In this document: in pieces, positions 1 through 64,000 of the stretch
Layout: the number at the start of each line of letters is the position of its first letter
Position numbering within the stretch: the stretch's first letter is position 1
Origin: Prorocentrum cordatum
Taxonomy: Eukaryota > Sar > Dinophyceae > Prorocentrales > Prorocentraceae
Direction: 5' to 3'
Length of the DNA: 64,000 nucleotides
Assembly: GCA_963575745.1 (NCBI GenBank)
Contig: CAUYUJ010019115.1
Location: 177,041-241,040, forward strand
Program-made: the position numbers and the translations under genes
Notes under the pieces: model-generated
Told to the model about the DNA's origin: nothing
Databases searched by the model: none
What the model saw: only the letters and a program-made list of their open reading frames with translations

Positions 1-1
1 C

Positions 2-514
2 AACTCGTCCGTCCAAGAAAACGCTCGTGGTTTACATGATCACTCGCGTGCTGTGATTCCAAATTCACACCGCAAGTGCCTACAAATGGAGCTTGCGACG
101 GTGGTGTTGAAAGCAGAGTGGATGATGGTGCACAACGACGGGTCAAAAGTGGGCAGTGCATTTCTTGGGCAATATTCTGAAGACAGCGTTCAGGATACAC
201 ATCAGGTGTACAAGGAGGGGCTTTGTGCGCCTCCAGATGTGTACAGCAATGGTTTATCGACCCCCAGCTACGCTCCGAATCTTGATCACGCTGCGATCAA
301 ACTACCCGTGCGTCCACCTGGCGTGGCCAGGACATCGGACACGGCGGGGCACCTCGGCCACATCGTCGAGGGCCATCTCGTCACCGAAATGAGGGCATTC
401 TCCGGTATCCACCAGACAAGCAAATTCCGCCGCAAGCTCAGCACTTGGCAGACTACACGCGGAGGGCTTTGGAGGCATCGGATCAGGCCCCAGGACGGTG
501 GCAGCACCATCTGA
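2..514 (+). CDS. Partial hypothetical ORF at left edge
   Basis: An open frame runs in from the window edge and ends at 514. It has no recognisable domain. Its first in-window ATG codons are internal, so the true start probably lies outside. It precedes the packed ORFs of the 0.6-6.2 kb cluster on the same strand and overlaps other open frames near 430-514, so its last residues may not be real. It could be the tail of an upstream ORF of the same cluster or a chance frame. Confidence 0.3.
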   Translation, partial: NSSVQENARGLHDHSRAVIPNSHRKCLQMELATVVLKAEWMMVHNDGSKVGSAFLGQYSEDSVQDTHQVYKEGLCAPPDVYSNGLSTPSYAPNLDHAAIKLPVRPPGVARTSDTAGHLGHIVEGHLVTEMRAFSGIHQTSKFRRKLSTWQTTRGGLWRHRIRPQDGGSTI

Positions 515-608
515 TCACCACGACGGCTGGAAAATCCTCCCAGAGCATGACGAGAGTCATTGGCAGCCATACGAGGGAGGAGCTGTGCTCGCCGGAGAAA
601 CGCCCCCC

Positions 609-2282
609 ATGAAAGACCCTGGTCTTACCCCAGGAGCAGCCGTTGACCCGCTCGAGCTGGCAGAGGCAAAATACAGCGCGTTTTGTGGTGGTCGATTGGT
701 TTCCGCTCTTCTTTCAGACAGCGGATGGCATGGGATCATACAGGAGGACTTGGGATTTCTCCTTCACCATGCTTTCGGCCCGTCAGGGCATGCGTACAAA
801 TCGACAAATTTGTATGCGGATTCTACGTGGATCATGCACCCCAGGAAAGGTTCCAAGGCCGCCCCGCACAAGAAGTACCCAAGCTACGGCATCGACGAGC
901 TCAACAGCCCACAGCAGCGAGATGCCCTCGCCAGGGCGTCCAATGTTGGCCTCGTACCTCTCTTCATGCCGTGCCTCAGCCGTGCAGAATACATCGGCGG
1001 CGCCACCCTCGAGCATTTGTCGACATCCATTCGCGATGACATCATGATGTGGGCATTCTCCTTTGGCAATTACAAAGGATGGTTCAAACAAAATGACACG
1101 GCGATTGGCCAGGATTGTATTATATTGCCAGAGGCTGGTGGCGACACCCGCTGCGACGTGGCACAACTCCGCGAGCAGCCTACCAAGGCACAGGAGAACC
1201 GTATCGCAGCAATTCTGGAGTCGCAGTTTGAGTCAACACTCGAGCAGCGAAACATGATCACCATGATCCGCAAGGCCAGAGGCTTGTCGCTGATGAATGA
1301 CAATCATTACATAACTGAGTGGCGTAAATTGAATGAGGTCATCTGGGAATATTGGGCTAGCGCCTTTCCTGCATACGTGAAACAAAGACACTACAGCAGG
1401 GGTATCAACGCCATGGTGGTCTGGAGCGCAAACGACATTGCGTGCGCTAATCATGGTCAGGCCTGGTCGGGCACCCGTCGCCATCAGGACCGCGCTCCTA
1501 CCATCGTGCGCGAGCTCATGAAGATGGAGTGCGAGGGCGGCGTCCCGACGCTTATGCCAGTACACGTGAAAGTGGATCTATCACGTTTCACCGACGTGAT
1601 GCAATACTTCCGTTGCCTCACAGTCATGGGGCCAGGCAAAGCGGCACAATGGGGCGTACACCCTACCTTCGACCATCACACGGGCGACCTGACCAGGACT
1701 ATGCAAAGTCGTGGTATTACGGTCCTTCCCTCAGACCACTGGATTGATGCGTACGACAGAGTCACGCCTTCGGCTTGGCATTCAAAGCAGAATAATCACA
1801 ATCTGGCGACGATGACGATTCAGTTTTGTGATGCAGTATGCTACCGCAATTTCTGTGCATTGATCCAGTCATTACCGTCACAGCCATATCCGTCCAGACC
1901 TCCTATCCTGACAGCAGTTACGGATTCACAGGCCTACACGCAGGCCACAGAGATTATGGATGCTCTTCAGTTTCGTGAGAAAATGACGAACGAATGGAAA
2001 AGGAACCTCAACCTCACGACGCTGATGACTCAGACTGCAGGGGAGATGGCTCATTGTGCATGGATGGCCTCGTGCGCCAGTGGCGCGTTGCCGAAATCGA
2101 TGCCGTTGGCAACGAGCGATCCATGCATGCCCATTCCTGGACTCGCAAAAGAGCCACCAGCACCGGATCCGACGAAATCTATTCATGCTGGAGATCCATA
2201 TGGTGAGGCATACGAGGAGTTGTTCAATCAGCTTCTCCTCCTGATCAACGACTACCCTGGTGCGTGGGCATCTTGGGAGTAG
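609..2282 (+). CDS. Hypothetical 557-aa protein, possible SGNH-hydrolase-like region
   Basis: The frame is open from about 498, and 609 is its first ATG. I do not recognise a firm family. The middle part carries VVWSANDIACANHG and then SDHWIDAYDRVTPSAWH. These loosely recall the ND block and the C-terminal D..H block of SGNH esterases, but the serine block is not clear, so this is only a suggestion. The C-terminus is Pro-rich. The stop TAG at 2280-2282 is followed after one base by the ATG of the next ORF, a stop-start junction suggesting coupled translation. Base composition is less GC-rich than the flanking repeats. It has no intron-like interruptions. Confidence 0.55.
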   Translation: MKDPGLTPGAAVDPLELAEAKYSAFCGGRLVSALLSDSGWHGIIQEDLGFLLHHAFGPSGHAYKSTNLYADSTWIMHPRKGSKAAPHKKYPSYGIDELNSPQQRDALARASNVGLVPLFMPCLSRAEYIGGATLEHLSTSIRDDIMMWAFSFGNYKGWFKQNDTAIGQDCIILPEAGGDTRCDVAQLREQPTKAQENRIAAILESQFESTLEQRNMITMIRKARGLSLMNDNHYITEWRKLNEVIWEYWASAFPAYVKQRHYSRGINAMVVWSANDIACANHGQAWSGTRRHQDRAPTIVRELMKMECEGGVPTLMPVHVKVDLSRFTDVMQYFRCLTVMGPGKAAQWGVHPTFDHHTGDLTRTMQSRGITVLPSDHWIDAYDRVTPSAWHSKQNNHNLATMTIQFCDAVCYRNFCALIQSLPSQPYPSRPPILTAVTDSQAYTQATEIMDALQFREKMTNEWKRNLNLTTLMTQTAGEMAHCAWMASCASGALPKSMPLATSDPCMPIPGLAKEPPAPDPTKSIHAGDPYGEAYEELFNQLLLLINDYPGAWASWE

Positions 2283-2283
2283 G

Positions 2284-4428
2284 ATGAAAAAAAGGAGCTC
2301 TTTCACCCCAATCGTGAAGGGCACCAAGGACGCACACGCTGTTACTTGGGTTGTATACGAACAGTTCCTGCTCCAGATTAACGACATGGCAGGTGATGAC
2401 GACACGACGAAATCACGCCTCATTGCGGAGCGCAACAGATTGTGCTCCCATCGTGTCGGTCCTCGCATTGACAACTCAGAAACTATTACGGCATGCAAAG
2501 GTTTCTACACACAGAACGCCATGGATCGTCTCGCCATGGGGCTCACGGCCGACGCTCCGACCGCTGTCTTCGCCGCAGAGCCACCCGACGGCTCCACGGC
2601 AGCTGGGGCGCACCAGCTCAGTGAGGAACAGAGCGAGGACAGGCAGCCACTGCCGCCAGGCCCACTGCCTGATCCACTGCCGCCAGGCCCGCAGCCGATT
2701 GTCACGCTACCCGAGCCATTGCCACCTGGTCCGCTTCCGATTAGCACGCCTGCTGATCCATTGCCACCAGGTCCGCTCCCGACAGCCGCGTCAGCCCCGC
2801 TCCCCGACGAGGACACTGATGTGGATGCGGAGCTGGAAGCAATTCCTGCTGACGATGGGCCTTCGCCTGGTCAGCAATCGGATACGGTATACATACTGTC
2901 GTGGCAAGACTGTTGCGAGCGATCATGCCATGAGGATACAAGCCAGATCCCGACATTCGGCAATGCGTGCGCTCCTCGTGAGTACAAGCTTCAAGCAGGT
3001 CATGTGGATGATCATCCATACGTGCCTCCTCCGTTGAAGGGCACGTCCGCGATCAATGGCATGGCTTGCTTGCAGGGCGATGATTGGCCGAGCCAAATGA
3101 CATGCGACGATTGTGTGATCGCCCATGCGCCTGACATTGTTCAGTCTGGTTGCTTCCCAGAATGGAAATGGATATCGCCCCCGCGGTGCGATGAGGTCCG
3201 CTACGGACCTGAGCTGCTTGAGGAGTGGCTTGGAGATCCTGTTTACATGAGCAAGGACATCACGACAATGCTTCGCCATGAGATCCACTACAAAAAGTTC
3301 CATATCGACAAATTTCTTGATCGACGGGTCCACATATGGTCGAACACGGCGCAGCAATCTTGGAAGATCCCCAGCAATTGGAAATCATTTCGGGACATGG
3401 TTCAGTGGAAATTTCAAGAGCGTCGTGGACCTCACAACGGACCGTCCACCGAGGCGGCCATTACACACTTTCACAAAGACGGTGAACCAGACGGATACAT
3501 GTGCTGGACTGATTACTATTTGATTTTCGTCATTCGTGCGTTCCAGAAGCACATTGACCCGGAAAAGAACCGGATCGAGATATATGCCAAACCAGTCCCC
3601 GACGGGAGCGATCCCAGCTGCTTCGATTGGAACAGCGTTATCGCTATCAGATGCGTTGGAGGCCACAGTTGCGTCAACCCTTTCTCCAAACCATGGAATA
3701 TGGGCTGGGAGAGCTTACAATGGACAGACGTCAAATACCTCCACCACGGCGCGACTCTTCGTGCCTGGCGAAGCATCCTCAAGTCAGGGATTATTCCAGG
3801 CTATGCCGATCAGTCTTCTCAGAGAGACAAACGTGATAGAGGATCACAACGCACGGAGGCATTTTACAGTTCCAGTACTTACGTGCACAACGCCAAGAAG
3901 AACCCTCACACCTCGGTCCAATCGTACAAGTTCAAGCACTATAAGAACGAGGTGGAGCTGGTGATCGACATGCAAATTGCCACGAAGGCTGGATGCAGAT
4001 TTTGGCTGGGAGCACAGGGCGCTATCATGACTGAGGATGTGGTTCCAGCTGCTGCAGTACTCGCCATTCGCCGTCTCACACCACACCGCGAGATCTCGAG
4101 TGGCAGGCAGTTGTGGCCAGAAACGGGCCCTACGTGGGTCTACCCGCCGCTGGCTACGAGACAACCTTTGAGCAAATACGAGATTTGCGCTGTTCCCGCT
4201 GGAACAGACACAATTGATGATCCTCCTGGGATTGCCCCAACTGGCAAGGCCTACGACACGGCTCAGCAGCCACGGACACAGTCCGCCTCAGCATCATCGG
4301 CCCAGCAACCCATCGCCCCTCCGCTGGGGGCGACCCCTGCTGGCCATACAGCTGACGCTGACGCTTTGGGTGAGGCAATTGTCCGTGATCTGGTCAACAG
4401 TTGTGGGCACAACACACAGGATAAATAA
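2284..4428 (+). CDS. 714-aa protein with divergent Tpt1/KptA-like domain
   Basis: The start is placed at ATG 2284, one base after the previous stop. Residues about 115-175 are a Pro-rich linker with repeats of PLPPGPLP type (2640-2800). From about residue 320 the C-terminal half shows the order of Tpt1/KptA RNA 2'-phosphotransferases. MSKDITTMLRHE (Arg331, His332) matches the N-terminal LRH motif. IRCVGGHS (Arg456) matches iRAxQGHS. LHHGATLRAWRSILKSGI matches the HGT..I...GL motif. VELVIDMQIATKAGCRFWL followed by a hydrophobic GAIMTEDVVP matches the final strand region. The fourth catalytic Arg, normally in SGmR, is not evident. Known Tpt1 enzymes remove a 2'-phosphate with NAD+; activity here is unproven. 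The next frame continues after a single TAA. Confidence 0.6.
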   Translation: MKKRSSFTPIVKGTKDAHAVTWVVYEQFLLQINDMAGDDDTTKSRLIAERNRLCSHRVGPRIDNSETITACKGFYTQNAMDRLAMGLTADAPTAVFAAEPPDGSTAAGAHQLSEEQSEDRQPLPPGPLPDPLPPGPQPIVTLPEPLPPGPLPISTPADPLPPGPLPTAASAPLPDEDTDVDAELEAIPADDGPSPGQQSDTVYILSWQDCCERSCHEDTSQIPTFGNACAPREYKLQAGHVDDHPYVPPPLKGTSAINGMACLQGDDWPSQMTCDDCVIAHAPDIVQSGCFPEWKWISPPRCDEVRYGPELLEEWLGDPVYMSKDITTMLRHEIHYKKFHIDKFLDRRVHIWSNTAQQSWKIPSNWKSFRDMVQWKFQERRGPHNGPSTEAAITHFHKDGEPDGYMCWTDYYLIFVIRAFQKHIDPEKNRIEIYAKPVPDGSDPSCFDWNSVIAIRCVGGHSCVNPFSKPWNMGWESLQWTDVKYLHHGATLRAWRSILKSGIIPGYADQSSQRDKRDRGSQRTEAFYSSSTYVHNAKKNPHTSVQSYKFKHYKNEVELVIDMQIATKAGCRFWLGAQGAIMTEDVVPAAAVLAIRRLTPHREISSGRQLWPETGPTWVYPPLATRQPLSKYEICAVPAGTDTIDDPPGIAPTGKAYDTAQQPRTQSASASSAQQPIAPPLGATPAGHTADADALGEAIVRDLVNSCGHNTQDK

Positions 4429-4431
4429 TGG

Positions 4432-6192
4432 TTGATAGCTATATCACATTGCAGAGAGGCTCTACGACCCATTACAGCAAATATTACACAGAAAGACTGG
4501 GATCGACGGCCTATCTTCAACGATGTTCGCATGGTGGATTTCATTATTGTCAAAAATTGGGGTTCAACCAATTGCTACCACTGTGACAATCACTACCCCA
4601 AGGGCGACTACAACACGAAGGTCCGCATGAACAAGGGCCATATTTATGGACCAGTCATACACCTCGCAGTCTTCGAGAAGTTCTTCGCAGTACAAATACC
4701 AATTCTCAACTACGGTTTACGATGGGTAAACATATGGTATTGCGACAAAAATATGCTCCTCAAGGGGGTCGTCTTCGCTATGCCAGTACGTGCTGACATC
4801 AACCCAGTTCACCTGCATGTCGCACTGCAGGGCCTATCTTCATGCAGTGGTCAGATCAATGAATTTAAACAAACAGGTGATCTACCATGTCATGGAATGC
4901 CGAGGATTTACAAACCACGCATCCCACGTACGCCGACCAGACGCCCCGCTCCTCGGACACCTGATCCCGACGAGCTGGCGGCGACACCTGCCGAAGACCC
5001 CACGGCAGACGACGAGGGATCACGACACGACGCAGGCCAATCCACCGATCCTCTGGTCACTGTCAACGTCGACATATCGACCATACCACTCACAGATGAG
5101 GAAAGAGCAGCCAATGATACCATGAAGGCGGATTTATCGGTGGAGATTCACGCTGATGAGGACGTTGGCTCGTCCATCCTGGACAACATCATTGATCCGC
5201 CAGAAGATTTCCTCAGCCACCCCGACTATGACCCAGAGGACAATACCAAATGGATTTTACAATCTTACGACCACCGCGTATACCGCTGGACGTCGGAACC
5301 ACTGGTGGACTCTCCAATGATCAAGGTGAAACAACTTATTGAATTACACACTGGCAGGGCCGACCTCGTGGTGGACAAGATAGAGTCATGTCTGCGATTT
5401 GAGATACAATTCGGTCAAAACACAGAAGCATACCAAATGGACTACGATCATACCCACAAATGGGCACGCGACTTACCGATTTGCAGTGCAGATTGTTTCT
5501 TCAAAAAGATGGAACACTACCTTGACCCAGAGATTATTGAGGAATCGACCACAGGCATATTTCAATGGATTTCCAAAGTGTACCAAATCATATTGTTGGA
5601 CAGCATCAAGGGTTTGCACCAGTTTACCAACGATGCCATCTATCAGAACCATCCTGCCCTCAATACGTTGCGTGCTTTCTTCGCAGAGTGCATAAAGACA
5701 CATGGCAACCCAGGCTTCCCCGTATGGGAGGAGCCGGTGGAAACGCCTGCTGCGCCTGACCTGGACGATCCAGGCGCCAAGCAGGATATCCCCAGGGATC
5801 CAGGTAGCGTCGCTTCTGCAGCTCCCGACCAAGAGACCATGGTACAGATCTTAGCCCAGACGCAGAACATTGACCGCGAGGTGGGCGATAACGAGGCCAT
5901 CTTGCAGGCAGAGGCTACCCGCATTCGCGCGGACAACGTGCACCATGGTGATATGGGCACTGCAGATGCCGACAACTCCGGGTACGCAGGACTACCGGGG
6001 AAAGACTGTCTGGGATCGGGATCGAGGGGATCGGCCGATCGATCGCTTCCCGTCCGACCGCTGAGATCCATCGTGAGGCCATCAACCAACTCGGCCGTGG
6101 TCTTGCGTCCACTGACGGTGGAATCACCCGCTGGGGATCTCTCAGGGACCTTGCCACTTCCGCGGCTCCTGGAGCGATCCAGCATGATATAG
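4432..6192 (+). CDS. Hypothetical protein, same frame as preceding ORF after one TAA
   Basis: The frame is open for 587 codons. It lies in the same frame as the KptA-like ORF and is separated from it by the single stop TAA 4426-4428. The first ATG is 4531, so either stop readthrough or initiation at 4531 (553 aa) is needed. The N-terminal part has a CxxC (NCYHCDNHY); the middle is Pro/Thr-rich; residues about 230-430 are an acidic/aromatic region of no known family. The last part (after about 5990) is probably read in another frame, because a more protein-like zinc-finger frame overlaps it. Function is not recognised. Confidence 0.5.
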   Translation: MIAISHCREALRPITANITQKDWDRRPIFNDVRMVDFIIVKNWGSTNCYHCDNHYPKGDYNTKVRMNKGHIYGPVIHLAVFEKFFAVQIPILNYGLRWVNIWYCDKNMLLKGVVFAMPVRADINPVHLHVALQGLSSCSGQINEFKQTGDLPCHGMPRIYKPRIPRTPTRRPAPRTPDPDELAATPAEDPTADDEGSRHDAGQSTDPLVTVNVDISTIPLTDEERAANDTMKADLSVEIHADEDVGSSILDNIIDPPEDFLSHPDYDPEDNTKWILQSYDHRVYRWTSEPLVDSPMIKVKQLIELHTGRADLVVDKIESCLRFEIQFGQNTEAYQMDYDHTHKWARDLPICSADCFFKKMEHYLDPEIIEESTTGIFQWISKVYQIILLDSIKGLHQFTNDAIYQNHPALNTLRAFFAECIKTHGNPGFPVWEEPVETPAAPDLDDPGAKQDIPRDPGSVASAAPDQETMVQILAQTQNIDREVGDNEAILQAEATRIRADNVHHGDMGTADADNSGYAGLPGKDCLGSGSRGSADRSLPVRPLRSIVRPSTNSAVVLRPLTVESPAGDLSGTLPLPRLLERSSMI

Positions 6193-6707
6193 CGCGATGT
6201 CGGCATTGCGATCGTTTCCTGTCTCTCGGAATCGTCACGGGTGACGGTGCAATTTGTGATATCTGCTGGCAGTGCACTGTCTCTGTAGGCGCCGCGGGCC
6301 AAGGTGGCGCCGCGGAGAGCGACCTAGCGTACCTCCAGCAGTTGAACTACTGGATCAAGACGAACCTCTCCCAGGACGATGTCACGAGGTACATGTCAGA
6401 TGGAGCGCGTGTCTACATGATGGGCCAGCGCTCCAAGGCTGGCCTGGCGAAGGATACCTTGAGGAGACACGCGAAGAAGGCAGGGGAGAGGTATAAGAGG
6501 TGGCTTGACGCAGGCCCCCCTCCTGCACACATGTGCAGGATGATGGGCGAGGCTGAGGATCAGCGACCTCTATGCCACCCCTTTGCCAATCTCATATAGC
6601 GTTTCCTCGATGACCTACGTTTCCACCACCAAATGACTGCCGCTCGCACTGAGATTGGCAAACAGGCCTGGACCATCGAAGACATGCGCGACGCTTGTGA
6701 CATATAG
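5952..6707 (+). pseudogene. Zinc-finger ORF in another frame, interrupted by TAG
   Basis: The frame opens at 5952 with no ATG and overlaps the tail of the previous ORF in the -1 frame. It encodes ARCRHCDRF followed by AICDICWQC, a CxxC...CxxC pair about 17 residues apart that looks like a small treble-clef or ribbon zinc finger. A basic helical stretch follows (DTLRRHAKKAGERYKRW). TAG at 6597-6599 interrupts it, and the same frame then stays open and protein-like to 6707. The simplest reading is that ORFs 4432-6192 and 5952-6707 are one gene split by a 1-bp frameshift and a nonsense codon. Programmed frameshifting is possible, but no canonical slippery heptamer was found. Confidence 0.45.
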
Positions 6708-6977
6708 GATCACAGCGTTAGGCTTGGCTTCGCTGGTCGCAGGCACTGGTGGTTGAGCGATGGTAGACTCGACAGAGGCACCAGGCAAGAGCGTGGCCTT
6801 GTCACAATTGCTTTGCCCCGCGGGGACGGCACTCGTGAGAAAGTTACGCAGCGCAAGCTTGCCAAACTGGCCTCCGTCGAACCTGCCGTGGGATCTGCCA
6901 TTCCAAGGGGGGTGAGTTCAGCGGCTAGAACCGATCCTAACGACCCCAACACACACTCCTCACATACACATGGCGCC

Positions 6978-7427
6978 ATGGCGCCGCAGCAGCCGCGGCG
7001 CCCGCCGCCGCCTCACCCCGCCCATGGCGATGCCGCTGGACCCCGCGCCTCTGGCGCGCAGGATGACGCGCCCGCTGGGCCGCGCGGCGCGGCCGCCGCG
7101 CAGCGGCAGAGCAGCGGCGCCAGCCGCGGACCAACAACGCCTTCACGTGCCAAGCGAGCGCGCACGACAGAGGACTACGCGACGTGGTGGCGCAAGAACC
7201 TGGAGGGCAGCCAGTGGGGCCCCAGGTACTGGGGCTACTACGCCAAATGCTGGATATACATCGCGGACAACAACGACGAGTTCGTGTACGTCCGCGACCT
7301 GCTGCACAACGACAGGCTTCCCAACTGGACCCCGAGGACGCCCTGGGAGACATTCACGACGAGCTACGTCGCGGATGATGGCCACAGGGCGTGGGACCAG
7401 AGGTTCTACATGAGAGGGAACTCGTAG
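6978..7427 (+). CDS. Small hypothetical protein, Ala/Pro-rich with Trp-rich tail
   Basis: The frame is open from 6753; 6978 is the likeliest start (gcgccATGg) and gives 149 aa. The N-terminal half is Pro/Ala/Arg-rich low complexity ending in SRAKRARTT, a nuclear-localisation-like basic patch. The C-terminal half is compact and aromatic (YATWWRKNLEG, WGPRYWGYYAKCW, then a DLLHND stretch) and looks like a real folded segment. No family is recognised. It follows the zinc-finger frame by about 270 bases on the same strand and may belong to the same cluster. Confidence 0.4.
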   Translation: MAPQQPRRPPPPHPAHGDAAGPRASGAQDDAPAGPRGAAAAQRQSSGASRGPTTPSRAKRARTTEDYATWWRKNLEGSQWGPRYWGYYAKCWIYIADNNDEFVYVRDLLHNDRLPNWTPRTPWETFTTSYVADDGHRAWDQRFYMRGNS

Positions 7428-8480
7428 TTTAGTCGGACGCAAGGCCCACAGCTCGATTGGCTTGAACTTCATCTTTATACAAGTTCGCCTCGAGCAGCGA
7501 ATGCCAATATAATTTTAGGCCACTTCGCCATACAAGAAAAGTGGCCACACACTCACACTTGTGAAACCCACGGCAGACTCCTAAGGGGCACCGCCGAGGG
7601 GAGTATCCAATCGCAGAATTTATGTATGCAGCTTTTCGTGTTCGTCAACACGGCTCGACGTCTGGCCAGACATTTGCTTTGATATTTAGACGTGTTTCTT
7701 AACACGATCGTGATTCTCATCACGACTTGTTATTGCACATTTTTTTGCTTATTCATTACAGTATAATTACAATGCGTTGATAATGATATGATGCCAAGCT
7801 CTGGTTTGAGAGCTGGTGGCAACACCTGCCGCGTTGAGGCGCGGCAGCATCTGATGTTGCTCTAATTTGATCAGATCCTCTTGCTCCGCCCACCCGTGTC
7901 TCATTCTTCTCCGCCCTCGAGTGCCGAAGCGTTTTTGGGGGGGCGCACCGAGGGGGCACCAGCGTGTGCTTGGCGAAGAAACAGGGACCCTGGGTGTTCC
8001 TTCTTACCCTTACTTGCCTGATCATGACAGCTTTTGTGCTTCGCTACCTTTTGCACACCGCTGTCGTGATTGGGACTCAGCTGAAGCGATGCAGATTTCA
8101 CGCTCAGCTGCCTTGCAGTGCTGAGGATTTGAGGAGTAAAAAGGGTGACAGGTTCTTTTCTCCTTTTCCCGAGTCCTGCCCTTGTGGGCGGGGTTCGGGA
8201 CGGGGGGTGTGAATAGAACCCGTCTAATACCCTCATATATACTCCCTATCCTCACCTCTCCTGCGCCTGGCCGTTTGGGTTCAGGTTGGATTAGATCGAT
8301 CAGACCTTTGATCGTGCAGGAGGAAAAGATATCCATCTTTCCCTTTTTTCCTCTACCAACGGATCTGTACTCTAACCCCATGCACAGAATCCTGCGCCGC
8401 TCGTGGAGGCCATCGCTGCGTGGCACCAGGCGCTTGGGATTGCGTTCGAGGGGGCCGTGCTGCCAGGGCAGCCTCAGCAA
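7428..8480 (+). other. Non-coding stretch, nothing assigned
   Basis: Mixed-composition sequence with short AT-rich parts (7500-7800) and no credible ORF on either strand. I see no RNA gene, terminal repeat or clear promoter element here. Confidence 0.5.
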
Positions 8481-8484
8481 TGTC

Positions 8485-8760
8485 CTGGAGTTTTCCAGGA
8501 AGCGCCAGGAGGTTCCAGGAGGCATTCAGGAGGCTCCGGAAGGCCCGAGGAGGCCCCAGGAGGCCTTCAGAAAACCCGAGGAAGGCCCAAGGGGTCTCCA
8601 GAGGCTCCAGGAGGCCCTCAGGAGACCCGAGGAGTCCCCAAGAGGTCCCAGGAGGCTTCTGGGCTTCAGGAAGCCCTCAGGAGTCCCCAGGAGGCAACAA
8701 GAGGCCCGACGAGGCCCCTGAGAGGTAGCCTCCTGGAGGCCCCAGGAGGCCCCTTCCGCG
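8485..8760 (+). repeat. CCAGGAGGC-type degenerate minisatellite
   Basis: Short related units (ccaggaggc, cccgaggag, ttcaggaag) repeat imperfectly for about 270 bases. They keep several frames open and generate Pro/Gly/Arg-rich pseudo-ORFs. No protein family is implied. Confidence 0.7.
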
Positions 8761-8869
8761 GCTCGTCGGTGGCCCGTCGGCCCATGACCCAGTCACGGTC
8801 AGTTTTTCCGTTGGTGGCCCGTAAATCAGGTCGTTCGCTTCGAACTTGGCTCGCTGTCGCCGTGCGTCG

Positions 8870-9315
8870 CCTCATCATTTGGTCTCCATCATCCTCATCC
8901 CCATCCTTCATCCTCCTCCTCCTCATCCCTCATCGTCTCATCGTCATCCTTATCCTCTTCATTATCCTATCCCTCCCGCTTCTCCTGATCAGCCTTTCTA
9001 TCCTCATCCTCCTCATCCCTCGTCCTCCTCCTCCTCTGGCCGTGGGGGTAGCTGCCCCCTTCAGGGGGCAACGAAACCCACGGGCTAGCGCTTTTCGCTC
9101 CCTGGCGATATCCTCGTTCATGGCGAGATGGAGGAGGAGGTGGTGGAGGAGGAGGAGGAGGTTGTGGAGGAGGAGGAGGAAAAGGAGGAGGATGGGGGAT
9201 GGGGGGGGGGGGCGCGCCAGCACCGCCACCAGTGCCTACGCCCGCCGCGACGCGAGCACCATCACCCCGACGCGAGCACTCCTCCTCCTCCTCCTCCTCC
9301 TCCTCCTTCTTCTAG
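8870..9315 (+). repeat. TCCTCATCC / GGAGGA / TCC simple repeats
   Basis: Pyrimidine-rich TCATCCTCC blocks (8880-9030), a purine-rich GGAGGAGG block (9128-9212) and a (CTC)n run (9281-9310). The complementary purine and pyrimidine tracts could pair, but they are low complexity. Confidence 0.75.
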
Positions 9316-9373
9316 TAACCATTTCGCTCGAACCTGGTGTCGCCGGGCCGCGCCGCCCGCCTCGGTTCGGGCG

Positions 9374-10090
9374 ATGCCGGCTGCTGATCCCCGCGCTGCC
9401 ATCGCGGCCGCCCGAGGTGCCACCTTGGCGGCCCATGCGGCGGCGGGGCTGGCCCGCGGAGCGCCCGCGGCTTGCCGCATGTCGCGCGCCGCCGAGGGCC
9501 TGTGCAGGGCGGCGGCGGCGGAGCTGGAGGCTTCGCGACGCCGTGCTGCTGCTCCTCATCGTCCCCCTGACGCCGAGCATGATGGAGCCCCTGATGATCC
9601 CGCGGGGGGCCTGCCGCCTGGCGCCGCGGCGCCGCGGCGGAGGCGACGGCGCGGTCGACGTCGGCGAGGAGCCACTGCTGCAGAGACGAAGGAGATGGAC
9701 GTGGAGGGCGTGGAGGTCGCCGAGGCCATGATGGAGGACGACAGCTGGGCGGACGAGCTGCCTGCGCAGCCGAGCCGCCCGCCGTCCAGCGCGGGGCGGC
9801 GCGCGAGCCGCGCGGGCGCGCCCGCGTCGGTGGGCAAGGACAAGGGCATGAGCGCCACCCAGCCCCTCGGCGACGGTGGAGGAGCGGCCGCGCCCCGCGG
9901 CGGGGCCGCGGCGGCGGCGGCGGCCCGCGCCTCCTCGGCAGGCCAGGAGGCCCTGGCGGTGGCCGACGGCGGCGGTGCTGGTTCGGCGCAGCTCGGCACG
10001 GCGCAGCCCTGCCGCGAGGAGCGGGTCGACGAGCACATCAGGCGTGCTCGCAAGATGGTGCTGCAGAGTCTCCGCAAGCCAGCGCTGTAG
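9374..10090 (+). CDS. Hypothetical Ala/Arg-rich protein, 238 aa
   Basis: The frame is open from 9128 through simple repeats; ATG 9374 is the first start after them. The product is Ala/Arg/Pro-rich, with a basic stretch after PPGAAAP, an acidic segment (MDVEGVEVAEAMMEDD), and a helical C-terminus EERVDEHIRRARKMVLQSL. The sequence is very GC-rich. It resembles the low-complexity gag-like ORFs of the YR elements here but lies outside the A1 repeat at 10755. It could be a remnant of another element, a host exon, or a chance frame in GC-rich DNA. Confidence 0.3.
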   Translation: MPAADPRAAIAAARGATLAAHAAAGLARGAPAACRMSRAAEGLCRAAAAELEASRRRAAAPHRPPDAEHDGAPDDPAGGLPPGAAAPRRRRRRGRRRRGATAAETKEMDVEGVEVAEAMMEDDSWADELPAQPSRPPSSAGRRASRAGAPASVGKDKGMSATQPLGDGGGAAAPRGGAAAAAAARASSAGQEALAVADGGGAGSAQLGTAQPCREERVDEHIRRARKMVLQSLRKPAL

Positions 10091-10489
10091 AACGGCTAGA
10101 AGAAGCGCCGTGTGCTGAGGCCGCTGGCCCACCCTGCCTCGGGCGCGTCGCCTGCGCGGGGTGCCGAGACCAGGGGCACTCACTCACGGGCGAGAGCACG
10201 CGAGTTTAAACTCCTCCTCCTTCTCCTCCCCCCCCCCCACTTGGCCTCCCCCAGCCGCATATCATATCCGCATGCCAGAATTCGCATGTATATTTTATGT
10301 TGTATGAATAATAACTGGATACCCACGATAATAATGTACCCCCTATACGCATCAGAGTTGATTATCCACGGCCAAGGAGAGTTTGGTCGGGGGCGCGGGG
10401 GCGCGGAGGCCGAACTTCATTATCACCTGAAAAGTTCGCCATCGAGGTTACTTCCTTCTTATGTTGAGATAGCAACATCAAGCGAGCGA

Positions 10490-10740
10490 AACACGGTTTT
10501 TTCAGGATGTCTCACGCGAAACCAACAATTTTGGGAGGCAGTCTCAAACGAAACGATCAATGTTTCAAGGATATTTCAAGCGGAGCCAACAATTCTTCGA
10601 GGATGTCTCAAGCGAAACGAAAAACTTGTCGATGATGTCTCAAGCGAAACAAGTATATATTCGAGGATGTGTCAAGCGAAACAAGCATACACTGAAGGGC
10701 GTCTCAAGCGAAACAGTAGTTTCTAAAGGATGTCTCCTTC
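10490..10740 (+). repeat. 31-33 bp tandem array, CGAAAC...GAGGATGTCTCAAG
   Basis: About eight imperfect units share the block GAGGATGTCTCAAGCGAAAC followed by 11-13 variable bases (often A/T-rich, for example acaattttg or aagtatatat). The same family recurs at 18077-18262 on the far side of YR element 1. Confidence 0.85.
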
Positions 10741-10754
10741 TCCTCTCCTCCTCC

Positions 10755-10818
10755 TGGGTTTGCTTTAGCATGGGATTCAGGAAGTGAGTGAGGGTTTTCG
10801 CTTGCAGCTTTTCCTTTC
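10755..10818 (+). repeat. Split direct repeat A1 of YR element 1
   Basis: Starts tgggtttgctttagcatggg. Matched by A2 at 17185-17248 with 2 mismatches at a constant offset of 6430. Confidence 0.85.
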
Positions 10819-10833
10819 AGGGAGGGGAAGCCG

Positions 10834-11418
10834 GTGACGCGGGGCTGCGTGGCCCTGGCGCTGCGGCCGCAGCACGCCGCCGTCGGCGTCCTGGGTGCCG
10901 TGCTGTTGCGCCACGCAGACCCGCTGCACCAGGCCTTCCTGCACCAGGCTGGCTGGGGCGCCGACAGCGGCGTGAAGGCGGCGGTGGGCGCCGCCCGCAA
11001 GGCCGCGGAGGCGGCCACCATCGCCGCGGCGGCGGCTGCCGGGGCGGGCGCGGCCCGCGAGGAGCAGTGCCAGCGGCCGCCCGAGTGGTTGAGCCTGCCG
11101 GAGCCTCAGCCCTGCCCCGAGCCGCCGGCCTGCGAGTGCCGGTGCGAAGGAGTCGTGGAGAAGGTGGTCGACGAGCACGCGTGGTCGGAGCTGCCCGCGT
11201 GGCAGGTGCTCGGGTCGGCCGCGGGCCACATCCTGGTGGTGAGTGCTGGCAGGCGCTGCGCCCGACGTCGCCAAGATGGCGGGCAGGCGCGTTTGACCGC
11301 CGCTACGGATGGCGGCCAGCGCGGAGGAGCCGAACCTGCGCGCGCCGCAGTGGAGAGGGGCGGCAGCCCTCCGACTGGCCAGCGGCCGCGCCGTCGGGGA
11401 GGAGGCGTTCTGGAGTGA
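10834..11418 (+). CDS. Gag-like ORF 1a of YR element 1
   Basis: The frame is open from 10834, just inside A1. The likely coding part ends near 11260, before a switch to the next frame. It has a hydrophobic start, an Ala-rich helix (GAARKAAEAATIAAAAAAG), a short CECRCE, and an Ala/Arg tail that is probably out of frame. It has no recognised domain. Its position matches ORF1 of YR elements. The link to ORF 1b may be a frameshift or an intron beginning near the gtgagt at 11240; I cannot decide. Confidence 0.35.
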   Translation: MTRGCVALALRPQHAAVGVLGAVLLRHADPLHQAFLHQAGWGADSGVKAAVGAARKAAEAATIAAAAAAGAGAAREEQCQRPPEWLSLPEPQPCPEPPACECRCEGVVEKVVDEHAWSELPAWQVLGSAAGHILVVSAGRRCARRRQDGGQARLTAATDGGQRGGAEPARAAVERGGSPPTGQRPRRRGGGVLE

Positions 11419-12916
11419 GCTCCTCCCTGGCGGCTATGTGGCCGTCTTCTACAGCGATGACAACGCGTGGCACGAGAGACTGCTGCTAGGCCAAGTGGGT
11501 GCGCGGCACTGGGTGATCGAGATTCCCGACCACGACATGTACGTCGATAACATTCTCTGCTCCAGCCCTGAGGACGGCCCGTGCCGCGCCGTGGTACTGG
11601 AGGACAGTGGCGCGCTGCCCGTCTTCTTGCGGGGCCGCACCTACCGCTTCAAGGAGCACCTTGGGGAGGAGGACCTGTTGGCTCGTCTGCGCGAGGCGGG
11701 GCAGCTGGCAGTCGAGATGGGCTACGACAGGCCCGCGCACTCGCTGTACCTGGACTCTCTGGGTGAGCGTAAGCCGATGCCCGTGGCTGAGGCTGCTGTG
11801 CGTCGCCGCCGCAAGGGCCCGCCGGTGCCGCCACCGTCGGAGCCACCCCCGGCTATCGGGGATGGAGCTGCAGGGTGGCCGCCTGGAGATCGGCCCGCGG
11901 CTGACCACCTCGACGGGGGAGCCCTGCGGGAGGAGGTAGGTGGCACCGCGACGCCTCCCGCCCTGGAGGATGCCGAAGTCTTGAGGAGCTCGACTCGCTG
12001 GGTGTCCATGGAAACGCTCGGCGCCATCAAGCGCGGGGACGAGATCGAGCTGGCGGACAGCGACAAGGTGATGGGCGAGCGGGCGCTCCACAGGCTCCCC
12101 GACGGCCAGGTTATCACCGCGTGCCCCGCCTCCAGCCTCGCCGCCATCCAGGAGGTGCGCGGCGCAGGAGATGGGGCCGACGCCCGCGTGCTCTCGCCGG
12201 TCCTCTACGACCCAGGAGGACGCCGCTGGTCGGAATTCTCGGCGGCGGTCTCTCGCATGGATGTGGAGCCAATGGGCGACTTTCCGCTGGAGGGCGAGAG
12301 GTCGGCGCTGTGGCTCTTCCAGTATGTGCGGGACCACGGCGGGACCTTCGATGCGCGGCAGACGAAGTGGGCCATGGAGCAGCGCATCGCGCCTGACTCC
12401 GCGGCTTTCCTGATGCGCGACCTGGCGGGGCTGGCGCTGGACTTGTCGGTGTGCTACGACCCGTGCGACGGCGGCAACCTCGCCAGCGTGGAGGTGCCGG
12501 CGCGGCTGTACCAGCTGGTGGAGGAGACCAGCGGAACACTGCAGCTGGAAGGGATCGAGCACTACCTGGGCCGTGACAGGACGGGAGGGCTGCGTCGTGG
12601 TGTGGCACTCAACCCATCGCTGGCACAATACGCGACGGAGAAGAAGAGCAAGGAGACGGAGGTGATGAAGCAGCGGAGGAAGGCTCGCGAGGAGGAGGAG
12701 GCCGCCAAGAAGAACAAGGGAGGCAAGTCAAGTGCTGGCAAGGCCAGCTCTGAGGGAAGGCAGCGCTGCGGAGGCCCCCGGCCGCAGCGGGACGCAGAAG
12801 GGGTCAATTCATCGTCGGAATGCCGCTGCTGGGATGGGGGGCGGTTTTCTTCCCCTCGCTTGCCCACGGGTAGAGCGGTGCGACAATGGGAGCACGCGAT
12901 TGTCGAGGGGCACTGA
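11309..12916 (+). CDS. Gag-like ORF 1b of YR element 1, 535 aa
   Basis: Starts at ATG 11309. The N-terminal ~110 residues look globular (VAVFYSDDNAWHERLLLGQV, then an Asp-rich loop) and resemble a small beta-barrel. A Pro-rich linker with PPVPPPSEPPPA follows. A helical region around residues 330-420 and a Lys/Glu-rich coiled tail (KSKETEVMKQRRKAREEEEAAKKNK) would suit RNA binding and multimerisation. No CCHC knuckle is visible. It overlaps the pol frame at its 3' end. Its role as a structural protein is inferred from position. Confidence 0.55.
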   Translation: MAASAEEPNLRAPQWRGAAALRLASGRAVGEEAFWSELLPGGYVAVFYSDDNAWHERLLLGQVGARHWVIEIPDHDMYVDNILCSSPEDGPCRAVVLEDSGALPVFLRGRTYRFKEHLGEEDLLARLREAGQLAVEMGYDRPAHSLYLDSLGERKPMPVAEAAVRRRRKGPPVPPPSEPPPAIGDGAAGWPPGDRPAADHLDGGALREEVGGTATPPALEDAEVLRSSTRWVSMETLGAIKRGDEIELADSDKVMGERALHRLPDGQVITACPASSLAAIQEVRGAGDGADARVLSPVLYDPGGRRWSEFSAAVSRMDVEPMGDFPLEGERSALWLFQYVRDHGGTFDARQTKWAMEQRIAPDSAAFLMRDLAGLALDLSVCYDPCDGGNLASVEVPARLYQLVEETSGTLQLEGIEHYLGRDRTGGLRRGVALNPSLAQYATEKKSKETEVMKQRRKAREEEEAAKKNKGGKSSAGKASSEGRQRCGGPRPQRDAEGVNSSSECRCWDGGRFSSPRLPTGRAVRQWEHAIVEGH

Positions 12917-15900
12917 GCAGAGAGTTCGTCGACGATTGCAGATTCAGGAGGCCGCGTGCGACACCATTCGCGCGATCAACCTCTTGGCGGGTTTTGAGAC
13001 GCCCGAGGTGGAGTCCGTCACCGACTTGAGTGGCCCCTCCGCCTTGATCTACAGTGATGTGCGGGCGCTGCGCTCGGCCCACGCCCCCGTGCCGGGGAAT
13101 TCGTTTCCTCCGAAGGAAGCCTTTGAGCTTCTCGGGAGCACGCCCTTGACCTACACGGATGGTGACGAGACTTCCCCCGTTCGGCCCTACTCGCGCGACC
13201 TGGTCAGCTGGCCGGCCAAAGGCAACGTGCCCGTGCCCCTGGCCACCAACGCGCCGCTGGACTTGCTCCAGTACTTGACAGAGGGCCAGTGTGACGTGTG
13301 GCTGCGGCAGCCGCGCGAGGTGCAGCAGGTGCGGCAGGACGAGGGTCTGCCGACACTGTATGGCGATACCAATTTGAAGGAGGACCGCAGCGCCTACATC
13401 GGCTTCATCCAGGACGGCCTCGCCCGCGGGATCTTCCGCCTGGCGCGTCGTCGGAAGGGGGCCATCAAGATATTCTTCGTCAAGAAGAAGGGCGGCAAGA
13501 CTCGCATCGTGGTGGACTGCCGTCGCAGCAACCAGCATTTCGTGGACGCGCCCAAGGTGCACCTCTTCTCCGGCAGCAGTTTCAACGAGGTGGAGGTCCC
13601 AGAGGGTCGTCAACTTTTCTATGCAGGGGGAGACGTTCAGAACGCGTTCTACCAGCACCGCATGTCGGCCTGGCTGCAGCCTTACTTCGGGATGGACGCT
13701 GTGAAGGCGAGCGAGGTCGGCATCGCACAGCTGGATGGGCAGTACCTGGCCGGGGGCACCATGCTCTATCCTCTGATGAATGTGGTTCCCATGGGCTGGA
13801 AGTGTGCACTGTGCATCGTTCAGCGCATTCGTGAACACGTGCTCGACGGAGTACCCGAGTTGGGGCCACGACGTCGGGCGATTGACTTTCGACCACCGCC
13901 CCTACCAGAGGAGGGCGCGCTGCGCACGGTCTACGTGGACAACGTGCTGATCGAGGGCCACGACAGGGACGAGGTGACGCGGCTGCGCCGAGTGGCATGT
14001 GAGGCGCTGCAGGCGGCGGGCGACGCCACCCATGACGAGTCGGACGCAGCCGAGAGCATGGAGATGCTGGGCGTCGCGCAGCAGGGGCAGCCTTGCCGCG
14101 TGGCCATTGCGGCCAAGCGGCATTGGAGGCTCTGGAAGGCGCTGGAGTGGATCCATCGCCGGCGGCCGCCGATGACCAGCCGCCAGCTCGAACGGCTGAT
14201 TGGCCATTTTACTTTCGTAGCCTTGCTAAAACGTGAGCTCCTCAGTTGTCTGCATGCTAGTTATGACTTTGCCCGAGGAAATTTTAAGGAGCCCAGGATT
14301 ATTTTAAATAGCGTTTTCCGCGAGCTCCGCTCGATCCAAGGGCTTCTGATTTTTGCCTCCCGGGACCTGGATCCAAACTGGTCCCAGGATGTCCTGGCTT
14401 ATGATGCATGTGAGTCTGGGCGCGCTACAGTAAGGGGGGCCTGGACGGTGGGAGATGTACAGTCTGTAGGTAGGTGGCATGAGAGGTGGCGGTTCAAGAA
14501 CGACGAGGACCCAGCAGGGTTCAACCCGCGCGCCAACGCGTTGAAGGACGTCTCGGTGCTGGGGGTTGGAGTCTGGGAAGATAAGGAGGTCGATTTCAGC
14601 AACGTCTACGTTAATAGGGAGTTCCCCGAGGTGCCCGCGAACGTGGTAGAGTCTACGTCGTGGTCGGTCGAGCGATTCCAACCCGTCTTCACGTACGAGC
14701 CGATACATGTCACCGAGATGCGAGGTTTTCTGGGAGCTATTCGTCAGGCCGTGAGAGATCCAAAAGATTGGGGTCGTTCGTGGTTGATATTGGGAGATAA
14801 TATCGGGCTCATCTTGTCTCTCCCCAAGGGCAGGTGTCGAGATCCACGTCTTCTCATGCTCCACCGTAAGGCCGCAGCGTGGGCTCTAGCCACTCGATCC
14901 ATATTCGTATGCCGATGGATACCTTCTGAACTTAACCCCGCCGATGGGCCCTCCCGCAAGCGAGAGCCATCTACGAAGAGCAATGCAGTCAGCGCCAGTT
15001 TGGCGGCCGAATCATCTTCGCCCGAGGAACAGGTCAGATCAAAGCCAGCGGGCCGCCAGCCAGCCGAGGGCGCCCGGCAGGCCGAGCGAGGCGCAGGAGG
15101 GCAAGCGGCAGAAGACCGGCCTGAACGCGTCGAGCTTGGTCGGGGCCAACCCCCGAGGTCCGGGTCACCCGATCCTGGGCCTGCTGGAGCTCAAGGAGGC
15201 CGAGCGCGAGAAGGAGCTGAGGTTGCAGCAGAGGCGAGCCGCGAGGCGACTGGCCACCCACGGGGAGCTGCGGGACACGACAGAAGGCCCCGGTATCACC
15301 GAGGAGGCCTCGCTGACGCTGAAGACCCGAGGTCAGTACAAGCGACTGCTCTCGGATTTCCAGACGAAGCAGAATGTCGTGGACCTCAGCCTGCACCCGG
15401 CGGAGCTGGACGCCCACGTGGTCTGCTACTTCGATCGGCTTTTCTCGAGGGCAAGGCGCCGTCGACAGGGGAGAAGCCCATTGCAGCGATACAGTACGTG
15501 GTGCCGGGGTACAATGCCAAGGGTATGATGACCCTGCCCAGGGCGACGCGGTCGCTGCGGGGCTGGCGCCGCCTGGTGCCCAGGCGGACCCGCCGACCCC
15601 TGCCGTGGGAGGTGGTGGCCGCGATCGCGGTGAACCTGCTGCGCATGGAGGGACTGGGCATGGCGCTGGCCTGGCTGCTGATGGTGGACACCTACATGCG
15701 GCCGGGAGAGTGCCTGGACCTCAAGACCTCGCAGGTGCTCAGGGCAACGTCGCAGCGGCACATGGCGTTGGCGGCCATCCTGCTGCACCCCGCCGAGCAC
15801 GGCCAGTCCAGCAAGGTGGGGGCGGTGGGCGAGAGCCTGATCGTGAGTCGCCCCTGGCTGTCGGACATACTGATGATTTGCGTGGACGCTCGCCCCAGCG

Positions 15901-16265
15901 GAAGCCCCCTGTGGAACTTCAGCCTGAAGCAGATGAATGCGAGCTTCATCGCCGTGTGTGGCGTGGTAGGCATCAGCTACCTGAAACCCGTCCTGTACAT
16001 GGGGCGGCACTCGGGTGCCAGTCTGGATCGACTCCACAACCGCCTCGACCTCGCCGAAGTACAACGTCGGGGAAGATGGAGGAGCATGGCGTCGGTCAGG
16101 AGGTACGAGAAAAGGGCCTTGGCGCAGGACGTCTACAACAAGCTAGACCAGCGCAGCCGTCGCATGTGCACCAGGTGCGCACTCGAGCTCGAGGCAACCA
16201 TGCTGAGAGCCGGCAAGCAGCTTCGCGCACACCGAGGCGTGCCGCCAGGAAAGGCTTCTTCGTGA
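12834..16265 (+). CDS. Pol of YR element 1: RT, RNase H, tyrosine recombinase
   Basis: A single frame is open from 12732; 12834 is the best ATG. The RT fingers and palm run about 13480-13960: TRIVVDCRRSN, then GGDVQNAFYQ (motif A Asp kept), VPMGWKCA (motif B) and TVYVDNVLIEG, where the usual YxDD is YVDN. RNase H follows at about 14390-14960, ending FVCRWIPSELNPADGPSR, the typical YR-element ending. The recombinase catalytic part (15600-16120) has TYMRPGECL (Arg box), YMGRHSGAS (Arg-His; the first His of HxLRH is Tyr), RGRW and RRYEKR (nucleophile Tyr). Between about 15000 and 15445 this frame is nonsense-like, and the recombinase N-terminal region reads in the +1 frame. That implies two compensating 1-bp indels or overlapping ORFs. 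Confidence 0.75.
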   Translation: MGGGFLPLACPRVERCDNGSTRLSRGTEQRVRRRLQIQEAACDTIRAINLLAGFETPEVESVTDLSGPSALIYSDVRALRSAHAPVPGNSFPPKEAFELLGSTPLTYTDGDETSPVRPYSRDLVSWPAKGNVPVPLATNAPLDLLQYLTEGQCDVWLRQPREVQQVRQDEGLPTLYGDTNLKEDRSAYIGFIQDGLARGIFRLARRRKGAIKIFFVKKKGGKTRIVVDCRRSNQHFVDAPKVHLFSGSSFNEVEVPEGRQLFYAGGDVQNAFYQHRMSAWLQPYFGMDAVKASEVGIAQLDGQYLAGGTMLYPLMNVVPMGWKCALCIVQRIREHVLDGVPELGPRRRAIDFRPPPLPEEGALRTVYVDNVLIEGHDRDEVTRLRRVACEALQAAGDATHDESDAAESMEMLGVAQQGQPCRVAIAAKRHWRLWKALEWIHRRRPPMTSRQLERLIGHFTFVALLKRELLSCLHASYDFARGNFKEPRIILNSVFRELRSIQGLLIFASRDLDPNWSQDVLAYDACESGRATVRGAWTVGDVQSVGRWHERWRFKNDEDPAGFNPRANALKDVSVLGVGVWEDKEVDFSNVYVNREFPEVPANVVESTSWSVERFQPVFTYEPIHVTEMRGFLGAIRQAVRDPKDWGRSWLILGDNIGLILSLPKGRCRDPRLLMLHRKAAAWALATRSIFVCRWIPSELNPADGPSRKREPSTKSNAVSASLAAESSSPEEQVRSKPAGRQPAEGARQAERGAGGQAAEDRPERVELGRGQPPRSGSPDPGPAGAQGGRAREGAEVAAEASREATGHPRGAAGHDRRPRYHRGGLADAEDPRSVQATALGFPDEAECRGPQPAPGGAGRPRGLLLRSAFLEGKAPSTGEKPIAAIQYVVPGYNAKGMMTLPRATRSLRGWRRLVPRRTRRPLPWEVVAAIAVNLLRMEGLGMALAWLLMVDTYMRPGECLDLKTSQVLRATSQRHMALAAILLHPAEHGQSSKVGAVGESLIVSRPWLSDILMICVDARPSGSPLWNFSLKQMNASFIAVCGVVGISYLKPVLYMGRHSGASLDRLHNRLDLAEVQRRGRWRSMASVRRYEKRALAQDVYNKLDQRSRRMCTRCALELEATMLRAGKQLRAHRGVPPGKASS
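14944..15528 (+). CDS. Recombinase N-terminal segment read in +1 frame
   Basis: Starts at ATG 14944, overlapping the RNase H end. It contains a basic region and then LKTRGQYKRLLSDFQTKQ and ELDAHVVCYFDRLF, a helical core-binding (SAM-like) domain expected N-terminal to YR catalytic domains. The sensible reading returns to the pol frame at about 15441 (cggcttttctcgag), consistent with one missing base there. It may be a separate recombinase ORF overlapping RT-RNase H, as in DIRS-type elements, later damaged by a 1-bp deletion. Confidence 0.55.
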   Translation: MGPPASESHLRRAMQSAPVWRPNHLRPRNRSDQSQRAASQPRAPGRPSEAQEGKRQKTGLNASSLVGANPRGPGHPILGLLELKEAEREKELRLQQRRAARRLATHGELRDTTEGPGITEEASLTLKTRGQYKRLLSDFQTKQNVVDLSLHPAELDAHVVCYFDRLFSRARRRRQGRSPLQRYSTWCRGTMPRV

Positions 16266-17038
16266 TTGAAGTTTTCAGCGGGTGTGGCAGCTTCAGTCGA
16301 GCCGCGAGGCGGAGGGGGGTCGATGCGTTCGCTTTCGATATTTTGCAAGGCCCGCAGGGTGATGTCACGCGTGTCAGTGTACAACGGCGCATCCGAAGGT
16401 TGATCGCACATCCTCGCTGCCTCGGCCTGCTCTGCGCCCCCCCGTGTACCACGTATAGTATTGCGAGAAGGCCAATGATTTGTTCCAAGCAACATATCCT
16501 TGGGCTGCCAGATGTTCAGCCCCATATTCGGAGACAGCTCGAGATGGGGACCCGCCTCATGCAGCTGACGGCCCAGTTCTGTGCCTACGCTTCTCAGTGC
16601 AGCGTACCGCGGGTCATCGAGAACCCGCAGACGAGCCTGATCTGGTCCACCCCCGAGTTTCAAGGCCTCGGTCGAGGCCTCAACGTCGAGAACGTAGTGA
16701 CTCACATGTGTGGTTTTGGGGCCAGATGGAAAAAACCCACGACCCTCTGGTGCGCTGGACTGATAGGAATCGAGAACATGATTTTCAAGTGTGGTAGCTA
16801 CGGAACTAGGCCCTGTGAGTACTCCAAGCAGCCCCACATCGTGTTGACTGGAGGGGACCCTCTGGGGGTCCGTTGGACCAAGCGCGCGGCCGCTTATCCC
16901 TATCGATTTGGGTCTTGTCTGGCCAAAATCTTCATCGACAATGGGTTTGCTAGAGTACTGGGGGCCGCCTGCTGTTCCGGTATTTCGGTGGTGCCTTGGG
17001 CGAAAGCTAGACTGAGCTGGAGTACTTCGAACCGCTAA
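16262..17038 (+). CDS. C5-cytosine methyltransferase-like ORF of YR element 1
   Basis: About 258 residues, read in the -1 frame relative to the recombinase. The codon GTG at 16262 overlaps the recombinase stop (GTGA), so it could begin by reinitiation or by frameshift; there is no nearby ATG. VIEVFSGCGSFSRAARRRG is motif I (SAM binding). LLCAPPCTTYSIARR is motif IV with the Pro-Cys nucleophile. RVIENPQTSLIW is motif VI, with ENP in place of ENV. At this length there is little room for a target-recognition domain. C5 methyltransferases captured by dinoflagellate retrotransposons have been described, so the class is known. Whether this copy methylates anything is unknown. Confidence 0.7.
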   Translation: MIEVFSGCGSFSRAARRRGVDAFAFDILQGPQGDVTRVSVQRRIRRLIAHPRCLGLLCAPPCTTYSIARRPMICSKQHILGLPDVQPHIRRQLEMGTRLMQLTAQFCAYASQCSVPRVIENPQTSLIWSTPEFQGLGRGLNVENVVTHMCGFGARWKKPTTLWCAGLIGIENMIFKCGSYGTRPCEYSKQPHIVLTGGDPLGVRWTKRAAAYPYRFGSCLAKIFIDNGFARVLGAACCSGISVVPWAKARLSWSTSNR

Positions 17039-17055
17039 CGAGTTTTGCGTATTTG

Positions 17056-17185
17056 GGGTGGTATCAATGTTTTCAGGGCGCCGACGCGCCCCCGCTCAGG
17101 CATGTCCCTGGATCCGTGCCGCCTCGACGCACCAAGGATTGCAACAGAAATCAGGTTCAAGAAAAACTGGAATGGCATGACTGAT
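17056..17185 (+). repeat. Split direct repeat B1 of YR element 1
   Basis: 130 bp, repeated as B2 at offset 339 with 3 mismatches. Its last base touches A2. Confidence 0.85.
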
Positions 17186-17248
17186 GGGTTTGCTTTAGCA
17201 TGGGATTCAGGAAGTGAGCGAGGGTTTTCGCTTGCAGCTTTTCCTCTC
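17185..17248 (+). repeat. Split direct repeat A2 of YR element 1
   Basis: Copy of A1, directly joined to B1. The B1-A2 junction is the expected crossover region for the recombinase. Confidence 0.85.
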
Positions 17249-17394
17249 GCCGTCCAGCAGCCCCACCACCGCCCTTACTCTTTTTTGGAATCCCAAGCCC
17301 CCTTGTTGGGAAACCAATCAGCTTTGTGCTGATTGCTGCATCTTATATAACCGCTAACGCGGATAGTCCTGCTCACCTCGCCCTGGCACCACAC

Positions 17395-17524
17395 GGGTGG
17401 TATCAATGTTTTCATGGCGCCGACGCGCCCCCGCTCAGGTATGTCCCTGGATCCGTGCCGCCTCGACGCACCAAGGATTGCAACAGAAATCGGGTTCAAG
17501 AAAAACTGGAATGGCATGACTGAT
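17395..17524 (+). repeat. Split direct repeat B2, right end of YR element 1
   Basis: Copy of B1 ending ...ggcatgactgat, followed at once by CT-rich simple sequence. Confidence 0.85.
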
Positions 17525-17565
17525 CCTCCTCTTCCTCCTCCTCCCCCTGGCGCCCTGAGCTTGAT

Positions 17566-18028
17566 TATCGCTGTGGTTGATTATCCGGGGAAAACGAGGC
17601 AGATGAGCCACCCTACACGAGCAGATGCACATCTTAATTCCCATTAAACGCTTACACATAAAATCCAATAAGTTTTGAACTTTGGTTTTTGTCTTCCTCC
17701 TTCTCACCGTCCTCTCCTCTCTCTCTCTCTCTTTCTCTCCGTCTTTCTTTCTTTCTTTCTCTCTCTCTCTCTCTCTCTTCATTTTTCTCTTTCTTTCTCA
17801 ACCTCTTTCTCTCTTTCTCTCTGTCTCTCTATCTGTCCCCTGTCTCTCTTTCTCTTTCTCTTTCTTTCTCTCTCTCAACCTTTATCCTTCTTTCCGTGCC
17901 CCCCTGCATTTCTTTATCGCTGTGGTTGACTATCCTGGGATAGCGAGGCAGATGAGCTACCCTACGCGAGCAGATGAACATCTTAATTTCCGTTAAGCGC
18001 TTACACATAAAATCTAATAGGTTTCGTT
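17566..18028 (+). repeat. ~110 bp direct duplication flanking a CT microsatellite
   Basis: 17566-17676 and 17916-18028 share tcgctgtggttga.tatcc, gaggcagatgagc.accctac, gagcagatg.acatcttaat and gcttacacataaaatc. Between them, 17690-17915 is (CT)n/(CTTT)n microsatellite. Confidence 0.85.
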
Positions 18029-18076
18029 TCGACGGTCCTCGACGAGCACGCTCGTCGAGGACCGTCCAAACGAAAC
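18021..18076 (+). repeat. Large palindrome, 26-bp arms, 4-nt loop
   Basis: Left arm 18021-18046 begins gtttcgtttcgacggtcc. Loop is CACG. Right arm 18051-18076 is its reverse complement except for one C:C mismatch ten bases from the end. It abuts the 31-33 bp array. Confidence 0.9.
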
Positions 18077-18262
18077 AAACACGTTGTGTGAAGACTTTTC
18101 AAGCGAAACGAGCAGTAAAAAGGAACTCTCAAGCGAAACAAACAAATAGTTCGAGGATGTCCCAAGCGAAACGAGAGATTTGTCGAGGATGTCTCAAGCG
18201 AGACAAGCCATTGTTGAGGATGTCTCAGAGAGGACAAAAAGCCAAGGATGTGTCAAGATATC
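18077..18262 (+). repeat. 31-33 bp tandem array, second locus
   Basis: About five units of the same family as 10490-10740 (caagCGAAAC then variable bases then GAGGATGTCTCAAG). Confidence 0.85.
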
Positions 18263-18548
18263 CTCGGCTTTGGCTCCTCTGTTAACATCTTTCTGCTGGC
18301 CTCTGGTGGATAGTTTCATTATCGCACCGTAGCCGCCGAACTTTATTCTCCCAGGGTGTTTATTATCGGCTGTGTAAGGTTATAGGATAAGCTGGTAGTG
18401 TACGATTGATTGTCGTAATGTGTGTCCGCGGTATTTCCTGGATGACTAAATGTCGGGAATTAGAGCCCACGACGCAACACGATCGGGAATACCCGGAAAT
18501 GATCGGAAATAGACACTCTGACTGCGGGCTATGTTGTAACACCACGGG

Positions 18549-19137
18549 CGCCCTCAACTCGTAACGGGCGTTTGAAGGGCAAACGTCTGGCCGGAAGGAA
18601 ACTCGACAAAACCACGACAACCGCTGAAGGGTCTTAATCCGAGGTCGTCGTCTTCGTCGTCGTCGTCGCCTGAGAACCAACCAGGAGGTTCCGATAGTCC
18701 CTAGAGCGTCCCCCAGAGTCTCCCGAGGCCTCCAGCAAGCTCCATTGAGAACCGACACGAGCCCCGAGAACCACTCAAGAGGTCCCCAAAAGCTTCCCTG
18801 GGGGCCCGCACGCAATCAGAATCGTAACAGGCGTTTGAAGGCTAGACGTCCGGCCGGAAGGAAATTCGAAGAGGCCACGACAACCGCTGAAGGGTCTTAC
18901 TCCGAGGTCGTCGTCGTCGTCGCCGCCGTCGTCGTCGTCGTCGTCGTCGTCGTTGCCCGAGAACCACCCAAGAGGTCCCCAAAAGCTTCCCTAGGGGCCG
19001 GCACACAATCAGAGTTGTAAGAGGCGTTTGAAGGCTAGACGTCCGGCCTGAAGGAAATTCGAAGAGGCCACGACAACCGCTGAAGGGTCTTAATCCGAGG
19101 TCGTCGTCGTCGTCGCCGCCGCCGTCGTCGTCCTTGC

Positions 19138-19183
<46 letters not shown>

Positions 19184-19293
19184 GTCGTCGCCGCCGCCGT
19201 CGCCGTCGCCATCGCCGTCGCCGTCGCGGCAGTCGTCGTCGTGGTCTTCGTCGCCGTCGTTGTCGTCGTCGTCGTCGTCGCCGTCGGGCGTCG

Positions 19294-19364
<71 letters not shown>

Positions 19365-19390
19365 TCCGCCTTCGCCGTCGCATTCCTGCT
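18549..19390 (+). repeat. Tandem ~200-260 bp units with embedded (CGT)n
   Basis: Three units each carry gggcgtttgaagg, a cgtc.ggcc.gaaggaaa block and ccacgacaaccgctgaagggtctta, followed by a (CGT)n/(CGC)n run of increasing length (18640, 18905, 19095-19375). The last run is about 280 bases of nearly pure CGT/CGC trinucleotides and makes long poly-Arg/Asp/Ser pseudo-ORFs. Confidence 0.85.
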
Positions 19391-20260
19391 CGTTGTCGCC
19401 GTCGTCGCCGTCCTCAGCCACCTCGGACTCCAGAGCCTTCCTCCAAGACACCTCACCGCCCGACGCCAAGGTAGGTCTGGAAGTGCGATGCCGCGGCATC
19501 CCCCTCAACGAACCAATTGGGGACCCCTACTCTAGCCCCCAAAGCTTCCCCGAGACACCCAAGAGGACGAGCAAAAACCACAGGGGGAATCTAACAGCCC
19601 ACCAAACAGGCACCTTGAGACGTGTCGGAGCTCCCCCTGACGCCCCACAACTATGTCCGCTAGCGACACGCTGAGGCATGCCTCTCTCGCCGACATGTCT
19701 CATGGCCCCCCCGATAGCCCCTGGAGTGTCCCCGACGCCCTCCCGAGGCTTCCCGCAGGCCCCCACGAAAACCGACAAAAATCCCGAGAACCACTGAAGA
19801 GGTCCCCAACCACTAGAGGCCCGCAATCACCCAGAATCGGAAGAGGCGGTGCCAGACCAGAAGACTGACCGGAGGGAAATTCGAAGAGGCCACCATAACC
19901 GCCACAGGGTATTCATTCGAGGCGTTCGATTGCAAGTGACGGCGTTGGGCCCACAGGCACGTTTTCAATTTCGTTTCTGGGGGGGCCCGCGCCCATGGCG
20001 CGAAGATGAAACAAAGGGTCTCGCACAAGGGGCCAGGCCAGGACCGAGCTGCCGCCCCATGTCGCTCACGAACACTGTGTGAGACCGCCCACACAAACAG
20101 CCCACTCCTCCAAAGGCTCCCAATGACTCACCAAAGCCCCCCAAGAAGGCCCAGGGTCCACCCTTCAAAAACAACACGAGCCCCCGTACATATCCCGACG
20201 TGATCCCAACTGGCCACCCGAATTCTGCACAGCAGGCCGTGGATTTCCCCACGGGTTCTC
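19391..20260 (+). other. Unassigned repeat-derived sequence
   Basis: Degenerate CCCCGAGA/CCAAGAGG-type sequence with a weak extra copy of the previous unit near 19820-19920. No credible gene. At 20268-20310 tactacaatgcaggg and gcgtgcgaaaagg are a remnant of the PPR motif seen at 22771. Confidence 0.5.
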
Positions 20261-20276
20261 ACTAGTCTATACTACA

Positions 20277-22080
20277 ATGCAGGGACCCGCGCGTGCGAAA
20301 AGGGCGATTCTGGTCAAAAAGTGTAGCATGCCCAAGACACGCCAAGAGGGCCCCAAGACGGCCCCAGAGGGCCCCGGGACGCCCCAAGATGGGCCCAAGA
20401 CGCGCCAAGAGGGCCTCCAGAGGCCCCCAAGACGGCCCCAGAAGGCTCCGGGACGCCCCAAGATGGGCCCAAGACGCCGAAGCTTGGGCCAAGGCGGCCC
20501 CAGAGGCGGCCAAAAGGCCCCAAGAGGCCTCCCAAGAGGCTTCCCAGCAGGGCCCCGAGCGGGAGAAATCGTCGATTTCCATTGTGTTTTTCCATGTTTT
20601 TTGCATTCTCCTCTTTTCGCCGTCCCTGCGCTCCAAGACGGCCCAAGAGGTCCCCAAGACCGCTCCAAGACCACCGACGAGGCCCGCAAGAGGGCCTCAA
20701 GACGGGCCAAGAGGGCCCCCAGACGGTCCCAAGACACCCCCAGATAGCCCCAGACGGCCCCCCAAGACGGCCCCAGAGGGCCCCGGGACGCCCCAAGATG
20801 GGCCCAAGACGCGCCAAGAGGGCCTCCAGAGGCCCCCAAGACGGCCCCAGAAGGCTCCGGGACGCCCCAAGATGGGCCCAAGACGCCGAAGATTGGGCCA
20901 AGGCGGCCCCAGAGGCGGCCAAAAGGCCCCAAGAGGCCTCCCAAGAGGCTTCCCAGCAGGGCCCCGAGCGGGAGAAATCGTCGATTTCCATTGTGTTTTT
21001 CGATGTTTCTCGCATTCTCCCCTTTTCGCCGTCCCTGCGCTCCAAGACGGCCCAAGAGGTCCCCAAGACCGCTCCAAGACCACCGACGAGGCCCGCAAGA
21101 GGGCCTCAAGACGGGCCAAGAGGGCCCCCAGACGGTCCCAAGACGCCCCGAGACAGCCCAAGACGGCCCCAGAGGGCCCCGGGACGCCCCAAGATGGACC
21201 CAAGACGCGCCAAGAGGGCCGCAAGAGGCCCCCCAGACGGCCCCAGAGGGCTCCGGGACGCCCCAAGATGGGCCCAAGACGCCAAGGCTTGGCCCAAGGC
21301 GGCCCCAGAGGCGGCCAAAAGGCCCCAAGAGGCCTCCCAAGAGGCTTCCCAGCAGGGCCCCGAGCGGGAGAAATCGTCGATTTCCATTGTGTTTTTCTAT
21401 GTTTTTTGCATTCTCCTCTTTTCGCCGTCCCTGCGCTCCAAGACGGCCCAAGAGGTCCCCAAGACCGCTCCAAGACCACCGACGAGGCCCGCAAGAGGGC
21501 CTCAAGACGGGCCAAGAGGGCCCCCAGACGGTCCCAAGACACCCCCAGATAGCCCCAGACGGCCCCCCAAGACGGCCCCAGAGGGCCCCGGGACGCCCCA
21601 AGATGGGCCCAAGACGCGCCAAGAGGGCCTCCAGAGGCCCCCAAGACGGCCCCAGAAGGCTCCGGGACGCCCCAAGATGGGCCCAAGACGCCGAAGATTG
21701 GGCCAAGACGGCCCCAGAGGCGGCCAAAATGCCCCAAGAGGCCTCCCAAGAGGCTTCCCAGCAGGGCCCCGAGCGGGAGAAATCGTCGATTTCCATTGTG
21801 TTTTTCGATGTTTCTCGCATTCTCCCCTTTTCGCCGTCCCTGCGCTCCAAGACGGCCCAAGAGGTCCCCAAGACCGCTCCAAGACCACCGACGAGGCCCG
21901 CAAGAGGGCCTCAAGACGGGCCAAGAGGGCCCCCAGACGGTCCCAAGACGCCCCAAGAGCTCCAAGACGGCCCCAGAGGGCCCCGGGACGCCCCAAGATG
22001 GGCCCAAGACGCGCCAAGAGGGCCGCAAGAGGCCCCCCAGACGGCCCCAGAGGGCTCCGGGACGCCCCAAGATGGGCCCT
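20277..22080 (+). repeat. Dimeric higher-order satellite (~805 bp dimer of ~400 bp units)
   Basis: The landmark gggagaaatcgtcgatttcc occurs at 20561, 20970, 21366 and 21775, giving spacings of 409, 396 and 409. Units 1 and 3 carry atgttttttgcattctcctc after it; units 2 and 4 carry cgatgtttctcgcattctcccc. So the array alternates A-B-A-B with an 805 bp period. Each unit also contains ~10-30 bp subrepeats (cccaagacggcc, ccaagagggcc). The absence of stops in several frames yields spurious 400-530 aa ORFs on both strands. Confidence 0.9.
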
Positions 22081-22670
22081 CTGAGAGCCATCTTGGACCG
22101 TCTTGGCCATTCGCGCCGCTCGGACCCCCGACATCTTGGGCAGCATTCGCCGTTCTCACCGCTCTGAACGCCATCTTGAGCCATCCCGACGAATCCACGC
22201 TCTCCTCCAGGCATCTTGCCATCACCTCGGAGCCTTCGCCTTCCAGAGCCTCGCGGGCTCAAACGGCCCAGCTGTCAGCCGCGCGTGCAACCCACCGGAG
22301 CCGTCACGACACGAAAACGTCACCATGCCATGTCAAGTGGCCCCCAAAGGGGTCTGCAAGCACTTTTTCTTAGAAAAATGGTCCGCAGGGCCCTTTGGCG
22401 CCCAGAGCGAGCCTACAGTAAGCGATAGTGGCCCTCGGAGGCCCTCTGAGAGCCATCTTGGACCGTCTTGGCCATTCGCGCCGCTCGGACCCCCGACATC
22501 TTGGGCAGCATTCGCCGTTCTCACCGCTCTGAACGCCATCTTGAGCCATCTTGGCCATTCGCACCGCTCGGGCGCCCCGTCGAATCCACGCTCTCCTCCA
22601 GGCATCTTGCCATCACCTCGGAGCCTTCGCCTTCCAGAGCCTCGCGGACTCAAACGGCCCAGCTGTCATA
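22080..22670 (+). repeat. Partial tandem duplication (~365-385 bp offset)
   Basis: The block from ctctgagagccatcttggacc to cgccatcttgagccatc is at 22080-22193 and 22445-22551. The block gaatccacgctctcctcc to cggcccagctgtca is at 22190-22278 and 22577-22670. The intervening 22280-22445 is unique here. Confidence 0.85.
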
Positions 22671-22730
22671 CATGGCCACGTCCGGTGCCCCCCCCCCCCC
22701 CAGGAGCCCGTTCCTCCGAGAATCATTCCA

Positions 22731-23130
22731 GAAAGATTTCGTGGACGGAGTCCACGGGTCAGCCCTAGTCAGCTACAGCGCTGGGATCAGTGCGTGCGAA
22801 AAGGGCGGGCAGTGGCAGCCGGCGCTGGCACTGCTGAGCGAGATGTGGGAGGCGAAGCTGGAGCCCAACGTCATCAGCTACAGCGCTGGGATCAGCGCGT
22901 GCAAGAAGGGCGGGCAGTGGCAGCCGGCGCTAGCGCTGTTGAGCGAGATGGGGGAGGCGAAGGTGGAGCCCGACGTCATCACCTACAGCGCTGGGATCAG
23001 CGCGTGCAAGAAGGGCGGGCAATGGCAGCCGGCGCTAGCGCTGTTGAGCGAGATGTGGGAGGTGAAGTTGGAGCCCAACGTCATCTCTACTACAATGAAG
23101 GGGTCCGCGCGTGCGGGAAAAGCAGGCCAC
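22731..23130 (+). pseudogene. Pentatricopeptide repeat (PPR) fragment, three full motifs
   Basis: Within an open frame 22468-23427, three exact 105-bp units start at 22771, 22876 and 22981. Each encodes 35 residues of the form SYSAGISACxKGGQWQPALALLSEM..AKLEPNVI, a classic PPR helix pair. A degenerate fourth (YYNEGVRACGK) starts near 23092. Before and after, the frame runs into minisatellite sequence. PPR proteins bind organellar RNA, and dinoflagellates encode many. Three motifs without a targeting peptide or a stable C-terminus suggest an orphaned exon or amplified fragment. Confidence 0.7.
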
Positions 23131-24345
23131 GGGGAAAGCGCAGTCGGCGCCCCAGCGGCCCCTGCGAGCCCTGGGCCCCCAGACGGCTCCAAACGGCCCC
23201 CAGACGCTCAAGAGGCCGCCCCGACGGCCCAAAGACAAGACGGTTCGCTCAAGAGGCCGCCTCGACGGCCCAGGAAGCCCCCAAGGCAGGCCAGGAGGCT
23301 CCCAAGACGGCCCTGGAGGACCTCCCAGGAGAGCCCCAAGAGACCCAAATTGTCCCAGTCCTTTCGGGAAGCGCATATTTGGAGATTATCGTGTCTTTCG
23401 CTTCCGACGCGTCCACGACGGGCATAGAGGCCCCCAAGGTCGCCCTAAGATGCCCCCATGAGGGCCCCAAGACGGCACAAGACGACCCCAGGACGGCCCA
23501 AGAGGCGCCCAGGACGGCCCAAAAGGTGCCCAAGACGGGCCCAGACGGCCCACGACAACCACCCGAGAGGCAACCAAGACGGCCCAAGAGGGCCCCCAGA
23601 GCCCCCAGACGCTCAACGGGCCGCCCCGACGGCCCAAAGACGGTTCGCTCAAGAGGCCGCCTCGACGGCCCCGGAAGCTCCCAAGGCAGGCCAGGAGGCT
23701 CCCAAGACGGCCCTGGAGGACCTCCCAGGAGAGCCCCAAGAGGCCAAAATCGTCCCCTTCCCATCGGAAAAAGGCATATTTAGGGGCATTATCGTGTTTT
23801 TCGCTTCCGACGCGTCCAAGACGGGCATAGAGGTCCCCAAGATCGCCCTACGATTCCCCCATGAGGGCCCCAAGACGGCACAAGACGACCCCAGGACGGC
23901 CCAAGAGGCGCCCAGGACGGCCCAAGAGGTGCCCAAGACGGGCCCAGACGGCCCCACGACAACCACCCGAGTGGCAACCAAGACGGCCCAAGAGGGCCCC
24001 CAGAGCCCAAAACGGACCCACCACTGCTCTTGGGGCGCCTATGGCGGCCCCAGACGGTGCCCAGACTGCTCCAGAGACGCCCAAGACGGCCCCAGACAAC
24101 CCTCAGACGGCCCCGGACGGTCTCCATACCGCCCAAGAGGCACCCGAGACAGCCCAAGAGGGCCCCCGGAGGCTTCCAGGAGGCCGAGAAGAAGCGCTGA
24201 GAGGCTCCGAAACGAGCCCCAGAGGCCCCAAGATCACGGCCCAAGAAGCACCGAAGACAGCACCAACAGCAGCCAAAGACGGCCTAAAACGGCCCGAAGA
24301 AGGTCCCAAAACGGCTCCAAGCGCACCATGGGCCGGCCACAAGAC
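23131..24345 (+). repeat. CCAAGACGGC-type minisatellite with a 400-bp duplication
   Basis: Units such as gcccaagacgg and cccaagaggcc repeat imperfectly. cggttcgctcaagaggccgc at 23241 recurs at 23641 and the following ~330 bases are closely similar (period 400). The block 24120-24345 is a near copy of 63790-64000. No gene is supported. Confidence 0.8.
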
Positions 24346-24348
24346 CAT

Positions 24349-24923
24349 ATTCTGGGCTGGCGGGCCGGTGGCCCAGAATCGGCTAGGGCCGCCCTGGAGG
24401 CGCCCGCGCTGTCCCGGGACGCGCCGGGCGGATTTCAGGGCTGGCGGCGCGGCGGCCCAGAATCGGCCCGCCGATTCTGGGCCGGAAGGCCGGTGGCCCA
24501 GAATCGCCCTGGCCGACCCTGGAAGCGCGCGCGGGTGGCCCAGAAACAGGTAGGCCCGCCCTGGGGTCGCGAGAATTGGCCCAGGGCGCGCTGGGCGGGA
24601 GTCTTGGCTGGTGGCGCGGCGGCCCAGAATTGGTCCCGCCGATTCTGGGCTGGCGGGCCTGCGGCCCAGAATCGTCCTGGCCGACCCCGGAAGCGCGCGC
24701 GGCGGCCCCGGGGCGCGCCGGGCGGGATTCTGGGCCGGCGGCGTGGCGGCCCAGAGTCGGCCCCGCCGATTCTAGGCTGGCAGGTCGGGAGCCCAAAATC
24801 GGTTGGCTCCAGAGGCGCGCGTGGCCCTGAGAGCGAGTGGCAGGACTCTGGAACGGCGGGCCGGGGGGCGCCCAGAATCGACACCGCCGACTCTGGGCCG
24901 GCGGGCCTGTGGCCCTGAATCGG
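24349..24923 (+). repeat. Hairpin satellite, CCGATTCTGGGC...GCCCAGAATCGG
   Basis: About nine inverted-repeat units: 24349-24382, 24431-24466, 24471-24506, 24600-24632, 24639-24674, 24725-24760, 24766-24802, 24843-24880 and 24887-24923. Arms are about 11-12 bp around a ~12-nt GC-rich loop (ctggcgggccggtg type). Spacing is irregular (about 40-130 bp). Confidence 0.85.
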
Positions 24924-24939
24924 GCCAGCCTAGTCTTGC

Positions 24940-24996
24940 AGCCCGTGGTCGCCGCCGCCGCCGCCACCACCGCCGCCGAGTCGTCGTCGTCGTTGC

Positions 24997-25033
<37 letters not shown>

Positions 25034-25060
25034 GCCGCCGCCGCCGTCGTCGGTGTCGTT
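24940..25060 (+). repeat. (CGC/CGT)n trinucleotide tract
   Basis: Interrupted CCG, CAC and CGT trinucleotides; low complexity only. Confidence 0.85.
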
Positions 25061-25204
25061 GGTTGGGAGGCTCGTCGGGGGCTCCCAGACGGGCGAGCAG
25101 CGTTATCTGGCTCCCCCGCAGCTCAGTGATATGTGGCAGGCAAACATGCCGCCATTCATCCTGCTCGCCTTGCGGCAGCACCCCTCCGCCCCGCAAGTGG
25201 ACGT

Positions 25205-25380
25205 AGTCCACGGGTCAGCCCTAGTCAGCTACAATGCTGGGATCAGCGCGTGCGAAAAGGGACAGCAGTGGCAGCGAGCTCTGGCGCTGCTGAGCGAGAT
25301 GTGTGAGGCGAAGGTGGATCCCAACGTCATCTGCACAGTACTACAATTCTGTCCGCGGCGCGTGCGCTGCGAAAGTAGCG
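25205..25380 (+). pseudogene. PPR fragment, one motif
   Basis: SALVSYNAGISACEKGQQWQ continues with RALALLSEMCEAKVDPNVI, one 35-residue PPR motif, followed by a degraded second (YNS..RGACESSELL). Upstream is microsatellite and downstream a CCAAGACGGC minisatellite. The arrangement is nearly repeated at 62073-62250. Confidence 0.7.
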
Positions 25381-26110
25381 AGCTGCTCGAATCGCGCTGG
25401 AGCGCCCCGGAGCGCCCAGATCGCCCTCAAGGCCCTTGGGGCGCTCCACAGGGGCGCTCCAGAGGGTCCCTAGATGGCTCTGAGACGGCCTCAGACAGCT
25501 CCAAGACAATTCTGCGGCGCTTGGGAGGGCGCCAGGACGGCCCAAGAGGACCCCAACGGAGCCCTGTGAGGGCCCGCTGACAGGCCATGAGCCTCCACAG
25601 ACAGCCCAAGAGAACCCCGATGACAGCCCCCCCGAAGCCAACATCGTACAATCTCCGTCGGTTCTTGAAGGTTTTTCACATTCTCAACCCCCCCAGACGG
25701 CTCCAGGGGCGTCCCAGGTCGCTCCAAGACGGTTCGGGATGCCCCGACAAGTGCCCCAAGACGGCCCATGAGGGCCCCAAGACTGCCCAAATGAGCCCCA
25801 AGTCAGCCGAATAGAGCTCAAGGTGGCCCCCAACACAGCCCCATGAGGGCCCCAGGAGCTGCCCAACAGGTCCCAAAGCGGGTTCCAAGACGGCTTGAGA
25901 CCGCCAACAACCCCATGCATGGCCCAAGGGCGGCCAGAGAGGCCCCCAAGACGGCTCAAGAGGGCTGCAAAATTGCCGAAGAGGGCCCCAAGAGGCTCCA
26001 GAGAGATCCCCAGGAGGCCTTGAGGGGGGTCTGACGAGAGTCCAGACGGCAGGCTTCCCGCAGCCCCCAAGAGGCCCCAAGTCGGCCCCAGAGGGTTGTA
26101 AAATGGCCGA
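25381..26110 (+). repeat. Minisatellite, segmental copy of 62250-62920
   Basis: Blocks such as gagggccccaggagctgccc, aacaggtcccaaag.ggg.tc and gccaacaacccc..gcatgg occur in the same order at 62725-62830. Including the PPR fragments, the duplicated segment is about 0.9 kb. Confidence 0.8.
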
Positions 26111-26114
26111 AGAG

Positions 26115-26400
26115 GGCCCCCAGAGGCGGAAGACCCGGGAATCACGATTACAGGAACCTGGAAATCTAGATTTCTGGGTTTTCGGTCGGGGCCCCTTTAA
26201 AAAACACGGAAACCTAGATTTCCGGGTTCCCGCCGCCCCCCCCCCCACAAAGTGCGACCGTTTCTCATCTCTTCTTCCCTTCCTCCTCCTCCTCCCTCCT
26301 CCTCCTCTTCCTTCTCTTCCACCTTCTCCTCTCCTCCACCTTCTCCTTCTCCTCCTGTTCCCTCCTCATCCTCCTCCATTTCCTCCTCCTCGTCCTGTTA
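26115..26400 (+). repeat. Dispersed repeat plus CT-rich tract
   Basis: 26115-26225 (cgggaatcacgattacagg, then two ..aacctagatttcc.ggtt.. palindromic blocks) matches 55440-55560 in inverse orientation. 26268-26400 is a (CTC)n-rich tract. Confidence 0.6.
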
Positions 26401-26487
26401 CGTTGAGGTGTGATGTCATCTGTTATGGTGTGTTCTGATGTGTGGATCCATTACATCATGCTTTCTTTCATTGCGTGATGACATGTT

Positions 26488-26492
26488 CTGTT
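26488..26492 (+). repeat. Target-site duplication, left copy
   Basis: CTGTT immediately before the 5' LTR, repeated at 42573-42577. Confidence 0.85.
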
Positions 26493-26756
26493 ACTTTAAG
26501 GGTAGCTCTTTGGGAGATGTTATAGTATCGGGAGCATAGCTCGCGCGCCGTTGCCTTGGGCTCAAGGCACGCGCGCCCTATTTGCCCGGACACCGCGAGT
26601 GTTCGCTATGTGCTGGAAAGACCGATACATCGATCTTATCCTATCTTATCCGTCCATTCCTCTTACTGAACAGCCTCAGTACGATACCGGACGCTATTTG
26701 CCATCCGCTTCCCATGGAATCGGATGCTATTTGAGTTACCAGGCTCACTTTCGACT
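26493..26756 (+). repeat. 5' LTR
   Basis: Begins actttaagggtagc and ends ctcactttcgact. It differs from the 3' LTR by three substitutions. The usual TG...CA ends are absent. The boundary may shift by one base because the target duplication and LTR start share an A. The promoter should lie here; no TATA box is obvious. Confidence 0.92.
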
Positions 26757-26768
26757 TGGTAGCGGAGC
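26757..26768 (+). promoter_or_regulatory. Primer binding site
   Basis: TGGTAGCGGAGC directly follows the 5' LTR. It begins TGG, complementary to a tRNA CCA end, and closely resembles the initiator-Met tRNA site used by Ty1/Copia elements. The exact tRNA is inferred. Confidence 0.8.
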
Positions 26769-27162
26769 TGGCCGCACTCTCGTGTGGTCAGCTCTTGCTC
26801 TTCTTAGCCTCATACTCTTCGGCCCGATCTTCGTGACCACCTACCACCCTGCGCTTTCACTCCCAGTACGTTTACGAGGATCTATCCAAGAGCAAGAAGC
26901 GACACGAGAGGTACGACGTCTAGACAACGACATTGGTACCATATACGCTTCATCATTGCGCTACTACCAACCGCTCGGCAAGGAACCAAAAGCGCAATAC
27001 CTGAAGCATGGGCGGAGAGATCCGCCAGATAGAGCGCCTCGAAGACTCGACAAGGCGCTACCCCAGCGCGGCAACGCGCCTCATAACCACCCCTATCTAC
27101 ATAGCCTTGGGCTGGTTATCTTCGCTATCATATGGTTCGCGCCGGGGGCAGCAATCGGACAC

Positions 27163-28770
27163 ATGCGTCGTGGAGACAACAGCACCGATGGGCAAACACA
27201 TGGCCCATATTGGGACCCTCAAGGCAACGTACCTTTCCGCGAGTACGTTTATGAGGTCAACGCATGGCTCAACGTCACAAGCGGACGTATGACGCCACAG
27301 GCCCAAGCGGCCGCCATACAACGCGGCCTGGGTGGCCTAGCGAGGACACTCGCCATGAGGGTACCGCCAGACATTATAAATTATGGTGCTGACATCGATG
27401 GGGTCCACACCGACCCAGTGACGTACATCATGTTCCTCCTAAGCATGAAGTTCGAACGCCTGGAAGATGAGCGCCAGCTCACTTCCGGCACACAACTCAT
27501 CGACTTCCACGTGCCTCACGGGGAACGAATCGATGTCACCCTTACCCGATTCGAAACAGCCCGGCTTGAGGCACAGTCGGTGGGATTTGACCTTCCCAGA
27601 TTCCAACTACTAACCACGATCCTGTTCCGCGCTTTAGGCGTCGGCAACCAGCGAGCCATGCAACTCTTACAGCCACTCAATCACCAAATGCCCCGAACAC
27701 AACAACAGTATGATGAGTTGCTGGAGAGGATGCGTTCGATAGGTCACCTATCTGAACGGTCTCCTGGTAATATAGGATCTGTGTTTGGAAGGGGAAGGGG
27801 ATCTGGTAGTGGAAATTTCTACACTACCTTGACCACTGAAGCCCAGCCTGGGAACGGGCCCTCAAGCATATGGGCCGATGATCCTGGAGAATCCACTGCT
27901 CTACTAGCAGGAGATCGATCACAACCAAGCTGGGCAACCAGCCCTCCTTCTAGAGAACCACAACCACACCGTTCCTTATGGGGTGAATCAAACCCCCTAA
28001 CCGACGGTGTATCCACCTACTTGGGATACGATGACTTCGACTCCGGCACCGACACAGATACTATATCATCAGACGGTGTTGAAACTTTAGATTGGTCAGA
28101 TATTATGAATATGGATAATGACAATCAGCGTGCTGAACAGTTGTTCTGGTTATTACAACAGGCTAAACGGAGGTGGATGAGGTTCACACGACAACCAGTG
28201 CGTCGTGTTAGGAGGAGGATACGGAGGAGCTTCAAGGGAAAAGGTAAAGGTAAACGAGGTCGTCGGAGGTTGAACGGACGAGGCATCACGGCATTCCTCC
28301 AGAGGCTCTCAGATGAACAACATGATGAGATATTCTTCGGGGGAAAGGGCCGTGGCAAGGGCCGCAGAGAGACCTCAGGAAAAGGCAAGGGTAGGCGGGG
28401 AAACCCGCGAGGTAGAGACGGCCAGGTTCTCAAGTGCCATGAATGCGACAGTGCCGACCATCTTGTGCGAGATTGTCCAGCGAAGGGAAATGGAAAGGGC
28501 AGGTCGACCGAAGTCCGTTTTGGCTCAAGTGAACCGTTCATCGAATATCTGAGCCTCCAAGATTTTGAGGCCATGGAACAGATATTTTACACTTGGGTCA
28601 GTTGCATGGACAACGTCGACGAGCTCGAGGCGTATGGTCATGGATTGTACGCGTACTACCTCGAGTACGTCCGCCGGTTCGTTATTGGCAACAACGAGCT
28701 CACTCCCGTGGACCACGGTGCGCTGGGCAACCAGCCTCTTTCTTCGACTGGATGTTCGGGAACCCAGTAA
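27163..28770 (+). CDS. Gag with CCHC zinc knuckle, 535 aa
   Basis: The open frame begins inside the LTR (26551), but 27163 is the first ATG after the primer site. Residues about 20-200 form a helical capsid-like region (NVPFREYVYEVNAWLNVTSG; MSMKFERLEDE-type helices). A low-complexity linker follows, then a very basic Gly/Lys/Arg region (FKGKGKGKRGRR and repeats). CHECDSADHLVRDC is a CX2CX4HX4C knuckle. Role: capsid and genome packaging. The stop TAA 28768-28770 is followed four bases later by the next ATG. Four GNRA hairpins lie in this ORF (27846, 27929, 28395, 28722). Confidence 0.8.
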   Translation: MRRGDNSTDGQTHGPYWDPQGNVPFREYVYEVNAWLNVTSGRMTPQAQAAAIQRGLGGLARTLAMRVPPDIINYGADIDGVHTDPVTYIMFLLSMKFERLEDERQLTSGTQLIDFHVPHGERIDVTLTRFETARLEAQSVGFDLPRFQLLTTILFRALGVGNQRAMQLLQPLNHQMPRTQQQYDELLERMRSIGHLSERSPGNIGSVFGRGRGSGSGNFYTTLTTEAQPGNGPSSIWADDPGESTALLAGDRSQPSWATSPPSREPQPHRSLWGESNPLTDGVSTYLGYDDFDSGTDTDTISSDGVETLDWSDIMNMDNDNQRAEQLFWLLQQAKRRWMRFTRQPVRRVRRRIRRSFKGKGKGKRGRRRLNGRGITAFLQRLSDEQHDEIFFGGKGRGKGRRETSGKGKGRRGNPRGRDGQVLKCHECDSADHLVRDCPAKGNGKGRSTEVRFGSSEPFIEYLSLQDFEAMEQIFYTWVSCMDNVDELEAYGHGLYAYYLEYVRRFVIGNNELTPVDHGALGNQPLSSTGCSGTQ

Positions 28771-28774
28771 CATT

Positions 28775-29107
28775 ATGGCCTACGAAAGCAGTGACGAGGA
28801 CATCACTGTGGAGGCCTCGCCTTCCGAGGTTGAACGCAACCTCCAACCTCCACCTGAACTCCCGCCTGGAAACAGGCCTGCCTATCCCCAAACTAATGAA
28901 GAACTTATAGATATGGAGTCTCAAGCGTTCGTTCAAGCTTTCATTGCAGGTGAACCAGAGATCTCATTTGCACCCCCTGGTTCGCTTGTTCCAGGCGAGT
29001 GCGGACCACGTGCACTTCTGCAAACCTTCATGAGGATGCATGAGATACTTATCTACTTATCATCGCACATCCCGAGAGTCAAGAGAGCATCGAAGCTGGT
29101 ATCATGA
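28775..29107 (+). CDS. Small ORF2 of LTR element, 110 aa
   Basis: ATG 28775 comes four bases after the Gag stop, and its own stop TGA overlaps the next start as ATGA (29104-29107). It is acidic at the N-terminus (ESSDEDITVEASPSEVE), then Pro-rich with PPGNRP from a GNRA hairpin, then helical. No family is recognised. The junctions on both sides suggest translation by termination-reinitiation. Confidence 0.55.
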   Translation: MAYESSDEDITVEASPSEVERNLQPPPELPPGNRPAYPQTNEELIDMESQAFVQAFIAGEPEISFAPPGSLVPGECGPRALLQTFMRMHEILIYLSSHIPRVKRASKLVS

Positions 29108-30319
29108 TGCTGCAGGACACCGACGCCTGCGATGACTCGGAGTTAGTGTTGGCAGCTTTGACTCTCATTGACAGCGTGCATCCTGAGGACGTGCAGAGAC
29201 ACGTGATATACTCCCGCGGGAGATGGCGCGATGCTCTTGAAAGGGCCATCGCCATGCGCGGTCAGGCTCTTCCTCCGCCAGGATGGGGTCTCCAGGCGGT
29301 GGGACTGTGGCCAAACAATACGGCCATGCGCAACATTGCCGGGCAGCCTGTGCTCGGCAACGGGCCTGAGCCGACAACCGTGCCGCCTACCCCGGGGCAG
29401 CCGAGCGACGCACAGACGCCGGCTATGCAGGGAAATCTGCCTGTCCCAGCTGCGCCAATGGCCATCATCATTGGTAGTTCTACATCAGAAGAAGAAGAGG
29501 GCGATGGTTGCGGGCTATGCGAGGACGAAGTCGCAATCCTCATGATGGAAGTCAACGGAGAGGTAGAGGTGGACTTTGATCCCGACGAGCCTGAAGTACC
29601 ATCACCATCGGCACAAGCGCAATTTGCGCCGAGCTCCAGCCAGCAGGGAAACCTGCCTCATGTGGCCGATCCACCTGGGATCGCACAAGAGCCTCCGCAG
29701 GCGCCTCCGCCGGCTACCGCTCAGGCTGCTTCGGCAGCCTCTTCTGATGAGAATGCAGGAAGGTCTTGTTCCCATCCACGTGTCAGAGGAGAGCCACATC
29801 CACGGGCTCGGCTTCCTCGTGAGTGGAGGCAGGCTGGCCCGAAAGAACACGCTCTCAGGCGAGGAGGCCAGCTGCTTCCACATGATGACCCAAGACGCCG
29901 AAAAGGGGAACACTCGGCCTTCGGCAAGGGCAACCCTGCCTATAGGGACGCTGAGGGAAAAGGCCATCCGCGGAGGCTATCAGCTTGCAACAAACGTCCG
30001 CCGCCCTGAAATTGAAGAAGTGCGGACCCAGCTGCGAAACATCATCGCGGCTCGCAAGCAGTATAGGCCTCAAGCAGCTTGCGGACCTTGTTCCGAGCCG
30101 TTCCAGAACCACAGGCCGGGATGCCCCGTTGGCAACAATGAAGGTCTGAGCCCAAACAGGGGCAAAACCCTTCATAAAGAGGGCCATCCGCCACTTATCC
30201 CGATGACACAGGACGAGATCGCAGAAGTGAATCGTCGTCTCGGGATCCTGGGCCACTTGATCCGAAACAGGAAGAGGAGAAGTCTACCCCGGTTCCAAGG
30301 GGAGGACTGGTGCCCATGA
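29104..30319 (+). CDS. ORF3 of LTR element, with +1 frame change near 29750
   Basis: ATG 29104 overlaps the previous stop. The frame is sensible to about 29750 (helical N-terminus, acidic EEEEGDGC..CEDE segment, QGNLP motifs). It then becomes Arg/His-rich nonsense, while the +1 frame becomes sensible and runs to TGA 30317-30319. That second part includes RRPEIEEVRTQLRNIIAARK and CGPCSEPFQNHRPGC, a CX2CX6HX3C zinc-binding pattern. Either a 1-bp deletion or programmed +1 shifting is needed. The stop overlaps the next start as ATGA (30316-30319). Function unknown. Confidence 0.5.
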
Positions 30320-32511
30320 CCCAGGGAGAGAAAGACGCGCTCTTTAGTTTTCCTGGTATGCGAGGAAACTCGCCCGGCGTTTCTAGTCAGTCCCAACAAC
30401 CAGAACTGACATCCAAGGATGAACAGAAGGCCCAACGTGTGGCGGAGGACGAGGAACGCATGCGGATAGCAGACGAACGCGCACGCGAGGCAACTCGCAA
30501 GATGTTGGAGGATTCCAGCAAGATTTACATGACGGGGGCTAGGAAACCCCCGCTCCCACTACTTTCGAAGGCTAAGAGTGAAACCCCGGCACCAAAGTCG
30601 TCTTCGGAGGTGAAACCGAAAGCGCGCTCTCAGGATCCTGGGCCAGATGTGCAGATGGAGGCGCCTCGCTCTGCAACTCCGAGACCGCCGATTGGCGCAA
30701 CTCCTGCACAAGCGTCTGAGCCCAAGCAGCAACCTCAGGACCCTGTGGAGGAACGGAGACGCCCGCCTAGTCGCAGCAGCTCCATTGCTAAAAGGGCGGC
30801 AGCTTTCGAGCGCACCGGGCATGCCCCTGCGCCAGCTTCGCCTGTGGCGGCCCGCTCCAAAAGGTCCGACGAAGGTGCTATGTCTAGGGGTGCCTGGGTG
30901 CCGACGATTAGGGGCAGCGCCAGTCGCATATCACCGCGGGGAAACCCGCCAGGCGCTGCCGCTGCAGCTTCCTCCTCTTCAGGAGCCGCAGCCTCTTCAG
31001 CGACAGAGGCTCCTATGCGGGGAAACCCGCCCGTGGATCAGCTGCACCACTCAGGGGACACGTCCTTCACCAGTGTGACTCCGAGTGTGATCAGGGATAG
31101 ACTTGCTCTGCGAAAGCTCCCACCGATGCGCTCGGTGGATGAGGCATTCATGAAGAAATGCAGGCAAGCTAACATCCTTCCTACATCCAATCACACTCTC
31201 AAACAGCTGAGTAAAGCTCTCAGCAGGATATGCAGACATGCGCCAGACAAACCTCACAATCCTGTGTGGGACCTGGCTTCCTTCGATGATCATGATGGTT
31301 GGATTAACCTCGTGGAGCTCGTGAATGATTATCCGTGGAACACAGGAAAATCGAGACACGATGGGTATAATCCAAGACATGACGAGGCCAAAGTCATCAA
31401 TGCGAACCTATATGCTGTCACGGTTGACCAACTGGCAGCCATCATGATGGAAGTGGCTCATGTCCGTGAACCAGACGGAGAAGAAAAACAGCGCCTTCAG
31501 CTCAAGGTGTTAATGCGGGACTCCGGTGAGCCCGAGATCTTCATCCGCGCCTCTCAGGGGCATTCATGGACATTGAAAGCTCCATGGTCGCTGTACAACT
31601 ATATTGTACTGTGCGACCAACCTGCCGGGAGACCGGCCCCGCACCCCGAAGTCGCCATGCATGGCACTCGGTGGCATGCTTTCGAAGGCATTATGTGGCA
31701 CGGCTTGTCCTGTAGACCCGAGCACAACACGAAGAAACGGGGGGCAGGCCGGTCGCGCATCCACTTCGTGCCGACGGCCCGCCGTCGTGCCGTGAACAGT
31801 GGGTGGGACCCAGACTCAGACATCATCATCTTCGTAGATTGGCACAAGGCCATGCAAGATGGTATGAAGTTCTGTTGGTCTGATAACGGAGTCCTTTTGT
31901 CCGAGGGAAACAACGGTATCATCGAACCGTACTACATTTCCCATGTAGAGGACCTGGCCACGGGGAAGCACTGGCACAATCCCGAATACATGGGGGATCG
32001 CCGGGCGCGAGTCCCCCCCGCCGTGCTGTCGGCCCCTGGCAGGTGGGCTGACGTTGGCAGTGCCAGCGTCAAACACCAGTGGTCCCGAGACCAAGAGGGC
32101 GTCGACCCTCCCATGGTCTACCTCCACAGGGAGGTTGGGGATCACTACAGTCCCGCCAAGCTGGGAAACCAGCCTGAGGTCCACCAGATCTTCATGATCA
32201 CCGAGAGTGAGGCCGGGAGTGCGGCTCCAAGCCGCGCCCCAAGCCAAGGGCCTAGTGCCGTATCTTGGCAGGCCATCAGCATCTCGGACTTGGACCAGAT
32301 AGCGGCCGCTTTGAACCCCGAACAGGTGGAGCAATTGGCGGATAGGTTATACCAACAGGACCCCTGGGCCGCAGGCCAGGGAGCAATGTCCGCCATGGCG
32401 ACGCGAAATCGTCAGGCCATGCAGGGAAACCTGCCTATAAATGGACTCAGAGCTGAGATGCCTGAGCCGCAGGGAGACCCGCAGACGTTCGGCCGCATCT
32501 GCTCGATTTGA
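30316..32511 (+). CDS. ORF4 of LTR element: Tpt1/KptA-like RNA 2'-phosphotransferase domain
   Basis: 731 aa. The first ~290 residues are a disordered Lys/Glu then Pro/Ser-rich region. Residues about 292-550 match Tpt1/KptA. LSKALSRICRHAPD (Arg307, His308) is the N-terminal winged-helix motif. HDGWINLVELV, KQRLQLK and FIRASQGHSW (Arg411, His416) follow. MHGTRWHAFEGIMWHGLS (His449) is the NAD-binding HGT motif. SRIHFV, DIIIFVDWHKAMQDGMKFCWS and NGVLLSEGN complete the ADP-ribosyltransferase lobe. Of the four catalytic residues known in yeast Tpt1 (Arg, His, Arg, Arg) three are kept; the last sits in SGmR, which here is SGWD (495-498). So the fold is clear but activity may be altered. Tpt1 normally removes tRNA splice-junction 2'-phosphates. 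Confidence 0.82.
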   Translation: MTQGEKDALFSFPGMRGNSPGVSSQSQQPELTSKDEQKAQRVAEDEERMRIADERAREATRKMLEDSSKIYMTGARKPPLPLLSKAKSETPAPKSSSEVKPKARSQDPGPDVQMEAPRSATPRPPIGATPAQASEPKQQPQDPVEERRRPPSRSSSIAKRAAAFERTGHAPAPASPVAARSKRSDEGAMSRGAWVPTIRGSASRISPRGNPPGAAAAASSSSGAAASSATEAPMRGNPPVDQLHHSGDTSFTSVTPSVIRDRLALRKLPPMRSVDEAFMKKCRQANILPTSNHTLKQLSKALSRICRHAPDKPHNPVWDLASFDDHDGWINLVELVNDYPWNTGKSRHDGYNPRHDEAKVINANLYAVTVDQLAAIMMEVAHVREPDGEEKQRLQLKVLMRDSGEPEIFIRASQGHSWTLKAPWSLYNYIVLCDQPAGRPAPHPEVAMHGTRWHAFEGIMWHGLSCRPEHNTKKRGAGRSRIHFVPTARRRAVNSGWDPDSDIIIFVDWHKAMQDGMKFCWSDNGVLLSEGNNGIIEPYYISHVEDLATGKHWHNPEYMGDRRARVPPAVLSAPGRWADVGSASVKHQWSRDQEGVDPPMVYLHREVGDHYSPAKLGNQPEVHQIFMITESEAGSAAPSRAPSQGPSAVSWQAISISDLDQIAAALNPEQVEQLADRLYQQDPWAAGQGAMSAMATRNRQAMQGNLPINGLRAEMPEPQGDPQTFGRICSI

Positions 32512-32515
32512 GCAG

Positions 32516-35455
32516 ATGCATGGGAGCCCCTCGCAGAGCATGCACACACCGAGGGGCATGACCCCAATGGCTACGCCACCTGCGCAGTCTCCGTTCGGGA
32601 CTCCTGGCCGCCCTGCCACGAACGGCACCCTCATGGAGAGGATCGCAGCGGCTAGGGCTGAGCATGGCACAGCTCTCCTGAACATGATGCCGCCCGGCAC
32701 TCCAACGAGTCAGCAGGGAAACCTGCCCGGCACCCCAAGCCATCATCGGCCGTTTGCTGGACAAACCACAGTCGCTGGTGTGCCTGATGACTACCGTGCA
32801 AGAGTGGCGGCCGCTGTGCAACAGGTGCAGAGCCATAATCTGCCTCACCCAAGTGGTCAGAGGTGGAGGCCGGCCTGGTCCTGGGAGCCCGAGGGTCCCA
32901 ACCCAAGGGATCCTGCTCGGCAGCGAGCCTTCATCCCAGCGTTCAATGCTCACCCGAGCATGGCCCAGGGCCAGAGGCCACCGCCAGCGCACATGAATCC
33001 GCCATTGTACCCTGATGGGTCCAGGGTTCCGAACAAGTTTGTTCGCGAATTGGCGGATGAGCTCCACAGCCTCACTAACGTGCGCTGCAGTGATCAATCT
33101 ATGTATCCGCACATGGCCTTCATGCCTTCACCGACGACGCCAGATGTGGCTGTCCAGCCCACTGCCCATTCGATATCGTCTGGCAGTAGGGGCGTGCCTG
33201 ATTATATCAAGCAGACATACCACACACAAGAGGCATGCTTCAGGCGAAGACAGGCCGTGCAGAGCGTACGAGATCATTCACGTGCAGCTGCACTTGAGGT
33301 TGTGAGAAACAGAGGCTCACCTTTGCGAGGAAACTCGCCCGCTGTGACCCCTACCACCTCCGTGCCAAATGCCGGAGTGCCGGAGGTGCTGGATCCAACA
33401 GGGGCTCCCCCAGCTGCCTTCATGCCCTCCGAGACGGTATTGGAGAGACAGCGGCGGGTATATCCCAGAGCAGCAGATGTAGAAGTTTTCACTGGGATGG
33501 AAGATACCTGTGCGGTATGCCTCGAAGACTCTCAGCCCAGGGAAAGTGTTTACCGTTTGAGGTGTAATCACTTGTTCCATGAGGGGTGCTGGTATTCAAA
33601 TTTGGTGGGCCATGTCACAAATCAGCGCGAGGGAGATCCTCAGCAGCCACCATGTGCTATCTGCCGAGCACCTGGCATCATAGCGTCATCATTTCCGTGG
33701 ACCGGCTCCTTCATTCAGACTCCTGAGCAAGCGGCGAGGGAGCTGCGGGAGTTCAGGAGCATGGTGGAGGAGATGACGGCCAGGATGCTAGATAGGCAGA
33801 CAGCTCAGCCCCAACAGCAGGGAAACCTGCCAGAGGAGGTGAGGCCGCCGATGGAGACGGGATACTTCGATCAGCTTATCCCGATGACGGCGCCTCAGCA
33901 GGGAAACCTGCCTAATACTCCTCAGATGTTTCCCCAGAGTGGGGGTGGGGCAGAGACGGCACTGGACCCTGACCAGCTGCGTGAGTTGCGTGTTCGGCAT
34001 TTCCAGAATCAAATGGATAATGCACACACGACTTTTATGCTGGATGCCGATAATCCTGAGACTGATAGTCCGTCGCTTGACATCTCAGATTCCTCAGTGG
34101 CAACAGCAGCAACGGCAGCCAGGGCCGTCGATATCACAGCGACGAACGAGCAGTTCGAGGAGTGGCTGCAATACAGGGATCACCTCACGAATGAGGGGCT
34201 GCAGGATATTGCCCTTCACTCGTATCTGACGCTGACGAGACGCACGACCCGCGAACAGTATAAGAGCATACGTGATGAGTATGCCAACTGGCGGGAGGAG
34301 CGCGGCGATCACGTCCAGCACGTGTCGTACTTCCAGTACATCGACCTGGTGCGCATGGCCGAAGGCAGGCCGTATGCCAGCGTCATGCGGGGCAACCCGC
34401 CAGGGAGTGCGACCGACTCGCGGGGAAACCCGCCTGACGGCACAGCCGACACTTCAGAAACGGTGCACATCAAGCAGCCGAGTAAGACGTTCTTGGATGA
34501 TGGTGGAAATTCCATCCTCATCGATGTAGGCTCGAAGATCAACATCATGGGCGAAAACACGAGCCGCAAGTTCGTCCAGGCTGCTGAGGCACATGGCCGT
34601 ACTTGTACGTTCGAGCCCCGCTCTCGTTTGAATATCAACGGAGTGGGAGAAGGGTCGGCCCCAGCGGATACCGTAGGCACCTTCAGTATTGCCTGCGAGT
34701 ACCAGGGGTCGACCCAGCTCGATTCGTATAAGACGAACATTGTTTCAGGCTGTGGCAAAGACCTGCCGGCCATCCTAGGCCTCGATAGTATGCAGGACAA
34801 ACGCACGATCATCGTGCTTGAACGAGCCCAGGAGAAACTGATATTCCCTGGTAAGGGGCAGGTCAAAATGGAGCTCCCCGAGGGCTCCAAGATCATGCCG
34901 ACGACGAAGTTGCCGTCAGGGCATCTGTCGATCAGGTGTGATCGTTTTGGAGCTGCGGGGCAACCCGCCTCGAGCTCAAGCAGCACGTCATTCCAGACAG
35001 TGCTGACGGGCGAGCCGACCCCGGCGCAGGAGCGCGAGCAATTGCAGGGAAACCTGCCTCAGGGGTTGATGGAGACGCTCGCCAAGGCCACTATGCGAGG
35101 CGATAACATCGACGATCTTGAATCGTTCGATTGCTTCGTTGCCAGGAAACTGGCCCAGCATGGTGGAAGTGTACCAATGGACGCTGCGCGGTCCCGCCGG
35201 AAGATAGTAATGGGGTACACTCACCGTGAGCTGCAGACGGTCAGCGACGCTAGGTCCAAAGGCGTGCTGAAACAGCTGATGGATAACCCATCCATGCTGA
35301 CAGCATTTGCGGAGCAATCCGCCTCTGAGGCCACGGCGCGCTGCAGTGGCCCAGATGCTGGCAGACATTGCAGGCGCATCTTCTTTATCTCGAAGATGGC
35401 AGGGCGACGTCGCCCCCTCGTCGTCTTGCCTGTTGGCCGAAAAGCCGGGGGGTAA
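32516..35455 (+). CDS. ORF5 of LTR element: RING-H2 finger plus retropepsin-like protease, 979 aa
   Basis: ATG 32516 lies five bases after the ORF4 stop (TGAGCAGATG). A Pro/Gln-rich N-terminus leads to a C3H2C3 RING finger (33509-33667): CAVCLEDS, LRCNHLFHEGC, PPCAICR. RING fingers usually recruit E2 ubiquitin-conjugating enzymes. A helical middle region follows. A retropepsin-like domain occupies about 34470-34900, with ILIDVGSKINIMG (DVGS where DTG or DSG is usual) and the hydrophobic ILGLDSM. Nine or more GNRA hairpins encode QGNLP, RGNSP or RGNPP here. The end overlaps the next frame by ~150 bases, with the sensible switch near 35340. Confidence 0.75.
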   Translation: MHGSPSQSMHTPRGMTPMATPPAQSPFGTPGRPATNGTLMERIAAARAEHGTALLNMMPPGTPTSQQGNLPGTPSHHRPFAGQTTVAGVPDDYRARVAAAVQQVQSHNLPHPSGQRWRPAWSWEPEGPNPRDPARQRAFIPAFNAHPSMAQGQRPPPAHMNPPLYPDGSRVPNKFVRELADELHSLTNVRCSDQSMYPHMAFMPSPTTPDVAVQPTAHSISSGSRGVPDYIKQTYHTQEACFRRRQAVQSVRDHSRAAALEVVRNRGSPLRGNSPAVTPTTSVPNAGVPEVLDPTGAPPAAFMPSETVLERQRRVYPRAADVEVFTGMEDTCAVCLEDSQPRESVYRLRCNHLFHEGCWYSNLVGHVTNQREGDPQQPPCAICRAPGIIASSFPWTGSFIQTPEQAARELREFRSMVEEMTARMLDRQTAQPQQQGNLPEEVRPPMETGYFDQLIPMTAPQQGNLPNTPQMFPQSGGGAETALDPDQLRELRVRHFQNQMDNAHTTFMLDADNPETDSPSLDISDSSVATAATAARAVDITATNEQFEEWLQYRDHLTNEGLQDIALHSYLTLTRRTTREQYKSIRDEYANWREERGDHVQHVSYFQYIDLVRMAEGRPYASVMRGNPPGSATDSRGNPPDGTADTSETVHIKQPSKTFLDDGGNSILIDVGSKINIMGENTSRKFVQAAEAHGRTCTFEPRSRLNINGVGEGSAPADTVGTFSIACEYQGSTQLDSYKTNIVSGCGKDLPAILGLDSMQDKRTIIVLERAQEKLIFPGKGQVKMELPEGSKIMPTTKLPSGHLSIRCDRFGAAGQPASSSSSTSFQTVLTGEPTPAQEREQLQGNLPQGLMETLAKATMRGDNIDDLESFDCFVARKLAQHGGSVPMDAARSRRKIVMGYTHRELQTVSDARSKGVLKQLMDNPSMLTAFAEQSASEATARCSGPDAGRHCRRIFFISKMAGRRRPLVVLPVGRKAGG

Positions 35456-35873
35456 CAAGGACAGCGGGGTAACCTGCCTTAGTAAAGACAGCGGGGTAAC
35501 CTGCCTCAGTAAGAGGGCTTTTGTCATTGAAGATACGAGAGAGGCTTGCGCCGACCTCCGCACCCGAGGGTATATCTGTGATCGTATTTCCCACAATGAG
35601 CTTATGACAAGCGTGGGTACAGTTTACCTGGGTGCGGTGATCAGTGGAGATTACACTCTCATATGGATTAGTACCCCGGGTGACTGGTATGTACGAACTC
35701 CAGGAAAGAGAGTGGCCCCACATTGGTCACGTATCCAGAACCTGTTGATAAAAGCCAAGAAACTCCGTATGGAAATCATTATATTTGGTCCCCCAGGATA
35801 TGTTTGGAAGTTATCTCCAGCACGTGATACCCTGGAAGATCTTAATCTGTCAGTAATACGGATGCGTCTGTGA
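35307..35873 (+). CDS. Pol N-terminal segment, methyltransferase-like module, ended by TGA
   Basis: The open frame is in the same phase as the long pol ORF and is separated from it by the single TGA at 35871-35873. After a junk-like start, the segment from about 35515 looks folded: RAFVIEDTREACADLRTRGY, then TLIWISTPGDWYV, a helix of SRIQNLLIKAKKLRM and EIIIFGPPGYVWKL. This alternation of beta strands ending in Pro motifs resembles a degenerate SAM-methyltransferase Rossmann fold. The text continues sensibly across the TGA into HFGIRFN. Two 27-bp tandem units with GTAA hairpins (35464, 35491) lie just downstream of the ORF5 stop. Confidence 0.55.
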   Translation: MRSNPPLRPRRAAVAQMLADIAGASSLSRRWQGDVAPSSSCLLAEKPGGNKDSGVTCLSKDSGVTCLSKRAFVIEDTREACADLRTRGYICDRISHNELMTSVGTVYLGAVISGDYTLIWISTPGDWYVRTPGKRVAPHWSRIQNLLIKAKKLRMEIIIFGPPGYVWKLSPARDTLEDLNLSVIRMRL

Positions 35874-35894
35874 CATTTCGGTATTCGGTTCAAT

Positions 35895-38800
35895 ATGCAA
35901 GACAGTGCACCGAGTGGTACTCATATGCAGGTAGCGTCATCAATACCGATTAGCTCGAAGCTGTGGGCATGTACATGCAAACAGGCAATACCACAACATG
36001 TGTTGGATTGGTACGGTCATACAGTACGGCATGCTGAATGGCGAGCTCAGACACGTACTACACTCATCCGTCATCTGAACGACAACATCCTGGGGAGCAC
36101 CACCACGCACGGAAACGTGCCTGTATATTTAAACACTTATACACGTACGGACCACAACATCCATCACTACGTGACGACCAACAAGGGAGGACCGAAATGG
36201 TCTAATGTTATCCGACGTGTAACGATTAACCTGGATACCAATGCGGTTATTCAGGGTATCTCAGTTACCGATCAACCAACAGGGTATGATTGGCATGCAC
36301 CACTACCTGCAGGGGTTGCCAACATCAGCACTCGGTTGTATTGGCAACCCGAGGAACCGGTCTTCCTCGGAAACGAGCCTACTCAATCACCACAGAAACC
36401 TCGACGCGTCATCATAGATGACTGTTCTCTCCCCCTCCCGACTCTGGCGATTGACGCATGTAGCCACTCAACCACGACAATGGGCACACAGACCGGCGAA
36501 CAAAACGAGCAAGTTTTACCTACAGAATCGCGTATCAAGCAGAAGGAAAGGCTCAAAGCCGAAAAGGAAGCAGGCATCAAGCCTCGCCGCATTAAAAAGC
36601 ACGATGAAGACGGAAACGATGATTGCGGCGACGACTTGTCAGGACTCGGACAGGATCTTATGGCGACCTGGAGTACTGACGTCCCTATTGAGCTGATAAG
36701 CTCCGATGAGGACGATGGCCTGTTCCTTACCCTCCCCACATCCATGCCCGACACACGCGCTAACATATACAGCATAGTCGCTACACTGTGCTATGGTCAT
36801 AACAACTGCGTGGATATGTTGGAGCTTTGTGGCGGTGAGGGTGGTATCTCAGAGCTTGCCTTCTCAAGGGGACTCTCCTCAGGAGGCAACCTAGACAAGA
36901 CTACATATGTCGACCTGGGAGACCCCTCGGTGCAGCGGGTTGTGGATCATTACTTCGCTATATGCTACGTACGAGTTGCCATTCTACAACCCAGTTGCCG
37001 CACTACAGGACCACCATCCTACTACAACTACAAAGTCAATCACAACACTTGGGAACAGCACCACAGAGAATATTTACCACACGTAACTTACTGTGGTAAA
37101 ATTGCTGTAACCCAATATGACGCTCGGAGGTGGTTCATACGCGAACAACCGACAGGAACATGGGTGGATGATATTTCCCCATGGAAGAAACTTGCCAACC
37201 GACCACACATTACAAGCGTACGCATTGATCAATGTGCTACGGGACTCAAAGATACGACTGGTGACTATATTAAGAAGCCGACAAATATCACCAGCAATGA
37301 CGAGACAATTCTTAAACCCTTTGAGCGACTCAAATGCAACGGTCAGCATGTGCACGCACAACCGTGCAATAAAGAGCTTTCACTGGCACAAAAATACACT
37401 CGACGACTGCAGTGTGCCTTCGTGGAAGCCGTCTATCTGGCGAAAGCCATTGATACTACGCGCGGAAACGCGCCTATAAGTACCGCGCATGCTTACCCTG
37501 CAGACCTTCCCGATCAAGCTGAACCAGGCGAAGGTATGAGACGCATCGGTGATCGTATCATCCCAAAGGTGGCCACCTGCCCGGCATGCATCGACAACGT
37601 CCGAAAGGACAGTCCTAGCCATAACAGAGACCCTACGCAGTGTAAATATCATGATTCCATCTCTGTATATTGGCCATGTCCCGCATGCCAGAGGGATCTT
37701 ACGAGAAGCAAAGGTGTTAAGAACCACCTCGATACCGAACCTGGTAAATGTCGTTTTGCTGAACCATTTAAACTTCCAGACGACCACGACCCCGAAGGCA
37801 AAACCGTGCCAGCTTGGTGGAAACCCTTACCTAAACCTGGTGAGGGCCAAGCTTCAGCTTCAGGTGGCCGCCAAGGCGCACACGCCAGGCCACCACGACC
37901 ACGATCCTTCGGTAACGTTGATCCGACATCTGGTGCCAGCAGTTACGACATGCTACGAGACGCCCCCGAGCGTGGAAACGCGCCTTCTGCGTCCTCTAGC
38001 GAAGCGCCACAGGTAGCGGCCCGTCGTGGCCGCCTACAAGGCGTACCACCACCTCCAGATGCAGTCGACGAAGGAGACCGACTGCGGAGAGCCACAAGGA
38101 ACCTTCTTGCCTCTACCGGTTCTGGGGCTCCACGACTACCCGACTGGACGAGATTCGACATCCAACGCAGTCTGCAAAATCTCCGTAGTCACGAACCTCA
38201 TGTCGTTAAAAAGGAACTCCGTAAACTGCACCTGCGATGGTATCATGCGAAGGAACCCAAGATGAGGCTAATCCTCGACAAAGTGGGGCTGGATAACGTT
38301 CGACTGAACATGATCAAAGAAGTTTGCGACACCTGTCGGGAATGCAGAGCATGGGAACGTCCAGGAAACTCAACACTACCTTCGGTGAGCCTTCCTGGTA
38401 ACTGGCTCGATGAAGGCGAAATAGACCTCATGTTCTACAAGAAACGGACCATATTTCACATTATGGATCGTTGTATTCGCCTGGCAGCAGGCCAAGAAAT
38501 TTCCGACAGAGAACGTGACGCTATCCTTGACGCCTACCACTACTGCTGGGTTGCCTATCACGGACCCTTCAAAGTCTTATACTCAGACGGAGAAGGCGCC
38601 CTGAACAATGATGCCGCTAAGGCCATGATGGCCAATAAAGGCACGGAACTTCGTATCCGTGCACCTGGCCAACACGCGACTTCAATTGAGTCACGAAGCG
38701 GCATTCTCAGAGGCGTCCTCCACATGATTGAGGAAGAGCTGAATCGACACAACATCCCTGTTGTATTCATTAGAGTATTGGCAGAATGTATCTTCGTTAC

Positions 38801-40490
38801 CAATGCCTTTACGTTTTACAACGGAGTATCGCCGTACCAAGCACACACAGGACGTCAGCCCTCCTTTCTTCCTGACCTCGATACCCTTGACTTTCCCAAG
38901 GGACCCGAGACATCAGGACACGAACGAGAACGTCGTGTGAGGGAAGTTAGCCTAGAAGCCATAACTCAAGCCACTGCTGTGGCCAAGACAAATCGTGCTC
39001 TTAGGGCTCAAACGGCTCCTGATGGTGCTCGCCTTTACTCTGCAGGGGATCTGGTAGACTACCATCGACCCACTGCCACTAAGGACGATCATGGAGGCTG
39101 GAATGGCCCATTCCCGGTGATCCGTAATGTGCCTGAAAGAGGACATATCGTTGTCAAGGCAGGATCTCGTGAGGTAATTGTGATGTATCCTGATGCTCGT
39201 CACACACTATACATTGAATGTCTCCTCACACGGGAACTTGGCATGGATAATATGGCCATGCGAACCGTCCTTACATATGTGGCACACCTCGGCGCAGGGA
39301 AACTTGCCAAAGTTTTCGGCTATATCCCAGATTACAAGGGAAACCTCAATCTTTCAGACGACAGCAAGTTTCACCCGCGCGTACATCTAGCACTACAGTA
39401 TCTCGTACGAAACTACTTCCGAGTAGAGCATGTAGTAGCAGTTAGATTGGCCAAAAGTGTGTCCAGCTTACCAGCAGTAAAGTACGCCACCGGGTCTACG
39501 CTGATCCACTATGACACCGATATCAGCCCAGCTTTCCATTACTACGAGTGTGTGGGCACCGGCCTAAACATTCCTCAGATCACTGGTAGCACTCATTCCA
39601 GACTTATTCAATGCTTGACTTCACGTGTCCCTTCCTTAGGATTTCACGACGACCTGGCTAAATATCAGCACTCAAGCAACACGTCTGGAGAACACGAATC
39701 GCCTGGAAACAGGCCTCCTCCAGATACCCCAGGTGCTTCATCGCCGAGTGAAGGCCGTCTGTCGACAATCTATGAGGAAAATGAGGAACATAATATCGCA
39801 GCTATGATGCTGGAAGAGTGGTACGACGAACTACGTATGGATCTTCATCCTACGACGACTACCGACGATTATCTCTACTGCGTCCCAACAACCATGCTGC
39901 CCGACCAATGTGTTTTGGTTTCAGCATCTGTGGACGAAGAAGATGTCATATCATCGGACACGCTCGGAGACGAGCCTGAACCACGAGAGTCTTGTCTAGT
40001 CTCTCTTTGCTCAACCACACCTGACGAGAGCTACTCTCTTGACAGTGATGAATATGGTTCTTACGTTGAGTTATGTTTTACATCAGAAATGTCAAAAGTA
40101 GTGTTGGATCAGACTCAATTTGCACAGCTCGACACTGACATGGTCGCAACGATGAGAGTATATGTGTCCTCTGCTGCTAAACGTGCTGTAGTCGTTAAAG
40201 AAGATGACCTACTCACCAAAGTCGACATAGCAGCACATCCAAAGGAGGTTAGTGAAGCTTTGTGTACTGAACTCAAAATCTGGATTGACAGCCGATGCTT
40301 TGAGATGTATGATTTACCCAAAGCTTCCAACATCATGACATCCAGGTATGTATACAAGTGGAAGTTTGTAAAGGTGGGTACCGAGAACGTTAAAACCATT
40401 CGTCTCAGACTTGTCCTTCGTGGATTTTTGGATACTGAGGCTTTCGACGTGGAAACATTCTCGGGAACCGCCCGAAGGCAGTCCCAATGA
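35895..40490 (+). CDS. Pol main segment: MTase-like domain, zinc motifs, Copia integrase, RT start
   Basis: 1531 aa from ATG 35895. At about 36810-37370 lies a C5-MTase-like Rossmann domain: MLELCGGEGGISELAFSRGL (motif I), LQPSCRTTGPPSYYN (Pro-Ser-Cys) and REQPTGTW (E-x-P). At 37575-37760 are two CPAC...H...C zinc-binding motifs. Integrase: LHLRWYH...CDTCREC is the HHCC finger (38227-38350). The DDE triad is intact: Asp 38424 (EIDLMFY), Asp 38586 (YSDGEGAL), Glu 38688 (IESRSG). The RT begins near 40250 (IMTSRYVYKWKF, RLRLVLRGF). TGA 40488-40490 ends the frame where Copia RTs continue; the next codons in the same frame carry on the RT. Confidence 0.82.
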   Translation: MQDSAPSGTHMQVASSIPISSKLWACTCKQAIPQHVLDWYGHTVRHAEWRAQTRTTLIRHLNDNILGSTTTHGNVPVYLNTYTRTDHNIHHYVTTNKGGPKWSNVIRRVTINLDTNAVIQGISVTDQPTGYDWHAPLPAGVANISTRLYWQPEEPVFLGNEPTQSPQKPRRVIIDDCSLPLPTLAIDACSHSTTTMGTQTGEQNEQVLPTESRIKQKERLKAEKEAGIKPRRIKKHDEDGNDDCGDDLSGLGQDLMATWSTDVPIELISSDEDDGLFLTLPTSMPDTRANIYSIVATLCYGHNNCVDMLELCGGEGGISELAFSRGLSSGGNLDKTTYVDLGDPSVQRVVDHYFAICYVRVAILQPSCRTTGPPSYYNYKVNHNTWEQHHREYLPHVTYCGKIAVTQYDARRWFIREQPTGTWVDDISPWKKLANRPHITSVRIDQCATGLKDTTGDYIKKPTNITSNDETILKPFERLKCNGQHVHAQPCNKELSLAQKYTRRLQCAFVEAVYLAKAIDTTRGNAPISTAHAYPADLPDQAEPGEGMRRIGDRIIPKVATCPACIDNVRKDSPSHNRDPTQCKYHDSISVYWPCPACQRDLTRSKGVKNHLDTEPGKCRFAEPFKLPDDHDPEGKTVPAWWKPLPKPGEGQASASGGRQGAHARPPRPRSFGNVDPTSGASSYDMLRDAPERGNAPSASSSEAPQVAARRGRLQGVPPPPDAVDEGDRLRRATRNLLASTGSGAPRLPDWTRFDIQRSLQNLRSHEPHVVKKELRKLHLRWYHAKEPKMRLILDKVGLDNVRLNMIKEVCDTCRECRAWERPGNSTLPSVSLPGNWLDEGEIDLMFYKKRTIFHIMDRCIRLAAGQEISDRERDAILDAYHYCWVAYHGPFKVLYSDGEGALNNDAAKAMMANKGTELRIRAPGQHATSIESRSGILRGVLHMIEEELNRHNIPVVFIRVLAECIFVTNAFTFYNGVSPYQAHTGRQPSFLPDLDTLDFPKGPETSGHERERRVREVSLEAITQATAVAKTNRALRAQTAPDGARLYSAGDLVDYHRPTATKDDHGGWNGPFPVIRNVPERGHIVVKAGSREVIVMYPDARHTLYIECLLTRELGMDNMAMRTVLTYVAHLGAGKLAKVFGYIPDYKGNLNLSDDSKFHPRVHLALQYLVRNYFRVEHVVAVRLAKSVSSLPAVKYATGSTLIHYDTDISPAFHYYECVGTGLNIPQITGSTHSRLIQCLTSRVPSLGFHDDLAKYQHSSNTSGEHESPGNRPPPDTPGASSPSEGRLSTIYEENEEHNIAAMMLEEWYDELRMDLHPTTTTDDYLYCVPTTMLPDQCVLVSASVDEEDVISSDTLGDEPEPRESCLVSLCSTTPDESYSLDSDEYGSYVELCFTSEMSKVVLDQTQFAQLDTDMVATMRVYVSSAAKRAVVVKEDDLLTKVDIAAHPKEVSEALCTELKIWIDSRCFEMYDLPKASNIMTSRYVYKWKFVKVGTENVKTIRLRLVLRGFLDTEAFDVETFSGTARRQSQ

Positions 40491-41924
40491 CTCCTGGCAA
40501 GTGAGGCGGCATGCCATCCGGAGTGGATCTTAGCATCCATGGATATCGACAAGGCGTTCCTCAAGGGTTTGACCTGTGATGAACTTGCCCATGCCGCCGG
40601 CGAGGAAACTCGCATGGTCTGTTTCACTCTTCCACCGGGAAGTGCCCAGGTACTTCGCGCACTACCCGGCTTCTCATCTTATGGCGAAAGCCGACACTGC
40701 CTCAGGTGCCTCAAACCAGGAACGGGTACAAAGGTCGCTCCAAGAGCGTTCCCTCTCAAACTTCGTACGACCACACGAGCTATAGGCCTGGCACCGACCA
40801 GTTATGATCCTGAGTTTGAATTCAGCCAAGATCTGCTAACGGCAAAACATGTCGATGATATCAACATGACAGGCCTAGAGAAAAATATAGACGACTACGT
40901 ACAGCGTGTCGAAAAGGTGTTTGGCAAATGCAAGCTCAACAAACATACATATAGGAACTGCGCCGTTCGCTGCACTAAGAATGATCAAGGGGATGTGATC
41001 ATGGATCAGGACGAGTATATCAAACAACTACGTCCTATCACACACCCAGAACTTACAGGAGCGGCGGCCGATGCCAAAGCCACGAAACTCATTACCGACA
41101 TGTTCGTCAGCTTGCGAGGAGCCCTCGCCTATGCCCTTCTTATTCAAATCTGGCTCATGGTATACGTGGTCTCTCTCCAGAAAATCCAAGAGCCCACTAA
41201 TCTGCAAGTCAGACGCCTGAATGCTGTGGCGCGAAAGCTGATCAGCAGCCCGAAACGCATCACCTTCCCTCGGATGAAGCCTACGAATGAAGTGGACATC
41301 CACAGCGATTCGGGGTATCGGAAGCTCACCGGGGGGGGGGATGATGAGACCAAGGGCTACGGCATACGCGGGGCTAATGTACTACGGCGAGGAAACTCGC
41401 CTCAAGGCAAGTCCGTCGTTCACCTCTGTGACGGACTATGCAAATCACACCGACTGCAGGTGAGGTCCAGCTATGCTGCGGAGGCACTCGCAGCTGCGCA
41501 TAACCTTGATGAGTGTTACCCTACGCTCATCGCACTCCACGAGCTCAAGGCAGGAGCTCTGGCTCCACGACAACTACGAGATATGCGTGAAGTTGGAGGC
41601 CTAGCCATCAAAGTATCTCTTACCATAGACGCTGAGTCCGTTTATAAATCATTATCAAGCAAGGATCTTAAGATACCGACAGAGCGGACTCTGCTTGGAC
41701 ATATCAGTTGGTTACGTGAGCTCATGGACATAGGTATAGTACATAACGTGCAGTGGTGTGATACTAGGGATATCACCGCAGACGGGCATACAAAGGGAAG
41801 CATCGATCGGGAGCTGCTTCTGGAGGTAATGACAGGCACTCAGTCATTCAAGTATGACGTGAAGCAGTTTGTTCCCTTTCGGGGTCCCGAGGGTAGAAAT
41901 AAACCTGAGTCTAATCAATTTTAG
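40491..41924 (+). CDS. Pol C-terminal segment: Copia RT and RNase H
   Basis: Same frame as the main pol segment after one TGA; first ATG is 40539. It holds RT motif A (SMDIDKAFLKGL, catalytic Asp) and motif C (AKHVDDINMTG, both Asp kept). RNase H follows with DIHSDSGY, AAEALAAAHNLDE, TIDAESVYKSL and CDTRDITADGHTKG, so its acidic residues are kept. The catalytic sites look intact, but separation from the upstream RT fingers by a stop means readthrough, recoding or loss of function. Hairpins occur at 40600 and 41387. Confidence 0.8.
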   Translation, partial: LLASEAACHPEWILASMDIDKAFLKGLTCDELAHAAGEETRMVCFTLPPGSAQVLRALPGFSSYGESRHCLRCLKPGTGTKVAPRAFPLKLRTTTRAIGLAPTSYDPEFEFSQDLLTAKHVDDINMTGLEKNIDDYVQRVEKVFGKCKLNKHTYRNCAVRCTKNDQGDVIMDQDEYIKQLRPITHPELTGAAADAKATKLITDMFVSLRGALAYALLIQIWLMVYVVSLQKIQEPTNLQVRRLNAVARKLISSPKRITFPRMKPTNEVDIHSDSGYRKLTGGGDDETKGYGIRGANVLRRGNSPQGKSVVHLCDGLCKSHRLQVRSSYAAEALAAAHNLDECYPTLIALHELKAGALAPRQLRDMREVGGLAIKVSLTIDAESVYKSLSSKDLKIPTERTLLGHISWLRELMDIGIVHNVQWCDTRDITADGHTKGSIDRELLLEVMTGTQSFKYDVKQFVPFRGPEGRNKPESNQF

Positions 41925-42308
41925 TCTGTCCTTGTTGCCCCCCCCCGCGGTCCAATTTGCCAGCATGGGCGCCTACTGCAGAGGCGCCCTTCTAGTTGCT
42001 CGGAAACGAGCCTTACATTTTACGCCTGGCAACGAGCCGGCTTTATATGACTCAGGCTCTTTGCCTTAATACTTATTTGCTCGGTGAGGTATGGCCCGTT
42101 TGGCTTACCTCTAACTGAGCCGATAGCCCTCCATCGTTCGAAGGGGCTATCTTGTATTTGCGTGAAATGCCTTGCGAGGAAACTCGCTTTACAGTCTGGT
42201 GTTAGGCCAGACTGTACACACTGTTTTCTCTCTTGCAAACAGTTGTGCGCGCGGCCTTTGTAAAGCCTAACAGCTGCGCGGCTATGCTCTCCGTCTCCTC
42301 CCCTCCCG
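41925..42308 (+). other. 3' noncoding region of LTR element
   Basis: No ORF. It holds GNRA hairpins at 41998 and 42174 and an imperfect one at 42024. Directly before the 3' LTR there is a pyrimidine tract (ctctccgtctcctcccctccc, within about 42280-42308) rather than the purine-rich polypurine tract normally used to prime plus-strand synthesis. Confidence 0.7.
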
Positions 42309-42572
42309 ACTTTAAGGGTAGCTCTTTGGGAGATGTTATAGTATCGGGAGCATAGCTCGCGCGCCGTTGCCTTGGGCTCAAGGCACGCGCGCCCTATTTC
42401 CCCGGACACCGCGAGTGTTCGCTATGTGCTGGAAAGACCGATACATCGATCGTATCCTATCTTATCCGTCCATTCCTCTTACTGAACAGCCTCAGTACGA
42501 TGCCGGACGCTATTTGCCATCCGCTTCCCATGGAATCGGATGCTATTTGAGTTACCAGGCTCACTTTCGACT
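42309..42572 (+). repeat. 3' LTR
   Basis: Same length as the 5' LTR at constant offset 15816, with three substitutions (near 42400, 42451 and 42502). Followed by the right target duplication. Confidence 0.92.
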
Positions 42573-42577
42573 CTGTT
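42573..42577 (+). repeat. Target-site duplication, right copy
   Basis: CTGTT directly after the 3' LTR, matching 26488-26492. Confidence 0.85.
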
Positions 42578-43090
42578 AAGTTGAGGTTTGTCATGGTATG
42601 TGCTGGTAAGGCGTTGCTATGTCAGGCCACGATTGATTACACTGTGTTATGCCGCGCTCTGCCGTAGTATGTTTTGGCATGATATGCGATGACATGTGTT
42701 GTAACGCTGCGCTGTGCCCGCCATGGTGTGGTATGGTGTGCATAATGGTGTCACTAGAACCACGCGCACGCGCTACGTGCGCGCTTAGGTTCTGGGTGAG
42801 GCCGGACACGCGGTGAGCGGCCAAGGTTCTAGTCAGGTCCTTACACGCGGTGAGCTGGCTTTCCGCGATGCCGAATGTACTGAACGTATGAACCAGGACG
42901 CGCCACACGATGCGCCCGTGAATATACTTGGTAGCCAAGGGTTACGGGCCAGTGCGTTTGTCGCTGCATCGAGCTGTACGTTGGAGCTCGTAAAAACAGT
43001 CGGAAGTCGTAGTGGACGCTCTAAAAAAGTGAACGGGTGCTGCGGGCCAATTGGAGGCAACCGATAGGAGCGCCCAAGATGACACAAGAT
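42578..43090 (+). other. Non-coding flank with an imperfect palindrome
   Basis: GT-rich sequence with atggtatg-like motifs similar to the left flank of the LTR element (26400-26490). An imperfect inverted repeat lies at 42756-42793 (agaacc..gcgcacg..cgtgcgc..ggttct). No credible gene. Confidence 0.5.
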
Positions 43091-43970
43091 GGCTTCAAGA
43101 GGGCCTCGCAGAGCCCAATATGATCTCCAAGATGGTGTGAGGGGGGGAGGAGAGGGAGAAGGAGGAAAAGGAGGAGGAGGAGGAGGAGGAGGAGGAGGAG
43201 GGGGAGGAAATGGAGGAGGAAGAGGAATAGTTACCCATATTTTGTTCGGGGTCTGGTTTACCGATTGTCGCATTGTCTCTTCAAGTTCGGCCCGTCGAGG
43301 AGGGGGTGGTGGAGGGACAGCATCAGGAGCGTCGACATCCGCTTCTCGAAACCCTGCGCGGAGTAGGCGAAGCCCACGGCGAATTACTGGCCGAGCAAAA
43401 CGTGCAGCTTGGCCCCACTCCAAGAGGCCCTCTGTGGCTGACGCGAGCGAGACCCTTGGCACCCACGATTTTGGTGATCTCCATGTCCCTGGAAGGTGAC
43501 GAGGATATAGAGGTCCAGAAACGAACTGCGAGTCCGATACCGATGCTGGTAAACATTATGAGGAATACTAAGCACAAAAACGACTGGCCGAGACATGGTT
43601 TTTCCACACTCGGCATGCTCTGTCAGAAACTCGAGGCCAACCAGCGTGATACGCATGAGCTGGCTCATTCTTCATCGAGGGCGTCATCTTGCGGATAGAC
43701 CTGCCTACAACGGCTTGGATTCCCCAGGCTTGAACTTACAAAGGAAGTGTTAGATGCCGCCGACGTGCCGTGGGAAGGCCGAGGGCACGGATATGCACAT
43801 CAACGTGCATGCGCGCCGCGCGGACCCTGCTGAAGTTACCCAGCAACTCATGCGCTAGTTCAGCAGCTCGAAATAGGATGGCGGCAAGCTCCATCCGAGA
43901 CATTGAAGGATGCTGTGGGTAATGGTCGCCACTTCATTGCAACAAACGCAAAGAACAGTCTTAGCCGTTG
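43091..43970 (+). other. GGA microsatellite and unassigned sequence
   Basis: 43136-43225 is a (GGA)n tract. 43260-43700 has short open frames on both strands without a family. Nothing supportable in 43700-43970. Confidence 0.5.
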
Positions 43971-43974
43971 AGGA

Positions 43975-45397
43975 TCAAGTAGCCAGAGGGGGCCCTTCGT
44001 GCCCTAGGTGGCCCTGGGTGTGGTACGTCTCAAGGATCTGTAGCTTGTAGAGCTCACCGTAGGGGGCCTGTCCAGAGAGAGCTCCAGGAAAGTCCTCCAG
44101 GGGTTCTTCTGTAACCGTCGTCGGTAGGGAGGCGAGAGCAGGCGTCGCCGTTGTCAGAACGGAAACTTGGGGGTGTCTAAGGAGGTGGTCGTCGTCGTTT
44201 TCGTTTTTCTTTGTTGGGAAATACAGTGCTTCCAATCCACGGCGGAGGCTCATCATCTCTGATTCTTTGGCGTCCGCCTTGTTGGCACTTGGAACAAACC
44301 TACGGATGGCAAGCGTCTCAGAGTGAAAGCTGGCTGCTTCTGTCGGCGCCCAGACCACGGGTAGGCAGAACACTGAACCACCGGATCGACGCAGGGGACT
44401 AAAGGCGAGGACGGTTCCCTGGACGAACCCGCCGCGGGTGAAGAAGAGCCCGGATATGTTCCTGGATGCGCCCCAGGAGACCAGGTAGGTGTCCAGAACG
44501 CAGCCGAGCTTTTCCGATGTGGAGCGTCGCGTAGGATCTTAGCACATATACCACTGATACATGGGGCGACGTATCTCCGCCCAAGAGGCTCGGCAGGGTA
44601 AGGTGGACTATCGGCTCGTCGCAGCTGAAGATGCCACGCGGCCATCCTGGCGGAAGAATGTGAAACAGCTCGCGTGCCTATCTCTTTGGCGACGGGGACC
44701 TGGACCTGGGCTCGTGCTTTAAACGTGAAGTACCCGACAGGATGATTGCGAGCCCAATCGTACTCCAAGGGGCTGGTCCTCTGAAAGGTCTGTACTGCAT
44801 AGGTTACCGACCAACGATTTCACCAAGGACAGCAAGGTCGGTAGTCGTGAAAGCTCTGATGTGGCGATACTCTCGCCTTTCCCAGAGCCACGAGCGAAGT
44901 TGAGCCCCAGCTGTTCCCATCGATGAGCGTGCCTGCTTCGACAGGTTGATATCAAAAACTGCTCGACATTGCTTCAGTGCTTGTGGTTGGGATACTGGAT
45001 ATGGAGTCGTAAATCTGCAGAGCTCCAGTTCCGCATCCTCGGCCTCAAGCCCCAGCGGCTCCAAGGCCTTGGGGAGCTCGGGCTCGAGCTCAGGCTCGTG
45101 GAATTCCCGTTGCCCCACTCTGGTCTGCCGTAGGTGTCGAGGCCAGCCTGCAACCAGTCGTTTGTCTGCATGTCCCGCACCTCCATCTCCACCTGGAACT
45201 TCCGCCACTGCCTCTTGAGTAGCCATAGGCAGGGTCACATGAGCGTGTACATCTGGTGATTGGACTCCACGAGCGATCCATGGTACCTTACGTCTATTCA
45301 TGAAGCGAAGGATGACGCGAACTATCTCGCCTTGCTCCAGCACGCTCGAGATGTTCCTAGGTATGGTGAGGATCACAACCGAGGCATGAACGGACAA
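43975..45397 (-). pseudogene. Possible degraded minus-strand gene
   Basis: Three adjacent minus-strand open frames (45397-44804, 44768-44253, 44373-43975) have ordinary amino-acid composition, unlike the minisatellite pseudo-ORFs, and follow one another in different frames. Examples are MATQEAVAEVPGGDGGAG near the start and QAPYGELYKLQILETYHTQG near the end. No family is recognised. The frame switches would need introns or frameshifts. It could equally be chance ORFs in non-coding DNA. Confidence 0.25.
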
Positions 45398-45744
45398 ATA
45401 ATGCTGCTCAGCTCGATGTTGTGGTGCTGCTCCACTCCGCCACGAATGTGTACAGTATGTACGTGCGCGGTGCTAGACACCGTGCGCGAGCCTCCACTCC
45501 CCGTTGTCACGATGCAGATGGTATGAGCAGAGATGTGAGAGAGTTCCAGCTTGCGATCTCTCGAGTCAAATCCTATCGCACGCTGTATCTGGAATTCCGT
45601 AATGGCAGCCGCCGAGCCCAGCACTGTGAGTTCGGTCTGGGTATGAGGTTCGGTTCGTCCCAAACATTTGAGGCGAAAGAGCAGTGGTCAATCTGAGCAA
45701 CTTGGATAGGATAAGGCAGTGGATAAGATGAAACGCATGTATAT

Positions 45745-45745
45745 A

Positions 45746-45776
<31 letters not shown>

Positions 45777-45803
45777 CTTTCTATATTTCTATGTGCGGGT
45801 GGA

Positions 45804-45869
<66 letters not shown>

Positions 45870-46149
45870 CAGAGAGAGAGAGAAAGCAATCTGGAACATG
45901 TAATGGAGAAGAGCGAGAGAGAGAGAGGGAAAGAGAGAGAGAGAGAGGGAGGGAGAGAGGAGAGAGAGATAGAGAGATAATGGAGCGAGGGAGAAACGGA
46001 GAGAGAGGGAGAGAGAGAGAGAGAGAGAAACAAAAAGCGAGAGAGAGATAGAGAACGTCGAAAAGCATGAGGAATTGAGGGTGAGAGAAGGAACACATGA
46101 GGATATACATATTTGGATACATAAATATATACACATACATGTGTATAAT

Positions 46150-46208
<59 letters not shown>
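45745..46208 (+). repeat. (TA)n and (GA)n microsatellites
   Basis: 45745-45776 is (TA)n. 45805-46060 is interrupted (GA)n. 46151-46208 is pure (GA)n. These create Arg/Glu or Ser/Leu pseudo-ORFs. Confidence 0.9.
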
Positions 46209-46215
<7 letters not shown>

Positions 46216-46791
46216 CGGACCGATTCGCGCCGGTTTCCGCGCAGGCGCCCGGCGGCGAGCGGCTGGCACGCCCCGCTCCTTGGCCGGAGCGAGTCAGCTA
46301 AAAGGGGACCCTGCACGCCTGTTTTGGGCGTACGGCCAGTGTAGGAGGGAGAGGCAGGGGCGAGGGTGACCCCCCTCCCCCCAGCGAGCAGATGGTGGAG
46401 CTGTGACTTGCATCGCAATGATCCGAGCCCACCAGGTGGGTTCAGCGAGGCCTGCCACCGTTTTTGGCGTGACAGTACCTCGCTGGAAGTAGCGGCATCC
46501 ATCCAGCACCCCTTCTGGACCCGCAAGTGGGGAAGGCCACAGTGGACGCTTGCCAGGCGGCACACGGGCTTCGAAGAGGAGGTTCGCTGGGGCTTCTAGG
46601 GAGAAGCGTCTGGGCCGCGTGGAGGCCGGCTGCGACGGAGGCGGCGACACTCGTCGCCGAAGGGGCGGGCGAGGCCTAACGCTGGACGGTGGCGTGCAGT
46701 GCGCGCAGCGTGGTCAGGTGCGGTCGCGTCGTGCGGCGGACATGCTCCGAAAGTGAGGATTAGACGTGCTCGAGCTGGCCCTCGAGCCGCG

Positions 46792-47289
46792 TCATGCGGT
46801 CTGCCGCGGGCTGAGCTTGGGCCCGAGTGGCTTGCCCCTGTGACGGGAGTGGGGCCAGCACGGCCCACTGGGCGGCGTGCCGGGCCCGGTGCGCGACGGG
46901 TGTGATTCCCCAGCGCTCGGCCCGAGCCCGAGAAGGGGGGGGCGGGCCTGGAAGGTGCGGGGCGCGCCTGTGGCGGCGGGGGTCCTCGTGGCAAAGGAGG
47001 ACCATAGGGCGAGACAGGCGAAGGGCCACCGCGGGGGGCAGGCTGGGGGTGCCGCGCTGCTGGTTGGAGGAGCGTCGATGCCACCATGTTCGGCCAGTTG
47101 CTGGAAGAATTGGTCGGGGTCGGTGGCCGGCAGCCCGGCGTCAGCGTCAAGACTCCACATGTATTGCCTGTGCGGGAGGATGACAAGCGGTGGCGGCGGT
47201 AGGTGACCGTAGAGCGTTACTATTTCGCTCCTGCTGACTGGTCGGGGGTCGTAGGACGCTGCGCTTTGGTACAGGTCCGGCGGCACCAC
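46792..47289 (-). CDS. Hypothetical Pro-rich minus-strand ORF
   Basis: 165 residues, starting VPPDLYQSAASYDPRPVSRS and continuing into a Pro-rich stretch and a hydrophobic CLALWSSFAT. The frame extends upstream without a stop for some residues, so it could be part of a larger exon. Another minus-strand frame at 47756-47418 has similar Pro/Arg/Ser composition. No domain is recognised. It could be a host exon or a chance ORF in GC-rich DNA. Confidence 0.25.
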   Translation of the reverse strand: MVPPDLYQSAASYDPRPVSRSEIVTLYGHLPPPPLVILPHRQYMWSLDADAGLPATDPDQFFQQLAEHGGIDAPPTSSAAPPACPPRWPFACLALWSSFATRTPAATGAPRTFQARPPLLGLGPSAGESHPSRTGPGTPPSGPCWPHSRHRGKPLGPKLSPRQTA

Positions 47290-47872
47290 GCTGCGGGCTG
47301 GTTCGGCAGGCTGGGCTGGTTGGTGAGTCGCGAGAGCAGAGATGGCCCCGTCTCCCGAGGCTCAGCCTGGGAGTTGCGTGACTGGTTTAGTGCAGCTGCG
47401 ACTGACAGCTGGTGGCCCTAGCTAGCTGGACCAGGCAGGTGTGACCCTTGGGTCGACACGGGGGGAGTTCTCTGTCTGTCACCCGTACAAGAGCTACTGG
47501 CGTTGCTCATGAGGCCATCGCTGTTGTGCTTCCCCGCGCTGGCTGAACTGGGCATACGGCGTCTTCGACGGTAGGACGGGGGACTCTGCTGCGCTGTTCC
47601 CACAGGGTCGACGCCTGGGGGGGGGCGCACGTGGCGGTGCCAGGAGTTGGGTCGGGCGGGTCCCACGGAGTTCGGGTTGTCAGGGTCGTTTGGCCCGTCA
47701 TCACCGGTAAGGGTGTCAGGGGGCCTGAACCAGTGGTGCCCGTCGAGAGAGAGCATCGCCGTGCGGTCGCGCCGCTGTCGCGGAGCGGGCCCCCGCGAGG
47801 GTGCCGCTTCTGGGTGCGGTGCATCATATTATGGTGGGAAGGGTTGGGTCGCGGGCTGTGGGAAGGAGTGAA

Positions 47873-47903
<31 letters not shown>

Positions 47904-47936
47904 CAAAAAAAAACAAGAGAAGGACACATCGATATA

Positions 47937-47984
47937 TGATTGCAGCGATTCCTCGACGCGCGGGGGCTCTGGCTTCAAGCTCTC
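47937..47984 (+). repeat. Split direct repeat A1 of YR element 2
   Basis: Starts tgattgcagcgattcctcga; identical to 54668-54715. Confidence 0.88.
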
Positions 47985-48032
47985 ATTCGGCGGGCGCCCG
48001 CGCGCCCCGTTTCTCCGCGCACCATCCAGTGG

Positions 48033-48548
48033 ATGCTGGCCTCGCTCCTGGCGGCGGCGGCGTCCTCTTGCAGCCGGCGGGCGCCTGCTGCCTCCCTGGC
48101 TGGGGCCGGCGCCTCGCTGGGCAGCGCGGCGCCTGGGTCCGCTGTGCAGACCGTCAACGCGCACCTGACCCCTTGCGGGGCCGGCGGCTCGCCGGCGGGC
48201 GCGGCCCCCTGCGCGGGCCCTGCGACACGAGACATGGGTACGCAGACGGATCCCGAGGAGCCGGCGCCCCGCTCGATTCTGGCCGCCCCGCCCCGCGCGC
48301 CCCGAGCGGCGCGCGCCGAGACCTGGGCCTACGCGGTCTGGGCGAGCCCAGCTGCCCCGGACCTCGTGGGGGTCCACTGCGGCGCGCGGCGGGCTTGGGA
48401 GGCCATCGCCGGGCGGATCGGCGGGTACCACTCCTTCCGCGGCGACCGCTTGCGCCGCTTCGCCTCGGAGGACAAGGCGATTGCTGGCTACCTCGCCGAG
48501 GCCGCCCGTCACGGCGCCCCTGTGCCTCCTCCTCTCCACCGCTGGTGA
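48033..48548 (+). CDS. ORF1 of YR element 2, possible viroplasmin-like C-terminus
   Basis: 171 aa from ATG 48033 (the open frame begins at 47940). Ala-rich N-terminus with a MLASLLAAAASS stretch, then GTQTDPEEPAPRS. The C-terminal 60 residues (ETWAYAVWASPAAPDLVGVH ... GGYHSF ... LRRFASEDKAIAGYLAEAA) recall the small viroplasmin / RNase H N-terminal RNA-binding fold: YAV...G.Y..F...F.s...A..yl. The stop overlaps the next start as TGATG (48546-48550). The fold assignment is tentative. Confidence 0.5.
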   Translation: MLASLLAAAASSCSRRAPAASLAGAGASLGSAAPGSAVQTVNAHLTPCGAGGSPAGAAPCAGPATRDMGTQTDPEEPAPRSILAAPPRAPRAARAETWAYAVWASPAAPDLVGVHCGARRAWEAIAGRIGGYHSFRGDRLRRFASEDKAIAGYLAEAARHGAPVPPPLHRW

Positions 48549-49930
48549 TGATGGCTCAGGAGGAGAACGCGGTCGACACGGGCGAGGAGGGGGACGAGGA
48601 CCTCAGCGCTGGGTTTTTGTGCGCCACGCCCCAGAACGTGCCAGCCGCGGCGCGGCTGCCCGCCCCTGCTGCTGGAGAGATCGCTGGAGAGTTCGGGTTC
48701 CTCACGCTGAAGGCTGGCGAGGGCGAGGTCTACGCTTTCCACGACGATGGCCGGGGGTCCGACCCAGTGGCTGCCGCGAAGGCGGTCCCCGCCATGATGC
48801 TGGCCGCTCTGGACCCTCTGCCGGGCGCTGGCGAGCCCGCGCTCGTGACGACAGGCGTACCGCAGGAGATGAGGCTGGCGCCGCCCGCCTCCGGACCGCC
48901 GCTCCGCCCCCCTCCGGTGCCCGGGCTCCAGCCAGCGGTCGCCGAGGCTGGGTTCGGCGCGCGGTTCGCAGGGGGGGCCTCTCTGCTCCCTCCAGCCGCC
49001 GCGACGCCGCCGAGCGAGCTGCTGGAGCAGCAGCGGGCTTGCGCGGTCGAGGAGTTGAGGAGCCTGGCTGTGGAGGTGGCGGAGCTGAAGCGGCAGCGGG
49101 CAGCCCCTCACGCACAGCCGGCTGCTCTGCCCGCCCCCCCGAAGGCGCCGACCAGGAAGGCCCTCACCAGGCAGGCGCCGCAGCAGCAGCGGCGGGTCCT
49201 GGAGCAGATCCTGGTCGGGCAGAACGCTCTCTGGGAGAGGATCGCAGCTTTGGAGGGCCTGCCCGCCGCGCGCGCCGCTGCGGCCGCCGTCGGGCCACCT
49301 CCGCCCCGCTGGGGAGGCGCGGCGGACCCGTTCCCGCAGCGGCCCCCCGCCGGCCAAGCGACCTCGGGCTCCCAAGGCCCTGCTCTGTCGCCGGGCCCTC
49401 CGCCCCCACCCCCACGCAGCTCTGCCCCTCCGCTAGCGGGCCAGACCGCGGAACCCCAGCCCCCTGTGGCTCCCGCAGGGGCCGGCGGCCGCGTGGGCCA
49501 GCTGACGACCCGGCTGGTCCAGCAGGCGTCATGGATGGGGGACTTGGCTCAGAGCGGTGGTCGCCTACCAAGCGCACTGTCGCTCCTGGCGGACGGCGGG
49601 CGCGACGACGGGCTTGGCGAGAGCACCGGCATGCAACTTGGCGGCGCGCGCGGCGCTGCCGCCCTGAGGCGTTTCCGATGTCAGGTCCAGAGCAGCCCCC
49701 AGGCCTTCTCCGCCATGGCCAGGAGGAACCGGCAGCTCAACATGACGGGTGCCGCGAGCGAGGAGGGCATGAGCGACTCCATGATCGGCTACGCCAAGGA
49801 CACGCTGGCCCTCGAGGACGCGGAGCGGATGCTGGTGCCTGCTGCCGCCCCGAGGGCCGAGGAGGACGGAGTAAGGGGGGGGGGCCCAAAGCGCCAAGGC
49901 AAGGCCTCTGGCGCGCCCCCCCACGAGTGA
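48548..49930 (+). CDS. ORF2 (gag-like) of YR element 2, 460 aa
   Basis: ATG 48548 shares its A with the preceding TGA stop. Acidic start (EENAVDTGEEGDEDLS), a region like FGFLTLKAGEGEVYAFHDDG, Pro-rich linkers, and a predicted coiled coil (LLEQQRACAVEELRSLAVEVAELKRQR region). The C-terminal helical part has FRCQVQSSPQAFSAMARRNRQ and DTLALEDAERMLVPA. No zinc knuckle. The position suggests a structural protein. Other open frames across this stretch are GC-driven shadows. Confidence 0.55.
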   Translation: MMAQEENAVDTGEEGDEDLSAGFLCATPQNVPAAARLPAPAAGEIAGEFGFLTLKAGEGEVYAFHDDGRGSDPVAAAKAVPAMMLAALDPLPGAGEPALVTTGVPQEMRLAPPASGPPLRPPPVPGLQPAVAEAGFGARFAGGASLLPPAAATPPSELLEQQRACAVEELRSLAVEVAELKRQRAAPHAQPAALPAPPKAPTRKALTRQAPQQQRRVLEQILVGQNALWERIAALEGLPAARAAAAAVGPPPPRWGGAADPFPQRPPAGQATSGSQGPALSPGPPPPPPRSSAPPLAGQTAEPQPPVAPAGAGGRVGQLTTRLVQQASWMGDLAQSGGRLPSALSLLADGGRDDGLGESTGMQLGGARGAAALRRFRCQVQSSPQAFSAMARRNRQLNMTGAASEEGMSDSMIGYAKDTLALEDAERMLVPAAAPRAEEDGVRGGGPKRQGKASGAPPHE

Positions 49931-49939
49931 GAGCGGGGC

Positions 49940-50796
49940 TCCCTGGGCTGGCTGGCCCGGGAGCTCTGCATGACGCTGCCCCAGCCTCGTGGCCGCGCGG
50001 ACGCGCGGGGGACCGCAGGAGGCTGGTGGGCGGCAGCAATTCGCTGGACGTGGGCATCCGCTGGGGTTTTGGCCTGATCCGCCGCCTGCGCGGGCTTCGC
50101 ACGGCCTTCGGCGCCTTCGTCCGCTCCTCCATGCGCGCGGCTGGGTTCCAGGAGGTTGCGACTCCTGCTGCCGGTCTGCTGCCTTGCCCCCCGCCCTTCG
50201 GGTGGGCTGCTGGTACCCCCCCGCGGGGCGTGCGCGCTCGCAGGCGATGGCTTCGCACTCACGTCGAGCACATGTGGGTCAACGCCGTCGTCCTCGCTCT
50301 CTCCCACCTGCACCTGGGCGAGTCGCGGAGCTGCCCGTCGCGCGCCCGCGCGGGGAGGCCTCTCAGTTCGTCTCAGTCCGAGATGGCGTCCAGGCTGAGG
50401 AGGCTTGTGCGACCGATGTGCTGGCCCCTGCAATGGCAAGGTGGCCGCGTGGAGAAGGCCGACGCTATGCTCGACTATCTCCTGAATGCGATGCATCTCC
50501 CCCTGGGCGCCGTGGCGCCCTCTCCTGACTCCGAGGTGATGACCATCGACCCGAGCAAGGCTCCCTTCGCCAAGGCCGAGTGCCACTTCGACCCCCTGGC
50601 GTTCCTGGCCCCGTTTTCCGCCGCTACGTTCTTAGAGCCTCGGCTGCTGGCGCGGGATGGGCCGGGTGCCGGCCCTCTGGCGCGCGCGGTCGGGCCCCCG
50701 AACCGACCCCCTCCGGCGAGGCCGGCCCGCCAGGCGGGCAAGCCTGGCGACCTCCTCCGGACGAGGGCGACTGGAGCTGGAGCTAGGATGACGTAG
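49940..50796 (+). pseudogene. N-terminal part of pol of YR element 2
   Basis: Read mainly in one frame of a large open stretch. Sensible parts include NSLDVGIRWGFGLIRRLRGL, HVEHMWVNAVVLALSHLHLG and KADAMLDYLLNAMHLPLGAV, with intervening frame damage (two 50-100 base stretches fit other frames better). It precedes the RT and probably is its N-terminal extension. Confidence 0.45.
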
Positions 50797-52154
50797 GGCG
50801 ACTGGAGCTGGTCGACGCGGCCGACTCCCCGCAGGCCCTGAGAGGTACCCTGTTCCCCGTGTTCAAGGACGCCAACACGCAGAGGGTCGTTTTCAATCGC
50901 ATCGCTCGCAACTCGGCGGAGTTGCCGCTGGGCGGCATCTCCAGACTGACCCCGAGCGCTGCTACGCTGGTGGACCTGGAGGTGCCGGCTGGCTCTGTCT
51001 TGCGCGTCTGGGCGGACGACCTACAGGACTTCTATCCCGCCTTTGACTGCGCTTACGACATGGCCGGTGCCAACGACGTGGCGCCCCCCCTCCCGACGAG
51101 GCTCTACGAGGGCTTCGCAGCGCTGGGCCGGCTTCGGAGGCGCTGCCGCCGTGAGGGTCGCGAGCTCCCCGAGAAAGTGGTTCCCTGCCATGGCGGCCTG
51201 ATCATGGGAGGACGGAGCGCTCCCGACTGGGCGTGCGAGTCCCACGTGCGGCTGCTCGCCCACGCTGGCAGCTTCCCTCCAGAACGGCGGGTGCTGAACC
51301 GCCACCTCGCCCCCGAGGGGTCGGCCTGGGAGGGCGTCGTGCTGGGCGACCACTTCGGCCCGGCGGTCGACGCTCCAGGCTCGCGGGAAGCTCGGCGAGC
51401 TATCGAGGAGTCTTTCGCCCGTGCGCGCGAGGGCTATGCCGAGGCTGGCCTCAGGGTCAGCGCGGGCAAGGAGGTGAAGGACGCGGCGGAGGCGACGGTC
51501 ATCGGGGCAGAGCTCCTGGGCCACGACCGGCTCGTCGGCGCCTCGCGCGCCCGCAGGCTGGCGTTGGCCTGGATGGGCCTCTCCATGGCCCGAGGCCGAC
51601 GCTCCACTACGCTCGGGCTGCAGAGGTTCCTTGGCATGGGGCTTTTTGCCGCGCTGTTCCGGCGGCCGACCCTGTCGCTCCTCCACTACTGCTACAAGGG
51701 GGTCGACGTCGGCCGTGACCCGCACGAGGTGTTCGACCTGAGCAGCGCGACCTGCAACGAGTGCGCCCTGTTCGCGGTTCTCCTCCCGCTGATGGCCACC
51801 GACCTCTCCGCAGGCTGGGGGCCGCGCGTTCTGGCCTCGGACGCCTCGCACCTGGCCGGAGCGTCCGTCAAGACGCCTGCCTCAGCGCCCACCGCCAGAG
51901 CTTTTTGGCGTCAGCGCGAGCAGCGAGGCGCCCGTACGTGGCTCTACCCATCAGGCTGGGCTGCCCTTGCCAACCCCGAGGACGGCGCCGTCCTGCAGGA
52001 CCTGGAGGAGGATGCCGCCCCTCCCCCTGGCGCCGTCGACCCGACGGCCTCGCTGATCGAGTACTTCGGCGTGCTGGAGCTCTGCTGCGGGGAGGAGGCC
52101 CGACTCTCATGGGCTACCTCGCGGACCAGGGCCTGCGTGCGGGCCCGAGGATAG
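50787..52154 (+). CDS. Reverse transcriptase region of YR element 2
   Basis: The frame opens at 50787 with no ATG at its start. GTLFPVFKDANTQRVVFNRIARN is the fingers motif. LRVWADDLQDFYPAF is motif A (Asp kept). GGLIMGGRSAPDWACESH fits the motif B region. GVVLGDHFG is in the place of YxDD, so the usual second Asp is His. The following ASDASHLAGAS looks like the first RNase H strand. VLELCCGEEARLS near 52073 starts a methyltransferase motif I, after which the sensible frame shifts (52100-52110), so the last ~15 residues are not real. The open frame itself is uninterrupted. Confidence 0.6.
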   Translation, partial: DDVGRLELVDAADSPQALRGTLFPVFKDANTQRVVFNRIARNSAELPLGGISRLTPSAATLVDLEVPAGSVLRVWADDLQDFYPAFDCAYDMAGANDVAPPLPTRLYEGFAALGRLRRRCRREGRELPEKVVPCHGGLIMGGRSAPDWACESHVRLLAHAGSFPPERRVLNRHLAPEGSAWEGVVLGDHFGPAVDAPGSREARRAIEESFARAREGYAEAGLRVSAGKEVKDAAEATVIGAELLGHDRLVGASRARRLALAWMGLSMARGRRSTTLGLQRFLGMGLFAALFRRPTLSLLHYCYKGVDVGRDPHEVFDLSSATCNECALFAVLLPLMATDLSAGWGPRVLASDASHLAGASVKTPASAPTARAFWRQREQRGARTWLYPSGWAALANPEDGAVLQDLEEDAAPPPGAVDPTASLIEYFGVLELCCGEEARLSWATSRTRACVRARG

Positions 52155-53340
52155 ACATCAAGTGCCACAAATATTGGGGCCTGGTCGACTCACGCTTGGC
52201 GGAGTGGGTAGTATGGCTGATCTGGCAGAGGCGCGTCAACATGACCATATCACAGGTTCCATGCACCAGCTTCTCCATCGCGAGGCACCCGAGGCTCAGG
52301 TCCAGGGCGCGGCCCTGGGGTTTCGACCCATCTTCGACTCCGACGCGTCTGGGGAACGTCCTCTTCAGGGTGGGCATGCTGGCGCTGTTCGCCCACCTTC
52401 TCTCGGGCCACGGTGCCGGCTTGCACGAGCACCCCCTGGCGGCCTACTCCTGGCACACGCACATCGTCGAGTTCCTGATGACGCACGAGGCCGTAGAGCG
52501 CTTCGACCTCTCGATGTGCCAGTTCGGTGCGCCCTGGAAGAAGGACACGAGCCTCCTGGTCGTGCGGGGCTCCTGGCTGGCGCCCATGGCGAGGCGCTGT
52601 CGCGGAGGGCACAAGCACGCGGTCTTAGAGGGCGGCCTGACTCCCAAAGCCGCGCTCTACCCGCACGGCTTCTGCGACGAGCTGTCTAAGCTGATCGCCG
52701 ACAACCTGGGCGGGCCGACTCCGCCGCCACCGGCGGAGAGCTCGGCGCCCGCTGGAGCGTTCGAGGCCCTCTGGCTGAACGACTACGTTGGCTTCGCTCC
52801 CTGGCAGCTGCATTGCCATCGCCTTTTCCGCAAGCCCCGCCACATCAACTTGCTGGAGATCAACGAGCAGGGCCTACGGTTCCCCGATTGCAAGCACAAC
52901 CTCCTCCTGGACTCCCGCGTCTCGATCGGGGCCATCAGCAAGGGCCGCTCCTCCTCGACTGCGATCAACAAGCTCTTGAGAAGGAGGGCCCCGTTGCAGC
53001 TGGCCACGGGCTCGTGCATCGGATGCCACTTCGCGCCGACGCGATTGCAGTCAGCCGACGTCCCGTCGCGCACGCTCCGCGACCCGGCGCGCGCTCTGGC
53101 CCGCGGGGCCGAGGCTCCGCCTCCCGCTCCGTGCTGGCTGGCCAGCCTCGAGGCTGGGGACGCCTCAGCCTTCCGCGCTTGGGCTGCGCTCCCGCTGCAG
53201 CGCCGGCAGCAGTCTCGGTGGGCTTGGCTGGTGGCGTGCCTCTGGTGGCGTGGGCTCCTGCGGCTCGCCCCTCGACCGCGGGTGCGCGACCCCGCGCTGG
53301 GCTTCCCGGGCGAGGGCCCGTGCGGCGGAGGCGGCTTGCC
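52100..53340 (+). pseudogene. MTase-like and RNase H segment of YR element 2
   Basis: Continues the motif I in the next frame: GYLADQGLRAGPRIDIK, then ISQVPCTSFSIARH (Pro-Cys loop, motif IV-like) and LHEHPLAAYSW (EHP in place of ENV). MCQFGAPWKKDTSLL parallels MCGFGARWKKPTTLW of element 1, showing the two modules are homologous. RNase H follows at about 52830-53080 (HINLLEINEQGL, LLLDSRVSIGAISKGRSSS, QSADVPSR). After 53340 the frame becomes Pro/Gly-rich nonsense. One frameshift at the start separates it from RT. Confidence 0.6.
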
Positions 53341-53369
53341 GAGGAGGCCCCCCCATGGAGGTGAGCAGG

Positions 53370-54360
53370 GTTTCATCCCCTGGTCAGGTGACGGCCCGGC
53401 TCCCCCCGGGCGCGGCCAGCCTTCGTCGGGGCCGGGCTCGTGGAGCCCCGGCGCTGGCCTCCCGCGCCGCTGCAGCCGGGCCGGCGCAGCCGCGGGCCCG
53501 CCTGGTCGGGCTCTTGGTGCTGCTGCTGCTGCGGGGCCCTGCGGCCGCGCCGCGCCCGCCGACCTCCCGCCCCGCGGGGGCGGACTTGGCGGCCGCGCGC
53601 GGCCTGGCGCCAGTGGTCCAGACGCGCCGTGCTGCCCTCGTCTCGCAGCTCCAGCACTGGATGGCGGACGCAAGTCGTGCCCTCCGACACCGACTCGACG
53701 CGTCGTGGGACTTCTCCTTCACGCGGGAGCACCTGACGCCTGGCTCGAACCACCAGGCGATGCCGGAGGCGCTGCTGCTCGCTTCGGCGAGCCTTGCACT
53801 GGCGTGGGGCTGGTGCGACGTCTCCGGCGGCCCGATCTTCGGCTTCCTCGGGATGATGAGGCCCTTCGAGTTCCTGAGGCTGAAGTTCGGGGACCTGGCG
53901 CTCCCCTTGCGGACGTTGGATCGTCTGCATTCAAGGTGTGTGCACGTGGGCGCGCCCAAAATGTGACGCCTATGAGCGCGCTGCGTGCACGTCAGGATTG
54001 ATGTCCCACAGTTGTGCATTTCCTCGTGGCCCTCTCACTTCTGTCCTCCCCATCGCTCCCCTCTCTTGCACGATGATGCCCGTGTTCTCAGATGTTGTCT
54101 GGATTCCCTCAAGGTTCTCTTCGGAATTCAACGTTCAGACAAAGGCGGCATCACCCCAGCGCCCCTCCGCTCGGGAGGGCCACGTGTTGGTATAGGCTCA
54201 CAGGTTCGCCAGACTGGGTTCGCTACAGGGGCCGATGGCTCTCCAGTAGGTTGCTGGAGATTTTTATCCAGGAGATCGGGGCTAGTACGCTCCTCGCGGA
54301 CCTCCCGAGTCCCCTCCGTAGTAAAGTCCGGCTTTTCGCCGAGGCTGCCGGCGCCCCCCC
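53370..54360 (+). pseudogene. Tyrosine recombinase remnant of YR element 2
   Basis: In one frame (to 53966) helices such as VSQLQHWMADASRALRHRLD and FSFTREHLTPG lead to MMRPFEFLRLKFGDL, the recombinase Arg box. Later pieces appear in other frames: GGITPAPLRSGG near 54145 and YRLTGSPDWVRYRGRWLSSR followed by LLEIFIQE at 54198-54280. The nucleophile position reads F in FIQE. At least three frameshifts separate these pieces, so this recombinase is dead. Confidence 0.6.
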
Positions 54361-54537
54361 CTTGGCGAGGCCACCTGGCAGCTTCTGTCTTCGAGTCGTT
54401 TGCCGAGGCCGAGCGACGTCGACCCCTGCCCTTCCGGTCACCGTCCTCGTGTGCCGCCGCCGCTGCCAACAGAGCTCTTCCGTGCCCGCTTTGCTCCTCC
54501 CTCCCCCGCCCCTTCTACCACCAAGAGCGGTTGTGGA

Positions 54538-54668
54538 TAGTCGAGGCCGGCCCCAACAGTGGCCGTCTTCGTGCTTTCAGAATGTTTGCACAGGCAGCGG
54601 TGAGCCCGGAAAAGTGCATCGGCCTTGGGTTTTAAGAGGAGCTTTTTCAGCAGAGGAAGGGCATCGCT
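54538..54668 (+). repeat. Split direct repeat B1 of YR element 2
   Basis: 131 bp, repeated at offset 199 with 5 differences. Ends gggcatcgct, directly joined to A2. Confidence 0.88.
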
Positions 54669-54715
54669 GATTGCAGCGATTCCTCGACGCGCGGGGGCTC
54701 TGGCTTCAAGCTCTC
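54668..54715 (+). repeat. Split direct repeat A2 of YR element 2
   Basis: Identical to A1. The B1-A2 junction contains atcgctg-attg-cagcgat, a 7-bp inverted repeat around a 4-bp spacer. Confidence 0.88.
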
Positions 54716-54736
54716 CCGTGCCCACCCACCCTTGGC

Positions 54737-54867
54737 TAGTCGAGGCCGGCCCCAACAGTGGCCGTCCTCGTGCTTTCAGAATGTTTGGAGAGGCAGTGGT
54801 GAACCCGGAAAAGTGCATCGGCCTTGGGTTTTAAGAGGAGCTTTTTCAGCAGAGGAAGGGCATCGCT
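54737..54867 (+). repeat. Split direct repeat B2, right end of YR element 2
   Basis: Copy of B1 ending gggcatcgct, followed by atatttatata. Confidence 0.88.
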
Positions 54868-54998
54868 ATATTTATATATATATATATATACATATAGAAG
54901 GACAGAGGGAGAAAGAGAGAGCGAGAGAGAGCGATAGAGATAGAGAGAGAGAGAGAGAGGGAGAGATAGATAATCAAAGGGATACATATATATATATA

Positions 54999-55056
<58 letters not shown>

Positions 55057-55234
55057 AAAAAAAGAGATAAAGGGAGAGAGAGAGAGAGAGAGAGAGAAAG
55101 AGACAGGCATACAGACATAGAGAGATCAACAACACATTTTAATAAAGAAACGCAGGGATATAGAAAAGGAGAGGGAGGGAGAGAGAGAGAGAGAGAGAAA
55201 GATAAACATATAACTATAAACAAAAAATGGGAAG

Positions 55235-55286
<52 letters not shown>

Positions 55287-55345
55287 AAAAAGAGAGAGAG
55301 AGAAAGAGAGAGAGATAGAGAGAGAAACAAAAACAAGGGAAGAGA
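54868..55345 (+). repeat. (TA)n, (GA)n and interrupted A-rich microsatellites
   Basis: TA runs at 54868-54895 and 54985-55001; GA runs at 54905-54965, 55001-55100, 55165-55200 and 55235-55330. Confidence 0.9.
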
Positions 55346-56860
55346 GGAGCCCTTCCCGCTCACTTTTCCATGACGGGCCCCTTGTGGTGGCCCCCAAGGG
55401 AGCCCCGCTTTTCCGCTTCTAAGGGGGCCTCTATAAGGAACCCAGGAATCCAGACTTTTTGGTTCTCTTAAAGTGAACCTGTGGAGTATTCTTGAGAAGC
55501 TCAGGCTCGGGCTTGCCAGGTTTTTCAATCGTGATTCCCGGGCTTTTCCCCCATATGCTTCCCAAGCGGACCCCAAGACGGCCCAAGAGAGGGCCGCAAT
55601 GGGGCCTTGAAGAGGGCCCGACGAGAGTCCAGACGACAGGCTTCCAAGGACCACTCCCAGATGTCCCAGAGTCTCCAAAGAGACTCCGATACTGGCCAAA
55701 GAGCTCCAAGGAGAGTGCCTCTAGCCACGGCACCCTTTCGCCGTTTCTGGACCCCGAGAAGCCCCAGAGACAGCCACGGACCCCAAAGGATGCCCCAGAG
55801 CCTTCCAGGAAACTCCGATAGCTCCGACGGAGCTCCCAAGAGAGCCTCCCGTCCCCAGTTTTCGCCATGTGCGGTTCCCGGGTAGCCTTGAACAGAGCCC
55901 CCACCTCCCTCTCTCTTACACCCCCCTTTCGATTAGGCGTGACAAGGGGGACCTCCTATCTTGGAATCCACTGCCCCTCTGTTATGAGGCCGTTGTATAG
56001 GAGAGGGAACAGAGGACAGAGTGTTTACACAGTTTTGAGGAATTCGTGAATTCAGCATGGGTCCGGCTTGAAGTGCCTCGAAGAAAGCGCGCGCACCCGA
56101 ATCGCAGACATATGGCTATATGAGGACCTGGGACACTTTGCTTCCCGTCGTCGTCCTCGCCCTTGCTCCGTTCCCCTTCCTGTCTTCCCTCCCCTGGATG
56201 GTGTCGAAAGCGTCCGCGGCTCGGGCGGGGGAGCGCCCCTTCCCACCTCCCTTATTATTCCTCGTTCCTCTTTGCCTCCCTGCTCCACCGTCCGTCGTCC
56301 TACCTCGCCCACCCTCCTTGTTCGAAAAGTGAAGTCCCCGGTGCCGCGCGCCCGCGTCAGCGGTAAATGCTTCTTCGATACCCGAGCACGGCGGCGCAAC
56401 CAAACAGAGGGGATTGCCAATGCGAGAGTTCGGGGCGCACCCAAAATGCGGGCGGCACGGCCGCCGAGCACAGTCGCATCGCTAACATGTAAATTATAGG
56501 TGCCTGCGGCAAGGTCCGCCCCCCTGCGCCAGCAGTGGTCTCTATGGCGGCGCGTGGAGTTTTGACTTGTAAGAGGTCCATGACATGTAACATCTCTCGT
56601 GTTTTCGGACTGCTGCGCGGCATTATTTGGTGTCCTTCGAGGCCTTTTGGGGCGTCTTCGGGCCGTTGGGGGCCGCTTTGGCGCCGCGTTACACCGCGGC
56701 CGCCCTGGGCCAGGGAAGCGTGTATTTGCGGTTCTCTCGGGGGCGCCCTGGGCCGGGGAAGTGCGTATTTGCATTCCCCCCCAGCTGGGCATGTCAACTT
56801 CGGTTCTGGGCCGGCAAAGTCGGGGCGCCCTCGAGGTGGCGAGCGTTTACCTTTTCGAAA
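55346..56860 (+). other. Unassigned, repeat-derived
   Basis: 55440-55560 is an inverse copy of the repeat at 26115-26225. 55560-55860 is CCAAGACGGC-type minisatellite. 55870-56860 has several short open frames on both strands but none with a recognisable product. Confidence 0.5.
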
Positions 56861-56861
56861 T

Positions 56862-57107
56862 ACACAGATCAACGTGTGATCTGTGTACACAGTTTGTGTC
56901 TTCAACTGTGTATTTTCGTGTGTGGGCCCGCAGTTTACACAGATCGTGGTGTGATCTGTGTACACAGATCTCGTTCCCATCTGTGTATTTGGAGTGTGTC
57001 CCTCGCGGTTGGTGTTGAATGGGCGGAAACTTTCGCGTTTCTCTTCCGGCTGGTCCAGGGGGGCGTCGTGCGCGGTCGAAATACACAGTTCGTGTCTCCA
57101 ACTGTGA
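56862..57107 (+). repeat. Cluster of five stem-loops with TACACAG-type arms
   Basis: Arms: 56862-56870 with 56878-56886; 56886-56894 with 56904-56912; 56937-56945 with 56953-56961; 56961-56969 with 56979-56987; 57082-57090 with 57100-57107. Arms are acacagatc/gatctgtgt, tacacagtt/aactgtgta or tacacagat/atctgtgta, with 7-9 nt loops. Confidence 0.85.
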
Positions 57108-58168
57108 ATTTGTTGCGGGCCATTCGCTGGAGTGGTCTCTGGGCGGGAATTTCCGCGGGTCTCCCGGCTGGTCCAGGAGGGGGCCGTGGTCTGGGCATGC
57201 AATGGCGCGGGGGGGGTGGGGAGGGTGGGCCGTGGGAAGGAAGGGGTTCGACAGGAGGGGTGGCCGATGGGCCAAGGATGAACGGGACTGGACGAAAGCG
57301 GAGGAAATGAGCCCAGGAGGATTTGCATCGTCGGCGTCAGCATCACGAGGGCGAGGGAGGTGGGGTGGGGGGCAGAAGTTGGGGGCATGATGTGCACTAG
57401 GGCGTAGACGATGGGAGGAGGGCAGGCATGTGGACGATGGGGGAACGAATCCGGCGCAGGAGGACGACGAGGAACGACGTGAATTGGCACATGGGGGGAG
57501 CAGTGTGGATGAAAGGCATGATGAGGACCGGGGCAATCGGAGGGGCATGAGGAGGGTGGAGCCGCAGCGAAGGGATATTTGGAAGAGGCGGGGGGTGGGG
57601 CATGAGCTCGAGGCGGGCGCCAGCTAACGATTCGCTGAACAGTGTTTTGCTTGTCCGTGCACCCCCAGAACACAGTGACTGGTTGCAGAACTTCATGATA
57701 AGGGTACTCGTGCGATTCGTGCTTCCAGGCCACAGGCTCGAGTCCGCGACGCCCCTTGGCGTCGCGATGATGCCGCCCCGATTTGCCAGACCGCATATGC
57801 ACAGATACGCAAAATATGTGTTGCAACGTTTGTTTCATGACCCTCTCTATACTAACAGACCCACGTTGGAATCCAACTCCTATCTTCTCTGCCTCGGCTT
57901 CCTCCTCTGGGAGCCTGCGCTCCTCCGGTCTTCAGTGCCGCTTCCCTCCTGCTCCTCCGCCTCCTCCTCCTGCAAGAGCCTGCGTCGAGACTGGACCGCG
58001 AGAAGCCTTCGATGCCATGAGAACCCTCCAGGGGCCACTCCGAGATAATCGCCCAGACCCTCCTAAAACACTCGAAGACAGCCATCAGCTCCAGAGCCCA
58101 GAGCCAGCAGCAAACCACAGAGCAAATCCGCAGGCGTCGGCGACACAGGCGCGTTCGGGACAAACACC
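57108..58168 (+). other. GC-rich unassigned sequence
   Basis: Contains a second copy of cccggctggtccagg (57168, compare 57044) and G-rich low complexity. The long minus-strand frame here looks compositional. Nothing supportable. Confidence 0.45.
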
Positions 58169-58189
58169 TTGACCTGCCAGCCGTGGATT

Positions 58190-58330
58190 TTCCACGAGTT
58201 CACACTGGTCAGCTACAGCGCTGGCATCAGCGCGTGCGCGACGGGCGAGCAGTGGCAGCGGGCTCTGGCGCTGCTGAGCGAGATGTGGGAGACCATGGTG
58301 GAGCCCAACGTCATCTATATCCCAATACTA
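58190..58330 (+). pseudogene. PPR fragment, one motif
   Basis: LVSYSAGISACATGEQWQ continues RALALLSEMWETMVEPNVI, one PPR motif, then diverges. It is preceded by gccagccgtggattttccac, which also occurs in altered form near 20230 and 63196, so the fragment was copied with its flank. Confidence 0.65.
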
Positions 58331-59100
58331 GGCGTTGCGCGTGCCAGAGGGGTAATTGATTGCGCCCGCCGGGCCCGCGGCGGCGGCGCCTCCGCGGTCC
58401 CGCTCGTGGAGCGACGCCGTCCTGGCCCAGGAAAGCCCCGCGAGTGCCCCGGAAGGCCCCCGTAGCGCTGCTCTGCAGCGCAAGGGGCTTCCCATGCGGC
58501 CTGGGAAGGCCCCCACCAGGCTCCACCAGGCTCCCCGGTGGCCTCCGAGAGGGCCACGAGGACGTACAATTTTCGATATCATTTAGGTTTTTCCATACTT
58601 CCTCTCGCGATTCATTCTCCTGCCTCGAGCTGATGGGAAAACCGCGCCCCACAGGATCCCGGAAGGCCTCTAGCAGATCCCATTCAAATTTATCTGATAT
58701 GAAAAACCATACCCCACACCCCACGTTTCTTGGGACATCTCACTCGTGGGAGGTGTTGCAGGGAGTAGCTGCCCGATTCAGCCGCGGACACCTGGGAACG
58801 CTGTTTCTGCGACCCCTCCCGCGCCGAGCCTGTCCCAAGACGTGTCGGGTGTTGTTTTTGTCAGATAGTCTTGCGCCTCCTCCTTCTCCTCCCCGTCGTC
58901 GCTCTCCTCCGCCGCAGGAGCTCCTGCTGTTGCTGCTGGAGCTGCTGCCGCTGCTACTGGGGCCGCACTGCTGCTGTTGCTATTCGAGCTGCTGCTGTTG
59001 CTACTGCCCAGGCCCCCATGTCCGCTGCCGTTGATACTGTGAGCGCTGCTCTGGACCCCGTCAGAAGCCCCTGGCAAACAGCGCACCCTGAAGCAATGAG
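58331..59100 (+). other. Repeat-derived sequence with (CTG)n tract
   Basis: 58440-58580 is CCGGAAGGCCCC-type minisatellite. 58915-59025 is interrupted (CTG)n. No gene. Confidence 0.55.
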
Positions 59101-59199
59101 CAGCAGCAAGCGCACTCTGACCATTGGCACTCGTGGACGGCAGTCCACGAGCCTGGCCTCTTCTCCTGCCATGCCAGGACCTCTGCGTGCGAGGCCGAC

Positions 59200-60545
59200 A
59201 GGCGCCCCGGGGGCAGCTCCGACCGGCCTGCGGGCCTCGGGTCGCGTCCCCTACACGGATCCGTGGGGTTCAAAGACGGCACCCACGACGGCCCTGACGG
59301 CCCAGGCGGCCCTCGTAGGTCTCCTGTGGGTTGTTGGCGGATTTTGGCGTTCTCGCCTCTTCGGGCTCCCGAAACGCCCTGCTGACTGAGGGCTCCAGGA
59401 GGGGGAGCTGGAACTTGCATTTCGCACCCTTCGCCCCGAGATGGCCCCCGAAACCGCCAGCAGACTCCCAAGAAACACTTCAGACGCTTCAGGAGGTCCC
59501 CCCGAAACGGCCCAAGAAAGTTTCAAGAGACCCCCCATAATCGCCCAGCGAAGCCAACTTCAGTGATGTCCGATGGGTTTTGAACGGATTTCGACGTTCT
59601 CGCCTTACCGGGCTTCCTATGCCAGGTGATGGCCTACGAGGCCGACCATATCGCCCCAAGGCGGCCCAACAGGCCTCCAAGAGAGCCCCCCAGGCAGCCC
59701 AGGAGGGCCTGAAGGCGGCCCGCGAGGCACCCAAGCTGGTCCATGACGGTCCCAAGAGGGACCCTGTCAGTTTTCTGGTTTTGAAAGAGGACAGGTCTGC
59801 CTTCAACAAAAAGGCGGGTCTACTCTGTAAGGGCGTTTTTTTTGAAGGTAGATTTGCCTTCGAAAAAACCGTTCTTACAGTGAAGGCAGATTTGCCTTCA
59901 AAAAAACTGTTCTTACAGAGTAGACCAGCCTTTTTTTGAAGGCAGACATGCCTTCAAAAACACTCTCACAGAGAGCCCCAAAAGGCCTTGGGCCACGCTC
60001 CCTACACGGCACAAGCGGGACCCACAGACGGCCGATGAGGTGCCCTAAGACGACCCCGACGGCCCAGGAGGCCTCCGAAGACGGCCCACGACGGTCCCAA
60101 GAGGCCTCCCACGACGGTCCCACGACGGTCAGAGGTTTCCTTGGTCTTTGGGAAGGATTTCGACGTTCTCGCCTGTCTGGGCTTCCGATGCTACATGATG
60201 GCCCACGAGGCCCCAATATCGCTTCAAGGCGGTCCACAAGGCTCCCAAGAGACACCCCCTCGGCAACCCAAGATGGTTTTAATGCTGCCAAGCCGGGGCC
60301 CAAGACGGCCCAGGAGGGCCCCCGAGGGCCCCGACAGGGCCGCAAGAGGGGGAACTGGAGCTTGCGTTTCGCACCGTCCGCCCCGTGATGGACCCCGACA
60401 CTGCCAGCAGACCCCCAAGAAGCCCCCTAGCTGCCCCAGGAGGCCCGCACGAGGCCCGAATCAGGGCGACGAGGCCACCGAGAGGCCCAAAGCCGCCTCA
60501 CAGAGGCTTCCCAGGGAAGACCCCTTGGAGAGCTCCCGCGCCGGC
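59200..60545 (+). repeat. CCAAGACGGC-type minisatellite with conserved spacer
   Basis: Three successive segments each carry a gattttgg/ggattttgaacgg..ttcgacgttctcgcc spacer (59338, 59573, 60150) within ccc-aaga-ggcc repeats, about 235 and 575 bases apart. Confidence 0.7.
59793..59950 (+). repeat. Foldback / MITE-like inverted repeat
   Basis: Left arm 59793-59831 (aggtctgccttcaacaaa...) and right arm 59912-59950 are imperfect reverse complements over about 39 bp; the inner 20 bp (aggcgggtctactctgtaag) matches at 19 of 20. Inside are smaller palindromes gaaggcagatttgccttc (59882) and a variant (59843). No ORF. Confidence 0.8.
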
Positions 60546-60679
60546 CACACAGGATAGCCCCATCGACGACGCAACAGGAGATCACACGTTCGACCGTTGC
60601 TCCTCCCTTCTCGCTCCTTGCTCCTCGCTGATCCCTCCTCGCTTCCTCTGCGTCCTCGACCCTGACTCCTCGATCCTCG

Positions 60680-60860
60680 ATCCTCGGTCCACTCACGAGC
60701 TGCAGCTTGCGCCAGCTGGCAAGGGAACCAAGAAGCAGCACTCTTCAGCCTCAAGCAACAACGTCGAACAGCAGCAGCAGTCCACAGCAAGCACCGGCAG
60801 CACACAGTAACGGTAAGCAGCAGCAGCAGCAGCAACATGCCGCAGGCAGCAGCAACTTGC
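60680..60860 (+). repeat. (CAG)n-rich tract
   Basis: Interrupted CAG and AACA triplets. Confidence 0.75.
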
Positions 60861-60904
60861 AGCTTCAGGCAGCAACGCGTGTACCACCTCGGTCAGATTT
60901 CGTG

Positions 60905-60990
60905 GCTGGTAGGCCAGCGGTCAGCCCTAGTCATCATCTTTACACCACTGGGACGAGCACGTGCGAGAAGGGTCTGTGCACCGAGTGACT
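60905..60990 (+). pseudogene. Degraded PPR remnant
   Basis: cagccctagtca and tacaccactgggac..gcacgtgcgagaagggt align with the start of the PPR motif (SALVSYNAGISACEKG) with several changes. Confidence 0.5.
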
Positions 60991-60999
60991 CACGGCGGC

Positions 61000-61735
61000 T
61001 CCGAGCCGCTCACGCTCCGAAGGCGCCAGTACGGCCCGAGACGCTCAAGAGGGCGCTCCGACGGCCCAAGACGTCTCGGAGACGCTCCAGAGCCGCCCCG
61101 ACGGCCCCAGTGGACCCCCAGCGAGCCCCAGGGCGGCCCGAGAGGGCCCGAAAACGGGCCCAGTGGCCTCCCAAACGGCCCAGGAGAACCTCGCGGACGG
61201 CCCCAGACAGCACAAATCATAGATTTCCTATGGTTTTTGAAGAATTTTCGCGCTCTCGCCATGTTGGGCCAAGAACGGCCCCAGACGGCTCCAGGACCAA
61301 GTCAGACCGATCTACGACGGCCCAACAGGCCCCCAGGAGGACCCCGAGCCGGCGCAAGACGGTTCCTCAACGGCCTAAAAGGCGCCCAAGACGGCCCAAG
61401 ATGAACCCAAGACAGCCCCAAGAGCGACCCCAGACGGCCCAGGACCGTCCCAAGACGGCCCCAGATCGACCCAAGACGGCCCAAAATGGCCCCAAGATGG
61501 CCCAAGAGGCCGCCAAGTCGGCCCCAAGACAGGCTCAGAGGCACCCAAGACGGCCCAAATGGGCTCCGAGAGGCCCCCAGGAAGCCGAAAAGAAGACCCA
61601 AGAGGCCCCCAAACAGCCTCCAGACGGCCCTCAGTGGCTTCAGAATTGTTTTGAACAGAGGGGAGCGGACGAGAGGCGAGAAGCAGAACGCAGGCCCGAC
61701 ATAAGCGTTCTGGACAGTCCGATCGAGAGGAAGAT
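61000..61735 (+). repeat. CCAAGACGGC-type minisatellite
   Basis: Units such as ggcccaagacggccc and agaggcccc, with a conserved spacer atagatttcctatggttttt near 61219 related to the satellite spacer at 20570. Confidence 0.75.
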
Positions 61736-61792
61736 GAGGAGGAGGAAGAGGAGGAGGAGGAGGAGAAGGAGGAGGAGGATCCAGCAGCATTA

Positions 61793-61823
<31 letters not shown>

Positions 61824-61874
61824 GAAAGCAGCAGCAGCAGCAGCAGCAGCAGTAGCAGCAGAAGCAGAAAGCAG

Positions 61875-61948
<74 letters not shown>

Positions 61949-61960
61949 TGCGAGCATCAG
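61735..61960 (+). repeat. (GGA)n then (CAG)n microsatellite
   Basis: 61735-61785 is GGA/GAA; 61796-61950 is nearly pure CAG with a few GAA and TAG interruptions. Confidence 0.9.
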
Positions 61961-62072
61961 CAGCATTCAAGCAGTATCAGCAACATATTTCGCACACTTG
62001 ATCTCGCTACGCTTCACTCTCCGCCCCGACCCCGCAAGCAATTTCTTACTTAGAACGTGTCGTGGCCGTAGG

Positions 62073-62250
62073 CCGCGGTTCAGCCCTAGTCAGCTACAAT
62101 GCTGGGATCAGCGCGTGCGAAAAGGGACATCAGTGGCAGCGAGCTCTGAAGCTGCTGAGCGAGATGTGGGAGGCGAAGGTGGATCCCGACGTCAGCTGTG
62201 CTACAATTCTGGCCGCGGCGCGTGCGAAAGTAGCGATCCGCTCGAACCGC
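62073..62250 (+). pseudogene. PPR fragment, one motif
   Basis: SALVSYNAGISACEKGHQWQ continues RALKLLSEMWEAKVDPDV, then a degraded motif (CYNSGRGACESSDPL). It is close to 25205-25380 in sequence and in what follows. Confidence 0.7.
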
Positions 62251-64000
62251 GCAGGAGCGCCTTGGAGCGCCTTGGAGCGCCCAGAGCGCCCTCAGGGCCC
62301 CTGGGCCGCTCCACTGGGGCGCTCCAGAGGGTCCCCAGATGGCCCCAAGACGGCCTCAGACAGCTCCACGACAGTTCTGAGGCGCTCGGGAGGGCGCCAG
62401 GACGGCCCAAGAGAACCCCAACGGAGCCCCATGACGGCCTAAGAGGGCCCGCTGACAGGCCAGGAGCCTGCACAGACGGCCCAAGAGAACCCAGCTGGCA
62501 GTCCCACCGAGGCCAAAATCTTAATTTTCTATAGGTTTTTGAAGAGTTCTCGCATTCTCGATATTTCAGCCCAACAGCGGCCCCAGACTGCTCCAGGGGC
62601 GTCCCAGGTCGCCCCAAGACGGTCCAGGAGGCCCCGCCGACAAGTGCCCCCAAACGGCCCAAGAGGGCCACAAGACTGCCCAAGAGAGCCCCAAGTCGAA
62701 TAGAGCCCCCGTGGACCCTGAGACAGCCCCAAGAGGGCCCCAGGAGCTGCCCAACAGGTCCCAAAGTGGGCTCCAAGACGGCCCGAGACTGCCAACAACC
62801 CCTAGCATGGCCCAAGGACGGCCGGAGAGGCCTCCAAGACGATCCAAAAGGGCCGCAAAAAGGCCGAAGAGGACCCCCAGAGGCTCCAGAGAGAACCCCA
62901 GGAGGCCTCGAAGGGAGTCCCTCCTCGACGTTCCGGCCGCTCTGGGGACCCTTTGCTGCTTCCAGGGCCTCCCCGCTCCTCTTTCCTTTCTCCCTACTCC
63001 TCCCCTGACCGCCTTCCTTCCGAGCTCCAGCCGCTCAGGGACCACCACAGCCAGGTCGGAGAGCTGCATCTTTTTTTGTTTCTGGGGCCTGACCGCTCCT
63101 CTCTCGGTTCTGCTCGCTTCGACCTCCCAGCCGTGGATGCTCCTGCCGGAGGGCCCAGCGTCGGCGACATGTGCGCGTTCGGGACCGACATCTTGACCTG
63201 CCAGCCGTGGAGTTTTCATAGGTTGGCACTCGTCTCTGCTGCAATGGCTGGCCCAGCGCTCGCGGAGGAGCCCATCGGTGGCAGCGGACCGGCCCCCTCT
63301 GGCGGCCCTAGCGAGCCCCAGCAGGCATCGGCGCGCTTTCAAGATGGCCCAAGAGCGTTCAGAGACGCACCAGAAGGCCCCCAAGAGGGCCCCCAGACGG
63401 CCGAAGACGGTCCAAGAGGGTCTCCGAGAGGCGCCTATAGCCCTCGACATCGCCTCAGACAGCCTCCAGACGGCCCAAGAGGCTGGCAAAACGCTCCAAG
63501 TGGTCTCCACGACGAGCCCCAAGAGAGCCCGAACGCAGACAAATCGTCCCGTTCCTTTCCGAAGACATACATTTTCGCAGTTCCCGGGCTTGCCCTCTTC
63601 ATATCGTTCAAGACGGCCATGCAAGGTCCCAAGATGGCCCCAGGACGGCTCCTGAGGCGCCCCTGGCGGCCCACGGGGCACCTAAGACAGCCTCAAGAGC
63701 GGCCCAGGACGGCCCTAGACGACCCGCAGACGGTGCCCAGACTGTTCTGGAGACGCCCAAGACGGCCGCAGACAACCCCCAGACGGCCCCGTACGGCCTG
63801 CACACGGCCCACGCGGCACCCGAGACAAACAGCCCAAGAGGTCCCCAGGAGGCTTCCAGGAGGCCGAAAAGAAGCGCCGAGAGGCTCCTAAACGATCCCC
63901 AGAGGCCCCAAGACGACGGCCCAAGAAGCACCGAAGACATCCCTAACAGCAGCCAAAGACGGCCTAAGACGGCCCGAAGACGGTCCCAAAACGGCTCCAA
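62251..64000 (+). repeat. Minisatellites, segmental copies of 23.8-26.1 kb
   Basis: 62250-62920 parallels 25381-26100. 63790-64000 parallels 24130-24345 (aggaggcttccaggaggccg, cccaagaagcaccgaagaca, aaaacggctccaa). 62920-63300 is less repetitive but has no recognised product; 63196-63260 has a faint PPR remnant. Confidence 0.7.

Follow-up and report, generated by a model that had tools for sequence, protein, structure and literature searches.

A dispersed, covarying GNRA-type hairpin in an LTR-retrotransposon-like element of Prorocentrum cordatum points to a putative repeated RNA binding site

Introduction

A single retroelement in a 64-kb stretch of Prorocentrum cordatum DNA (here the window, analysed over its whole length) carries one short GNRA-type hairpin at 35 places, which raises the question of what keeps so small a structure so often in one element. 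The hairpin repeats point away from chance and from protein coding, and towards a binding site that recurs along the element RNA.

The host element

The element, ~16 kb long, looks like an LTR retrotransposon in decay, with near-identical direct LTRs (261/264) and the duplication CTGTT on both sides. Its features are:

26488..26492, no strand, target duplication CTGTT, left (sequence reading)
26493..26756, + strand, 5' LTR, 264 bp, 261/264 identical to 3' LTR
26757..26768, + strand, TGGTAGCGGAGC, possible tRNA primer binding site, by its position directly after the LTR
26551..28770, + strand, gag-like ORF with CCHC knuckle (match to Pfam zinc knuckle E 0.0022, short of the curated cutoff) and Arg/Lys-rich stretch (by reading)
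30310..32511, + strand, ORF with RNA 2'-phosphotransferase Tpt1/KptA domain (PF01885 E 1.3e-23; PDB 7yw3 E 8.8e-10)
32441..35455, + strand, ORF with RING finger (PF17123 E 5e-7) and retropepsin-like ILIDVGS motif (by eye)
35895..40490, + strand, pol-like ORF, integrase-like region and RT start (motifs by eye)
40539..41924, + strand, pol-like ORF, RT (KHVDDI) and RNase H-like region (motifs by eye; no Pfam match)
42309..42572, + strand, 3' LTR, 264 bp, 261/264 identical to 5' LTR
42573..42577, no strand, target duplication CTGTT, right (sequence reading)

The TGGTAGCGGAGC site resembles the 3' end of an initiator tRNA-Met. The protease, integrase and RT are putative and recognised by eye: among Pfam matches listed at a maximum E of 10 (where filters drop most weak matches) the pol-like ORFs gave no rve or RVT match, a PDB search with the integrase-like and RT-like pieces gave none, and the AlphaFold models of these pieces are uninformative (pLDDT 35.5 and 36.3). 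No polypurine tract was seen by eye before the 3' LTR, the 29 bases preceding 42309 being pyrimidine-rich, and the element is therefore termed LTR-retrotransposon-like. It shares with Ty1/copia elements the LTRs, a 5-bp duplication, a possible primer site and an integrase-like region preceding the RT-like region (an order seen by eye only), but differs from them in its ~16-kb length, its Tpt1 and RING domains, and the lack of a Pfam rve or RVT_2 match and of a visible polypurine tract. The hairpin finding is independent of this classification. A search for the dinoflagellate spliced leader gave no full match and one 12-base partial match at 28518.

The hairpin family

The consensus GCNNG-GNAA-CN'N'GC, searched across the whole window as GCNNGGNAACNNGC, fixes the GNAA loop and does not demand pairing at the two variable stem positions. 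It occurs 35 times in the element, from 27066 to the last copy at 42174-42187, always on the + strand:

27066..27079, +, hairpin 1, pattern match (as are all below)
27846..27859, +, hairpin 2
27929..27942, +, hairpin 3
28395..28408, +, hairpin 4
28722..28735, +, hairpin 5
28864..28877, +, hairpin 6
29352..29365, +, hairpin 7
29643..29656, +, hairpin 8
30360..30373, +, hairpin 9
30485..30498, +, hairpin 10
30936..30949, +, hairpin 11
31017..31030, +, hairpin 12
32160..32173, +, hairpin 13
32421..32434, +, hairpin 14
32713..32726, +, hairpin 15
33325..33338, +, hairpin 16
33817..33830, +, hairpin 17
33898..33911, +, hairpin 18
34387..34400, +, hairpin 19
34420..34433, +, hairpin 20
34955..34968, +, hairpin 21
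35044..35057, +, hairpin 22
35141..35154, +, hairpin 23
35464..35477, +, hairpin 24, tandem pair with 25
35491..35504, +, hairpin 25, tandem pair with 24
36107..36120, +, hairpin 26
37460..37473, +, hairpin 27
37970..37983, +, hairpin 28
39294..39307, +, hairpin 29
39701..39714, +, hairpin 30
40600..40613, +, hairpin 31
41387..41400, +, hairpin 32
41998..42011, +, hairpin 33, noncoding
42024..42037, +, hairpin 34, noncoding, one mismatched pair
42174..42187, +, hairpin 35, noncoding

Outside the element the + strand of the window has no match and the - strand a single one, at 46229, with an unpaired stem; the preliminary description had likewise reported at least 35 copies and no further ones of this form in the window. 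A covariance model ranks 42 sense-strand element sites, 35 of them its training set, above everything else in the window. Imperfect members are:

27340..27353, +, GACA loop
29427..29440, +, G-U closing pair
31624..31637, +, GAGA loop, in Tpt1 domain
32915..32928, +, GCAG loop
35309..35322, +, A-T closing pair
36365..36378, +, outer pair lost
38349..38362, +, second pair lost, in integrase-like region
38479..38492, +, GCAG loop, in integrase-like region
39962..39975, +, GAGA loop, just before or in RT-like region

As described earlier, all four GNAA loops are sampled, the variable base being A in 24 copies, C in 8, T in 2 and G in 1; the 5' variable dinucleotide takes ten values, where nine had been counted. 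As GNRA tetraloop hairpins the copies combine a GNAA loop (35/35, set by the pattern) with a paired stem (34/35). The conserved core extends to ~16 nt, with a 3' flank of CY (C15 in 31/35, Y16 in 28/35; C15 also in 8 of the 11 copies outside the xGNxP frame), and the flanks beyond are unrelated between copies. Copies 35464 and 35491 form a 27-nt tandem duplication and hence are not independent.

An Rfam search returned no match, and a search for an 11-nt GAAA-receptor partner found none. No comparable dispersed hairpin or word family was found within the element, and those elsewhere in the window resemble local or simple repeats. Among the literature matches listed, no title or abstract opening describes such hairpins.

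Covariation and stem geometry

Both variable positions pair in 34 of the 35 copies, 28 fully by Watson-Crick pairs and 6 with a wobble; near-universal pairing had been claimed with two exceptions, whereas only the copy at 42024 fails. All six standard pair types occur at each of the two variable pairs, and 7 of the 8 non-Watson-Crick cells are G-U. Paired cells amount to 99.4% against 79.1% in shuffles, and double-sided changes to 33 cells against 8.2; one of five covariation measures, the number of pairs altered at both bases, fails to set the element apart from shuffles because only two pairs vary.

The stem is also held to a length and a strength. One of the 35 copies could extend its stem by a sixth base pair, against 8.5 expected (P 0.0004, with one background base of the 35, that for copy 28864, drawn in the wrong frame; in a separate test 9.7 expected, P 0.0003). 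Stems with at least four G-C pairs make up 33 of 35, and A/T never fills both of a copy's 5' variable positions (0/35, P 0.0008). Folding predictions give the helix a P of 0.5 or more in 28 of the 35 sense contexts and in 15 of the 35 antisense ones, leaving 7 hairpins predicted unformed in their +-75-nt context; other 5-bp/4-nt hairpins of the element are also predicted to form in 21 of 30 cases, and local formation is thus not distinctive of the family. Selection on RNA structure, as first suggested from the letters, is well supported by the six-pair-type covariation, the wobble deviations, the G-C floor, the fixed 5-bp length and the sense-only orientation. The sixth-pair avoidance, G-C floor, G-U-biased deviations, CY flank and rarity in presumed catalytic regions (below) are new observations. 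Covariation, geometry and distribution all come from one element copy.

Coding frame and distribution

Twenty-four copies lie in the xGNxP frame, 5 and 3 in the other two ORF frames and 3 in the 3' noncoding stretch. That the xGNxP peptide is selected and the hairpin a codon by-product is very improbable. Its appeal lies in those 24 copies, 23 of which read xGNxP (28395 reads RGNPR), and in the 25 GN.P peptides of the scanned ORFs, 22 of which sit on canonical hairpins (copy 28864 left out) and, of the three remaining, two on imperfect members. Synonymous-codon shuffles, however, keep the peptides and lose the pairing (29 paired copies in six ORFs, against a mean of 2.3 and a maximum of 7 in 1000 shuffles), so that the codon-preserving shuffle proposed earlier as a possible refutation left the hairpin standing; codon-order shuffles (300) of the same ORFs average 0.007. 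Ten of the 11 copies in other frames or noncoding DNA pair, and the codons of the two x residues change together as reverse complements. The peptide as sole cause is refuted by the shuffles and the out-of-frame paired copies, in line with the earlier argument from the x codons and the copies in other frames and in noncoding DNA; peptide tolerance probably accounts for the frame bias. Chance or base composition, the remotest explanation, has no evidence found in its favour, is refuted by the shuffles and opposed as well by the 35 sense-only copies, the covariation and the covariance-model ranking.

Copies are spaced 444 nt apart on average, close to the ~430 first estimated, without significant regularity (CV 0.80 vs 0.96 random, P 0.11). 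Presumed domain DNA holds 2 of the 35 canonical copies versus 8.1-8.8 expected (P 0.003-0.007, with boundaries drawn mostly by eye and the copies already known), and the two Pfam domains alone hold 0 versus 2.0 (P 0.13). An apparent excess of imperfect over canonical members in domains (4/9 vs 2/35, Fisher P 0.011) drops to 3/9 (P 0.050) with the RT-like start set at 40000 or 40230, and no weight is placed on it. The 384 noncoding nt carry 3 copies versus 0.86 expected (P 0.057). Retroviral packaging signals usually lie near the 5' LTR; here none of the 35 canonical copies is within 300 nt of it, which, like the irregular spacing, counts against a packaging role.

Search for relatives

No relative of the element was confirmed in a viral contig collection scanned with the RT, Tpt1, integrase-like and Gag pieces, nor in a prokaryote genome contig collection scanned with the RT piece; tblastn of the element ORFs against the remaining window DNA found none (best E 0.36). 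Hairpin strings occur at 38 viral loci, one of which (L024) has two paired hairpins and none more, and the two-hairpin pattern at 0 viral loci. Its three prokaryote loci were judged unrelated, two being a 48-nt tandem repeat in one planctomycete assembly and one an isolated pair.

Discussion

It is quite possible, and tentatively preferred here, that the family is a protein-binding hairpin of the sense RNA maintained by selection, and most probably a site for Gag-mediated packaging or condensation that is dispersed over this RNA. The genomic RNA of the element would then bear ~40 copies of one short recognition hairpin, in which a GNAA loop caps a 5-bp stem (G-C/C-G/N-N'/N-N'/G-C) that is followed on its 3' side by an unpaired C-Y. 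Selection would preserve the structure together with the contact letters G1, C2, G5, loop G.AA, C10, G13, C14 and mostly C15, while the middle pairs and the loop N would drift through compensatory change. The sites would most likely be bound by the Gag-like protein, with its CCHC knuckle and Arg/Lys-rich stretch, through which the very long RNA may be selected and condensed into particles, as with dispersed packaging signals in some RNA viruses.

Two known systems offer parallels. The lambda boxB RNA has a 5-bp stem and a loop of GNRA type, recognised by an arginine-rich segment of the N peptide, but its loop is a pentaloop and it serves antitermination. In the passages of Twarock et al. (2018, PMC6281560) on dispersed packaging signals (MS2 and others), many stem-loops on one genomic RNA vary around a shared recognition motif; here, too, multiple stem-loops with a shared motif run along one genomic RNA, with the difference that ~40 copies follow a single strict consensus, that the carrier is an LTR-retrotransposon-like element and that the binder is putative. 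The same passages mention repurposed Gag-like proteins merely as a possibility.

Some RNA-binding protein of the host, or else the element's own Tpt1-domain protein, would fit the hairpin data as well as Gag. That the hairpins are sites for such a non-Gag factor, the former acting in export, translation or decay and the latter in RNA repair or processing, is rather unlikely. The element does encode an RNA 2'-phosphotransferase domain, of a family acting on RNA; yet a second Tpt1-matching ORF (2260-4428) lies in DNA free of this hairpin, so Tpt1 and hairpin do not go together there. Processing by excision of 14 nt would shift the frame, yet the ORFs stay open across many copies, whereas a 15-nt excision would be invisible.

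Also proposed earlier, and unlikely by a further step, is a tiny self-spreading palindromic repeat; here it would have been inserted repeatedly and always as the sense strand, while the element was RNA or cDNA, and would have drifted later. It would suit the ~16-nt core amid unrelated flanks, the concentration of copies outside presumed domains, the 27-nt tandem duplication and the slight tendency of neighbours to share the stem dinucleotide (7 vs 4.0, P 0.09) or the whole 14-mer (4 vs 2.0, P 0.12). Inserted mobile palindromic repeats should, however, occur in both orientations, and all 35 copies are sense; neutral drift should have disrupted pairs, yet 34 of the 35 copies still pair; and copies that share a stem do not resemble each other in their flanks more than the rest do. 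No clear target duplication appears at any of seven assumed insert lengths (12-18): length 17 gives a slight rise in mean flanking repeat (0.71 vs 0.46 bases; copies 28395 and 34955 are flanked by repeats of 4-5 bases), but lengths 12-16 and 18 give 0.20-0.54 against 0.44-0.46 at random, and repeats of at least 3 bases flank no more than 2 of the 35 copies whatever the length (0.7-1.0 expected). Flank similarity thus lends the proposal no support and target duplications none that is clear, beyond that slight rise at 17. Rickettsia palindromic elements and the like are also palindromic repeats within ORFs, but they are ~100-150 bp inserted in genes, whereas the present repeat is ~16 nt, has one orientation and no clear target duplication, and varies by compensatory stem change. 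Doubtful in turn is a dedicated process, possibly linked to Tpt1, that would add or copy a self-complementary sense hairpin into the element at the RNA or cDNA stage, where it would then be kept as an element-wide RNA label.

Should the hairpins be binding sites, as preferred here, they would offer an exceptionally clear example from nature of a single RNA recognition motif present ~40 times along one genome, mostly inside coding sequence. The variation between copies would already sketch the binding code, so that ideas on distributed packaging, hard to test on degenerate signals, would become directly testable. LTR-type retroelements could then label their RNA from end to end, and not at one 5' signal.

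Hairpin number, pairing and covariation

The pattern GCNNGGNAACNNGC has 35 plus-strand matches in the window, all within 27066-42187 of a ~16-kb LTR-retrotransposon-like element. The preliminary description of 35 copies (GCNNG-GNAA-CN'N'GC, here the canonical copies, named by start coordinate) and none elsewhere holds for the plus strand; the minus strand has one match (46229), which is unpaired. The variable stem positions are unconstrained in the search pattern and, thus, pairing at these positions is an unbiased test. Both are paired in 34 of the 35 copies (28 Watson-Crick throughout and 6 with one wobble). The pairing earlier noted in all but two copies is, therefore, borne out with a sole exception, copy 42024, which has one C-A mismatch and one wobble.

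Covariation was examined in 34 distinct aligned rows, with shuffles and slid alignments as controls. Each of the two variable pairs displays all six standard pair types, cells with double-sided changes number 33 (8.2 in shuffles), and further pair types number 10 (7.3 in shuffles, with 8 of 500 reaching this value). The covariation score is 0.530, compared to 0.098 for shuffled and at most 0.138 for slid controls. Stem pairs with a double-sided change number two, no different from shuffles, because three stem pairs never vary. Codon-preserving shuffles of the six ORFs, in which 29 paired copies are observed, do not reach similar counts: synonymous-codon shuffles give a mean of 2.3 paired copies (maximum 7 in 1000 trials) and codon-order shuffles leave 0.007 copies (300 trials). 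A covariance model, run on both window strands with filters off, ranks 42 element sites, all on the sense strand and 35 of them its training set, ahead of any site elsewhere (best E 0.81).

Element architecture

The features of the element are as follows:

26493-26756 and 42309-42572, LTRs differing at 3/264 positions
CTGTT, flanking both LTR ends of the element
TGGTAGCGGAGC, adjoining the 5' LTR on its 3' side, putative tRNA primer site
Gag-like ORF, weakly matching a CCHC knuckle and containing a basic stretch
30310-32511, ORF with a Tpt1/KptA domain (E 1.3e-23)
32441-35455, ORF with a RING finger
Next in order, protease-, integrase- and RT-like regions, assigned by eye

TGGTAGCGGAGC is presumed plausible as a primer site by its resemblance to an initiator-tRNA-Met 3' end. 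No polypurine tract is seen upstream of the 3' LTR, where 42280-42308 is instead pyrimidine-rich. Each LTR includes a G+C-rich long inverted repeat around GCCTTGGGCTCAAGGC (26542-26577 and 42358-42393). The integrase- and RT-like ORFs are not supported by Pfam or PDB matches or by an informative fold. This copy of the element looks decayed, as stops and frame changes interrupt the coding region. The LTR element, simple repeats and absence of prokaryote relatives point to a probable eukaryotic host, possibly an alga.

The Tpt1/KptA domain resides inside an LTR-retrotransposon-like element, an arrangement not found in a literature search by title and abstract start. A second ORF matching Tpt1/KptA (2260-4428, E 4.9e-7) lies among long ORFs at the left end of the window, has no hairpins and shows no significant BLASTP similarity to 30310-32511 (best E 0.72). 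A small ORF upstream of the RING ORF (28775-29107) includes the stretch CGPRAL, in which a resemblance to an OTU-type protease may be seen by eye.

Imperfect members

Nine further hairpin-like sites of the element depart from the canonical form, including 35309 (plus strand), with an A-T closing pair. Eight plus-strand sites differ at one of the nine fixed letters and keep both variable pairs intact; such sites are absent from the minus strand of the element and number two in the 48 kb outside it, both strands counted. The plus strand of the element has 41 hairpins that combine a GNRA loop with a stem of 5 bp or more, wobbles counted as pairs; 38 of these have canonical-type form. From the LTR divergence, ~3.5 of the 44 x 14 hairpin letters are expected to have changed after insertion; therefore, plain decay can account for part of the imperfect copies. 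On the same divergence, the active ancestor probably had a cleaner hairpin set.

Distribution across coding and noncoding sequence

The reading frame encoding the peptide xGNxP is used by 24 copies, the other two frames by 5 and 3, and 3 copies are noncoding. A peptide constraint was earlier considered insufficient to explain the copies in other frames and the 3' noncoding region, and this view is upheld by the 11 such copies, 10 of which pair. Thus, the frame bias suggests better tolerance of the xGNxP peptide, not the peptide as the selected feature.

The Tpt1, RING, integrase-like and RT/RNase H-like regions include 2 canonical copies versus 8.1-8.8 expected (P 0.003-0.007), with Tpt1 and RING bounds from Pfam and the others set by eye after the copies were known; Pfam domains only have 0 versus 2.0 expected (P 0.13). 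Of the nine imperfect copies, 3 (Fisher P 0.050) or 4 (Fisher P 0.011) lie in these regions, depending on the chosen RT boundary. This pattern would be expected if the demands of coding and RNA structure were balanced against each other, and the scarcity would also be expected if hairpins were inserted into tolerant linkers. The 3' noncoding stretch has 3 copies in 384 nt versus 0.86 expected (P 0.057), and spacing between copies is irregular.

Hairpin geometry

Outside the 14 letters, clear conservation is restricted to C15 (31/35; 8/11 in copies not in the xGNxP frame) and Y16 (28/35); two of the remaining flanking columns (-24 to +40) are weakly conserved, at 0.28 and 0.32 bits. Pairing of position 0 to position 15 is possible in 1/35 copies, where codon-position composition predicts 8.5 (P 0.0004). 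Four or more G-C pairs are present in 33/35 stems (exceptions 39294 and 42024). In no copy are both 5' variable positions A/T, although 13 and 12 copies have A/T at one (P 0.0008). The variable pairs deviate from Watson-Crick pairing in 7 wobbles and one mismatch. Single substitutions at random, under a 2:1 transition bias, would produce wobbles about a third of the time; the observed wobbles, counted without one cell of the tandem pair (copies 35464 and 35491), are in excess of this (P 0.007 for at least 6 of 7). The fixed length, stability floor and fixed contact letters are marks of a maintained structure.

Proposed function

The hairpin, known from a single copy of one element, is sense-only, fixed in length and letters, covarying, and found in coding and noncoding sequence; a binding site on the element RNA would best account for these properties. 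No relatives of the element are detected in the viral and prokaryote collections searched, and no description of such hairpins in the open-licence literature searched. A two-hairpin search pattern retrieved 48-nt tandem repeats containing GCAGGGAAACCTGC from planctomycete assembly UBA4655 (loci L040 and L041); their layout is unrelated and they are not considered relatives.

Gag would be the most economical reader of the hairpins, as it must select and condense the element RNA and has a zinc knuckle and an arginine-rich stretch. The main rival to Gag is a host protein or the Tpt1-domain protein as reader. A self-inserting micro-palindrome, the spreading repeat earlier offered beside selection on RNA structure, is less likely: flanking repeats rise slightly at length 17 and span 4-5 bases in two copies, which is in its favor, but copies occur in a single orientation, clear target duplications are absent at seven assumed insert lengths, flanks of same-stem copies are no more similar than those of others, and neighbors share stems only weakly (P 0.09). 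Selection on RNA structure is retained. The proposed reading of the hairpins by Gag would liken them to the dispersed packaging signals of RNA viruses, by which genome RNA is picked and condensed (PMC6281560).
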